Origin: Terebella lapidaria
Lineage: Eukaryota; Annelida; Polychaeta; Terebellida; Terebellidae
Direction of reading: 5' to 3'
Length of the DNA stretch: 64,000 bases
Assembly (NCBI GenBank): GCA_949152475.1
Contig: OX424558.1
Span: 35,474,651 to 35,538,650 of the forward strand
Below the pieces are notes generated by a model. That model saw nothing but the letters and a program-made list of their open reading frames with translations. It did not search any database and was not told the origin of the DNA. This document shows, one piece after another, positions 1-64,000 of this stretch (positions are counted from its first letter, which is position 1; each line of letters opens with the position of its first letter). Position numbers and translations under genes: made by a program.

Positions 1-23
1 GAAGCGAATGTTCTTTTTTGAAG

Positions 24-905
24 TCATGAATATGAATAATGATAGCCATTTAGGCAAATATCGCAATGAAAATGTGCAAAAAAAAATGTTCCACAAGATC
101 TTTAATTGATATCTCGATAACTATTTTTTTTTTTTACAAATAGCTGATTTTGTAAAAAAAGGAGAGAAAAATGTGCGTTTATTGTGGTGTGTTCTTCAAC
201 ATCAATTTCAAAGAATAAAAATCAACATCTGTCTCGACTTAAATCAGGCTTTAAAAACTGTTTATATCGCTAGTATTGAAATTTCCAGGTTACCAAGCCT
301 TTGGTCATGTATGACCTATTGGCATGGCGTTGCGTCCGTCGTCGCTCATCGTTGATGTTCGTGTTCTCAAAATATCTGCAATACCTTTTTTTCTAATTTA
401 TGCATAGGACTCCCAATATCGTTGTCCTGATTGCCCATATTTTTGTCTTAATTAAAGCAAATATCCTGATATGACGTCATGAATAAGAATAATGGTAGCC
501 AATGAGGCAAATATCGCAATAAAGATAAGGGGAAAAAATCCACAAGAACTTCGTGACAACTCTCTTTTTCTTTTTTCTTTTTTACAAAATAACCAATTTT
601 GTTTGAAAAAGCAAAAACGGCGTGTTTATTGTAGTGTGTTCTTCAACATAAATTTCAAAGTATAAAATCGAACATCTGTCTCGACCTTATTCAGGCGTTA
701 AAGTTAATATGGACAATATTGAAAATTCTAGGCTACCAAACCTTTGGTCCTATGACCTATTGGCATGGCGTTGCGTCCTTCATCGGTTATCGCTGATCAG
801 CGTCTTTTGAACTATTCCTATCCTAAGAATTTAGAATTATTATGGCATGTGAAAACATTCCGTTACAAGTTCAGTCAATTTTCTTTTATTATGGAAATAT
901 TTTTG
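24..905. repeat. Tandem pair of degenerate repeats (about 440-bp period)
   Basis: Bases 24-339 and 472-777 are alignable by eye: both start with a tcatgaat-a-gaataatg-tagcca word, pass through a T-rich stretch and a shared tttattgt-gtgtgttcttcaacat segment, and end in a degenerate copy of the 5' end of the main repeat family (ccttTGGTC ... gacctattggcatggcgttgcgtcc at 288-339 and 721-777). The hairpin arms at that end are eroded, so these copies look old. No coding capacity is seen. Confidence 0.6.
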
Positions 906-1343
906 TTCGGGTTGTAAACACAAACCCTTGGTGGATCGTAATGTCTATATCGTTATGCAGACTCCAAACTGCAAACTGCGGTACATCACTTCATAATATC
1001 CACCATCTTGATGTTTGGGCGATATGAAACTTTTTTATAGTCCATCAGGGCACTCATGGACACCTCGAAAAATAGGTATAATGTAGGTTGATCATTTTTG
1101 TGGAAATAATTCCGAATATATGAGCGGATCAGACTGCAATGGATATATACGGTCACCGTTCATTCTCCTGTAAACTATGTGCGGACAAATGTTTTTGTCT
1201 GAATGAAATATACACCACTGCCGAATTTTTGTCCAGTTTTACAATAATATTGCGTTTTATTACTTCGGAAATAATAATTGATCATGAAAATCTACAAAAC
1301 TTTTTCATATAAATGGAATTAACAATTAAATAGGTGTATCAAT
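906..1343. other. Gene-free stretch
   Basis: AT-rich sequence with only short open frames. I see no splice-flanked exon, RNA gene or repeat structure here. Confidence 0.5.
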
Positions 1344-1750
1344 TTTGCCCAAAGTTTGCGATAGGACTTTGGCCTATTTCGTACACCATGCCGTTTTGGC
1401 TGCTTTCTGTCTTTTAGTCGTCTCAGAGCCAGTAAGGCGAGAGGTCGTCGGTGGGCACGTCGATGTGCTCTATGTCCCCTTTGTCTGGCTAGAGGTGGTC
1501 CTAGGACCGCGGGGGCAATTCCAATAGGGGGCTCAGGAGGGGGGCTACTTTGATCCGGGTGTTCACGCGCCCACGGATTGGTAGTCCTTGCCCTGGGATG
1601 GTGCATACAGGCTCTGACAGAATGTCAGGCTATCCGGGGTTCTATCCCAGTGGTGGACCGTTGGCGAGGCCGACCAACAACACGCCCACGTGCTCGAGTC
1701 TCGTGAAGCCGCTCCCATGACTTTTGGCTAGACACACCAGGCTACGACAC
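1344..1750. repeat. Interspersed repeat, copy 1 (second copy at 9750-10145)
   Basis: This GC-richer block shares ordered words with 9750-10145: tttggcc(t)att/ttcc near the start, then gtctggct, ctaggaccgc or ttaggacccc, ggtgcatacagg, ggttctatcc, ggtggaccgt/at, cccacgtgctcg or cccatgtgctcg, and gacacaccaggctac or gacacaccgggctac. Opposed open frames in both copies are by-products of the GC content. The word ggttctatcc resembles a polymerase III B box, but no matching A box was found, so I leave the class open. Confidence 0.6.
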
Positions 1751-2375
1751 ATAACCATATGTGTAGTTGTGGTTGGAAATATATGAAACAAAAAGTTTCT
1801 CTGCAGTTTTGGGTTCTATCCGACCCATTACCGCTACATTTAAAAATCTAGAAAAATCTATGGAGGGATTTAGTCAGAATGTAGGTGAAACCAATATGGC
1901 CGCCGTCAATCAGTAAAATCAAGAAAAATAAATTGTTGATATATATGAGAACTGTACAGATGGATATAGGGCATATTGTAAGGCCTTTGAGTATCCCAGT
2001 GGTGCAACATTGAAATAGCTGATGTATTCGGCTATCGCCATGTCAAACTAGGTCATACTGGGCCCCTTAGCAACCGCGTTGCTATGGGCTACCACACATG
2101 GACTACACGTATACTGTTTGGGCTCGGTATTGCACTATATCTTCGTCACAGATCCCATAAACAAACAGGTAAATGATGATGTTCTGTATTTTGATTTTTG
2201 TGGCTGCATATATTCATAGCAACCAAGTCATCTGCCTTAGCAACCAATTGTTATATCATAGCAACGAGCTGGCCAATGGTGACAAACAGTTGGCATGGAG
2301 CAGATGGTATGGCCGACGTCACATCGTGCATGTAATTCATACCACCCATGCACATACAGAATTTTCTGGAAGCTC
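1751..2375. other. Gene-free stretch with AGCAACC-like words
   Basis: No gene or clear element. Several scattered words of the form tagcaacc or agcaacg occur between 2060 and 2270; they are too irregular to call a repeat. Confidence 0.4.
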
Positions 2376-2935
2376 CTACAAAAGCTGTAAAATCGATAAT
2401 AAGTGATATATTAGCCATTTTGTCCTGTGACCTTGAAAATGAGGTCAAAGGTCAAATTCAAGGTCATGACAATAATCTGCATATATCATTTCCTATATGT
2501 TCATAATTGATTGCTAAGCCTTGAAGTCGATAACAAGCGAGATATTAGCCATTTTGTCCTGTGACCTTGAAAATGAGGTCGAAGGTCAAATTCAAGGTCA
2601 TCAGAATATTCAGCATGCATCATTTCCTATATGTCCACAATTGATTCCTAAGCTGTAGAGTCGATAATAAGCGAGATATAAGCCATTTTGTGCTCTGACC
2701 TTGAAACTGAGGTCAGAGGTCAAATTCAAGGTCACGAGAATATTCAGCATATATCATTTCCTATATATAACCCATTTTGTGCTCTGACCTTGAAATTGAG
2801 GTCATAAGTAAAATTCAAGGTCACGAGAATATTCAACATATATCACTTCCCATAGATCCACAATTAATTCCTAGTCTCTAATCTCAATATCAAGTGAGAT
2901 ATTAGGCATAATGTGTCCTATTATAAAGCATAGGA
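2376..2935 (-). repeat. Degenerate AGGTCA-rich satellite monomers (about 134 bp)
   Basis: About four monomers in reverse orientation relative to the array at 23937-26250. Each carries aaggtca/tgacctt words followed by attcaaggtca, then a cat-atatcatttcctatatg spacer. They are more diverged from each other than the GAS2-intron array. Confidence 0.75.
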
Positions 2936-3357
2936 GAATTTACCATGGGAAAGTCCCATTTGGGCCGAGTTTGGGCCAAAATGGCCCACTTCGAGCGATT
3001 CAAGCGCAACGAAATTTATAGACATCATAGGAGTACATATGAGGAGTGTTATGTATCAAAAAGAAAAAAAAAATACTGAACAGATTTTGAGAAAATGGCC
3101 GCCAAAGTCCAAAATCATACATTTTTCGTCGAAAACGGCCGCCATTTTTAAAAAAATGCGAAAATCAAAAAACTAAAAAATACCTCCTTCTTGAATTATT
3201 TTAAAGTATTTTTGTGCAAAATTTCAGAAAAATTCGCCCGTAAACAAAAAAGATAAAAACGTGGACGACGACGACGACGACGACGGACGATGACGACGGA
3301 CGCAACGCCATGCCAATAGGTTAGTTTAAACATATTTATTTTAATTGGATTGTACAA

Positions 3358-3375
3358 TAGTTCCCGAAGGAACTA
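3358..3375 (-). other. 3' UTR hairpin with UUCG tetraloop in the LINE
   Basis: On the element strand, a perfect 7-bp stem (TAGTTCC with GGAACTA) closes a TTCG loop, giving the very stable C(UUCG)G tetraloop in RNA. It lies about 35 bp from the element's 3' end, where LINEs of the L2/CR1 kind carry stem-loops recognised by their own reverse transcriptase. The function here is inferred. Confidence 0.6.
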
Positions 3376-3716
3376 ATCTAGGTACTCTCCAAGAGAAAAA
3401 AAAAACGAACAAAATTGAAAAAAAAAAAATGAACGTAAACAATGAAGCAAGTAAAATACAAACAAACTAGATATATACAGTTATAATACATGAGAGAATC
3501 GAATGGATGGTCCATGAGTATGATATGAGATGACACGAAAAAGAAAAACATTATATTTTAATATAAATTGGTGTTTAACATTTTGGTCGAAGAGATGAAA
3601 ATTAAACATAATATAACAAAATATGAAGACAATACAAGCGAACTAAATAGCCACAAAGATACTATTAAGATATTAATGATCCATGAGATGACATGAGAGG
3701 AAGATGAGACACAATT

Positions 3717-6700
3717 TTACACTGCGTGAGTGTTCGCGAAACGGCCTGTTGTTATTATATAAGCTTGAACAGCATGCATAATATATATGTTTGTTTGAGA
3801 ATCGAAATTACAGTTCCCTGCTGTCAGAACCTCTATACGTTCTAATAACGGCATTTTATTAAAAGGTTGATAGTTTTTGGATTCGAGAATTTCATCTAAA
3901 GATTTGAGAAGTTTATTTCTTTGTACTGGATACTTAGGGCATTGGAGGAAATAATGAAGAGCTGTTTCATTCGGAAAACCACAAGAACAAGAAGGAGAGT
4001 CAATCATGGAATTTTTGAATAGGTGATTATTTAACTTGCTGTTTTTTAGTCGTATTCTTGTCAGCAGGATATTTGGAAGTCGTTTACCAGTGGAGTACCA
4101 AGTGGGAGCGTGTTCTGCAATATAGATAGACTTGATTTTTCTCACAAATGAATTCTTACTTGGTTCAGTTCTCACATCGTTGGGGAGGGAGTTCCACAGG
4201 GACAATGAACGAGGGACAAAGGAACGGCGGAATCGTTCGGTCTTGCAGCGGGGCAGGTCCATGGTTCTGCAATTCCTCAATATGTTTTCGACTGGAGTTC
4301 GTAAATAAGGCAGAATAATATTCGACAGATATTGTGGAGCTTGAGAATTGAGACACTTATATAATGTAGATAGGCTGCTGATTTTTCTGCGTTCAGACAG
4401 AGGCGTCCATCCCAGATCTTTGAGTAGTTTTTGGCGATTAGTGTTGAAAAGCGCACCGGAACAAATCAGGGCCGCTTGATGCTGCATATTTTCCAATTTA
4501 TTATCATTAGTAATGGTCTGATCGGCGAAAACTATGGAGCCATATTCAAGGATAGGTCTTATATAAGTAAAATATAATTGTTGCAAAGTATTGCGATTGA
4601 ATTTTCGGGATAGTTTCCTCAGAATGTTCAAGCGTGCGCCTGCTGATTTACAAACGTTCTGAACATGGTCGTTCCAGGACATGTTACTTGTAAGTGTGAT
4701 ACCAAGGTGGTTATGAAATTGCGAATCTAGCAAAGTATTGCCGTCTAAATACAGCGGTTCATATTTAACAACTTTCCTTTTCGTGCTAATGGTGAGTACC
4801 TCTGTTTTGTTTGGATTCAGTGTCATGAACCAGGCAGTGGCCCATTTATTAATGATATCTAAAGATGTATTTAGATTCCTTACCGAAAGGACAGGATTGT
4901 CCATAACATTCCATACGATTGTATCATCCGCATATAGATTCACATTGCAATTTATGTTGTCAGTTAAGTCATTTATATACACTAAGAACAGTAAAGGACC
5001 TAATATAGACCCCTGTGGGACACCCGACTTTATATCAGCTACATCTGACTTTATACTGTTTATTACAACTTGCTGTTTTCTGTTAAGTAGATAGGAATAT
5101 AGAATATCGAGTAGTCGCCCACATATACCGTAATGGCGTAATTTTTGGATGAGACCCCTGTGCCAAACTCTATCAAATGCCTTGGAATAATCCAGAAAAA
5201 CTATTTTTAGATCCTTATTGTTATCCAAGCTACAATAGATTTCATGAACCAAATATAACAATTGGTTTATTGTACCATCCCCTTTCTTGAAACCCGAATT
5301 CAACGGAGTGAGTATATTATTATCAATAAAGTAACTGTACAATTTCTTGAAAATTATTCGTTCAAATACTTTGCTCATGTTGCATAGAAGGGAAATAGGC
5401 CTATAATTATCGACAATTTGACGACTTTGTTTTTTGTGAACCGGTATAACATTACTCACTTTCCAGCAATCTGGATATTCACCTGATACAAGACATCTAT
5501 CGAATATTATACTTAATGGTTCAGCGAGCGATACTGAACAATTTTTCAAGATATTAGTACCAATGAGATCCGGTCCAGTTGCTTTACAAGTGTTCAGCGA
5601 TAATAGAATTTCATATATTTCGATGACATCACAAGTGATGTGATCTAGAAATTGTGATTTGATATTCGCGGCGGGCAGCTGTGGTATATCAACTGTATTC
5701 GATGTTTCCGGTAACTTACACTGTGATGAAAAATATTCGTTGAACATATTTGCTTTTAGAAAATCATCATTTACTGGCCCATTTTCTACATCAATCAAGG
5801 GTGGAATAATATTGAGAGACGAACCATCGAAATACTTTTTAACTACTTTCCAGAAGTATTTTGGGTCATTATTTGTCATTAACGATTGATTAACCTGGGA
5901 TTCATGATGGGATTTCTGCTTCCGACATTCCCTAAGAGCTTGGTTCCGTAATTTCCTATACATATCAAGATGTTCTGCCTTCTTAGATTTCTTATAACGT
6001 TTGAAGGCTCTGTTTCTTCTACGTATAAGCTTTTTCAGGCGTTGGTGAAACCAGGGTTTATTTGTATATTTACAGCTGACTTCCCTGTAGTAGATATACT
6101 GCCTGGTAATGTTGAACAATATTTCTGTGAAAACAGACACCATTTCATTTATATTAGTGTAACTGAATAGGATGGTTTGCCATTGAACTGACAGTAAGGC
6201 TCTATTAAGGCCTTCGAAGTCGGCTGTGTTGAAATTCCAAACATAGCGTTTCGATGATGCTTGGGTGTTGTTTTCGAAAAACATATCACATGTTATAAAA
6301 CAGTGGTCGCAGTTAGAAATCGGTGCATGATTCGTGACGCTTGAGACAAACTCAGGAGTATTTGTGAATATCAGGTCCAATATGTGATCGGGGAAGCCCA
6401 GATTATTAAAGTGCGTTGGTTCGTTAACAATTTGACTCAGTCCCATTGACTCACTGACATCAATAAATTTGTTACCAAACTCACTCTTGTTATGATCACT
6501 GTCCCACACCTCACATCGATCGTTAAAGTCCCCCATTACTAAAACAGAGTCAACGTCACTGTTCAGAGCCGAGATAGTAGAAATGGAGAATTGGTTTAAA
6601 AATGCATCCCGTTCTGCGGCCGATTGACCAGGAGGTCTGTAAAACAGTCCGATTAAGATTGATTTCTTACATTGCATGTCCAACTGGACCCAGAGTGAAT

Positions 6701-7205
6701 CGGTATTCGACTCAATATCATTCCTACGTTTATATGCAGTGTTTGAAGAACAGTACAACATGATTCCTCCCCCGCGTCCGACCGAACGATCCCGACGTTC
6801 CGGTGGAAAATATCCGTCGATCAACAGTAAATGATTGGGAGTTTTAGCTGTTAACCAAGTCTCAGTAATAGCAATGACATCCAATTTTAGATTTTGCGCA
6901 TAATTAGTTATTTCCCCTAATTTTTCATCAGAATCATGAGCAAAGACACTTCTGGCGTTGACGAGTGAAATTGACAAGGGTTTCATATAATCGCCAGGGC
7001 CAGGATTCAGCTCAACATCTCCACACAATAAAATTAGAAGTAGAAGTAGGTATTGCATGAACGAAATATTTTCCAATACAACATGATGAGGGAAATTAAG
7101 AAACACAACAAGCCATTTCGGACTACGGTTACATCTTGACTCATATATGAATGGGAATCGTGAATGAGTAATGTAATGAGCGAATATGAGTGAGTACACG
7201 ACCAT
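3717..7205 (-). CDS. LINE ORF2: apurinic-type endonuclease + reverse transcriptase, with N-terminal 2A motif
   Basis: Open for 1162 codons from the ATG at 7205; a second in-frame ATG lies at 7058, just before the hydrophobic leader and 2A motif. Residues 62-70 are GDVELNPGP, a canonical 2A ribosome-skipping motif preceded by a leucine-rich run. The endonuclease spans about residues 77-313, with NARSV, the TETW glutamate, YRPPG, GDFND and NCDH in the expected order. The reverse transcriptase follows, with NYRPISLL, SKAFDRV, GVPQGSILGP and the catalytic YADD at 758-761. A C-terminal CxCx8Hx4C motif sits near residues 1073-1090, as in many jockey/CR1-like proteins. The product would nick target DNA and copy the element RNA by target-primed reverse transcription. 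The frame is uninterrupted and all visible catalytic motifs are present. Clade assignment is by motif and general resemblance only. Confidence 0.92.
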   Translation of the reverse strand: MVVYSLIFAHYITHSRFPFIYESRCNRSPKWLVVFLNFPHHVVLENISFMQYLLLLLILLCGDVELNPGPGDYMKPLSISLVNARSVFAHDSDEKLGEITNYAQNLKLDVIAITETWLTAKTPNHLLLIDGYFPPERRDRSVGRGGGIMLYCSSNTAYKRRNDIESNTDSLWVQLDMQCKKSILIGLFYRPPGQSAAERDAFLNQFSISTISALNSDVDSVLVMGDFNDRCEVWDSDHNKSEFGNKFIDVSESMGLSQIVNEPTHFNNLGFPDHILDLIFTNTPEFVSSVTNHAPISNCDHCFITCDMFFENNTQASSKRYVWNFNTADFEGLNRALLSVQWQTILFSYTNINEMVSVFTEILFNITRQYIYYREVSCKYTNKPWFHQRLKKLIRRRNRAFKRYKKSKKAEHLDMYRKLRNQALRECRKQKSHHESQVNQSLMTNNDPKYFWKVVKKYFDGSSLNIIPPLIDVENGPVNDDFLKANMFNEYFSSQCKLPETSNTVDIPQLPAANIKSQFLDHITCDVIEIYEILLSLNTCKATGPDLIGTNILKNCSVSLAEPLSIIFDRCLVSGEYPDCWKVSNVIPVHKKQSRQIVDNYRPISLLCNMSKVFERIIFKKLYSYFIDNNILTPLNSGFKKGDGTINQLLYLVHEIYCSLDNNKDLKIVFLDYSKAFDRVWHRGLIQKLRHYGICGRLLDILYSYLLNRKQQVVINSIKSDVADIKSGVPQGSILGPLLFLVYINDLTDNINCNVNLYADDTIVWNVMDNPVLSVRNLNTSLDIINKWATAWFMTLNPNKTEVLTISTKRKVVKYEPLYLDGNTLLDSQFHNHLGITLTSNMSWNDHVQNVCKSAGARLNILRKLSRKFNRNTLQQLYFTYIRPILEYGSIVFADQTITNDNKLENMQHQAALICSGALFNTNRQKLLKDLGWTPLSERRKISSLSTLYKCLNSQAPQYLSNIILPYLRTPVENILRNCRTMDLPRCKTERFRRSFVPRSLSLWNSLPNDVRTEPSKNSFVRKIKSIYIAEHAPTWYSTGKRLPNILLTRIRLKNSKLNNHLFKNSMIDSPSCSCGFPNETALHYFLQCPKYPVQRNKLLKSLDEILESKNYQPFNKMPLLERIEVLTAGNCNFDSQTNIYIMHAVQAYIITTGRFANTHAV
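6996..7022 (-). other. 2A ribosome-skipping motif in LINE ORF2
   Basis: Encodes GDVELNPGP, matching the D-V/I-E-x-N-P-G-P core of 2A and 2A-like peptides. Skipping would occur between the last glycine and proline, releasing a short hydrophobic leader (21 residues if translation starts at 7058, about 69 if at 7205) from the endonuclease-RT protein. 2A-like motifs at this position are established in non-LTR elements of several marine invertebrates. Confidence 0.88.
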
Positions 7206-7877
7206 ACGTACATGTGCAGATAGAGCTTGGAGCTCCGACAATCAAACATAATTAAACTGGGATTTGCATAAATGTAACGAACATATACAACACAGTGATC
7301 AAACACTGACAATCAACATGAGATAATTTCTGCAGAACACATGTACCTGTAACGTTCGAATGGAAAATACGTGTATGAATCGAAATCGAAGTAAAAAGCG
7401 TGAACCAAGCTGAGTTGCATCATTTTGGAACTTCTTATAATTATGTATTAATAAATTGGATATAACACATAAGAAATACATATATTTAGGTACATCTCTG
7501 TTGTCTTATACCGAAAGTATGACTATATACCTCAAAAATTATTATTATGATAATAATGGTGTGAGATTACGATGGCAACGAGCCCTTGTATTTACTGGCA
7601 AAATTGTGTGTGGAATAAATAGGTATATAAACTGACAACGCTTGTGAAATTATCACCTGCGGTAAGCGAATAGAAGCGCACAAGGAGATACCTCAAAAGA
7701 TCGAAGGTGCGTGTTGGATCGAGCGCTCTTATGGCGTGTATTAATTGGAACAATAAAACAGAAAGACATATTTAAGATCGTTTACCCCTGATAAAAAATA
7801 CTATCGGTCCCAGTATTCGCTGGTTGAACTGTGGTCAAGAAATCAAGTTGTGCAATTAAAAATCAAGTAAGTTTTGT

Positions 7878-8155
7878 CACATTTCATTTGATTATGGCAA
7901 TTTGCACCAATGATGACCAACATGATCAAGTGATTTCAACAATATTACACTTAATTATAGCAAATTGCGCAACTGATGATCGAGCAAATTCAGCCATATT
8001 TCATTTGTTAATAATAAATTGGACAAATAATGATCAACCTATGATCAATATTTCATTTGATTATGGCAAACAGCACAATTAATGATTAAGCTGGTTCAGC
8101 TATACTTATTCAATTACGGCAAAATTCATAACTGATGATCATGTGAACTTCGCCA
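7878..8155 (-). repeat. Five degenerate tandem units (about 48-63 bp) upstream of LINE ORF2
   Basis: Units start near 7878, 7941, 7996, 8048 and 8101. Each has a motif like atatttcatttgattatggca, then a tgatgatca word, then a short variable part. They lie in the LINE's 5' region; tandem monomers in LINE 5' UTRs can act as promoters, but nothing here proves that. Confidence 0.5.
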
Positions 8156-8425
8156 TAATTTAAGTAGGTGTGGCTCAGACGAAAAACCATGACTTTAGAC
8201 GACGTTGCAACTTTAGCGTTAGAGCAAAACTGAGAGCAAGTACTCAATAACGAGGACATATTAAATGTACATGACGAACAATGTAGATATCTCCAACATG
8301 AAGACAATAATGTGAGATACCCCTTGATATAACGTCAGTTAATGATTCAGAAATTACACTTGAGTGGCATCGTCAGAGACATCTTTAGTAAAAAAAATAA
8401 TACAAGACCATAGGTCCGGTAACCT

Positions 8426-9164
8426 AAAAACATGTCCTTCAAAATTTGCTTAGTATAGCTTGGTCATCTAAAAGACGTAAACATAATTGTCATGTGGACC
8501 CTATTGCACACTTTCGTGGCTGACACCCGGACCAGTTGGTGCAATCTGATTTCAATCGACACATGGGCTACTTGTGAAACCCACATATATATCCTGGTGA
8601 GAATATCGTCATTGATACGGAATTACAACTTGGTTGTCATAGAAAACTGGATGGACAGTATACACAATGATGAAGATAGCTTTTAAAATATATCATATCA
8701 AACACAGATAGATATATTCCATCTCCTTAGATAGGATAGGTAGTAGCATCGCATAAATCATTGCGTTCATCTGTTATTTTAACCATGGTTGATATGCCTG
8801 ACAAATGGTTGCCTAGCAACCATCTGAAAACCAAAATTTTAGTCCGCCTCTGTGTATCCAAAATTTTGTGATATGTTATGGTTAATCTGTATGCCAAATT
8901 TAGAAAGTTTATGACAAATTTCACGATCCCGCCGAGTTTCAAACCATAGCCAATGCATGAAACGTGTTCCTGATTTTCACAATTTGGCTCATGGATAGTA
9001 CCCATATTTCACCCCAATTCTGGCTAGTTCCCACTATAGATTTTTCTAGATTTTTCCCTATTATAGGAGTAAGACCCATAGATCCAGAAACAACCAAGAA
9101 ACCTCTTGTTTCAAATATTTCCAACCTCGCCCATTTTTGGGCCTTCGTTGACTGGACTATGATG
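8426..9164. other. Gene-free stretch
   Basis: No exon, RNA gene or repeat structure recognised. Short open frames on both strands at 8727-9215 overlap one another and lack family resemblance. Confidence 0.5.
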
Positions 9165-10305
9165 TCATGTATCAGGCTGGACCCGCCCGGCAGACTAGTA
9201 CCTGGTCATAATTAGGGCTGCGACGGTAAGGCCGATTGCCGATAATGGCAGTGATTCTTCTGCACTACCTTTAGTGAAGTTGACTGCCGATAAACCGTAG
9301 AGAATCTCAGGAGCCAGACTTTCAATATGAACATTTTTTTCGTACATTTTATTGACTTTGGCGGGCTTGTTCAAAGGTTTTTTTGGCAGTCTGTGTCATT
9401 AGCAGTGGTTAGTCTTGACCTATTTTAGCAGTGTGCAGCAATTTTCCTACGCTTTTCATGTAGGAGTATGGCCCCTTATAGTGCTCAATGCCCAGACATA
9501 AATTAATATGGTTACCAGTAGCGGTAGTGAAAAGCCCCTGATAGTGCTCACTGCCCCATACATAAATTCATACAGTGACCGGTAGTGGTAGTGAAAACTC
9601 ATGACAAATTACCGGTAGTGATTTTTCCTTACCGTCGCAGTCCTAGTCATAATTAAGTATAATCATTACATCCGCCGTGACCAAGCCCAAGGTGCCGAGC
9701 GCTTGTGCCCTAGTTAGCGGCGTCAAATGTTACATAGGTAAGTTTGTCGATTTTTCCCAAAGATTGCAATAGGTATTTGGCCTTTTCCGAGCACCATATT
9801 CTGGCTACTTCGTGTTCAAAGTTATATGTATTTTGGAGACACATTGTCATTTATCAATTCACTACATGTACACCGTTCCAATGGTGGAGCGCAGCCAAGT
9901 GCTCCTGTCCCCTCACGTCTGGCTGACTGGCTGGAGGGTCTTAGGACCCCAGGGACAATTCCACTTGGAAAGACAGGTGGAATTGATATCCTGGGATGGT
10001 GCATACAGGATCTGGCAGACCGCCGGGGTATCCAAGGTTCTATCCTTGTGGTGGACCATCGGCGAGGCTGGCCAGTAACATGCCCATGTGCTCGTGTGCT
10101 GGGCTGCTGCTCTCATGGCTCTCAGGCTCGACACACCGGGCTACATAATCATGATGATGTATTTCTGATGTTATGTATACGACCGGAAAGTCCCCATCCG
10201 GCGAACTAGTACTTGGTCACAGTTAAGTAATAATCACGGCACCTGTCATAACCATGCCGCAGTGCGGGGTACTTGCGTCCAAGGTAGCGGGCGCCGATAA
10301 GTTTC
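9165..10305. repeat. Direct repeat pair flanking a common repeat, with filled and empty hAT site
   Basis: Sequence at 9185-9204 plus 9646-9720 (cccggcagactagtacctgg, then gtcataattaagtataatca) matches 10190-10300 (tccggcgaactagtacttgg, then tcacagttaagtaataatca, ending near a tagcgg-cg word). The first copy is interrupted by the hAT MITE; the second has no insertion at that point. The block 9750-10145 is copy 2 of the interspersed repeat seen at 1344-1750. Confidence 0.65.
9213..9645. mobile_element. hAT-type MITE with perfect 8-bp target duplication
   Basis: A 433-bp element with terminal inverted repeats starting TAGGGCTGCGACGGTAAGG on the left and ending CCTTACCGTCGCAGTCCTA on the right (one mismatch). 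It is flanked by direct 8-bp repeats GTCATAAT at 9205-9212 and 9646-9653. The TAGGGCTGC-type end and 8-bp duplication are characteristic of hAT elements. It has no coding capacity, so it depends on a transposase elsewhere. A related unoccupied site lies near 10210. Confidence 0.85.
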
Positions 10306-10572
10306 ATTGATTCTCACAAATCCTCAAAAATCCACATTTGAACGACTGTACCATTGAGAATGAATATTCGGTTCACTGAAGTCATGAATAGCATTTTTCC
10401 TCCTTGAAAAATGTGTTTTCATTCTACACCATGTTTCGTATCCCCCAAACCACCATTTCTGATACAGATCTCTGTCATATATACCTCAGGAAATGTTTAT
10501 TTCTTACTGATGTGAATGACTTGGTAAATGTATTTTAAATCGGTAGTTTATCAATATGTCATGTGTTTTTCC

Positions 10573-10574
<2 letters not shown>

Positions 10575-10621
<47 letters not shown>
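10575..10621. repeat. (GA)n microsatellite
   Basis: About 23 uninterrupted GA units. It generates a spurious serine-leucine-rich open frame on the minus strand. Confidence 0.95.
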
Positions 10622-10623
<2 letters not shown>

Positions 10624-11796
10624 ATTCCAAATACAGAAAAATGTCTGGGTATAAGCCAGAAATAGACTTGGGGATGCCTCACACGTTGAGGATTCCGTTT
10701 TAAGTGACGTCATTTCGCCAGATGTATGGTTGCCTAGGGAGACAACGCGAAGCGATATTGATCCACGTGCTGGTTTATTTTGCGCGTGTGGAAGTCTGGT
10801 TTTGGGAAAAGCAAAAATTCCGATGGTATTCCCCGGGATTTGGAGTAGAGAAAGGTTTTGCTGAATGTATGCTATGTCGGCAAATGCGATCTGAAAACGA
10901 GCTAAATTGACAGGGGTCCTGTTCAACGTCATTTTATGAAAAATTGGTACTATCATGCTCTATAGTGACCTAGATTTTATTGAAGTACTATGATTATACT
11001 ATCACACCCTGTCAACCGTTAAGCCCTAATTTTTTTTTGGAAAGGTGAAACGCACACCCGAAGTTGCCCAATTTAACATTGATTTAAATGCAGCCAATAA
11101 TTGGTCATTTCAACCCGTCTGGCATTACTGTGCTAGATCCTATGTTGTCGATGGCTTTCCATACAAGTTGCTCATCCAATGAAAAGACTCGACACAAAAC
11201 AGCTTTTCGTCTGCTGCTAAAGTGCATTTTTGACGATTTTTCAAGTAAAATCCCGAATATAAGGATACATCCTTACAGAATTTACATAGATCTATCTTCT
11301 ATTTATATACATTATAAGGTACTAGCAGTAGTACAGTACCATTTTGCATTGTAGACAAACAGCTGCCACCCCAACCCACCCCGCCCCCTAGTCTTGACTT
11401 GACCTGAGACAATTTGCATGAGGTCATTGTGGTCGTTGTTTGTTCCCTTCAGAAATATTGGTCCGGGCCCTGAGCCTGGGTCAGCCCTGGGGCTTGGCTA
11501 AAGTTGAGGCTAACCCCACCGTCCATATAATGTACAGTAATGTCAGTATTGATCTAGACGTCTAGCGTCAGGGTATACCTTATCATCGACCCTGTCCTTA
11601 ATCATCGACCCCTGCGAACACTGCCAAACAACTGTGCAAAACAGACATCTGAGTCACCAGATTGAAAGTACTTCTAATACACATTTCAGCACATTTCACA
11701 TTTTAGATTAGTCAAGTTTTGCCCAGCCGTTTGCAGGGGTTGAGCATTAGGGAGAGGGTCGATGATTAGGTACTCTGATGCTATTATTCTATAGAT
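10622..11796. other. Gene-free stretch
   Basis: No splice-flanked coding exon or element with recognisable ends. The frames at 10504-10956 are extensions of the GA microsatellite frame. Confidence 0.45.
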
Positions 11797-12701
11797 CTAT
11801 AGTCGGCGTCATTGGTCTGTGAGCGGTGGTTTTTCGCGATTATTCCGTCAATAATTCGTATATTTCGATGAAATTTTGGCAGGAGTGTTATTTTATACTC
11901 GCCTAATAGGGTATAAATTTTCGGAGAGATTGGTGTGTAAACAAAAAAGTTAGACCATTTGGACTATATATAACGAAATAGGAAAACGTCAAAACGTTAT
12001 CTATAGAAATGCTACGGCGATCGGGGGCGGTCCACGGCCGATTTCACCAGATTTTTACTATGGACGAGATAGGCCAACTTTTTTGCTTCGTATCCAATCT
12101 TCTCAAAAATGCATCCTTAGTTAGGCGGTCATAAGGCTGCACACCTGGGTTAGAAGGCCCTATTTAAATCAGTGTAAATTTTCCCACTTCGGACCCTCTT
12201 ATCTCTATCAAAGGGGAAGAAAATAAACTTATTGTTCATTTTTTCTGACAGTTACATCACTGGGCTGTAATAAAAATGTCATTTCGTCATATGGTCACAC
12301 GCTCGTTTTTTCGCTAAATCTAAATGAAAAAAATCACCAGTTTCCGCCCGTTTTGCCGACGAGCGTCTGACAGCCGAGGTCCCCTCGAAACATGTGTGTT
12401 CGGCGTAGGAATACCAGACATTTAATGTTTTGTCAAAACGACATGTAGTGCAATGTCCGAAGCTTTCTAGCTGCAAAACACCACTAGTTATACGTTCAAT
12501 ATCCACAAAGACTGCATATATGCTTGAAATCCAAGGTTTTATTAGGCACTATTTGATTGGGTACACGGATGTTCATCGGAGGAATCCCAGGTGTGATACC
12601 TTAAGATAACATACCTGTCAAAATTCCATCGGATTATCTCAAATATTGACTGAGTAATCACCGAAAAACCACCGCTCACAGACCAATGACGCCGACTATA
12701 G
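11797..12701. mobile_element. Non-autonomous DNA transposon with about 60-bp terminal inverted repeats
   Basis: The left end runs CTATAGTCGGCGTCATTGGT onward; the right end is its reverse complement, ending at 12701. About 40 bp are identical and similarity continues for another 20 bp. The outermost CTATAG is itself palindromic, so it may be part of the inverted repeat or a duplicated target; a TA, TATA or CTATAG duplication cannot be told apart. The 905-bp interior has no transposase-like frame. Confidence 0.8.
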
Positions 12702-12751
12702 TTCTACTGAAAGTTTACTGTGCAAGCGCTGTAAAAGTATCTGATTAATAC

Positions 12752-13440
12752 TCAAGTTCAACACAAAACCTCATATGATTTTTGGCCATAACTCCGTTTA
12801 GGATGATCGGATCAATTTGAAATTTTACATGTTTCCAATTGGCAAAAGTTGGCAAAACCATATTTTTCTTCAAATTTCAGACTTCTAATCTACCGGTACC
12901 TCAATGTTAAATGTTGGACCCAAATCGAATCACGGGAATTCAAGCAAATTTCGGGATTTCTCCTCGATTTCATGATCTTCATTCCACTAAGAAATGTAAT
13001 ATGAGGAAAGTTTTTTTGGTTGGAGGAATCATATAGGTGTAATCTAATCAAATATCCTGTAAAACGACTAATTTTGGCGGCTACTAGTATTAAATTTAGC
13101 GGTTTTGAGCCCCACGTCATTTGGCGGTCGATTTAATTTGGCGGTTTTTCCCCTACCGCCAAATCCGCCAAATAAATCGTCCACCAAAATTAGTCGTTTT
13201 ACAGTCATTCTTACAATGTGCAATGCAAACATCGAACAACATGCCAAATTTCATGTTTGAAGAGAAATTCAACATTGGCTAGATTGCCAACTTTTTCAGT
13301 CTTCAAGATAGAAATCAGTCTTCAAGATGAAAAATTACGGTTTCATGCCAAATGGAAACAAACAAAATTACAAATTGATCCAATCATCCTAAAGGAAGTT
13401 ATGGCCAAAAATCATATGAGTTTTTGTGTTGAACTTGACT
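12752..13440. repeat. Fold-back: inverted repeat arms of about 90 bp or more
   Basis: The left arm (12752-12840, containing caagttcaacacaaaacctc and ttttggccataactc) is the reverse complement of 13365-13440 with scattered mismatches; weaker inverted similarity extends inward. The spacer contains the separate MITE at 13057-13204. Confidence 0.7.
13057..13204. mobile_element. Small MITE (148 bp) with 24-bp terminal inverted repeats
   Basis: The ends CTGTAAAACGACTAATTTTG and CAAAATTAGTCGTTTTACAG pair over 24 bp with one mismatch. The interior contains several ttggcgg/ccgccaaat words. A related copy lies at 31060-31252 inside the survivin gene. I see no clear target duplication, so the superfamily is undecided; the ends resemble small mariner-like MITEs. 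Confidence 0.75.
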
Positions 13441-13465
13441 TTAGACTCTATACTTTGATTTTGCT

Positions 13466-14200
13466 AACTTTAGTTTTTGGCGATATTTTTGCGATGCAAA
13501 AAGTTATCGTATATATCTACTTCACCTAGGAGTCAAACGGCAATTTTCTACCAAATTTCAGACGTCTATGGCAAAAATTGATGAAGTTGGCATTCTACCC
13601 CATTGTTGAAAGGGCACTACTAGTATATGGGATTCAGTTTTTCAAGATTTGTCTCCCAACGCTTCTATTTATAGAACATAATGTAAGATGACGTTTTGAC
13701 CCTGAATCTCTGCTGAGCTGATGGTCAGATCAGCCATGTCGGCTCGGCAGATATCCTGGGTCAAAAACATCATCTGATGTTTTGTTCTATAAATAGGAGC
13801 GTCGGGAGAAAAATCTTGGGAACCCGAATCCCATATAGTGCCCCTTTAAATTTCAGCCCAAAACGGGATCTCGAGAATCTGAGCACATTCGAAGATTTTG
13901 TCTATTATAATAACCGTTAGGATTCGAAGTATTGTTGTGATTTTGGACCAGAAGACACGTTTGACTGTATTATACACAAAAAATGTTGATTTTGAAAGAC
14001 TGCATCGCTACAAAACTGAGCAAGTGTAAAAAATTATGCTAACCCAGAAACTAAATGATAGGGTTAAATTTAACATCGGGGTAGATTGCCAGCTTCTTCA
14101 ATTTTCGCGATAGAAGTCTGAATTTCGATAGAAAATTGCCTTTGACTCCCAGGTGAAGTATGCTAAATTAGGGGACTATAAGCATCACAAAAATATCAGC
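13466..14200. repeat. Nested fold-back repeat
   Basis: The outer arms 13466-13605 and 14073-14200 are inverted copies, sharing cttcacct-ggagtcaaa, ggcaattttcta, cagac-tctat and gatatttttg-gatgc. Inside them a second pair, 13626-13712 and 13758-13840, is also inverted, sharing tatgggattc, caagatttttctccc, ctatttatagaaca and agatgatgttttt. Single strands of this region could fold into a branched hairpin. Confidence 0.7.
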
Positions 14201-14341
14201 GAAAAGCAGTGTAAATGAGTTGGAAAAATCAGAGTATACTGTATACACTTAAATATGTATCGGTTTATTGCGTATTGCCAATATTTTGGTCGTACCCATC
14301 AGTTCCTGGCCTGGACGAGTCGATGAGCACCCAAATTCGGC

Positions 14342-14362
14342 GGGGGGGGGGGGGGGGGGGGG
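14342..14362. repeat. Poly-G run (21 G)
   Basis: An uninterrupted G tract. Such runs form quadruplexes and are prone to sequencing-length error. Confidence 0.9.
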
Positions 14363-14938
14363 CACAGTTACTGGTACTCGAGTTGGAATTACGATACCCA
14401 TACCCGAGGAAGAATAAGATATAATTTTTGTCTTGATTTTTTGCGATACTAGTACATGTAAAATGCCGATACTGATAGAGTGCCTAATTGAAGAGCGCTC
14501 CCCTGGTTTGCAGAAAGAAATGTCGTGTAGACTAACTCAATCAATATTTTATAACCACTTATTCTTATGATTATATTGTTTTAAACTTCATACAAACCTA
14601 GTATTATCTAGACTATTTTTTAGCAAATTATTATCGCAATGCTGCTAAAGTTCAGGGTAGGACTAAGTTTGGGATAGGCGCTAGCGCATGTGTATGTACA
14701 ATTATTCTACATCGATAAAGTAAAGTTGTTCACATATTTTTATTCTTTAACAATTTTTATGACGTCAAAAAAAAAAAAGTCAATATTTTGAATCAATGAA
14801 AGTCGTCGTTCATTTTATCAAGACATATCTCAAAAAGCAAACATGAGGTGAAATTTGAGGTCAAATTTAAGAAAATCACTGATCGATATACCTAGCCTTC
14901 ATAGCCTTCAATCCCCTTGATTAAAAAAAACACAATCA

Positions 14939-15362
14939 GGCCAAAAAAAAAAAGTATTATGGTTCTGGTTAGGCGCGCGCGTCAGTTTTAACCCCGCGCA
15001 TCACTCGTTTTTTTTAAAGAAAAAAAAAAAAATCGTGTGCACCACTTTTTGAGAGCTGAAATTTTTAGTAAATTGACACCCGTACAGCAATTTTCGGGAG
15101 ATAATGATCAAGTAAAATGGTCCCGAGTGTCATTGACATTGCAAAACTTGGTGTATGGCTGGCCAAACAGGGCAAATTCAACCGGGTCGCTTATCAACAG
15201 CCAATTTTAGGGAAAATGATTGGCCAAATAAGCCATATTTGACTGGATCAGTCATCAGCCGCCAATTTTAGCAAAAAAAAAAGAAAAAAAGAAAATCGCG
15301 TCATCGCATCACTTTTTCGGGGACCCCAACAACCAGAACCATAATACTTTTTTTTTTGACCT
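14939..15362. mobile_element. MITE-like element with about 30-bp inverted ends
   Basis: The left end (gg-c then an A run, then agtattatggttctggtt, to 14970) is the reverse complement of the right end (aaccagaaccataatact, a T run, gacc, 15331-15362). The interior contains GC-rich gcgcgcgcgt and two related atcg-gt-caccactttt segments, and has no coding frame. Confidence 0.65.
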
Positions 15363-15391
15363 TATGTGGATCGAAAAACTGCAAGAGTTTA

Positions 15392-16502
15392 CTAGAAAGA
15401 TATGAAGTGAAATACAAGGTTACAAAAATCGAACATTTTTTTAGAAAAGAGGGGGGCGTGCTACTATTAGGGCATGTACCTCTATTAGGACCAATATGGT
15501 ATAGACGATTGTATTTTATCTATGTGGCGATAACTTAGCTGCACAAATTCCCAATATTTGCTTCGCGCTTGTGAGTGAGAGTACCTGAGATCATCATTGA
15601 ATGACTGGCTGTTGTTGGGCACATGTATCTGAATTACCAATCTTGTGGCTGCCAAATTCCTTGTATTGTTCAATATGCATGATATATATATCGCACTATC
15701 AGTGCCAATAATGTCAGCAGACTATTAGCCACTGACCCACTGGATAGTCAATTCATACAGTACCATTATCATGATTATTCACACCCTATAATTTATGGCC
15801 ATGCACGATGGCCCAAGCTTTGAAAATGAGGTGCCCAAAATATCCTTCATGGCAAAATCCTTCCAAAATATTACTCATTTTGATTATAAACAATCTGTTC
15901 AAAAGTTTTTCTTTAATATGTGTCAACATGCAGGTACGTTTTGGCAAAAATCATTTAGTGAAGAGCTGTTTGAGGCAGTCTTAGCAGATTGTCAGACCTA
16001 AAAGTGAACATAAGAGGCCTTTTTCCTTTAGCAGATTAGTAGAACTAGTATATAATTGTGCATGGTAATCAAATACATAACATTGCTTGAATTGTCGCTC
16101 ACTCCTTCGAAAATTGTGTTTGCAATTTCAATAAGTACGTCTAGGAGTGTATCTTTGTGCCACTGAGAGGCAAATGCCTAAAACCAATCCATGAATTGAA
16201 TCATTGAGCGTGCACTCTACTAATTCGAGTATAACCACATTGGATGAGGATATCTCACCACTGCCACCAGCTGAATAAATCTTTGGTTCATTGTAAAACT
16301 AATAATTTTCAATAAGTTCTAGTAAATAAACAATTATTTTCTAGACATAAATACATGTACATACTACATAGAAATTACAAAATGTTGCATATACCGTAAT
16401 GGTCCTAAGTAGTGGCACGTGCCCTAATAGTAGGACACCCCCCTCTTTTCCCCCAAAATGTTTGATTTTTGTAACCTTATAATTCACTTCACATCTTCCT
16501 AA
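15392..16502. repeat. Inverted repeat pair, arms about 140-150 bp
   Basis: 15392-15530 is the inverted counterpart of 16352-16502: shared words include tgaagtgaa, aaggttacaaaaatc, gaaaagagggggg, tactattagggca and taggacca. The 820-bp spacer has no recognisable gene. It could be one element with long inverted ends or two copies inserted head to head. Confidence 0.65.
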
Positions 16503-17939
16503 TATCATTAATGTTATTTGAATCATAGTGATAATGAAGCAGCTGCCTTCGAATGTATGCAATATGTTCTTCAAAACTAAATCTCAGTGCAACACATCTA
16601 ATACAAGATAATAAAACATGTGCACATTGATTTTGACGATTACACTCCATCCGAGTTGTCTTTTCATCCGATTTACCACACATTTTGTATATTATATATA
16701 GGTATATTATTCAGTGATTTTCGTAAATTTGACCTCATTTTTGCGTGCGCTGCTGCAGGAGGTGTTACTTTGGCACACCGGGATAATTAGGACCAATACA
16801 GTATGTACGTGATGAGGGATGTGACCTTGAATGATCATGGTGATGGCCGTTGACCCTAATTTCAATTTGTTTGAAGTCATCAACATCAGTTTATCCATTG
16901 CGAACTATATATTAGTATTTGGCAGCGATTTGTTTAAATAAAAAGATGATCGCTAACTATAAGTATACTAAAGAAGAGCATGAATTTGGGGATCCACGGA
17001 ATCCTTGGTTCTTATTCCAAAACATTTAAAATATTTACCACCACCGTCAAAGCTTGTATGATGCACTGCATGTATTATACAAATTGCTGATACAACTTAC
17101 ACTAGCTTTTGTGCATCCCGGCCTTGCAAATTTGCAGCAAACTCATCTTGCACATGTATGTAGATGCTGTAATCCTACATCGAAGGTTGGCCCATGGGTT
17201 CTATGGTGCTGCTAGGAGCAACAAAAACACGAAAAAATGTTGCTTGACAAATTGACGAATCCCGCAGTAGTTCCCTGTATTGTAAGCAGTTGCTCCCTGC
17301 TGATGCGATGATGAATGATACAGCACCGGTGTGATCAGTAGCGTTGCAAGGTTTCCATCATGGCACTTGAAAAACCGACAGTGGCTCTGCGAAAATTTGA
17401 TGCTAAATATAGTGATGAGGAACTGTCACAGTGCGCTGTGAGACATTTCTGTGGACAAAGATGTGGCCGCCGGGCTCAGTTTTTGTGGACGTAGTATGGC
17501 TCAGTCACTGTCCAAAGCATTTGGCAGTAATTTCTAGCTGTGGTGTGGCTTGTGACACTTACAATTAGAGCCGAACTGTTCTATTATTGGCGTCTGGTAA
17601 ACATATACCATTGGCTAATTGGTGACCTCAGTGGAATACTACTACTAGTAGCTGGTGCAGGATGCCAACTAGTTGTAAACTATTCTCCGGGCAGTTTGAG
17701 GGGAAAATGACAAAAATGAGAGCAGTGTGCCGGCTATATTAGCCAGATGGCGGAATAATAAAGCAAAGTGTGCAGGGGAAATGGTTATATTGCACATGTT
17801 GCAAGATGCGTGTGATATGACATACAATGACTGGCACATGCTGTGAATCGTGCGTGGACTGACCCGATATAATTGTGCTCGTATAATTTACGACAAAAAG
17901 ACCGTCCGGATACATGAGTTTATTGGAGATGTGTGACAT
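16503..17939. other. Gene-free stretch upstream of GAS2
   Basis: No coding exon recognised. A taggaccaata word at 16790 recalls the inverted repeat just upstream. An untranslated first part of GAS2 may lie at the right-hand edge. Confidence 0.4.
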
Positions 17940-18057
17940 GTTGCTATGACAACAGATTGTATGCTAATTAATAGTCAGGTTTGTGATTCTTCCTGACGAG
18001 CGTCAATTAGTCGGTTGTCATGGCAACTGGGAGGTAAGCATCTGTTGCCATGGCCAC
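17940..18057 (+). promoter_or_regulatory. Cluster of three X-box-like (RFX) palindromes at the GAS2 start
   Basis: GTTGCTATGACAAC (17940-17953), GTTGTCATGGCAAC (18014-18027) and GTTGCCATGGCCAC (18044-18057) each resemble the RFX X-box (GTNRCC-spacer-RGYAAC): the last two have one perfect half-site each, and the first departs at one position in each half. The middle one contains the proposed start codon of GAS2. Binding is inferred; clustering near a start supports a promoter. Confidence 0.4.
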
Positions 18058-21000
18058 AGACATTGGATAATTACACTTGTATATTCTGCATGTAGTTGAA
18101 ATGTCACAGTTTGTTTATTTTTTCAAAGAATTATTGTCAATAATAAAATATTATACTGAAAAAAATAATATAAGTAATATAAATAAATATTAAATAACAA
18201 TGTGTTCTCAGCTAAATGTATACTTTAGACATCAATGTATTAATGTCCATAATTACGGTGGTATGTACTAGTATTGTGCCCATAATGAATGATAGTGTAT
18301 TAAAAAAGAAACTCTCACTGATTTGGAGTGTTTATCAAGCATTACAAACATTGGCTTATATGCCCAAGAGCACTGAAAAGCTGATCACCAACCGAAATAT
18401 AACATACATGCCACTTGAAGCCTTGGCCCATATCAGTATGCATAGCTATGTAGTGTCAATGGGTCATGTCTGTTCATGTAATAAAGTTGTCCTTTAAGCT
18501 GCTGATATCAATTGAATGACAGGTAACGATGAATTTCATTGTATTGAAAGTATTGACTTTGGGGATCTTTCTGTATGTATTTTATAGTACCGGATATTAC
18601 AAAGATCTTTGTTCATCTACTGTACATGTAAATTTATCAATCTGTATTAATATTTTCATGTATGTCGTGTGTGTGTGTGGGGGGGGGGGGTATACTAATA
18701 CTTAGGGTCATTACTATCTACTTGTTGAGGTGTCAAGGTACATATATTATTAGGACATCTTAGGGAGTATAGTGTTCTTTCACATGTACAGTGGATTAAA
18801 TCTTTGTGGATTAAATCTTCTAAAGCTGCATGCAGCCTGTATACATATAATAAACGATAGATTTGTATTGATGCATATTTGTATGAATGTATAGCTTGCA
18901 TTTTATACATATGCAAGTGTATAATATGCTATGTAATTTTAAATGCAAGATATTGAAGTGAATATACCAATGATCTAATTTCAGACAGCGTGGGAGAGGT
19001 GGTGGCACTGGTGGTAATGTTGGTTTAAGGAGGCTGAGTCTTGCATTGCCCAACAGTCGGTGAGTTAGATGACTCATCCCCTGCTATGTATATACGTATG
19101 ACAGATCTGTTTCAAGTATGGCTCTATCCTATGTGATCAATGAGGGGATCAGATAAAATAATGCAGCTGCATCGAGCATATTTTGTTGGTTCATCCAGTG
19201 CCAGTGGAACATATTGAAATTATATACATTATTATGTTAAATTGAAAATGTAGTGCAGATTAACTCTTCTGAATTCATGTTTTATCAATCTCTTACTGAT
19301 TTATTTTACAGAAAAATTTCCATGAATGTATTTTCATCAAGCTGAAATGCGTTGATAAATGTTCCTACCCATATATATAATATATAAAGGACATTTATAA
19401 GTAAGTTTATAACAAAAGAAGTAAAGGACATTTCAATAACTGATTATACCATGTCATTGACATGAATAACAATTTACTGGTGATCTCATTGCCATGCAAT
19501 GCATACAACAGACAGTCCTCGAGTCATGCCCCGCGGCGTCGGTACAGTGTCAACCTGATGGAGGCGCCCCCTACGTTAGACGGGGAAGTTGGAAATATCG
19601 TCCGTCGCGCTTCACTGAGCGGGGACGATGACGCGGCGGACTTGGACTTCCTCACTGAACTCAAGGAGCAGGCTCTGACCCCCATCAAGGAGGACTTGGC
19701 AGAATGGCTCGCAAAGACTCTTGGTACGTATGGGTATTCGGGTACTGGATTACCATATACCAAGATTACCATTGCTTGTATCTAGTATAATGTGCCCTAA
19801 AACAGTCAAATTACATACCGATAAATCTGTGGAAAATAATGAATTTTCTTCATGATGCATCATGGGAGAGCTCTTGATGAAAAATTTTCAATAAAACATA
19901 TTTCCATTGAAGACTAGAATCTATATAGGATATAATATTGTACATATACATGTATGATATCCACAGAAATATTGTATATTCCTTGTATTTCAATCCGTCA
20001 GGTATAGAAATCAATGTGGACAACTTTATCGAGGTGTTGGACAATGGTGTGGATGTGTGTAGACTTGCACAGATCATAGACACAAAGGCTCGTGAAGCAG
20101 TAGCTAAGGGTGAATATAAGGAGGTAAGCCTATATAAATACATGTAGAATGATTCCGTATCACAAAATTAAATGTTGAATATATGCCTATTAAAATTTAT
20201 TTTACAGCCCAGTTTGCAGTTTTCAGCTTTGATGTTATAATATGTCCTTTTGCTCACTTGAATTTCAAGTCTAATATTTTGTTGGTTGTGTTGAAGAAAT
20301 GTTCAGTACCATAAAATTTGATGACATGAATACTGTTGAATTTTATTTGCATAGATATAGAGTCTTTATTTCGACTATTGTGTTCAGTATTTTGTAAATC
20401 TTCCTCACAGAAAATCCCAGACCGCCTTACTTTCCGCAACCAGGCTAAGTCCAACACTTGGTTCGCCAGAGACAACACAGCCAACTTCATCAACTGGTGC
20501 AAGGAGTTTGGGGTCAAACAGGAATGCTTGTTTGAAACGGAAGGTTTGGGTATGTCTATAGCCAACATAATGATTAAGGCATTTCGGCAGAAATGCCTTT
20601 ATGGTTTTGTCAGAATTCTTCTTTTTAGGTTACCGGACCTTTGGTCCGATAACCTATTGGCATGGCGTTGCGTCCGTCCGTCCGTCCGTCCGTCCGTCCG
20701 TCCGTCCGTCCGTCCGTCCGTCCGTCCGTCCGTCCGTCCGTCCGTCCGTCCGTCCGTCCGTCCGTCCGTCCGGCGTTAACATTTTTATCTTTAAAGTTAA
20801 TGATCGAATCTTTCTGAAATTTTGCACAAAAATGCCTAAAAATATTTTGAGAAGGAGGTATTTTTTTGTTTTTTGATTTTCGCATTTTTTTCAAAATGGC
20901 GGCCGTTTTCGTCGAAAAACGCTCAATTTTGGACTTTGACGGCCATTTTCTCAAAAACTGTCTGATCAGTTTTGAGTTTTTGGTTTCAAAAGATTCCCCT

Positions 21001-24000
21001 CATATACCTCTGTGATATGTATAAGTTTGGTTGCCCTAAATTCACCGGTTTCCGTGTGGCGGCCATTTTGAATTTTTGGCGGGTCGGCGAAAAAAATTTT
21101 TTTCGCCCCAAATCGCATTACTATCCATTTTGGGCCATTTCTAGGGCAAAAAAAAATTTTAACCCTTTGAAAAAAATTTTGGACTTAGAAAATTTTCAGC
21201 ACTTTTTTCCTTCATAATGGGAGCTGTCCGGACTGTACTCATAGAACGCTTGAAGATAGAGCTTAGAAATCGGCACTTTCAAATGGGAAGTCATATATGG
21301 CGACTTGTGTGGTGACCTTGAATTTGACCTTGGATGACCTTGAAAGGTCAAAACAGCCATTTTTGGGTCGAAAAACGCTCAAATTTGCACCTGGTCTGTA
21401 TTTTCTCAAAAACTGTCTGATCAGTTTTGAGATTTTTGCTTAAGAAGATTCCTCTTATATACCTCTGTGACGTGTATAAGTTTTGTTGCCCTTGAATCGC
21501 CGATCTCAGTGTGGCGGCCATTTTGAATTTTTGACGAGTCGGCGAAAAAAATTTTTTTCGCCCCAAATCGCATTACTATCCATTTTGGGCCATTTCTAGG
21601 CAAAAAAAAATTTTCACCCTTTGAAAAAATTTTTGGACTTAGAAAATTTTCGGCACTTTTTTCCTTCAAAATGGGAGCTGTCCGGACTGTACTCATAGAA
21701 CACTTGAAGATAGAGCTTAGAAATTGGCACTTTCAAATGGGAAGTCATATATGGCGACTTGTGTGGTGACCTTGAATTTAACCTTCGATGACCTTGAAAG
21801 GTCAAAACAGCCATTTTGGGGTAAAAAAAATGCCAAGATTTGCCTCTGTAGATGAAATGCTTGCAGATAGAGCTCATGTTTGCATTATGAACATATAGGA
21901 AGACATATATGGCACAACTAATGATGACCTTGAACTTGACGTCAGATGACCTTGAGTGCCAAATGTCTGACTTGGAATGTGTAATTTGACCTGAGCGGCC
22001 TAAACGATTCCACTCAAAATATAGAATATCAAATGCCGCACACATACATGTAATGGTCACATCGAAGTTCATACGGATGACCTTGATTGGTAAATCCCAA
22101 GGTCATATGTTTACACTGCGAACCTTGATTGGTAAATCTCAAAGTCTGTTACCTGCCAATGCTGCCATGGCCAAACCAAAATTGTCCGGTAACCTATCTT
22201 AGCCTTTGGGCTAATTTTTTTTTTTTTCTTCCGCCGTTTTCGTTTCCGCGCGATAACTCGAGAACCTCTCGACGGATCGACTTGAAATTTGCACCACTGT
22301 TCATACATATTATGTAGATGTGCTGTATAGTTTTGAAGTTGGATTCGAGGTCCGTGAGGTTGAAATTGAGGTCATTTTTTGGACTTCGTTTCCGCGTGAT
22401 AACTCAAAAACTATTCAGGCAATGGCTGCAAAACACTGCATGGAGGTTCATATATCAACAGGGAAACCCTATCGATTTTGGGATCAATCCGTCAAACGAC
22501 CTTTGACCTAGAGGTCAGAAGATTTTTCGCCAAGTCATCCTTGAGGTTTCCTGCATATCTCGGAAACGGTGCGTCGTAGAACAAAACGGACGTTATCTTT
22601 GGACTCTTCGCCCTATGTCTAGTGGGTATTAGGGATGACCTTTGACCTTGAATTTTTCTGCCGAGTCAGCATTTTTCGTTTTCGTCGATATCTCGGAAAC
22701 GGTGCGTCGTAGAGAGAAACGGAGGTTATTTTTGGACTCGTCGCCCTAGAAAAATATGTCTTAGGAGTATTAGGGATGACTTTTGACCTTGAGCTGAAAT
22801 TTTTTTGCCGAGTTGGCATTTTTCGTTTTGGCGATATCTCGGAAATGGTGCGGCGTACACCATTTTCGAGATATCGGAAATCTAGATACCCCCTAGACAA
22901 ACATGTCTATGGGGGTATTAGGGATGAACCTTGACCTTGACCTGAAATTTTTTTGCCGAGTCGGCATTTTTCGTTTTCGTCGATATCTCGGAAACGGTGC
23001 GTCGTAGAGAGAAACGGACATTATTTTTGGACTCGTCGCCCTAGACAAATATGTCTAAGGAGTATTAGGGATGACTTTTGACCTTGAGCTGAAATTTTTT
23101 GCCGAGTTGGCATTTTTCGTTTTGGCCATATCTCGGAAACGGTGCGTTGTACAGCGAAATGGACATTATTTTCGGACTCGTCGCCCTAGACAAACATGTC
23201 CATGGGGGTATTAGGGATGAACTTTGACCTTGACCTGAAATTTTTTTGCCGAGTCGGCATTTTTCGTTTTCGGCGATATCTCGGAAACAGTGCTTCTTAG
23301 AACGAAACATTATTTTTGGATTGGTCCCGCTAGACAAACATGTCTAAGTCGACATTTTTCATTTTCGGCGATATCCCATGGTAAACATTGTATGAACATT
23401 ATTAGGTTACCGGACCTATGGTCCGATAACCTATTGGCATGGCGTTGCGTCCGTCGTCCGTCGTCCGATGTCCGTCGTCGTCCGTCGTCGTCGTCGTCGT
23501 CCACATTTTTATCTTTTTTGTTTACGAGCGAATTCTTCTGAAATTTTGCACAAAAATACTTAAAAATAATTCAAGAAGGAGGTATTTTTTAGTTTTTTGA
23601 TTTTCGCATTTTTTTCAAAATGGCGGCCGTTTTCGACGAAAAATGCCTGATTTTGGACTTTGGTGGCCATTTTCTCAAAATCTGTTCAGTAACTTTTTTT
23701 CTTTTTGATACATAACACTCCTGATATGTACTCCTATGATGTCTATAAATTTTGTTGCGCTTGAATCGCTCGAAGTGGACCATTTTGGCCCAAACTCGGC
23801 CCAAATGGGACTTTCCCATGTTAAATTCTCCTATGCTTTATAATGGGACACATTATGCCTAATATCTCACTTAATATTGAGATTAGAGACTAGGAATCAA
23901 TTGTGGACATATAGGAAATGATATATGCTGAATATTCTCGTGACCTTGAATTTGACCTCTGACCTCAATTTTAAGGTCAGAGCACGAAATGTCTGATATC

Positions 24001-27000
24001 TCGCTTATTATCAACTCTACAGCTTAGGAATCAATTGTGGACATATAGGAAATGATATATGCTGAATATTCTGATGACCTTGAATTTGACCTTTGACGGC
24101 ATTTTCAAGGTCATAGGACAAAATGGCTAATATCTCACTTGTTATCGACTTTACAGCTTAGGATTCAGTTATGAACATATAGGAAATGATATGCAGATTA
24201 TTGTCATGACCTTGAATTTGACCTTTGACCTCATTTTCAAGGTCACAGGACAAAATGGCTGATATCTCACTTATTATCGACTCTACAGCTTAGGAATCAA
24301 TTGTGGACATATAGGAAATGATATATGCTGAATATTCTGATGACCTTGAATTTGACCTTTGACGGCATTTTCAAGGTCATAGGACAAAATGGCTAATATC
24401 TCGCTTGTTATCGACTTTACAGCTTAGGAATCAGTTATGAACATATAGGAAATGATATATGCAGATTATTGTCATGACCTTGAATTTGACCTTTGACCTC
24501 ATTTTCAAGGTCACAGGACAAAATGGCTAATATCTCACTTATTATCGATTTTACAGCTTAGGAATCAATAGTGGACATATAGGAAATGATATATGCTGAA
24601 TATTCTCGGACCTTGAATTTGACCTCTGACCTCAATTTCAAGGTCAGAGCACGAAATGTCTGATATCTCGCTTATTATCGACTCTACAGCTTAGGAATCA
24701 ATTGTGGACATATAGGAAATGATATATGCTGAATATTCTGATGACCTTGAATTTGACCTTTGACGGCATTTTCAAGGTCATAGGACAAAATGGCTAATAT
24801 CTCGCTTGTTATCGACTTTACAGCTTAGGATTCAGTTATGAACATATAGGAAATGATATGCAGATTATTGTCATGACCTTGAATTTGACCTTTGACCTCA
24901 TTTTCAAGGTCACAGGACAAAATGGCTGATATCTCACTTATTATCGACTCTACAGCTTAGGAATCAATTGTGGACATATAGGAAATGATATATGCTGAAT
25001 ATTCTGATGACCTTGAATTTGACCTTTGACGGCATTTTCAAGGTCATAGGACAAAATGGCTAATATCTCGCTTGTTATCGACTTTACAGCTTAGGAATCA
25101 GTTATGAACATATAGGAAATGATATATGCAGATTATTGTCATGACCTTGAATTTGACCTTTGACCTCATTTTCAAGGTCACAGGACAAAATGGCTAATAT
25201 CTCACTTATTATCGATTTTACAGCTTAGGAATCAATAGTGGACATATAGGAAATGATATATGCTGAATATTCTCGGACCTTGAATTTGACCTCTGACCTC
25301 AATTTCAAGGTCAGAGCACGAAATGTCTGATATCTCGCTTATTATCGACTCTACAGCTTAGGAATCAATTGTGGACATATAGGAAATGATATATGCTGAA
25401 TATTCTGATGACCTTGAATTTGACCTTTGACGGCATTTTCAAGGTCATAGGACAAAATGGCTAATATCTCGCTTGTTATCGACTTTACAGCTTAGGATTC
25501 AGTTATGAACATATAGGAAATGATATGCAGATTATTGTCATGACCTTGAATTTGACCTTTGACCTCATTTTCAAGGTCACAGGACAAAATGGCTGATATC
25601 TCACTTATTATCGACTCTACAGCTTAGGAATCAATTGTGGACATATAGGAAATGATATATGCTGAATATTCTGATGACCTTGAATTTGACGTTTGACGGC
25701 ATTTTCAAGGTCATAGGACAAAATGGCTAATATCTCGCTTGTTATCGACTTTACAGCTTAGGAATCAGTTATGAACATATAGGAAATGATATATACAGAT
25801 TATTGTCATGACCTTGAATTTGACCTTTGACCTCATTTTCAAGGTCACAGGACAAAATGGCTAATATCTCACTTATTATCGATTTTACAGCTTAGGAATC
25901 AATAGTGGACATATAGGAAATGATATATGCTGAATATTCTCGGACCTTGAATTTGAGCTCTGACCTCATTTTCAAGGTTCAAGGACAAACTGGCTCATAT
26001 CTTGCTCCTCTATTGACTGTATGGCTTGGGAATCAATTGTGGACATGATATAGAAAATGATATACACTGAATATTTTGATGACCTTGAATTTGACCTTTG
26101 CCCCTTCATTTTCAAGGTCACAGCACAAAATTGCTAATATCTCGCTGATTATTGAATTTACAGCTTAGCAATCAACTGTGGACATGATATATGCTTAATG
26201 TTATATATGCTGAATATTCTCTTGACCTTGAATTCAACCAGTGACCTGGCTAACATCTAAAATATTAAACATTGTCCGGTAACCTATCTTTGGCCCTTGG
26301 CCTAATTTTTTAATTAGTCTTAACACCGAAATGCCTCCAAGGCATCTTTAGGCCTTAACGTCTAGTCATTCGTGAAAGTACATGTACACAATGTTATGTG
26401 CAAAATTGTGCCACACTTGTCAACTCTTTGGATGGAAATGAATTCCACTTGAATGAAAGCAATCCTTAAAAAAATATATCTATAGTGATACTACCACTAA
26501 TACAGTATACATTCTATTAAAGTAAATTAGTCATTTGATTTGTAATTGATAATTATAATTAATCACATATCATCATTATTTCATTTTATTGAGATCACAA
26601 AATTTGATTCATACTCTGGCCCTTTTTACAATATAAAAATTTATCTCTGTAATTGCCAGTGTTACACAAGGAACCCCGTACAGTCGTGCTCTGCCTGCTG
26701 GAGTTGGCTCGACTTGGGGCAAAGTTCGGCCTCGAGCCTCCGAGTCTGGTCTCGCTGGAGTCTGAGATAGAAAGGGAGGAGAGCGGGAGTCAGTCATCGC
26801 AGTCGTCTGGGTCGGATGCAGCTAGTTCTAAAGGTGGAAGCCAGGGGGCCCCACAGGGTAAACAACGGAAAGGTTCAACATCATCCGTGTCTTCCACCAA
26901 AGGAGAGAAACTTGACACTGAGGTGGGTTTTCAGGATTGATAATTTTAAAACCCATTAAAAAATTATTCCGGTAAGATTCTGTATATACATTATAGATGT

Positions 27001-27676
27001 TAATGCTCTATTTTATGTTGAAAATATCCTTGATGGAAATTAAGAGGTCTGAGATCAACAAACTGTGTTTCATAATAAACAATTTTAAATGATTTATGTA
27101 GAATAAAAGTAACAGAAATGAGAACAAATTGCACAGCTGTATTAAATACAACAAGCAAGGCAGACTTTTCACAGAGCTAAACTTTCTAATACCTCTATAG
27201 GTGGTGAAGATTGTAGGAAACTGTAAGTGCAAGACTCCTTACATAGTGAAGAAAGTCTCCCAGGGGCGATACAACATCAACGGCAGAGCCATGTTTGTAC
27301 GAGTAAGTATTATGTTGCTTTAAACCCTACCAAGTTCATTCATATCATGCATAATAGGGCAAGTGAAGCTTTTAAGAATTGTAGCCTAAATGTATGACTT
27401 TTGCATAAAGATCAAAATCATTATCGATTAATTATAAAAGTGAAATTTATAATAGAGTAAAAATAAACAGGAAAACAAACTTTGACATTGAGTTTGTTGT
27501 TGCCATGACAGCTGTTGAAAGGTCGTCACGTGATGGTTCGGGTTGGAGGAGGCTGGGACACGTTGGAGCACTACCTCATGACACACGACCCCTGCAAAAT
27601 CACAGAGTTTAAGCGCACATTGGCCAACGGAGATGGGAAGTTCCTCCACATAAAGGGAAAATACAAGAAATCGTAG
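18020..27676 (+). CDS. GAS2: GAS2-like cytoskeletal linker (CH domain + GAR domain)
   Basis: Eight coding exons, all with AG/GT borders and matching phase: 18020-18033, 18985-19059, 19512-19723, 20002-20123, 20411-20549, 26660-26922, 27201-27302 and 27512-27676, giving 363 aa (human GAS2 has 313). The family links actin and microtubules. The calponin-homology domain covers about residues 83-225, with IKEDLAEWL, the very typical [13 protein letters not shown] (159-171) and [16 protein letters not shown] serine-rich linker follows (229-270), then the GAR domain (276-345) with CKC, SQGRYNI and [17 protein letters not shown]...HDPC. The start is a 14-nt exon (ATG GCA ACT GGG AG) in phase with exon 2 and preceded by an in-frame TAG at 18008; it is the least certain part. 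The basic, glycine-rich N-terminus has no counterpart in human GAS2. Intron 5 is 6.1 kb because of nested mobile elements. GAS2L proteins are usually longer, so plain GAS2 fits best. Confidence 0.93.
18670..18691. repeat. GT/poly-G simple repeat in GAS2 intron 1
   Basis: gtgtgtgtgt followed by a run of eleven or so G. Short low-complexity tract. Confidence 0.8.
20627..22214 (+). mobile_element. Helentron-like (HINE) element copy A
   Basis: Starts AGGTTACCGGACC with hairpin partner GGTCCGATAACC, then cctattggcatggcgttgcg, a 102-bp CGTC microsatellite and a body with repeated ggcggccattttgaa segments. Two internal halves (20890-21330 and 21350-21800) are near-duplicates of each other. It ends GTCCGGTAACC (inverse of the start), tatc, then TTAGCC-ttt-GGGCTAA. 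Flanks are T runs on both sides, consistent with insertion between two Ts. No protein is encoded. Confidence 0.75.
20671..20772 (+). repeat. (CGTC)n microsatellite, about 25 units
   Basis: Uninterrupted tetranucleotide array just inside the 5' end of copy A. Shorter or TCG-expanded versions occupy the same place in other copies. It yields artificial RPSV and DGRT repeat frames. Confidence 0.95.
22514..23385 (+). repeat. 147-bp tandem array inside the outer element
   Basis: The word ccgagt(c/t)(a/g)gcatttttcgtttt recurs at 22661, 22808, 22956, 23102 and 23249, so the period is 146-148 bp; degenerate units flank it on both sides. Each unit carries gatatctcggaaacggtgcg, a tggactcgtcgccctag word and a tattagggatga-ctttgacctt word. 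Confidence 0.88.
23404..26305 (+). mobile_element. Helentron-like (HINE) element copy B with large satellite core
   Basis: Starts AGGTTACCGGACC with partner GGTCCGATAACC, a CGTCGT-rich microsatellite, and the conserved 5' body to about 23820. A 2.3-kb array of 133-bp monomers follows. It ends GTCCGGTAACC, tatc and a weakened hairpin ending CCTAA followed by Ts. The 5' flank is ...attatt and the 3' flank is a T run, again a T|T insertion. Confidence 0.78.
23937..26250 (+). repeat. 133-bp satellite arranged as 667-bp higher-order repeats
   Basis: About 17 monomers of 132-134 bp. A variant junction ctcggacctt or ctcgtgacctt recurs at 23937, 24605, 25272 and 25939, giving a five-monomer higher-order unit of 667-668 bp repeated three times with almost no differences, then diverged monomers to about 26250. 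Monomers carry TGACCTTGA, TTGACCTTTGACCTC and TTCAAGGTCA, i.e. AGGTCA half-sites in both orientations. Its near-identity implies recent unequal exchange or amplification, or an assembly effect. Confidence 0.92.
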
Positions 27677-28092
27677 CAAGACATGGTGGACTTTTGCATA
27701 TGTTCCAATATTTGTCCAGTTGGTATCTATCCAATCCTATCTCCACATTGTATTAGTTCTTTGACATGTGGTATGTCATGAAATTATCAGGGCTGTCTAA
27801 AGACTTATGGTATTAAATATGTTTCAAATATCTTCACATGTGTCGTATACAGCACCATAATGTATCATCATGTATTCGTGTACTGCATGCTGCGAATATA
27901 TATTCGATAGATTTTTGTGTAGGTAATAATGATGAGAACTGTTCTCCTATGTACAAGCTACATGCATAATGTATATATTGATAGAAGGGCAAGAGAAAAA
28001 TACAAATCCTTTCAGAAGGAATGCATGTGTAAACAGCTAATACTGTAGTAGTGTCAGGTTATGAACTGTCCTCCATGAGAATGAAATAGGGC

Positions 28093-28098
28093 AATAAA
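28093..28098 (+). other. Candidate poly(A) signal for GAS2
   Basis: AATAAA 417 bp downstream of the GAS2 stop codon. Others exist further downstream (about 28541), so the real 3' end is uncertain. Confidence 0.4.
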
Positions 28099-28401
28099 TC
28101 TTCTTTATTATATGCCTACGAAAATGCTACAATGGATTACACAGAATGCAATCGGTCCGATATATTGCGGTATTGACGGCCTTCATATTGACCGGCGTCG
28201 CGCATAGCAACCGACGGTCTTTTGAAGTTTACGTATTCATGCGCTGGTGAAATGACGTTTTTTGGTTCTGTAGTACATGAAAATGTCCATAACATTATTT
28301 GCTTTCAGGGTCTAAAATGGCTAGACAATGTCAGCATTCGTACCCATATCTCTCCTGAGAGGTATGCATATCACGATGCGGCATATAATAATAAGTTAAT
28401 C

Positions 28402-28514
28402 GACTAGATACAGTGTTTTAGGCCCTCTGTCGTGTCTGTGCCGCGGACGCACTCGCAAGCTCGTGCGTGCTACGGCCCAGACACGACCTCGGGCCTCAAA
28501 CACTGTATCCAGTC
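28402..28514. repeat. Near-perfect 113-bp palindrome
   Basis: gactagatacagtgtttt... pairs with ...aaacactgtatccagtc, and the pairing continues inward through aggccc/gggcct, gtcgtgtctg/cagacacgac and gcacgcact-like centre words. It is a GC-rich fold-back in AT-rich DNA, probably a small fold-back element. Confidence 0.75.
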
Positions 28515-30380
28515 AATTACCTATAAATATAGTTAGTTTCAATAAACAGAATACATCAACAGTATTTCAAACTCGGTTTGTGTAGTAATTTACAAACATT
28601 TATGAATATATTTTTGATATAAGGATTACACTTGTAGTGTATCCTCGATATTTTGTATTGGCATCAATTGAGAGAATCAGTTTGAGTAATATAGTTATGT
28701 CTGTCGATGAACAAACAGTGATATTTGTGAAGTGTTTAATGCTGCTTCGTTAGGGAATAACCAGCTTAGAAATATTTTTGACATACTTTTATTACCATTA
28801 TGTTTATATTGTATGTTGTGATCGACCTAACTTGACAGATTTGATATATCAGTATTCTTTGTTGCCTTCCAATACATTCCAAAGATATGTACCGTGTACT
28901 GTATGTACATTTCTAATACTTTGTAATAATCAATACCAAGTGATGAATTCAAAAAGCTGTTGATGGGGGCTGGTCAGCATTTTATCCATACATTCTCTGT
29001 GAGATATATGTATTGAACACGTAGAATGTAGATACAACATAATTAAATTTGTAATTAAATTTAGGTCTTGTTTTGCTGTTGTTATGTTGTTTCTGTATCG
29101 CCTGTATAATTCATTTGCAGCAATTGAAGTAACAGTTTTGTAAATATTCAGCTACACTGGTTCTCTGATTACTAAGGTATTTGAAGAAATTATTTTAAGG
29201 TATGAATATTGTAAGATATGATATGAACGTTGATTGTAATGTGATTGCTATGATCTCATAATCAACAATTATATACTGGCTTGTAGATATTACATATACA
29301 CTTACAATTTTCATTCCACCAAATTTGTAATTTTTGATTACTGCGTAGTCTGGGTTTATGTATTTTTTCTGCATCTTTTTGCTTTAGTTCTACATGATTT
29401 TACTGACAATATTTTTTTTATGATACTTCGCATCACTGAAAGGTAATTTCAGTATATTTCTATATAGTAGTGTGATTCATTTGGTTTTACAATGATTCAT
29501 GACTGTGTATCATTTTTCTTGAATTTCAGTAATGAAATAAGTGATATATGTTTATATTTTTTTGCTTTTACTAGTCAAAACTTTATTCTGTGTGAAGTTA
29601 GAATATCATATAACATGTGTACACTACCACCAAAATATTATTCAACTTTATAAATATTCACATATTTTCTTATTCTTTGTGGATGAAAACAGTCTGCTTA
29701 TTTTATATATATTTTTGTTGAATATTCTGAAAAATTGGTCCTTTGCAGTGTGATATATATTAGATTTTGTCAGTGGAATACCTAGAAAAGTATTCTAATT
29801 TTTATCTACATTTATCTGTTGAATAGTATATGGTACATCGCTTGTCGAGCACACTGCAATTACCTTTCAGCACAATCTGTTACAAATGTTGAATGAGTTT
29901 GTGAGTGAGCTCACTTTGTGACAAATTTGTTGATATTATGTGATATAGTAGTAATAAAAGTTTTCAAAATGAACATTGATCAACTGTTCTTTTCTTGTAT
30001 ACAACGACTTGAATTGGAAAGTTTTATAGTGGTTTTGGATCCTTCTAGTTTGAAGGCACACTGATAGTTTACACGCTCGAATAAAGGACAAATATAAATT
30101 TCTTTTATTAAAAAATTGTTCCACTACGAACTATAATGTTGATGGCTAAACAAATATATAATAAAACGAAGTTGATACATTGCATTTATCCTCTTTTGAG
30201 GGTAAACTATCTGTGCCTTCAAACTGACATGATTTGTGTTTTGAAGATTATTCAACTAGATCTAAAGTCTTACTCTGAATATGATTTTAAGTGTGAATTT
30301 TGTGTAATGAAACTAGCACTCATCCATTTAATTCGTTTTAAAAAGCAACTGGCCACATTTACTTAATTTTGCATGATTGG
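28515..30380. other. AT-rich intergenic DNA between GAS2 and survivin
   Basis: Very AT-rich with only short open frames lacking family resemblance. Part may be GAS2 3' UTR. No element ends recognised. Confidence 0.5.
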
Positions 30381-30389
30381 GCGATAGTC

Positions 30390-30557
30390 CTGACACCTGG
30401 GGAATGAAAAATCATCATCACTCGCAAGGTGTCAGTGCTGTTTTCTATCGTAGCGCCCCCTGACGAATGAAATGAAATTAAGCCCGACACCTGGCGAATG
30501 GCGGCAAATTCTCTTCCTGTTTTGATTTTGCTGTTTTGTTTTTGTGGGAAATTCAAA
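30390..30557 (+). promoter_or_regulatory. Probable survivin promoter region
   Basis: Within 190 bp of the start codon lie three AGGTGTC-type words (30390-30398 and 30427-30435 inverted to each other, and 30485-30492), a ggcggcaaa word at 30500-30509, and GTGGGAAATTCAAA, which contains TTCAAA (30552-30557), the reverse of the CHR cell-cycle element TTTGAA. No TATA box is seen. Survivin promoters in vertebrates are cell-cycle regulated through CDE/CHR sites; the parallel is suggestive only. Confidence 0.3.
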
Positions 30558-30579
30558 ATCTTTGTGAGTATTCGCGAAA

Positions 30580-33402
30580 ATGTCTACTATTTCGGAGGAT
30601 CAGAACAATGAAAATAGCAGATTCCAGATGCATTTTTTGAAGCATCGACTGGAAAGCTTCAAAGATTGGCCGTTCGAGAAAAACTGCCTGTGCACTCCGG
30701 AAAAGGTGAGACTGAGACACTGTCACTGGGCGGCCGCTGGCCGAGTGGTCGTGAGTCGTGACTCATTGACTAAAGCTACGAGTCATCCGTCCTAAATTCG
30801 CCGCATGCCAAAATTCGCCAACTTGATATTATCAGAACTCAGAAGCTCGTTTTGTGGAAAATAAATTACTGGAACAAAGATTGGATATCAGAGTCTCGAT
30901 TGACGATCGAACTTGTTACTTTCATTTACAATTCAAGGCCTGAAATCCACGTTTGCGAATTTGGGAATGCGACGAATTGAGGACGGATGGCTCGTATGCC
31001 AGGTGTACGACCGAGTGCAATCAGCCGCACTACGTTATTACAGATCTAGATCTATATCCTGAATTGGAAATTTAGCGGTTGTGAGCCCCACGTTATATTT
31101 GGCAGAGATTTCATTTGGCGGTTTAAAAACCACATAAATTTCTTAACATATAGATCTATCTAGTTAATTTGGCGGACGATTTTAATTGGCGTTTTTCCCC
31201 CTACCGACAAATCCGCCAAGTAAATCGTTCGCCAAAATTAGTAGTTTTACAGTATTCATTTTGGGGTATACGCGACCCGGCCGCACATGTGACCCGGCCG
31301 CCTGTTAGCTCTCATATATCATAGCGCTCGCGGCAGCAGTGTGATTACCTGCATGCATGGATGATTGAAGGCTCAAGCGTCGCGGTCTCTGATGCATTGT
31401 GTGTTTGAGATGCTCGACCAATCATGTTTAATGGTCACGGTAATAAATAAACCATGTTGATTTTTTGTAACTTCAAGAATTATCTGATTCAAACTTTCAC
31501 ACGCTTCCTAATTAAATCTGGTGGCTTCTTGACAGTTTTTCCACTTTTTTTCTTGAACATTTGTTTTTATTTTTTGTCTCCAGGGTGGCTTCCACGTTAA
31601 ATCTGCCTCCAATCGCCAAACAGCTAAAGGATTCTTCACAGCTTCTGTTTCTGTATACCTTTTTTGTTGTATGTGGCAATGGTTTCCCCTTGATCACCAG
31701 TAATCTAGTTAATTGCACTTAGTGGTAATTTGCTTCAATGCTGACAGTTCGGTTTGGAATCAATGACATTGAACTATACATAAATTTATTGTCGGCTAAT
31801 AGATATTATAGCAATAAAATGATGGGTTTCTGCCTTATTTGACAATAACCTACTAGACCTAATGTTAAAATGAAAACTACAATGTAGGCCTACACTTATG
31901 TTTGTGTGAGGATTGGTTTGTGAGTGAAAAGATAGCAAATTCTTGTTCAATGATGATACTTCCTTTAATCATCGTATTTTAAATGGTAAACTCTGGTCTC
32001 AGTCATCTGTCCTCGGGCTTTTAAAATCATTTCTTGACAACTAGAAGCGGGAGAGATCATTCGTCCAACCAAGCTGTGTCGTCGTTCGTTCATGTTATTT
32101 TCAGTCCTGACAACCAGTATATTGGGATAATCACTGCCAAAAATACCGAAGACATGCTCAATTAACTATATTTAAAAGTCAGTTCAAATATGTTCAAAAG
32201 TCACGACTATCAGTGATCACACTGCTGCTGCGTGCATATGATAGGCCCTATACGAGGTAACGGGCAGTCAAAGCGACGCTCGCTTGATCTGGGTAACGGG
32301 TGGCCGGATCGCATGTGTGGCCAGGTCATAATTAGCGGGACTTATTTCACTAGAATGCCGACATATCATTGGGCTATTTGGGCTGGTTATTTATATCTCT
32401 TTATCATTTACTATCATCAGGTTGCTCATCAGTTTCCTCGATTATGATATAGTCTGACAGAGAAGTTGTCCAAGTTTGATCTGCGATCATTGTGTTCATT
32501 CGTTGATCTATCTAGCTGTTAGATTCCACTAAAGAAATTTACAATGAAAAAACAATTTCGAAGACTTTTACACACTTTCTACACAGTAGATTCACCTGTT
32601 AATGTTATGAAGTGTACAATGAACATGCACAATATCAAATTACTCAAATAAGTTCTAACTGTATTTCAGATGGCTCAGGCTGGGTTTTACCATTGCCCAA
32701 CAGACAATGAACCAGACCTCGTCAAATGTTTTGTCTGTCACAAGGAACTCGACGGCTGGGAACCTGAGGATGATCCTTGGTATAAATAATGAATGATTTC
32801 ATGGAATTTCGATTATGAAATCTGCAGTGGTAAAAACGTATTATTGAAAGGCTATGTACCCTACATTTACAAAACTCATATATTTAATTTTTGACGTTTA
32901 TTGAAGTGTCAAATTACTCTGTTGCATTAGAAAAGAAATGTTACATGTTCACTTAGAACGAAATCTATTTTGAAAGGTAGTGATATTGTGTTGTATTTTC
33001 GCAGGGCTGAGCACAAAAGTCACTCCGGGAAGTGTCCTTTTCTCCCGTTTTGTAACCCCAAAAGTCAGAAAAAGATGTCAGTGGAAGACTTTCTTAAACT
33101 TGAAAAGCAGCGGCAGATTTTATATTTGGTGAGTGAACGACGTTTGTCGGTAATCGAACTGAGTATAATGGTGTCAGACATAACAAATTTGTTCTGAAAT
33201 TCTATAAAATTGGGTAAATTTGAGAAAGAATATTGCTAGCTTGCATAAAATATCATTTTGTCCTAATTATGTAATATGATGCGTATGATAATTCTTGCAA
33301 CTCTACATTTTCACTTTGCAGAGAAAAGAAGTTGGAAAGGTCGTACAGCAAATGGAAGATTACGAATCAGCAGCTCGGAAGCAAATGGAATCATTAGTTT
33401 AG
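30580..33402 (+). CDS. BIRC5: Survivin-type inhibitor-of-apoptosis / chromosomal passenger protein
   Basis: Four exons with canonical borders and matching phase: 30580-30705, 32670-32779, 33005-33128 and 33322-33402, giving 146 aa (human survivin 142). A single BIR domain covers about residues 15-95: [36 protein letters not shown], and [15 protein letters not shown]. The zinc ligands C62, C65, H82 and C89 have the same spacing as human survivin. The C-terminal part (from about residue 98) is charged and predicted helical, matching the survivin tail that binds borealin and INCENP; there is no RING or CARD. In animals the protein directs Aurora B to centromeres and the midzone. The ATG at 30580 opens the first exon, and MSTISEDQ is free of other starts upstream. 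Intron 1 (1.96 kb) holds a MITE. Confidence 0.95.
31060..31252. mobile_element. MITE copy in survivin intron 1 (relative of 13057-13204)
   Basis: Shares tttagcggtt-tgagccccacgt, atttggcgg, tttttcccc-taccg and ccaaaattag-agttttacag with the copy at 13057. Its left inverted end is eroded. Confidence 0.65.
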
Positions 33403-34198
33403 CTGTGTAGCGTGTCTTGTAATGGTCCATACTTTCAATATTTCGTAACAGATTTGTACCAGACTTTACTGTATCTGTTCCACAACAGAACAATAACCAA
33501 TAACGTTGTGCAATTCAAATGCAGGAATTCACATTTGAAATCACCACTTTTCATCACTGTGAAAAACAAAATCATGAGCTAGTGACTCATGAAAACACTC
33601 AAATAATATTTTGTAGCAAGACTCGGATGCTATGATGTTTTTTTTTTAAAAATTGACATAATACTTGAAATAACACTACTTAATGACATAATATATGGAA
33701 AAAAATTGGACATAATTCATGGGAAAAAAGTTGTATTATTTTCGAAAAGGTCAATGTCAACAAATGGTGAGAAATTTGCCTAAAATGAACAGGGAATCTG
33801 TTCAGTTTCATCTCAGTTTTATTTCATCATGATTACAGACCTAATTTCATTTTATTACATGTATATACATTTGTACATGTAAATATAATAACCATATAAA
33901 TCCATTGTACAGAGAGCGCTCAGACTCTTTTTAGCACACATATAGCCTACATACATGTAGAGTTTATCGAATGTTTGTTATAGATGTATATATGGTATGA
34001 ATGCAGCAATAAACATGTGAAATACCCAAAAAACAATTTTCTTTACTGATATTGTTCTGAATTATCAGTATGGAACCCAATTTAAACCTAAAATGATAAA
34101 ATCTATTGGCATTGTGTTGCTTTCGTCCTGTTTTCTGTCAACAAGTTTCGGTTAAAAAAATTCGGGAAAAAAAAAATTCGGTTCGGAAATTTTGCACA
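33403..34198 (+). other. Survivin 3' UTR and flank
   Basis: AT-rich, no further exon. AATAAA at 34008-34013, about 606 bp after the stop, is the best poly(A) candidate. Confidence 0.5.
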
Positions 34199-35605
34199 GG
34201 AACCCACGGTCCGATAACTTATTGGCATGGCGTTGCGTCCGTCGTCATTCGTCTTTGTTGTCGTCCACAAGGGCTTATCGGCCCTTTGGGCCAATAAGCT
34301 ATTGTCATGGTTTTTCGTCCGTCGTCCGTCCGGGTCTGTAACTTTTTTTTTGACATGATGAATTTCCCCATAAATTTGTCAGAACAGACCTTGGGCCAGT
34401 ATCTAAAGACAAAATTTTTTTTTGATTTAATCGTTTTTACCTATTTGGCGGCCATTTATGACGAAAAATTGCCAATTTTGAACTTTGGTGGCCATTTTCT
34501 CAAAAACTGTCTGATCAGTTTTGAGATTTTTGTTTCAAAACATTCCTCTCATGTACCTTTATGACGTGTATAAGTTTCGTTGCCCTTGAATCTCCGGTCT
34601 GCGTGTGGCGGCCATTTTGATTTTTCGACGGGTCGGCGAAAAAAATTTTTTTGTCCCAAATCCAGTCACTATTCGTTTTGAGCCATTTCCAGCAAGAAAA
34701 AAAAATTTTTTTTGGGTCATTGAAAAACTTTTTGGACTTGGAAAATTTCACCCAATTTTCCTTCATAATGAGAGCTGTGCAGAGTAAACTCATAGAACAC
34801 TTGAAGATAGAGCCTAAGTATTGGCACTTTCAAATGGGAAATCATACATTGCGGTTTGAGTGATGACCTTGAATTTGACCTTCAATGACCTTGGAAGGTC
34901 AAAACGACCTTTTTTGTCGAAAAATGGCCAATTTTGGACTTTGATGGCAATTTTCTCAAAAACTGTCCGATCAGTTTTGAGATTTTTGTTTTAAAACATT
35001 CCCCTCATGTACCTCCATGATGTCTATAAGTTGCATTGCCCTTGAGTCGCCGGTCTGCGTGTGGCGGCCATTTTGAGTTTTCGATGGGTCAGCGAGAAAA
35101 TTTTTTTGTCCCAAATGAAGTCACTACTCGTTTTGAGCCATTTCCAGCAAAATTTTTTTTGGCCATTGAAAAATTTTTTGGACTTGCCGGTCTGCATGTG
35201 GCGGCCATTTTGATTTTTTGATGGGTCGGCAAAAAAATTTTTTTTGTCCCAAATGAAGTCACTATTCGTTTTGAGCCATTTCCATCAAAATTTTTTGGCG
35301 ATTGAAAACTTTTTTGGACTTAGAAATTTTCACCCAAGTTTCCTTCATAATGTGAGCTGTGCAGAGTAAACTCATAGAAAGAACACTTGAAGATAGAGCC
35401 TAAGTATTGGCACATTCAAATGGGAAATCATACATTGCGGTTTGAGTGATGACCTTGAATTTGACCTTCAATGACCTTGGAAGGTCAAAACGACCTAAAT
35501 GCCCAATTTTGGATTTTTGATGGCCATTTTCTTAAAAACTGTCTGATCAGTTTTGAGATTCTTGTTTTAAAATATTCCCCTCATGTACCTCTATGATGTG
35601 TGTAA

Positions 35606-36041
35606 TGCTGCGTTCCAATCACGTTGTGCAAATGGTGCGCACGGGTTTCCGAGGAGTATTTTGCGTTCTATTCATGACACAACTGGGAAATTCCCATTTG
35701 CACAACCTGTGAAGTTGAGGCAGTTGTTCAGACTCAAAATGCACAAGTAGGAAAAACATGGCGCCAAATGGGGTATTGTATAAAAGTAATATATAATATA
35801 AACATTTTGTTAGTTATACCTAGTACCATACATACAGTATATGAATTAAATGATTCAATACTGAAATTTAAAGTAAAGATTTGACTGAATTTTCAATTAT
35901 TTTTGGCCTGAGTTAGTTCGAATTTTTATGCAATAATTAGGGTGGCAAAATGTGTGCCTTTTGTCATTGGAACACAACAACTCGTACTCTCCAACTTCCC
36001 GCTAGTGCACACCATTTGCACAACATGATTGGAACGCAGCA
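35606..36041. mobile_element. MITE with TAA target duplication (PIF/Harbinger-like)
   Basis: A 436-bp element with inverted ends TGCTGCGTTCCAATCA ... TGATTGGAACGCAGCA, pairing over about 37 bp with few mismatches. It is flanked by TAA at 35603-35605 and 36042-36044. The unoccupied sequence gtgtgtaagtttcgttgccc exists at 36938 in the neighbouring repeat copy, confirming a 3-bp duplication. A 3-bp TWA duplication is typical of PIF/Harbinger. No coding frame. Confidence 0.85.
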
Positions 36042-37105
36042 TAAGTTTCGTTGCCCTTGAATGTGTGGTGGCCATTTTGATTTTTCGATGGGTCGGCAAA
36101 AAACATTTTGTTTGGTCCAAAATCAAGTCCCTATTCGTTTTGAGCCATTTCCAGCCATTGAAAATTTTTTTGGACTTAGAAAATTTCACCCAATTTTAGG
36201 TTACCGGACCTATGGTCCTATAACCTGTTGCCTTCGTGTTGCGTCCGTCGTCCGTCCGTCGTCCGTCCACATCTGTATCTCAAAAGTTTACAGGCGGATT
36301 TTTCTGAAATTTTTCTGAAAAATGGCTAAAAATATTTCAAGAGAGTTTTTTTTCTAGTTTTTTTATTTTCGCTTTTTTCCCAAAATGGCGGCCATTTTTA
36401 CCGAAAAATGGCCAATTTTGGACTTTTGCGGCCATTTTGATTTTTTGATGGGTCAGCGAAAAAATTTTTTTGTCCCAAATGAAGTCACTACTCGTTTTGA
36501 GCCATTTCCAGCAAAAATTTTTTCGGCCATTGAAAAATTTTTTGGACTTGCCGGTCTGTGTGTGGCGGCCATTTCGATTTTTTGATGGGTCGGCGAACAA
36601 AAATTTTTTTGTCCCAAATATTTCCAGCAAAATTTTTTTGGCGATTGAAAACTTTTTTGGACTTGGAAATTTTCACCCAATTTTCTTTCATAATGGGAGC
36701 TGTGCAGAGTAAACTCATAGAACACTTGAAGATAGAGCCTAAGTATTGGCACATTCAAATGGGAAATCATACATTGCGGTTTGAGGGATGACCTTGAATT
36801 TGACCTTCAATGACCTTGGAAGGTCAAAACGACCTAAATGGCCAATTTTGGTTTTTTGATGGCCATTTTCTTAAAAACTGTCTGATCAGTTTTGAGATTC
36901 TTGTTTTAAAATATTCCCCTCATGTACCTCTATGATGTGTGTAAGTTTCGTTGCCCTTGAATGTGTGGCGGCCATTTTGATTTTTCGACGGGTCTGCAAA
37001 AAAATATTTTTTTGTTCAAAATCAAGTCACTATTCGTTTTGAGCCATTTCCAGCCATTGAAAATTTTTTTGGACTTTCACCCAATTTTAAATTTCACCCA
37101 ATTTT

Positions 37106-38765
37106 AGGTTACCGGACCTATGGTCCGATAACCTGTTGCCGTCGCGTTGCGTCCGTCCGTCGTCCGTCCACATTTGTATCTCAAAAGGTTACAGGCGGAT
37201 TTTTCTGAAATTTTTCTGAAAAATGGCTAAAAATATTTCAAGAGGGTTTTTTTCTAGTTTTTTGAGTTTCGCTTTTTTCCAAAAATGACGGCCATTTTTA
37301 ACGAAAAATGTGATCAGTTTTGAGATTTTTGTTTCAAAAGATTCCCCCTATGTACCTTTTTGACGTGTATAAGTTTTGTTGTCCTTGAATCGTTGGTCTC
37401 TGCGTGGCGGCCATTTTGAATTTTTGACGGGTCGGCGAAAAAAATTTTTTTTGCCCCAAATCGCATTACTATCCATTTTGGGACATTTCTAGGTAAAAAA
37501 AAATTTTCACCCTTTGAAAAAAATTTTGGACTTAGAAAATTTTCTTGACTTTCTTCCTCCATAATGGGAGCTGTCAGGACTGTACTCATAGATAATGTGG
37601 GCGTAGACACCAAAATTTTGCTTTTATCTGCCATAGCAGCTGAAATATAGCTGAAACGTGATTTTACGCATTTCTCGGGTTTTCGTGGCAGCCATATTGG
37701 ATTTTGAAACAACCAACAGTCACATAGACTCAACATTATCACCATTCGATTCCTTAGGTCAGAAAACGTGGGATTAGACACCAAAATTTTGCTTCTATCT
37801 GCCATAGCAGCTGGAATATAGCTGCAAAACATGATTTTACTGGATTTTGAAACAAGATTCAGCAATATCACCATCATGTTCCTAGGGTCAGAAAACATGG
37901 GGTAGACACTAAAATCACCAACGTAGGTGCAGTAGATAACTCGCTACATCAATTTTAAGCCATCTCGGATTTTTGGGAAAACCCCCCATGGGATTGATGG
38001 GGACTTTTTCGTGGGTTATCTATATGGTCTCCAGAGTCACTGTGCAAAAATTCAGCTTTAACACCCAAATGTCTACCCCAAACCCTAAATACAGTAATTT
38101 GACCAGGTCAAAACAGCCATTTTTGAGTCGAAAAATGCCCAAATTTGCACCTTGTCTGTCTTTAATCGAAAACTGTCTGATCACTCTTGAGATTTTTATT
38201 TTCAAAACATAGTAATTGGGGTTTTTGACATTGTGTATAAAGATGTATATAGTGTATAAAGTGCCTCGATTTGCTCAGAGGGCTCGAAATCTGATTGATT
38301 TTTTGGTCGTTTTCCTTTAAATTTATCTGATCAGTTTTGAGATTTTTGTTATAGAACATGCTAATTCGGGTCCCTGACATTGTGTATAAAGATGGAGTGC
38401 TTTGAATTGCTTAAAAGGCCCCTTGATTGTGTAAATTGGCCTCTACAGCCAAAATATTTTTGTATGTATAGCTGGAATTGGAAGTCATACATACCATTTC
38501 ATTTGGTGACCTTGAACTTGACCTCAGATGACATTGAGTGCTATATCTCAGTGTCACATCCATCAAGAATTGTGTGAAATTCGTCTATAGACAAGACTTT
38601 CAGATAGACCTTGTATTTGTATTTTGAACATACATGAATACAAGGTTATATGCTGCTCACTTAATGATGACATTGAAGTTCACGAAGATGACCTTGATTG
38701 GTTAATCTGAACGTCATATCTCAGCTGTCGTGTTTCAACTAAAATTGTCCGATAACCTATCCTAG
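37106..38765 (+). mobile_element. Helentron-like element copy E
   Basis: Starts AGGTTACCGGACC / GGTCCGATAACC and ends attGTCCGATAACCtatcctag; the 3' hairpin is reduced. It contains its own tandem piece at 37591-37910 (two units of about 171 bp sharing gtagacaccaaaattttgct and tctgccatagcagctg) not seen in other copies. Confidence 0.7.
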
Positions 38766-39175
38766 CTTTTTCCTTCATAATGGGAGCTGTGCGGAGTAAA
38801 CTCATAGAAGACTTCAAAATAGAGCCTAAGTATTGGCACATTCAAATGGGAAATCATATATTGCGGTTTGAGTGATGACCTTGAATTTGACCTTCAATGA
38901 CATTGAAAGGTAAAAAACGATGAATTTTGTCTTTGGTGGTCATTTTGTCAACATCTATTCAGACAGTTTTTCTCAAAATAATGTATAAGATTCTCTTTAT
39001 CTACCTTTGTAATGTGTAATTTGATTTCGTATTATAGTCCATGCGGAAAATGTGTTTCCAGCAACATTTACGAACATTTTTTGACAATTAGAGTTCAAGA
39101 TCAGTGTAACAATTTATATGTTGGAGAATCAATACTCTGCGTTTCTCATGATTGCCAGCGGTTATGCTATTATGA

Positions 39176-39494
39176 GCACTTGGGAAGTCGCATCTTTGGA
39201 AATATTGGTGACGTTGAAATTAATTGACCTCAAATGCAGAACTTGGCGTTTCAGTATGAATTTCCAGACATGTTTCAATATCTTTAGCTAAATTTGTCGT
39301 ATCTGACATTTCAGTGCACTGGAATTTATTTCTTGCTCTCTCAAACAAAGTTTAGCGCGCTGAAATTAGATACAATGTCATATGGGCTTAGTTATTCCAG
39401 CGCCCCAAAAATTTCTATTTCAACGTAAGGCCTAAAAAAATTAATTTTCTGTTTCTCGTCCCCGCCCGCCTGGGTTTCAGCCTCCCGGATTTTT
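39176..39494. other. Gene-free spacer between repeat copies
   Basis: About 320 bp without recognised features, ending in the T run that receives copy F. Confidence 0.4.
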
Positions 39495-40784
39495 AGGTTA
39501 CCGGACCAATGGTCCGATAACCTATTGCCGTAGCGTTGCGTCCGTCGTCTGCGGCGTCGTCTTCGTCGTCGTCCGTCCACATTTTTATTTTCAAAGTTTA
39601 CAGTCCAATCTTTCTGGAAATTTGGGAAAAGATACCTTGAAGAGGTATTTTTTATTTTTTTTATTTTTTATTTTTTTTCAAAATGGCGGCCGTTTTCGTC
39701 GAAAAACGGTCAATTTTGAACTTTGGCGGCCATTTTCTCAAAAACTGTCTGATCAGTTTTGAGATTTTTGTTTCAAAACATTCCTCTCATGTACCTCTAT
39801 GACGTTTATAAGTTTTGTTGCCCTTGAATCGCCGGTCTGCGTGTGGCGTCCATTTTGATTTGATTTTTTTGATTTTTTTTTCACTCAATTTTTCCTTCAT
39901 AATGGGAGCTGTGCGTAGTAAACTCATAGAACACTTCAAGATAGAGCCTAACTATTGGCACATTCAAATGGGAAATCATAGATTGCGGTTTGAGTGGTGA
40001 CCTTGAGTTTGACCTCGAAAGACCTTGGAAGGTCAAAACGTCCTTTTTTGTCGAAAAAACAAGAAATTTTGTCTTTTGTGGCCATTTTATCAAAATCTAT
40101 TCAGACAGTTTTCTTCAAAATCTTGTACAAGATTTTCGTCGACCTTTTCGTCGAACAGTCAAATTTTCCTCCGAAATCAAGTCACTATTCGTTTTGAGCC
40201 ATTTCCAGCAAAAAAAAATTTTTTTTAGCCATTGAAAAATTTTTGGGACTTGGAAAGTTTCACCAAAGTTTTCCTTCATATAAATGGGAGCTGTGCGGAG
40301 TAAACTCATAGAACACTTCAAGATAGAGCCTAAGTATTGGCACATTCAAATGGAAAATCATACACATGTATTGCGAATTGACTGATGACCTTGAGTTTGA
40401 CCTTCAATGACCTTGGAAGGTCAAAAAGACCTTTTTTGTCGAAAGAAACAATGATTTTTGTCTTTGGTGGCCATTTTCTCAAAATCTATTCAGATAATTT
40501 TCCTCAAAATGCATAAGATTCTCCATATATATCTTTGTGATGTTTAAAAGTTTTGTTGCCTTTGAATTGACAGTCTGTGAATATATTTCATTATCGAAAA
40601 AAATCTTTCAAGATGTAACTTGATTTCGTATTATAGTCATACAGAAAATGGGTCTCCGGCAACATTTACGATCATGTTTTGCCAATAGAGTTTAAGAACA
40701 ATGTAACAATTTGTATTTATGGAAAATCAATACTCTGTGCGATTCTCATGATTGCCGGTAACCTACAGCACCTTTGGTGCTATG
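39495..40784 (+). mobile_element. Helentron-like element copy F with variant 3' hairpin
   Basis: Starts AGGTTACCGGACC after a T run. Its body matches the C/D type (ccttcataatgggagctgtg, aactcatagaacacttcaag, tgaccttggaaggtca). It ends GCCGGTAACC, tac, then AGCACC-ttt-GGTGCT (40767-40781), a hairpin of different sequence but intact pairing. Confidence 0.72.
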
Positions 40785-40796
40785 TTTATCAATTTC

Positions 40797-41325
40797 ATTT
40801 ACAGTTTTGGTTAACTTTTATTTCGAATATCAATTTCGAACCTAATTTGGAACATATTTGGAGTAGAAATAGACCTTTTCAACACAAAATTTGATCTGGC
40901 TTCAATTTCATTGTTGTTTTGGTCAACACGTTGTTGGGGTGAAATGAACATGATGAAAAGTCTGATTCAGTTTAAATTATATCACCTTCAAATGCAGTTC
41001 TGGTCAACTTTTTGTTGTAATTTCAACTTGAAATCAAGTATTACACATATTTCGAGTGAAAATATAACGTATGGTCGGAAGTTGTATCTGGCTCCGATTT
41101 CGTCATCTTGACGTGCAGTTTGGTCAAGTTTTACTTAGAATTTCCACTTGAATCCAAGTTTGTCAAGTTCGTCTTGAAATTCAGTTTTGGTCGACTTTTA
41201 CTTTCTACTCAAAAAACCAAATTTGTCAAATATATTGAGTTGAAATATAACACATATTTTGGGTTGAAATATAACTTTTGGTGAAAGTTCGATCTGGCTA
41301 TAATTTTGTTATCTTATCGAATATG
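40797..41325 (+). repeat. Degenerate tandem repeat
   Basis: A unit beginning cagtt(tt/ct)tggtcaac, continuing through an aatttcaactt word, a ttgagt-gaaatataac word and ctggct-c-atttcgtt, recurs about three or four times with strong divergence. It lies between element copies F and G. Confidence 0.5.
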
Positions 41326-41448
41326 TCAAACGATAAAAAAAGTGATTTCAGTGGTGACCTTGAATTTATGTCGCAAGCACCAGGGCAATATAATACTAGG
41401 CCTACATTTCATGACAGCAGTTACAGGTACACTAGCTACGGTGACATT

Positions 41449-42852
41449 TGGTCCGATAACCTATTGCCGTGGCGTTGCGTCCATCGTCCGTCGTCCGTCC
41501 GTCCGTCCACATTTCTATCATTAAAGTTTACAGTCGAATTTTTCTGAAATTTTTGCACAAAAATACATAAAAATATTTCCAGGAAAAGTTTTTTTTTAGT
41601 TTTCTGATTTTCGATTTTTTTTTTCAAAATGGCGGCCATTTTCGACGAGAAATGTCAGATTTTGGACTTTGGCGGCTATTTTCTCAAAAATCTGTTCAGT
41701 AACTTTTTTCTTATTGGTGCATATCACTCCTCCTATGATCCTGTATGATGTGTATAAGTTTCGTTGCCTTTGAATCGACGGAAATTGCCTGAATTCAGAC
41801 TTTGGCAGCCATTTTCTCAAAATCTGTTCAGTAACTTTTTTTCTCATTGAAGCATAACAATCCTCATATGTACCCCTATGAAGTGTATAAGTTTCGTTGC
41901 CCTTGAATCGCTCGAAGTGGGCCATTTTGGGCCCAAACTCGGCCCAAATGTGACATCCCCTTGTTAAGTTTTCCTATGCTTCATAATGGGACACATTATG
42001 CCTAATATCTCACTTATTATTGTGATTAGAGACTAGGAATGAATTGTGGACATATAGGAAATGATATATGCTGAATATTCTCATGACCTTAAATTTGTCC
42101 TTTGGTCTCATTTTCAAGGTCGCAGTACAAAATGGCTAATATCTAGCATATTATCCACTTTACAGCTTAGGAATCAATTGTGGACATATTGGAAATGATA
42201 TATTCTGAATGTTATCGTGACCTTGAATTGACCTTTGACCTAATTTCAAGGTCACAGGACAAAATGGCTAGTATCACGCTTATTATCGATTTTACAGCTT
42301 AGGAATCAATTATGAACATATAGGAAGTGTTATATGCAGATTATTCTCGTGACCTTGAATTTGACCTTTGACCTAAATTTCAAGGTCACAGCACAAAATA
42401 ACTAATATTTCGCTTATTATCGATTTTACAGCTTAGGAATCAATTGTGAACATATAGAAAATGATATATGCTGAATATTGCCATGACCTTGAATTGGACC
42501 TTTGACCTCATTTTCAAGGTCAAAGGACAAAATGGCTAATATATTGCTTCTCTATTGACTCTATAGCTTGGGAACCAATTTGGACGTATAGAAAATGATA
42601 TACACTAAATATTTTGATGACCTTGAATTTGACCTTGACTTTATGTTCAAGGTCAGAGCATAAAATGGCCAATATCTCGCTTATTATCGACTGTACAGCT
42701 TACAAATCAATTTTGGACACCCTAGAAATGATATATGATGAACATTCTTGTGACCTTAAATTGACCAATGACCTTATTTTCAAGGTCACGGGACAAAAGA
42801 CTAATATCTAAAATATATATTGTCCAGTAACCTTTCTTAGCCCTTGGGCTAA
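41449..42852 (+). mobile_element. Helentron-like element copy G
   Basis: The first hairpin arm is lost; it starts TGGTCCGATAACC. The conserved 5' body is followed from about 42000 by roughly six AGGTCA-rich satellite monomers. It ends TGTCCAGTAACC, tttc, then TTAGCCC-tt-GGGCTAA (42837-42852) and a T run. Confidence 0.75.
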
Positions 42853-42941
42853 TTTTTTTTATTTGCAATTTACTTTTTTATTCAGCAATTTGCACAAAAT
42901 AATTTCGAATTTAATTTTTCTGTTTATGAATTTACTTTTCT

Positions 42942-44518
42942 GGAATTACCAACCTTTGGTCCGATAACCTATTGCCATGGCGTTGTGTCCATCGTCCGTC
43001 GTCGTCCATCTACATTTTTATCTTTCAAGTTTACGGACGAATCTTTCTGAAATTTTGCACAAAAATGCCTATATATATTTCAAGAGGGAGGTATTCTTCA
43101 GTTTTTTTATTCTTGAAATATGCTCAAAATGACAGCCATTTTTGAAGAAAAGCGGCTAATTTTGGACTTTGACGGTCGTTTTCTCAAAAACTGTCTGCTC
43201 AGATTTGAGATTTTCGTTTCATAAGATTCCACTCATATACTTTTGTGACATGAATAAGTTTCGTTGCCCTTGTATCGCCTGCCTGCGAGTGGCGGCCATT
43301 CTGATTTTTTTCGACGGGTCCCTAAAGGCAATTTCCCATATTAAATTCTCTTATGCTTTATGATGGGACACATTATTGCTTATATCTCGCTTAATATTGG
43401 GATCAATATAAAGTGACTAGGAATCAATTGTGGCCATATAGGAAATGATATATGCTGAATATTTTCGTGACCTTGAATTTGACCTTTGACCTCATTTTCA
43501 AGGTCATAGAACAAAATGGGTAATATGTCACTTATTATCAACTTTACTGCTTAGGAATCAATTGTGGACATATAGGAAATGATATATGCTGATTATTCTC
43601 ATGACCTTGAACATGACCTTCGACCTCAGTATCAAGGTCAAAGCACAAAATGGCTAATATCTCACTAATTATCGACTTTACAGCTTGGGAATAAATTGTG
43701 CACATATAGGAAATGATGTATGCCGAATATTTTGATGACCTCGAGTTCGACCTCTGACCTCATTTCCAAGGTCAAAGCACGAAATGACTAATATCTCACT
43801 CAATATCGACTTTACAGCTTAGGAATCAATTGTGTACATATGGGGAGTGATATGGGCTGAATATTCTCGTGACCTTGAATTTGACCTTTGACCTCATTTT
43901 CAAAGTCAAAGCACGAAATGGCCAATATCTCACTTAATGTCGACTTTACAGCTTAGGAATCAATTGTGGACATACAAGGAGTGATATGTGCTGGATATTC
44001 TCTTGACTTTGAATTTGACATTTGACATCATTTTCAAAGTCTGAACACAAAATGGCTAATATCTTGCTTATTATCGACTTTACAGCTCAGAAATCAATTG
44101 TGAACGTATAGGAAATGATATATACTGAATATTCTCATGATATTGAATTTGACTTTTGACCTTATTTTTTCAATGTCAGAGCTCAAAATGGCCAAGATCT
44201 CGCTTTTTATTGACTTTACAGCTTAGAAATCAATTGTGAACCTATAGGAAATGATACTCTAGTACTAGTATCCTGCATATATTTTCGTCACCTTGAATTT
44301 GACCTTTGACTGTATTTTCAAGATCTCAAAATAACTAATATTTCGCTTATTATCGACTTTACAGCTTAGGAATCAATTGTGGACATACTATAAATGATAT
44401 ATGCTGAATATTCTCGTGACCTTGAATTGACCAATGACTTTATTTCCCAGGTCACGGGACAGAAGGCTAATATCTAAAATATATATTGTCCGGTAACCTT
44501 CCTTAGCCATTGGGCTAA
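42942..44518 (+). mobile_element. Helentron-like element copy H
   Basis: A degenerate 5' end (aattaccaacctttGGTCCGATAACC), a shortened 5' body, then about eight satellite monomers (43400-44470) more diverged than those in copy B. It ends GTCCGGTAACC, ttcc, TTAGCCattGGGCTAA (44503-44518) and a T run. Confidence 0.73.
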
Positions 44519-44652
44519 TTTTTTAATTTTTAATTTACTTCTTTTTAATTCAACAACTTGGGTTGCCCCTTCATGGTAACTTACGCGATTTTCCCCCGAC
44601 TTCCATATCAGGTCGAATGCCAATTTTCAGGCTTAATACTATGGGGCATGAC

Positions 44653-44815
44653 AATGACGCCAATACCGACGGTTAATTATCTGGCGTTCTACTGTCGCTC
44701 ACGTCAATGACGCCAATAGCGATGGTATATTTTGTTGCACGCCAGTGACGCTAATATCAACGGAAAACTCTCTGGCATACTATTGTCGCACACGCCAATG
44801 ACGCCAATAGCGACC
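44653..44815. repeat. Short 91-bp tandem pair rich in GACGCCAATA
   Basis: aatgacgccaata or agtgacgctaata words at 44653, 44706, 44744 and 44797 alternate with spacings 53 and 38, i.e. two copies of a 91-bp unit. Confidence 0.7.
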
Positions 44816-45017
44816 AAGTTCACATAATAACGAACTGGAAATCAGTGGTAGAATCGTATCACTCTTCCCTGAAGCCACAAGAACTCACTACGGTAAACTC
44901 CATATATGTCTTCGTTAGCCAGAACTGTCAAGATTCGGGAAAAAACTGAGCAATATCTGTCAAGACTTGTTCTTGTTTACTGATCGTAAAGTTCCTCACA
45001 ACTATGATGTTAAGAGA

Positions 45018-47160
45018 TTTGTCTAAAACCGAGAATCCACAAAGTGACCTTGGGCGGCGACAACTATATCGTGTGCAGTGATGTGAGAGAAACTGCCCCC
45101 AAACCAGACATATACCATTTTTTCATCGCTGTACAGTGTTCATACTTGGATCATGAGTGAGTTCTTCTTTCAGAACATATACACATATGCAGCATTTAAT
45201 ACATGTACACGTTTCGAACCAGTATATCATTACATGTACGATATAATGTCATATAATAAATTATAATTTTAGAAACACGGCTATGTCGCGATCATGCAGA
45301 AGAGATGCTCTATAAAATGGACGATTGAATGGACAGGTGATACCAAACACTGCATTAACATTCAAAATTGTTAGGAATCCAGAAAGCATCGTCAATCCAT
45401 TGTAAAATACTAGTATATGATTCATATACTATTTTTTTAGCATAATTAATTCCACGTATTAATTGTTGCATTGGTAGTGTTAGTTTGTCGATGCGTATGA
45501 ACCTCCTTAGTTTCGGTATTTTTATACCAAAATACTCTCATATTGTTTTGATGAAAATATACCGGGTACTTCATTTTGGCAAATGTTTTATTTTGGATAA
45601 ATAAAACATTTCCAAAAACTGGCAGCAGAATATATATCATATGTCGATATTCGTAGGACAATACTATGCCTACATTCCATGACAACAGTTACCGGTACAC
45701 TAGCACTTTGTACTTGGGATTTCCATTCACAAATTTCATGACCACTTTTGTAAAGGAATATAAATCCACGTTTTTTTTTTAAATTTTCGTTCAAGAGTGA
45801 TTCAGTTTTGTCTAAAACTGAGAATCCACAAAGTGACCTTGGGCGCCGACAACTATATCGGGTGCAGTGATGTGAGAGAAACTGCCTCCAAACCAGATAT
45901 ATACAATTTTCTCATCGCTGTACAGTGTTCAGACTTGGATCATGAGTTTTTTTCCATACGTATACGTATATGCAGCATTACATGTACACGTTTCGAGTCA
46001 GTAGATCATTACATGTACGATAGAATGTCATGTAATAAATTATAATTTTAGAAACACGACGTATCGCATTTGTGCAGAAGAGATGGTTGAATGGGCAGTG
46101 AATACCAAACACTGCATTAACATTGATAGGAATCAAGAAAACATCGTCAATCCATTGTAACATACTAGTATATGATTCATATAGTTTTGTTTAACATAAT
46201 TATTTTCATAATGGGTTTGCTTTTCATTGTTGAACTCTTCGAATCGGCTGTACGGTGATTGTATTACTTGTTGCATCGGTAGGTTACATTGATAGCTGTG
46301 TGCACAATCTATTAGTGTAACCACCCCTTTAACGAACAACTAAACTAACGTTGTATTTGGTGAATTGAAATGACCTCGCATTATCTTGAATGAGGTATTT
46401 TTGCACACATCTATCGATATGTTTAATTTGACCTGGGATTCATACACGTACAAAACATAATTGTGCACACTGTATGTTACGACCTTGGGATTAACTAGTT
46501 GTATCTATAATTGCCATGCAAAATATATGGATACATTGCCTGTCATCAAGGCTAATATGAGGACCTTGTAGGGTCAAATGGGAGCCAACAAAATTAGTCA
46601 ATGATCTTCCAGTAAGTCTACATGAAGCTTTTGGTCTCCGGAGGCCAATTACAAATCTTCAAAGATTCTCACGAGCTCCTGTACGGTTTAATCATTGGGG
46701 TCTCCAGAAGCTAAGCTCTGTCTTCAATTAAAGGACTGACTCTCCAGGGGCCTATTTGTACATTTACCGCATGGGTGGTATCAAGTCGGATCGATCGTTT
46801 CCAAGGTCGAAGTACAAAAGCACTTGATTGATGTATCCATATATAGCATTTACAATATGCTTCCATTCTAGTTGACATGACACCGTTGTGTAGCATTTAC
46901 ATATTGAGCCCCACACAATCATTTCCATACTAGTAATCTCCTTTACTTCAAAGCTATAAATATGCTGTATCTTGAATATCCGAAGGAAACAGTCAATATT
47001 TAGTACTTAGAGAGAAAAAAAAACAGTATACATCTAGTCTACCCTCATATTGTTTTGATGAAAATATACTTCATTTTGGCAAATATTTTATTTTGAATGA
47101 AAGCTATAAGCGATTCCAAAAAACTGGCAGCAGAATATATATGTCGATGTTCGTAGTAAT
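45018..47160. repeat. Direct duplication (about 45018-45660 and 45806-47160)
   Basis: 45018-45460 aligns with 45806-46205 throughout: shared gagaatccacaaagtgacct, gcagtgatgtgagagaaact, catcgctgtacagtgttc, aaacactgcattaacatt and catcgtcaatccattgtaa. The tail tcatattgttttgatgaaaa ... actggcagcagaatatatat at 45538-45640 returns at 47046-47145, so the second copy carries about 740 bp extra. No intact gene is evident. Confidence 0.7.
47087..47092 (-). other. Candidate poly(A) signal for the PLAC8-like gene
   Basis: AATAAA on the minus strand, about 195 bp beyond the stop codon. Confidence 0.45.
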
Positions 47161-47285
47161 ACCATATCCATAGAATACAAATAACAATATATTAACAGTA
47201 ACAGTATCGCAAGGTGAAAATATAATCACTCAAAATAACGTAAATAAGCAAGCACAAAATATTCACGTGTCCCAATTGTCATCGA

Positions 47286-47705
47286 TTACTTCCTATTAAT
47301 CTCCACGTTGAGAGGAAGTTTCTCACCGATGTGACTGCCTTCCAACCCATAGAGTTCTTTATTCTCCTGAATCAAGGCGCAGCACGGGCAGAGATAGTGC
47401 GCCAAGACGTCGCCCATCATCGAGCCACGGATGTTCTTCTTGCTCCGCGTGCGCCACCGGATGACCGGCCCGAAACCCAGCCCACAGCCGAGCATGTAGA
47501 GACCAGCGACCAGTCCGCACTCCTCGCCGAAGTACTCAGCATTGCGCCCCATCGTGTAGCAAGGGCAGCAGAAGGTCGCCAGACAGATTTTCCAGTCGGA
47601 GAAGCAACCGAAAAGCTCGTGCGTCCAGAGTTCCTCGCCCTGCACGTTCTTGTTCTCGTTGGTGCTGGCTGCTGTGATTGTGGTCTCTTCGGTAGATGCC
47701 ATCAT
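47286..47705 (-). CDS. PLAC8-family (cornifelin-like) cysteine-rich protein
   Basis: 139 aa in one exon. The PLAC8 domain covers about residues 26-118: WTHELFGCFSDWKICLATF, the hallmark CCPC at 46-49, GRNAEYFG, a glycine-rich hydrophobic stretch (64-82), RWRTRSKKNIRG, and the second cysteine cluster LCPCCAL at 105-111 followed by QENKEL. PLAC8 proteins are small, cysteine-rich and membrane- or vesicle-associated; animal members affect differentiation and metal handling, and the exact role here is unknown. The first ATG is doubled (47705 and 47702). A good splice acceptor (ttattttcag) ends at 47777, so a 5' non-coding exon probably lies further right. The GC content is much higher than in the surrounding DNA. 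The antisense frame over the same bases is a shadow. Confidence 0.93.
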   Translation of the reverse strand: MMASTEETTITAASTNENKNVQGEELWTHELFGCFSDWKICLATFCCPCYTMGRNAEYFGEECGLVAGLYMLGCGLGFGPVIRWRTRSKKNIRGSMMGDVLAHYLCPCCALIQENKELYGLEGSHIGEKLPLNVEINRK

Positions 47706-47779
47706 CGGTGTCTTCCTCTGGTTCCTGTGGTGTTTTGGTCGATGTATTGGGTCTCGTGTTGTTTGGCGGTTGGAAGCTG

Positions 47780-49946
47780 AAAATAAGGAGAACGAAGAAC
47801 GAAATCATTGAACAATATTGATATCAATATTGTGAATATCTGACTAAATTGGCGTAAAACCTTGAAGCTGTAGGCCTAGTAATTGCAGTTTAAAATGTAC
47901 AATCAAATTGGTTAATTCCTCGATTTCTGGCCTTTTAATTGTACCACTAAATAACCAACCTTTCCCGACTCTCCTCTCAAACACATATATACTAATTGTG
48001 GTAATTAGTTGATACCTACATATATCCAAGCTATGTATACAATGTATTGGATTCCAGTATGACTCACCAACCGAACAACACTCAATGACCTGATTTGGCC
48101 ATACACTCTACATCATGTAACAAGCTGCTGTCAACCATATGGTTATCAGATTTGCGGTTATGTTTTCTGGCACTAGAATGTGATGCAGCATTTTAAAAAT
48201 TCAAGTGAGGCATCGACTACATCCAATATTGTATGCGGGTAGAATTGTATAAATAACTGGTATGTTGCGTTTTTGTAATACTGAAGCTTATATTGCCAAC
48301 ATAGCGCGAACAGTAGCCTACTTCACAGGTATGTACATAACGTGCCATACAAGGCGTTTAGACGTATTATGTTGGGAAAGCTGGAGGCATTGCACAGACC
48401 ATAAAACAATACCAAATTGACATATCCAACAACATATTATGTTCAGTTTAGATTCCATGTCAATTTATGAATTCCTATTTGGGTCAGAACATTCAAATCT
48501 CAAATTTAGACTACATTTCGAGTTGAGTTGCAATATCTTACAACAAACACGGTTATACTATAGATGGTTTGCTATAGCTCAACTCAACGCCTATTAACAA
48601 AAGAATTGACTGGACGGCAACACCTTGAGTGGACGGCAATACAATACTGATCCCGTTCTCAAAACAGGATTATGACGTCATCTGCAAACCATCCATACAG
48701 TGTGTTGACACCCTCCTTTGTGAGATAAACGCCCGCTTGTAAACATGCTACATGAATACATGTATATATTATATAACCATCCTCCAGTTCTGCGAGGTAA
48801 ACGACCGCTTGTAAACAAGCTATATTTTATGACAGAAAACGACCTGTCAGTGTGTCCTGTTTTGTCTCCTCAAGGTCGAAATTGCCGATCCAAATAATAT
48901 TCCATGAATATAAACAAACATTTGCTTGTTATCTTGCAATGTGGTATCCTTCCGTAATTGCAACGTATTTTGATGGTGAATGTATGGAAAGAAATAAACT
49001 GTGAATTAATCCAGTCCGAGCCTGGTTAGAAACAGACCTCATTGAAAGTATCGATAAATGCCATCAAGAATACAGCAATTCTGGTCTGTTTACGCAGCTT
49101 CTGCATAAATTATTGGTTTTTGAATGTGACAGATGTCACAGCAGTTGTCTATGTTCCAAATGCCACTGCCTTTCCAAAGGGCTATAGTCGGTGAAATACC
49201 GATTGATTCGTGATCTGTTGATCATTTATAGGCATGGAAATGAATATATATATATATTTAGGTTTTCTGGATTGAATTTTGCAATTGATTTAGTAAAATG
49301 AACGAAGTAGGTCTACATAAATTATAGGAAACTGTGATTATTCCTGTTGAGGACCTTTTCGAAAATGCAAAATCGTTAAATGAGCATAGTGGATGATGTG
49401 TACGTCTCAGGCCTAAACCATATATATTTTCGAGTTCTTTTTCGTCATGCGTCGTAATAGGGCTTGACACCAAGACAACATAGGTATCACACACTGTTAT
49501 AGAAAAAAAAACCTATTCATGGCTTAACATGATTATGATGTAATATCTGGGATTCGACCGTAGAGTTAATCAAGTGATCGGCCTGTTTCAATTTTGCAGA
49601 GAAATGGAAATTAAGATAGCATCAGTCTGTCGCTTTGCCTGCCGGGCATTTTCTTCCACGTGACTACCCGATATTTGTTCGGTGGCTGCCAAAGTGAATG
49701 TGGAGGTCTTGGCAGTATACCATGACGTGACAGTAGCGAAACCCTTTACGAGCAGTAGATAAGAAGAAATCATGACGGGTATTGTTAAGTTTTCTTTCAC
49801 CCAGTTGCGAGTTGCGTGAATATGGACTGTTATGTCCAATGGAGACAAAAGCAGTATTTTATGAAAAAAAGTTGGTACTTCAGGGAAAGTAATACGATTT
49901 CACCTCCGATTGCCAGCCAGATATGAGGTCAACAATAGGTTACATG
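47780..49946. other. Gene-free region right of PLAC8; possible small MITE at 48554-48702
   Basis: No coding exon recognised, although a 5' non-coding exon of the PLAC8-like gene may lie here. Inverted words tagatggtttgc (48556) and gcaaaccatccata (48682) with tgacgtcatc inside suggest a small MITE. An 86-codon minus frame at 49588-49848 has a hydrophobic stretch but no clear splice sites or family. Confidence 0.35.
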
Positions 49947-51078
49947 TTTTGAGAAAACAGAAATGTCATGACAATATGACGTGCAGTTGATATTTTATAG
50001 ATGCAGTTGGGTTGTCTTTTCAAGAGCGACAAACACCTTATGCTTATGCAAGATACGTTTAAGTGCAAAATTTCATTAATCCAGCTTTCCCACTGTGAGT
50101 GTCTAAACGTAATTTTCGTCAATTTCAATTTTGATACTGCTTACTAAATTTTGGTTTGATATTTATCATCTTTCCAGATAATTTATGAGACTATCACTCA
50201 GACCAAAATATGTTGGTAATGCAGTTCAAAGATACAAATTTAATCTAAATCAACCATAATCACAATATAATAATATATCTGTTATCTTTGAAATTCCCTC
50301 TCCCTCTCTTACAAAAGGGTGAAATTACACCTTACTGGGGAAGAAATGGGGTCGTGAAGTTTGTCGAAACCGTTATAAACAGAAGAATTATACCCTTGTA
50401 CTTGTTATGTAAGGGATCTTTATAATGTCTCGGGTGCCAATGTGTTGACCCTCATTCAAAGGTACAGACGTACCACTCAGACAAGGCAAACAATCAATAT
50501 AGTATTAGGATGAAAGCAAATATGAATACATTATAATTCAATACATAAAAGGGAAATAGGTTGAGGAAGTTGCAGATAATGTTCACAAGCACATCTATTC
50601 GCAAAGCTGGAATACAATTTCAGTATCTTTGGTGGTCTGCCAGGTGCAAATGTCTCTAACATTCAAGGTGTGCCTACATCAACCTTCTCTGCAGTTAGGC
50701 TGAATATGTGTAGTGAGAAATTCCTTACCATAGCTTTTATCCCAAAGCTCAACTTCAATAAAACTGCTGTTTGCCTTCCCAACGTTACAAGGAAACACGA
50801 GTTTGTTTAGCAGTTGAACAGATGTTACTAAATATGACTCCACACAGATACAATCAACATTATAATACTGTAACATAATTAGCAAATGGATTCAATGGCA
50901 TCTTTCTTTGGTGAGTATAACTGACATGGAGAAACAAAACCCATGTAGTCTGTGGACAGTGAGGTTTTCAGTTGAGTGAACACGACGGTCACAGTAGTTT
51001 AGGCCAAGGCATATATACAACAACAATAATAACAACAAAAACAACAATAACAACATTAATATTGCTGCTATTCAGCCC

Positions 51079-51112
<34 letters not shown>

Positions 51113-52672
51113 TTAATATTGCTGCTATTCAGCCCAAACGCATTATATCCTATTTTGATAGACTGAAATATGATGGGATATATAATGTAACATCACCATA
51201 ACTAAAATCGCACACACCGAATGAAAAGTTTAATGTTGAATCCATATATCCAATACCTACATATGTCCATGGCATAGTTTCAGGGAACAAAAACTATCAC
51301 AAACCTTTTGACAGGGATCTCGACTAGTTTCAAATTCACTGTGAATCACTCATCTTTATGTACTGGTTATTCTATGATATAAAGTTGCACTTTATCCACA
51401 AATGAATGCACCCGTAATCTATTACTAGCTACTATATGTATTCGGCATGAAATATGATATAATTTACTTGTACCACTTGAATATACACCTACAAATGAGT
51501 TGGAAATGTGGCCTCGCTTCTGATTGTCCAAAATGCTTTATACTTTATAGCATATGAAGCATATAGGCGTATAAGCTTTATAGCATATTCTTTATAGCAT
51601 ATGAGCTTTATAGCATACCGGTCAACTTTATAGCATATAAGCTTCATAGCATATAAGCTTTATAGCATATACTTTATAGCATACTTTATAGCAATATGTA
51701 AAATATATATATAGGATTTGAGAAACTGATAAAAAATGTTGTTTTACAAGGGAGCGACTTTTTTCGTCAAAGCTTACGAGTCTATACTGTCGATCATGAA
51801 CTTTACAGCATGACCATGCTGCCTGGCAATCTGGGCCATTGCTTCCATGTCAGTTCACAAGATTCAATTAGTGGCTGCCCATCGGACTACAGATTCACGG
51901 AGGACATTTCAAGATAACACTTCTAAACAGTTTTAGGAGTATTAAATAAGAAGTCTCGACGTTTACCGTTCAGTTTTTTCACACACTTCCTTGACGGTTC
52001 TGTCTAACGAAGACAAACGACATTATTTGTGAATTTTCGTAATACAATTTTGCCACAAATTTTCGAGCCATTTGTATCAGGTATTATTTAAAGTTATGAT
52101 TTGATAGAAGTTTTGCCATGATATTCAACATTGTAACACTCTGATACTGAGCAACACCGGTCGTGGAAAATTATATGGCTTAGTGGATGATCAAATAATG
52201 CTCATACAAAGGGCAGTATTCTTGTATCAATAATAATTCAAATTGTTCTGTTCAATTTGGGAATGTTTGTTCAAATGGAGAATGAGTATGAAACTCTATT
52301 TACACGTTCCCTGGGATCTCTGTTCATATTTAATGTAAGTCATGTTTGATCGATTACTAACCGAGACTACGTTCGGGTTGTGCACATCTATTTGTGTTTA
52401 CTTTGCTGTTTCCACAATGATATAATCATTGCTACTGATTACGCCCAACTACTATTCGAGTAACTGTAATCTTTACTTCTTCTGAATTACCACTCATATC
52501 AGTGGGCACTAATTAACATATTTATCTCACCTAAATCCATACCAATAAGAGTTGCACGTATGATGTGGATGCACTCATGAAATACAAGATACCAATTATA
52601 ACTTCAGCCAATTTCTCGGCAAGAAGGTAGGATCCTATGTATTATGACGGTTTATAGATCGTCCTCGGTGCT
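49947..52672. repeat. Segmental duplication, copy 1 (partner 53752-57112)
   Basis: Aligns collinearly with 53752-57112 from tttgagaaaacagaaatgtc to gtttatagatcgtcctcggt-gctgcacaag. Includes a CAA microsatellite (51078-51111), twice-repeated ttaatattgctgctattcag (one copy in the partner) and a TTTATAGCATATAAGC array (51536-51692). On the minus strand an open stretch at 50870-50711 is flanked by good splice words (gttacag before, tatg|gtaagg after), a possible exon of an unknown gene. Confidence 0.75.
51536..51692. repeat. Short tandem array of ctttatagcatataag units
   Basis: About nine irregular units of 15-22 bp. The partner duplication has its own version at 55915-56048. Confidence 0.8.
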
Positions 52673-53751
52673 GCACAAGACCACACATGCGCAAATGGGT
52701 CACATCCGGTAACACACGATTTTGTAAATAAACAAAAACACGTGGCTTCCGCATGGTCACGGTGATGATACGCTTTGCCAATATCAGTGAGTAATGTATA
52801 GTATATGTGTGAATGGACGATGTAAACTTGAAATGTAAGCGATATATTCGTACTGCACTTGAAAAAATGTCCTGTGAGAACTGGCACACGAGGTAGTGGT
52901 TGACCAATATATTAGGTAATTTCCAACAAACTGTAGCAAAAAACTGAATCTGTCGATCCATAATGAAATGTACATTTTTTGTTAGGCACATTGGTGGGGC
53001 ATTTGTGGGATTTTATCGCTAAGCCCCAAGTATCGCAGGGAATGCTGTACATCGTTCATCGTAAGGTAGGTTTAACATGGGGAGTGAATGTAACTCGAAA
53101 TTGTGTCTTATGGCCTCAATGCAGAAATTTATTTTCCCCATTTTGTACATTTTTAACATAAATATGATTTAGTTTTCAAGGTATAGTAGTTATTTAATGT
53201 CTGAGATGAATAATAAATCATTTTACTGTGATCAGGGTGCTAACTTGGGAATATGATTAAACATATATGAAAAGAGCTATAGTTAGCGATGAAATATTTC
53301 ATTAGGCAATATAGTGTGGTGTTTGCCATCTAAAATATATCAGAATTACTTCATGGATTCATTTTATTATATTTTCATTCAAAATATCACCAAACAAATC
53401 AGAATTTCTCCTTTATTGGATGAAAGCTGCAGTGGCAATGTGCTGATTTTTCACGCCTCGTTTGAGTATTGGGTGGTTATTGCAATTAACGACCCTTGAT
53501 CCTGTCAGTATCCAATCGTCATTGACATCAAATTAGCCAAAAATTACGTTTTTGTTGAAATTCAAATAAATTTTGTGAGTGTTTTCATACATGATCAGAC
53601 TGTAATTGAATTTGCGTTTTTCAATTATTGATCAATCTTACCTTACATTAATCATACTAAGGTCACTGATCACTGATATATCACTAAATTTAGATGGAAT
53701 ATAATTCAAAAAGGTATTTATAGTCATGTTTATACAGTCAGTTTGAGAAAA
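52673..53751. other. Unique spacer between the duplicated segments
   Basis: A 118-codon minus frame (52635-52991) extends in from copy 1; no family resemblance and no convincing splice context. Nothing else recognised. Confidence 0.35.
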
Positions 53752-56700
53752 CAGAAATGTCATAACGATATGGCGTGCAGTTTGATATATAGATGCAGTC
53801 AGGCTGTTTTTCAAGGGCAACAAACACATTATGCTTATGCAAGACACGAGTCTGAGTTTTGGAAACTGATTCAGTTTTAGATGCTTATCTATTGAGTCTT
53901 CAGAAATCCACTCAGTTAGTAATGTACAACAGCTTCACTGTCGTCTTAACCTGGACGTCAGAACTATTTTGGGAGGTTGACATGATGTCATGGTATTCTT
54001 TGAGACGTATTTTGTCACCAGTATTGAACGCTCTATAGCAGATGTTCGTAGACCTCATTCCACACTCATCTACGAAGGAAAATGCAATACAATGAAATTT
54101 AGTATTCATAATGTTCATGAAATGAGTGAATCTGTTACTATAATTTATATTTTTACTACCAATGGAATAGATATTACTATTTTCAATTCGTGAAAGGAAC
54201 AATATGAAAATGGCAAAAACACCGAAGTTTTCTTCTGATATAGTGTAGTGGTAGCCTGCCTGCAAGTCTACTCTTCAGATATCTATGTCATGATTAGTTT
54301 TAGAATCAAAGATTTCAAAGTAGTCGGTTGTTGGGGAACTGCAGGTGCAGCGTAGATAATCATACGTGACAGATCAAGGAAGAATCTAAACCAGGTCACA
54401 TAACGTTCCCAATGTGGGTGTCCGAACGTAATTGTCGTCAATTTCAATCATGGTGCTGCTTACTGAATAGTGGTGTGATATTTGTCATCTTTCCAGTTAG
54501 TTTTGAGACTATCACTTAGACGAAAAAAATGTTGGTAATACAGTTCAAAGATACATAATCAATCATAATCAACATTAATCACAATATAATAATATATCTG
54601 TTTTCTTTGATATTCAATTTCCTTCTTTCACAATAAAGGGAAATTACACTTTGTTGCGAAAGAAATAGGGCCTTGAAGTTTGTCGAAACTGTTACAATTA
54701 GAATAATTATACACCTATACTTGTTATGTAAGGGTTTTTATATTGAAAGTTCTCCGGTGCCAAAGTGTTGACCCTCACTGGACAGGTACAGACGCACCAC
54801 TTGACACGGCAAACAATCAATATAATAGGATGTAAGCAAATATGAATACATAATACATAAAAGGGAATTAGGTTGATAAAGTTGCAGATAATGTTCATAC
54901 GCAGTGCACAACTATTCGCAAAGCTGGAATACCATTTCAGTTTTTTTGGTGGTTTGCTAGGTGCAAATGTCTGTAACATTCAAGGTGTGCCTACATTAAC
55001 CTTCTCTGCAGTTAAGCTGAACTGTGTATTTCTGTAGTTATAAGACAATTACCCAACGACTAATTATCTTGTGATCCAGTTATTCATGTTTCATATATAT
55101 AGTGACAAATTCTTTACCATAGCTCTTATCCCAAAGTTCACCTTCAATAAAACTGTTATATGCCTTCCAGACGTTACAAGGAAGCACCAGCTTGTTTAAC
55201 AGTTGAACAGATGTTACTACATATGGCTCCACACAGATATTTCAACATTTTCATACTGTAACATAATTAGCAAATGGATTCAATGCCATTTTTCTTTGGG
55301 TGAGTATAACTGACAAGGAGAAACAACAACAACATTAATGTTGCTGCTATTCGTCCCAAACGCATTATATCCTAAATTGATAGACTGGAATATAATGGGA
55401 CATGTTATGTAACATCACCATAACTAAAATCACACACACCAAATAAAAAGTTCAATCGATATGTACTCGATAAAATCACAATTATTTTATCCATGACGCC
55501 TGAGTCTCAGAGGGAAGCCTCGTGGTAGGAATATGGCACGAGCCATTCGCTGTGAAATATATAAATTTCGTATTTTATGTCAGTGACAATCTTTTTGCTG
55601 AATCCACGTTATCCAAACAAATACCTACAAATGTCCATGGCATATTTTAAGAGAAATCAACAAAAACTATGAGGAACCTATTGACAGGGATCTCGACTAG
55701 TTTCAAATTCAATCAGAATCACCAATCACCCATAACCATACTGGTTATTCTATGATATAATGTTACACTTCACTCAAAAATGAGTGCGCCCGTGATCCAT
55801 CGACATCTACTGTATGTATTCGTTGTGAAATTTGATATAATTTACTTGTACCACTTGAATATATACCTACCAATGAGTTGGAAATGTGGTCTCGCTTCTG
55901 ATTGTCCAAAATGCTTAATAGCATATAAAGCATATAGGCTTATGAGCTTTTTAGCATATAATTCATAGCATATAAGCTTTATAGCATTTACTTTATAGCA
56001 TATAAGCTTTATAATATATACTTTATAGCATACTTCATACTTTACAGTCATATGTGAAACATATATAAACGATTTGGAAAACTGATAAAAAGTGCTGTAA
56101 CATGAGGGAGTGACTCTTTTCGTCAAAGCTTATGTGTCTATATTCTCGCGAAATGAAGATCATGAATTCTACAGCATGACCATGCTGTCTGGCAATCTGG
56201 GCCATTGCTTCCATGCCAGTTCACATGATTCAATAGTGGCCGCCCATCGGACTGCAAATTCACGGAGGATATTTTAAGATAACAGCTCTAAACAGTTTTA
56301 AGAGCATTAAATAAGAACGAGTCTGGACGTGTACCGATCTGTTTTTTCCACACACTTCCTTGACTGTTCTGTCTAACGAATTATTTGTGACTTTACGTGA
56401 TACAATGTTGCCACTAATTTTCAATCCATTTGTATCGTGTATTAAGTTATGATATGATAAAAGTTTCGTCATGATATTCAACATTGTAAGACTCTGATAC
56501 TGAACAACACTGGTCATGAAAAATTATATGGCTTAATGGATGATCAATTAATGCTCATACAAAGGGCAGTATTCTTGTATCAATATTCATTCAAATCGTT
56601 CTGTGTTTCGATGTATTGTTCAATTTGGGAGTGTTTATTAAAATGGAGAATGAGTGTTTGTGAAACTCTACTTGCACGTTCCCTGGGATATCTGTTCATA

Positions 56701-57112
56701 TTTATTGTAAGTCAAGTTTGATCAATTGCTAACCGAGACTACGTTCGGGTTTGTGCACATTTATTTTTGATTACTTTGCCTGTTTCCACGATGATATAAT
56801 CATTGCTACTGATAATTTCCACACCGGTACGGACATACCTCTTTTTGTCGGTATCCATTTCTACTTTTTCCCCCACCTACTTTTCGAGTAATTGTGATCT
56901 TCACTTCTTCCGAATGATCACTCATATCAGTGGGCAATAATTAACATATATATCTCACTTAAATTCGTACCAATAAAAGTTCCACGTATAATGTGAATGC
57001 ACTCATGAAATACAAGATAAAAATTATAACTTCAGCCAATTTCTCGGCAAGAAAGTAGGAACCTATGTATTATGACGGTTTATAGATCGTCCTTGGTGCT
57101 GCACAAGTTATG
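53752..57112. repeat. Segmental duplication, copy 2 (partner 49947-52672)
   Basis: Same order of segments as copy 1, with extra sequence at about 53840-54390 and 55440-55620. The exon-like stretch of copy 1 is present at 55280-55120 with both splice words kept, but its reading frame is shifted by a one-base difference. A third, partial relative is at 57510-57590 (tggtgccaacatgttgaccc). Confidence 0.75.
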
Positions 57113-58287
57113 TAGTGCTTTACTTTAGCTACTCGTGTTACCACCGTGTTGAACTTCTTTGAACAGGTACGAAACCACTAACTACATGTGACTGATGTAT
57201 AATGAAAGAGAAAACAAATACATCCATTTGATACAAACTTCGAACACGTGTGTTTATTCGTTCCAGGTATTTGCATAAAAAATATACAAGTGGTAAAGTG
57301 CAGGTACATGTCATATCAGTACAATTGCGTCAGTTAAAACAAAACGTATACATTGCAGTGTCTGATCTTTTTTTCTACTTTGAAATTACACTGCACTGTA
57401 AATTGAACATCGTCAAGGTTCAGGTAGAGTGCAGGAATATTGAAAACAATTGGCAAAACAAACATCACTACCATCTACGAATGGCTTCTGAGAGTGGCCT
57501 TACATTGAAGTGCCCTTGGTGCCAACATGTTGACCCGCTTTGAACAGGCCACTGAAGCACACGGCAAAGACAGACTATAACAATACAATCTACATCACAT
57601 GGTCGTGAGCTGTTATTAAAGGTACAGTGTTGTTAATATAGACATATATGTTGCAACAACTATGATAACCTTGTAGTGTCTCACCATGTAATTGTATCCT
57701 GCGTGTGTGTGTCACGTTATCCCGTAATCTCAATTAGTAATCACTTTAGGAGACATCGTTGTGTGACAAAGTGGTATGCGCCCACCACATGACAGTCCAT
57801 TTGAGGTTGAGTACCTCACTGAAAAATTCTACCAAGTTATGTTCCACCTTCATACAAAATACCTTGATGAAAAATTTCACTGATTCATGTTACACCTTCT
57901 TACCAAATTCATTTATATCAAATCCATTCACCCTGTACCTCAAACCTGGTATAAAAGTGACAACGGTGAAACATAGCCACAATATGATTGAAATCACACT
58001 TATTAGGAGATCGGTTACAAATTCCAGACATCTATATATTTCATGAGGAGTTGGAGAACATACATCGACTGGCACATGATTTGTAGTTGTAGCATAGGGT
58101 GAAGCTATTCCATTTCGTACTTATAGAGCATGCACATAGTGTAGTTTGGTAAATAAATTGTTTCAATTGAGAAAGCTTTGAAAAAGTTATGTCACTTATG
58201 TGTACATTCTCTTTGAGAACTGTCTTGAAAATGTATCAAATCACTATCAACAGAAGGAAATTAACAGCAGACCCACTGTGGTGGAGT
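57113..58287. other. Mostly unique sequence; weak minus-strand exon-like stretch
   Basis: The minus strand at 58069-57907 is open with a hydrophobic segment (LLISVISIILWLCFTVVTF), ends at tttg|gtaagaag, and could splice in phase to 57835-57740, which runs to a stop. I could not join it in phase to the frame at 58557, so it stays unproven. Confidence 0.2.
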
Positions 58288-58557
58288 TCACCTAACCATT
58301 CCTAATTTGGTCATTTGACGTCCAATGAAAGTATCTGCAGGACATGAGCGTCGACGTTCATTGGTGGCAAGACCTTGGAACTGATCAAAATCCAGGTCAG
58401 TTCCATTGAAGATCCTGATGAAACGAGTGTAAACAACAACCTCGAGGCTGATGGCTTCGAGAATATCCGCTGCATGCTGAGAACGAAATAGTGTCAATTC
58501 TCCAGTTAATGAGCAGAGATGCAAAGTGACCAACACAATAGCTTTGAAAGTAACCAT
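58288..58557 (-). CDS. Hypothetical small secreted protein or first exon
   Basis: 89 codons from a good ATG. Residues 1-20 (MVTFKAIVLVTLHLCSLTG) look like a signal peptide; the rest is polar with FNGTDLDFDQFQGLATN and two arginine-rich spots. No family recognised. Weak sequence similarity to 61735-61960 and 63505-63720 (minus strand, around the aaggtc-tgcc word) suggests it is one of several diverged copies. A chance frame is possible. Confidence 0.22.
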   Translation of the reverse strand: MVTFKAIVLVTLHLCSLTGELTLFRSQHAADILEAISLEVVVYTRFIRIFNGTDLDFDQFQGLATNERRRSCPADTFIGRQMTKLGMVR

Positions 58558-59954
58558 GAGTGGAATTCGGATTGATTAAACCTATATTTAATGCATATGA
58601 TTTGCATTATAGTGATCGTATAGTGTTCATACAGTATTGAGGGATTGTTTGTGGAATATGCATACGAACATAACCATAGATGAGAAGGTACTCATCATAT
58701 CAATAACATGAACACTTGGTTATATGAGGGACCATGATTCGTTATGTGAGACTAAACACAGAACAGAGGTCATGTAACTCTCCAGCTGTATACCAGCCAT
58801 CAGAGGAAAGAAAAGGTTGCCGGGTTGTTGAATGAACTTCTGATTGGGTCAGTTGGTTAGAAGCACAAACAAAACATTAAAGTAATAGAATAATCATGAG
58901 CTTTTCAAGTAATATAACTACACAAATATCCAAAGTTCATGCACCAGATGAGTCAGTCACTGATGAGGCAGAACTTGTTTGCCCAATATCTCCAAAATGC
59001 TCCGAAAACTGACAGAAACATATTGCCTGTTGAAAGGGGCAGTCGTATTCAAATGGCTCATAAGTTGTTGCGATATATCACATATCTCTAGACGCAGACA
59101 AGACAAATTTGGTGAATGTAGAAGCACATATACAGTCTTATCTCAAGAAAACAATTTCGAACAGTTTTACGAGCAGTGAATAAGAACCAAACTCGAGTAT
59201 ATATGTTAAGTTTTTCCCTAGTGCACATGCATGACCACCTCAAATTCTCGTTAGCAGTATTTATGGTGACGTTTTGCTCATCTTTGGAGAGAATTTGACG
59301 CTTCATGACGTTTCTCCATCTAGACGAGTTGATGCTACAGTCACGTTTAGCATGAAACCTGACATGATTTTAGCCATAACTTTGCTCAGGATAATTTTGA
59401 AACTGTATATGTTTCAATTTGGCAGAAAACCATACTTTTCAGCACAATTCGTCTGAAAAAAGTTAGCTGGTCATCAAATCAAGAATCCAGTGTGTGATAT
59501 TTTCCGTCTTTTTACATGATTCACAACGAAAACCCCATCGAAAAAAGCAGGAAAATTGTATGTGGTTAAAACACAGTGCGGCAGCATATGGAAGAACAAC
59601 TCGTTGGAACAAACTACTCTTTCCGCACATAAAAAATTGTAGCAGATCTACATGTTGTGTGGTTCAATAAAGCACGCGGTGAGGATGTGGGTGACACATC
59701 TGTGAGGATGTATGACTTTAGCATGTCCATCGTTCTGGCTGTACATGATGTAACTAGAATCTAGATGGTACTAGTATGGTCAAATGTACATACAAGTGAT
59801 TAGTACATATTTACAACTCAATTTATATGTCCGAATCCTAATCCGTAGGTGAAATGTATTTTCTCCACGTCCTCAATTCGCTGCCTTAGCAATGCGATTC
59901 GCATTGGGATGTAGAATTACCTCGTAAATTGGCCTTCGTTTGCCTCATAAGCTC

Positions 59955-60232
59955 TGTCTCCAACTCATGTGATGTACCCATTAACTTTCACTGTAAACAT
60001 GCATATCTCTTTTCTCCTGCAGCTGAAGAGAATAGTTACATGATCAATGACCAATTGAACACTATATGTAGTATTTCATGTTCACATAGAACCAACTCTG
60101 CATTCTGATGTTTACACCAGCTTGATCTCACGTGTACGAATGTCAACAAACTGATACCATAACCAGTGCGTTCGAGTTATTTTACAAGGACACCATGCTA
60201 GTAAGTCAACAGCAGTGCTGACATCTACGTGG
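59955..60232. repeat. Duplicated segment (partner 62925-63215)
   Basis: Shares gatgtacccattaact-tcactg with gtgtacccattaacttccactg, then tgtcaacaaa, acaaggacaccat and gtcaacagca/gtcaacaaca with ctgacatctacgtgg or ctgacacccacgtgc. In the same order, at 70-80 percent by eye. Confidence 0.6.
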
Positions 60233-60677
60233 GATGAACCACCCAGAGATCAAAATCCGGGACTGTGTACGTGACTGTCCTACATAATACAATTGTTGTA
60301 CATCAACATGGATCATGACATGTGCGTTTACAAATGTGTGGATGATGTGCTTTGTACTATCTTGAAACTGAAATAACTGGCTAATTTTAAATTTCCTGTA
60401 CTATCAAGAAATAAAAACGGAAACAAACAATGTGGGATGGCATTGTACAAGAAATCATGATGCAATTGGGTCTGTGACAAATCCTAAGACCCGTGGAGTT
60501 TTAAATGGTTTATTTTGAATGTCACATTAATTCCATTGGTGGACTGTTGAATACTGATTTTATCTGGTATATAATGGGGAATTTCCTTATGTGCCCTGTT
60601 GGTGTTAGTGAGGCTCTGGATATATTTGTTTGTTTGGACTTTGTTTTTTATCCTTTAAGTGTAAGTACCAATCTATT

Positions 60678-61327
60678 ACCACCAATACATCCAAATTTTG
60701 ATGAAACAAAGCCCAACCAAATACTTTATCAAAAGACATACTGGCGTCATCAGGGGCAGACAGTGTGGTTAATGTAGTTGTTTCTACTGCACACCCGATG
60801 GGATTAGTATACAACTGCCCAACAACCTATGAAAATAATTTTGAAATCCGAAACAAACCCAATGGAATAAATATATGACAAGTACATAAGTACCTAATCA
60901 CAAGCCAAAAGGCTACTGAGTTGATGGTGTCCTCGGGGACAGATTTAGCGTCCACCAGCAGTGACACCGGCTCAGGGGTATGAATGTTAGTATCAATATA
61001 TTACCACCAATACATCCAAATTTTTATGATTTCATTAACAAACGTAAAATGTAACATTTTGCAATAGAAACAAAACCCAACCAAATTTCATTAACAAACG
61101 TAAAATGTAACATTTTGCAATAGAAACAAAACCCAACCAAATACTTTATCAAACGACACACTGGCGTCATCAGGGGCAGGCAGTGTGGTTAATGTAGTTG
61201 TTTCTACTGTACACCCGATGGAATTAGTATACAACTGCCCAACAACCTATGAAAATAATTTTGAAATCCGAAACAAACCCAATGGAATAAATATATGACA
61301 AGTACATAAGTACCTAATCACAAGCCA
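60678..61327. repeat. Recent direct duplication with a perfect 56-bp tandem inside
   Basis: 60678-60906 recurs at 61003-61327 with almost no differences (accaccaatacatccaaatt ... agtacctaatcacaagcc). The second copy has gained two identical 56-bp units at 61029-61084 and 61085-61140. No gene is included. Confidence 0.88.
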
Positions 61328-61734
61328 GAAGAGAAGTGTTTTGTATTAGGTTTTTTTTATTGACATCATCAACATCTTGGTCATGATGACAGGTCGATTA
61401 ATGCATAGTCGAAACAAAGTAAAAACATTAATTTGATTTATATTCGTTTTCGATGTGAATGAGAAAAATTGTTTCTGTGCATTTTTATGTGTGCATTGTC
61501 ATCACTAAAAGCAGAAAGCCATAAGATCTTATGGTTTCTGCTAAAAGGAGGTATACACTTTGCCAACCATAATATATATAACTCTGTATCGGTAATATTC
61601 GGGGGAAAGTGCTTTCGCAGTTTAGGTGATAGTGTTGCATCATGTGCAAAGCATCAGCAAGTAAATATTACCGTGTAGCCTCACTTGATTTAACGAACGT
61701 AAATATTTTGTGATCAATTGTGCTATCTGAAGTC

Positions 61735-63720
61735 AAATGTCAATCTCCACAGAACGACACAAGTAAGATTAATGACAGCAAATGGCAGGACCTTGGGAGT
61801 GATCATCTGCCTTGTAAATGGAATGTGCTTCGGAGACATGTTTCTGCGACAGCTTTCGAGAAGCCACATCTGAGTAGATGGTGTTGCATACGTGTTGACA
61901 AAGAACTTGTATCAGTTGTCCAAGATAATTAACATTGACACAACGCCTACTAGATATATTATTGCAGTCCGATGTGATTGAACATAATTGGTGTCTCATT
62001 GACTGCGATGGCGCCTGCTGCGTCACGTCAGAGTTCTGTGGCTACATGGACCATGGTAAAGTATCGAATTTAGAGATAGCATCACGTACTTTAGTGTTTG
62101 AAGGTGGTAGTTTTAATACTTTACAAAGATCAGTTGGTGACTTTCAGTAATACCTAGAAAATCAGAGGAGTTTTATGTGTAGTAAAGTCCTTATCTGATT
62201 TTTCACCAGTTTCTGAAAAACTGTTTCACGGAACTACATTTGCTATGTCACACCTTCTTCTAAGGTATTGCAAGCAATCTAGGTGTTTGCTGTGGCTGCG
62301 ACAATTCTATTAACCGACATGTCAGCGGTATTCTGCACATATCTGCACGGTGTCTAATATACAACCAGAAAACTAGATTATACCGTGATCTATGTAAATA
62401 ACGTCGTAGTCACGCACGCAAACACTAACTGAAAAATTGTGAAATGAACATTGGTCCACTTTTCCGCCAGTGCAGATTATCGAGTTTATTATGTTGACAC
62501 ATATTTCCTATGTAATTAAAATTTTAAGAATCCATTTGTCAACCAAACACCATTACAAAGCATTTTATTGATGGCCTATGATAATAACTGTTGCTACGAG
62601 CGGATAGGAAGCCGCACTAGAATGTTTTGGATAAAATTTCCGACCACATCTTTTGGCTATTCAAAACACGAATTACGAAAAACACGTCATGTAGGTATAT
62701 CAAATATTAATCTTACGAGGTAAGATATAATCCTAGATCATTGTTACGATGCTAGGTGCAACATATGAAAATTTATTTTATGACTGCTGCAATCATGAAC
62801 AGCTACGCCTGATAAAGTATCTCATGTACTACTCAAAATAACTATTCTAAATCCACAGGAAGTTACACGTGGTTCATGCAGATAATAGTGTTCCAATCCT
62901 AGAGTTCAGTATTTAGTGTGTGTGGTGTACCCATTAACTTCCACTGCAAAATCGCATAAATATTTACACCTGTAGCACAAGAGCGCAGTCACCTGATAAA
63001 GTGCCCTTTTCGAGCATGTAATCATGTAACCGTGTACTCTTTCATACCCACTCATCACTAAATGGATATTCTTTTCTTTGCTCCAGCTTTAAGCGCACAC
63101 ACGACAATTGTCAAGTTTACAATTGTCAACAAAACGATCATGTAACTAGTGTGTACGAGTTTCTCCACAAGGACACCATATTGATCTGTCAACAACATTG
63201 CTGACACCCACGTGCATGCCATGACAACTATGTTGTCATCAACAGTTGACAAATATATCATAGACAATTGGGAAAGCGAACAAACAGCAACGATACATCA
63301 CATCAAATAGGGTTGGAAAACCATAACCGAGACCTCATAATTATAAAATATATATTCCCAAAATCATAGTGTATATATAATTAATAACAATGTAAATTGT
63401 CAGTAGCAACAACATGTCCAGGGTGTTTCAAGGGATTTGGGTGAGGATGATCGCCATGTGGCTCCATGTGATAAAGTCGACCTGTACATTTTAGTGGTCA
63501 TTTGTGTGACCTGAATCCCAACGCCAATCTCCACAAAGGCAATGCCAGTCAATGGCAGGGCCTTGAGAAAACAGAATCATCTGCCTTGAAAACGAAATCC
63601 GGTTGGAGACATGTTTCGATGAGAGGTGTCATTTGTATGCTGGGAAAAAAATTGCCTCAATTGTCAATGATAATAGACAATGGTACACCTACTAGACTCA
63701 TAAAGTGTCATCCCTAGTCG
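61735..63720. repeat. Duplicated segments 61735-61960 and 63505-63720
   Basis: Both carry caatctccaca, atggcag(g/g)-ccttg, atcatctgccttg and gagacatgtttc in order, and both continue to a tagacaat/ccaagataat-like end. Together with 59955/62925 this suggests irregular tandem duplication over 58.3-63.7 kb. No intact gene is evident. Confidence 0.55.
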
Positions 63721-64000
63721 TTTTCACAAAGTAGCTAAATAATGGAACATAATTACTAAACATTGCAGAATATCTTCAGTGCTAATCAATTTTTCTCAGC
63801 AGCAATAGCAGATATTGTTCTATCAACACCAATAGAGAAATATTTATTTTATATATTTTTTTAATACCTAAATATAAAACAGTACGTGGGTTTTCCATAT
63901 AATGCAGAGGATGACACTTCTTATGTTCGGTGTGTGTACAACGTATTCCAGGTTAAGTAGAAGTGCCAGATCTAGAAAAAGCCTTCGAGTTGTCGAGATG
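63721..64000. other. Gene-free end of window
   Basis: AT-rich; nothing recognised. Confidence 0.4.

Follow-up and report, generated by a model that had tools for sequence, protein, structure and literature searches.

Two sequence-unrelated families of probable Helitron2/Helentron-group elements nested in a GAS2 intron of Terebella lapidaria

HINE families that are unrelated in sequence are a kind of mobile element already known from oysters. In Crassostrea gigas, Vojvoda Zeljko et al. 2020 (PMC7492417) described several Cg_HINE families that are unrelated in all modules, and identified no partner for them. The Cg_HINE plan comprises a subTIR, an inverted repeat, a microsatellite, a central array (140-180 bp), a 3' subTIR and a 3' palindrome, and the elements insert at TT without duplication, in introns and in other repeats. 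In Helitron2 (Bao and Jurka 2013, PMC3627910), the 5' asymmetric terminal inverted repeat (ATIR) lies 0-2 bp from the end as part of a 5' hairpin, the 3' ATIR lies upstream of a 3' hairpin, and compensatory changes have been described; the examples from an alga insert after TTTT. Helentrons and HINEs, including DINE-1 (Thomas et al. 2014, PMC4067079), have palindromic subTIRs, a 3' palindrome, central repeats and T-rich targets with a variable number of T, and Rep proteins with an OTU domain are reported for this group. Finally, Helitron/Helentron intermediates from C. gigas (Penaloza et al. 2021, PMC7992393) combine a CTAG 3' end and subterminal inverted repeats with an AT target and a TC start.

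Here we report two abundant families of such elements in Terebella lapidaria. Both are very probably non-autonomous members of the Helitron2/Helentron group (HINE-like) that are moved in trans by Rep-helicases of the same genome, probably belonging to different autonomous lineages. The assignment is made at the group level, as the split between Helentron and Helitron2 turns on the endonuclease of the partner.

Three nested elements in the GAS2 intron

The analysed window is a stretch of 64,000 nt of contig OX424558.1 (assembly GCA_949152475.1), and all features given below lie on its plus strand. An exon read from the sequence at 20411..20549 encodes a CH domain, and its sole match among solved structures was growth arrest-specific protein 2 (9kbx_A, E 3.1e-35). 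The intron that follows spans about 20550-26659 (6,110 bp), with exon sequence resuming at about 26660. The location inside a GAS2 intron, proposed in a preliminary description of this DNA, is borne out by these matches.

The outer element occupies 20576..26365 (5,790 bp including two inserts), as delimited by genome-wide ends and their pairing, and the ends of its family are AAGGCATTTCGG..GACGTCTAG. At its 5' junction stands TT (20574..20575; target and/or element), which is present in all 35 forward-orientation contexts. The element opens with the hairpin AAGGCATTTCGGCAGAAATGCCTT (20576..20599; predicted DNA fold of -9.9 kcal/mol, with 0 of 200 shuffles as good), the first arm of which is the 5' ATIR. 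A subterminal T-rich zone (20600..20626), represented by uninterrupted poly-T in other outer copies, was the target of copy A, and repeat finding placed a 147-bp tandem array (x 4.5) at 22636..23293. Near the other end, the inverse of the 5' arm, CCGAAATGCCT, forms the 3' ATIR (26326..26336), followed by the 3' hairpin AAGGCATCTTTAGGCCTT (26339..26356; 5 of 200 shuffles as good), in place of which the fold program favours an alternative with the ATIR paired with AGGCAT. The terminal 9 nt (26357..26365) end in CTAG, which is followed by T in all nine 3'-end contexts and by TT in seven of them.

Both inner copies begin with AGGTTACCGGACC..GGTCCGATAACCT and finish with TGTCCGGTAACCT, a hairpin and a T-run, the family ends being AGGTTACCGG..hairpin-T. 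Copy A (20627..22214, 1,588 bp) and copy B (23404..26305, 2,902 bp) were delimited by end matches and insertion context. Their 5' hairpins (20627..20655 in A, 23404..23432 in B) were each matched by 0 of 200 shuffles, and are followed by microsatellites of CGTC in A (20671..20772) and CGT/CGTCCGT in B (23448..23502). The internal repeats are a 454-bp unit present twice in A (20911..21829) and a 134-bp tandem array (x 17.7) in B (23855..26234). In A, the inverse of the 5' end forms the 3' ATIR (22183..22195), upstream of the hairpin TTAGCCTTTGGGCTAA (22199..22214; 6 of 200 shuffles as good); in B, the 3' ATIR (26273..26285) precedes a weak hairpin region, TTTGGCCCTTGGCCTAA (26289..26305), that is no better than chance (41 of 200). 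In all three elements the 3' hairpin is weaker than the 5' hairpin.

The two families have a common end plan, consisting of a 5' hairpin, a zone of T-rich or microsatellite sequence, tandem repeats in the interior, a short inverse of the 5' end and a 3' hairpin. A blastn comparison of 30 outer copies with 30 inner copies, A and B gave no match at E<=1e-10. Folds, repeats and blastn together confirm the preliminary description of two inner elements nested in a third of the same plan, with sequences that cannot be aligned. The site given there also holds; the outer end, placed there at 26357, lies 8 bases further at 26365, other copies being conserved through GGCCTT-GACGTCTAG, and the unit of B measures 134 bp and not 133 bp. 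Nine ORFs of 80 aa or longer overlap the element interval, one of them extending out of the GAS2 exon; the earlier statement that there is no ORF, taken as no recognisable gene, is checked in part because two of the nine were scanned against Pfam, without a match. Rfam gave no match within the window.

Genome-wide copies, target sites and junctions

Allowing up to three mismatches, a search of the whole genome gave 3,699 5' ends of the outer family and 17,519 of the inner family, and 0 with the reversed patterns. Pairing of the outer ends was examined over the initial ~18.6 Mb of contig C1. Of the 100 5' ends listed, the 76 lying no further than 18.55 Mb were used, along with 99 of 100 listed 3' ends; 61 of the 76 had a 3' end on the same strand within 6 kb (median 2,258 bp), as against one of 76 in the wrong-strand control. 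Individual copies were compared at 30 outer and 30 inner loci, a non-random set made up of the exact matches encountered first along contig C1, picked by identity to the window ends. Two outer copies, L011 and L012, represent one local duplication together with their flanks.

The outer family inserts at TT and the inner family mostly in T-runs: exactly two T precede the element in 25 of 30 outer copies, and 27 of 30 inner copies follow a run of at least four. We observed no duplication extending past T, and the T-run targets are compatible with a duplication made only of T. At the 3' side, the outer family ends in CTAG-T and the inner family in a hairpin and then a T-run. An empty site is available for outer copy L003, which interrupts a 134-bp repeat unit belonging to an inner element; the empty unit reads TT and the filled one TT[element]TT, all other bases being the same.

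Apart from A and B, nesting was observed in both directions, with an outer copy within an inner one at 2 of 30 loci and the reverse at 3 of 30. This reciprocal nesting implies that the activity of the families overlapped in time; it does not show a common enzyme. Outer copies also meet head to tail at 12 junctions genome-wide, seven of which read exactly CTAG-TT-AAGG, with 0 in the reversed control, and at 5 of 30 inner loci the element immediately follows the 3' end of a further inner copy.

Hairpin covariation and resident Rep-helicase genes

The 5' hairpin of the inner family shows compensatory changes. Among copies selected because stem position 3 is altered (1,266 matches, with 45 of the 100 listed readable), this position forms C-G in 34, T-G in 2 and is unpaired in 9, and pair 11-19 is paired in all 45 (30 C-G, 15 A-T). 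The covarying subfamily is AGCTTACCGGCCC..GGGCCGATAAGCT. With downstream letters assumed from the main family, its predicted 3' ATIR had 0 matches, compared with 27 for a hybrid and 13,668 for the main form; this absence either counts against a co-change of the 5' and 3' ATIRs or says nothing about it. Candidate variants of the outer hairpin were matched by pattern at 23 places.

The genome has numerous Rep-helicase genes of its own, with at least 150 Rep domain matches over the Pfam cut-off and 234 candidates genome-wide. The best-scoring 30 Rep loci form 7 clusters at 90% identity. DUF6570 and OTU domains accompany Rep in all five loci scanned, and PIF1 occurs in the same long frame as Rep, for example at C2:19.97M, C14:32.62M and C6:40.64M. 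Four Rep 5' regions were read (2.0-2.3 kb each), and they contain the ends of neither family. When 30 Rep fragments spanning the N-terminal half as far as Rep were compared by tblastn with the 30 outer loci, the 30 inner loci and the window, there was no match at 1e-2, and none of nine places with deviant outer 5' ends without the T zone falls at the Rep matches listed. On C1, outer ends paired over long distances (8.7, 9.1, 13.9, 15.4 and 16.4 kb), several of which may reflect missed 3' ends or nested copies, showed no coincidence with the matches listed (150 of the 234 Rep and 150 of the 351 PIF1 candidates). Among the loci read, then, there was no autonomous element bearing the ends of either family, and the Rep/helicase element with shared ends that had been envisaged earlier did not appear.

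Classification, alternatives and significance

As in Helitron2, the 5' ATIR lies 0-2 bp from the end and is paired in the 5' hairpin (outer, A and B), and the 3' ATIR, at 20-30 bp from the 3' end, immediately precedes the 3' hairpin, which is weak in B; compensatory changes are a further likeness. The inner family resembles the alga examples in its target, whereas the outer differs (TT). Insertion at TT or T-rich sequence with no target duplication beyond T, together with central tandem repeats and a microsatellite, agrees with Helentrons and HINEs, the coding capacity having been checked for two of nine ORFs. The HINE-like plan proposed earlier for both families is thus supported by end structure and T-site insertion. 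OTU domains accompany Rep here as in PMC4067079; unlike there, a partner with shared ends was not found among the loci read. Compared with Cg_HINE, the plan, array, target and intronic location are alike and the sequences are different, with reciprocal nesting and numerous Rep-helicase genes in the same genome. The outer family shares its CTAG end and subterminal inverted repeats with the C. gigas intermediates and differs in target and start; in C. gigas no autonomous element was found by those authors, whereas many long Rep-helicase frames are present here. Canonical Helitron1 (5' TC, 3' CTRR, A|T target, no 5' hairpin) was rejected: the outer family has CTAG but begins with AAGG after TT, the inner has neither terminus, and both have 5' hairpins.

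If both families move in this way, Rep would nick one strand at the T preceding the 5' hairpin, and the nicked strand would be displaced by replication. The 3' ATIR would then pair with the 5' ATIR and open the 5' hairpin, following the endpoint model of Bao and Jurka, and the single strand or a circle would be joined into a T-rich site. A chance outer insertion into the GAS2 intron would have been followed later by two inner insertions. We infer, rather than observe, which protein moves which family.

The preliminary description suggested a single machinery for both families, which would mean one Rep-helicase lineage reading structure and not sequence. The common end plan and the overlapping activity implied by reciprocal nesting argue for it, but the target preference differs (TT vs at least four T), as do the 3' ends (CTAG-T vs hairpin and T-run), several Rep families are present, and the HINEs of PMC4067079 are 84-99.9% identical to their own Helentron. 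This claim is therefore unsupported, and we regard one shared lineage as quite improbable. Cut-and-paste MITEs, piggyBac-like at TTAA or of another TIR superfamily, are very improbable, although the window copy starts with TTAA and has GGCCTTAA near its 3' end. This TTAA..TTAA appearance is peculiar to the window copy: in other contexts the 3' TTAA is absent, the position of its first A after GGCC is occupied by a different base in all but one of nine 3'-end contexts, and the family runs past the GGCC region to CTAG. In addition, the ends are asymmetric, no duplication extends beyond T, the right flank is TT in only seven of nine cases, and neither the contexts nor the empty site display the TTAA duplication and TIRs of a piggyBac-like MITE. 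The outcomes named beforehand as refuting, fixed-length target duplications or ends of a cut-and-paste transposase, did not turn up.

Internal tandem arrays and the locally duplicated pair L011/L012 would also suit segmental duplication or satellite expansion instead of transposition, an explanation made exceedingly improbable by the dispersal of thousands of copies that keep the same ends in different flanks, and by the empty site. For the head-to-tail junctions the matter is closer. They could represent repeated T insertion beside existing copies and not rolling-circle concatemers, in line with the TT at both boundaries and with inner T-run ends serving as targets (the 5 of 30 inner loci); against this, seven exact outer junctions compare with ~0.1 by a rough expectation for random insertion at the boundary TT, insertion hot spots being still conceivable. 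We consider repeated insertion a serious possibility, somewhat short of an even chance.

The arrays of both families share the 9-mer TCAAGGTCA, a post hoc observation. Of 30 outer copies 29 contain it, with 135 sites in all, and of 30 inner copies 26, with 157; the window background has one site in 43 kb, and the Rep loci 0 in 108 kb. It is found in 121 of 131 outer 147-bp units and in all 14 of the 134-bp units cut out of B, and copy A, with a different unit, has 7 sites; its chance of occurring in one 147-bp unit is 0.0009-0.0026. Total 9-mer sharing between the families is about twice a rough expectation (15 vs ~7). TCAAGGTCA contains AGGTCA, which we take to be a nuclear-receptor half-site. 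A tentative and rather unlikely proposal, drawn from sequence, is that unrelated HINE families of this genome converged on or exchanged this putative nuclear-receptor-type half-site as an array core, scattering receptor sites, and that it may keep copies accessible in the germ line. In the titles and abstract openings searched, we found no account of Helitron-type arrays with nuclear-receptor sites or TCAAGGTCA, which does not prove absence from the literature.

Should the TCAAGGTCA sites prove to be bound, the elements, dispersed in tens of thousands of copies, would readily supply introns with regulatory sites. Assigning both families to the Helitron2/Helentron group carries what is known of oyster HINEs over to another genome, one that retains many long Rep-helicase frames, and adds compensatory evidence for maintenance of the 5' hairpin. 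Through these Rep loci, the partner question raised by C. gigas (PMC7492417) can be settled in this genome.

Two interspersed families in the GAS2 intron

The GAS2 intron (about 20550-26659) is flanked on both sides by exons encoding the CH domain, and 5,790 of its 6,110 bp are occupied by an outer element (20576-26365) carrying two inserts of an inner family, copy A (20627-22214) and copy B (23404-26305). The outer element comprises, in order, a 5' hairpin, a T-rich zone that copy A interrupts, a 147-bp array, copy B, an inverse of the 5' end, and a 3' hairpin followed by a CTAG end. Copies A and B belong to one family: the first 57 bp around their 5' ends are 96% identical; their interiors are unlike, with a 454-bp unit in copy A versus a 134-bp array in copy B. 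No similarity between the outer and inner families was found by blastn, as the preliminary description had held.

Both are genuine interspersed families. At up to three mismatches, the 761.6-Mb genome (438 contigs) contains 3,699 matches to the outer 5' end, 4,132 to the outer 3' end, and 17,519 to the inner 5' end, versus 0 for the reversed end patterns used as a control. Over the initial 18.6 Mb of contig C1, a same-strand 3' end lies within 6 kb of 61 of the 76 outer 5' ends (median 2,258 bp), compared with 1 of 76 in the wrong-strand control. Median pairwise identity over a 350-bp core is 97% for 28 outer and 96% for 28 inner copies, both samples having been selected for exact ends.

Several further arrangements were observed. 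Two outer copies located 696 bp apart with identical flanks (L011 and L012, C1:1392631-1393355) represent a tandem duplication of the element together with host sequence. Elsewhere in the window, inner-type arrays and 5' ends occur at 2207-3302 on the minus strand and as a nested cluster at 34500-44520; the 5' end of an inner-like sister type (..GGCCCTTTGGGCCAATAAGCT..) lies within another inner-type microsatellite at 34265-34300, and the CTTTATAGCATATAA unit forms two separate short arrays (51543-51685 and 55913-56032).

Insertion targets, nesting, and head-to-tail junctions

Outer elements have TT directly upstream in 35/35 forward contexts, and their CTAG end is followed by T in 9/9 contexts and by TT in 7/9. 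The upstream T-run is exactly two nucleotides long at 25 of 30 outer loci, and at least four at 27 of 30 inner loci. In one case (L003), an outer copy is inserted within an inner element, in its 134-bp repeat; the empty site, as represented by intact repeats in the window and at other loci, is TT, and in the filled site the copy is flanked by TT at either end. A second candidate empty site for the outer family (L012 versus L023) was set aside due to a weak match. No non-T duplication was found at inner copies within the outer poly-T zone (copy A and L087) or at L084, which lies in another sequence.

As judged from flanks, outer elements are nested in inner elements at two and in another outer element at one of 30 outer loci, and inner elements are nested in inner elements at 11 and in outer elements at three of 30 inner loci. 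For the nested insertions found via 5' flanks at these 60 loci (L001-L030 and L061-L090), the best match shares the strand of the host element in 17/17 cases. TTTT constitutes 57% of TTTT plus AAAA in inner copies and 92% in outer copies; given the former share, 11 same-strand inner-in-inner cases have a probability of 0.002, and strand T-richness accounts for only part of the bias.

Twelve head-to-tail junctions of outer elements were identified (control, 0), seven of them exactly CTAG-TT-AAGG, including two located 2.5 kb apart on contig C11; five of the 30 inner loci (L062, L070, L077, L080, and L083) lie directly behind another inner 3' end. By our arithmetic, random insertion at boundary TTs would produce about 0.1 exact junctions, versus the seven observed. 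We regard the junctions as probable rolling-circle traces, noting that insertion hot spots would yield the same excess.

Hairpin constraint and candidate enzymes

Inner 5' ends altered at stem position 3 gave 1,266 matches, 45 of which were used for covariation counts, whose units are copies rather than events. Pair 3-27 is C-G in 34, T-G in two, and unpaired in nine, and pair 11-19 is C-G in 30, A-T in 15, and never unpaired. The combinations of these pairs (C-G with C-G in 28, C-G with A-T in six) imply at least two double changes, and the structure of the inner 5' hairpin appears to be under constraint. For the third pairing partner, the 3' asymmetric terminal inverted repeat (ATIR) of the altered type, the predicted form, which took the neighbouring letters of the main family, failed, with 0 matches compared with 27 for a hybrid and 13,668 for the main form.

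The HINE/Helentron-like plan proposed for both families fits the definitions in two studies, on Helitron2 by Bao and Jurka (PMC3627910) and on HINE by Thomas et al. (PMC4067079), each describing precisely such an end plan. The outer family, with both a CTAG end and an ATIR, resembles intermediates described in C. gigas (PMC7992393). Two unrelated families on one plan are already known from this oyster: 11 elements of this sort are described there, some of which have no module related to those of the others, and no partner was identified (PMC7492417). A single machinery mobilising both families had been suggested; however, their targets and 3' ends differ, which speaks for two enzymes rather than one.

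A Pfam PF14214 profile search returned at least 150 matches among 234 candidates, all listed ones above the cut-off and many of them in open frames longer than 2,000 aa. DUF6570, OTU, and Helitron_like_N were present in all five Rep fragments scanned, PIF1 and Rep share one long frame (e.g., at C2:19.97M, C14:32.62M, and C6:40.64M), and 30 Rep fragments form seven clusters at 90% identity. Among those listed, the Rep-helicase matches appear clustered at C6:36.4-43.1 Mb, C14:31.4-32.7 Mb, and C3:39.3-39.6 Mb, near-identical copies being among them. Ends of the outer or inner family were absent, at up to five edits, from the 5' regions of four of the Rep loci (L051, L054, L038, and L033). Two of these regions have a common 14-15-bp palindrome, TTCAATCAA(A/G)TTTT..AAAATTTGATTGAA, 330-960 bp upstream of the start codon, and that of L033 contains a perfect 30-bp palindrome; such palindromes are candidate element ends at most.

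A short word common to both arrays

The outer segments and copies A and B in the window have 22 distinct 11-mers in common (simulated mean 2.6, maximum 11), clustered mostly around TGACCTTGA. The word TCAAGGTCA is an extended AGGTCA, which we take to be a nuclear-receptor half-site extended by TCA. The window contains 76 sites versus 0.8 expected under a first-order model; 42 of these sites lie inside the element at 20576-26365, and the background has one in 43 kb outside the repeat regions set aside. Across the sampled loci (L001-L030 and L061-L090), 135 sites were found in 29/30 outer copies and 157 in 26/30 inner copies. The word is carried by 121/131 outer units and 14/14 inner B units, and is repeated inside one unit in 12/14 inner versus only 7/131 outer units. 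A different word, AAATGGCGGC, which resembles a YY1 site, was present in 21/30 inner copies (L061-L090) and 0/30 outer copies.

TCAAGGTCA is a core word of the arrays in both unrelated families. There is a precedent: according to PMC4067079, DINE-1-like elements supply sites for the male-specific-lethal complex in Drosophila miranda. We hypothesize that TCAAGGTCA may be functional in the arrays.
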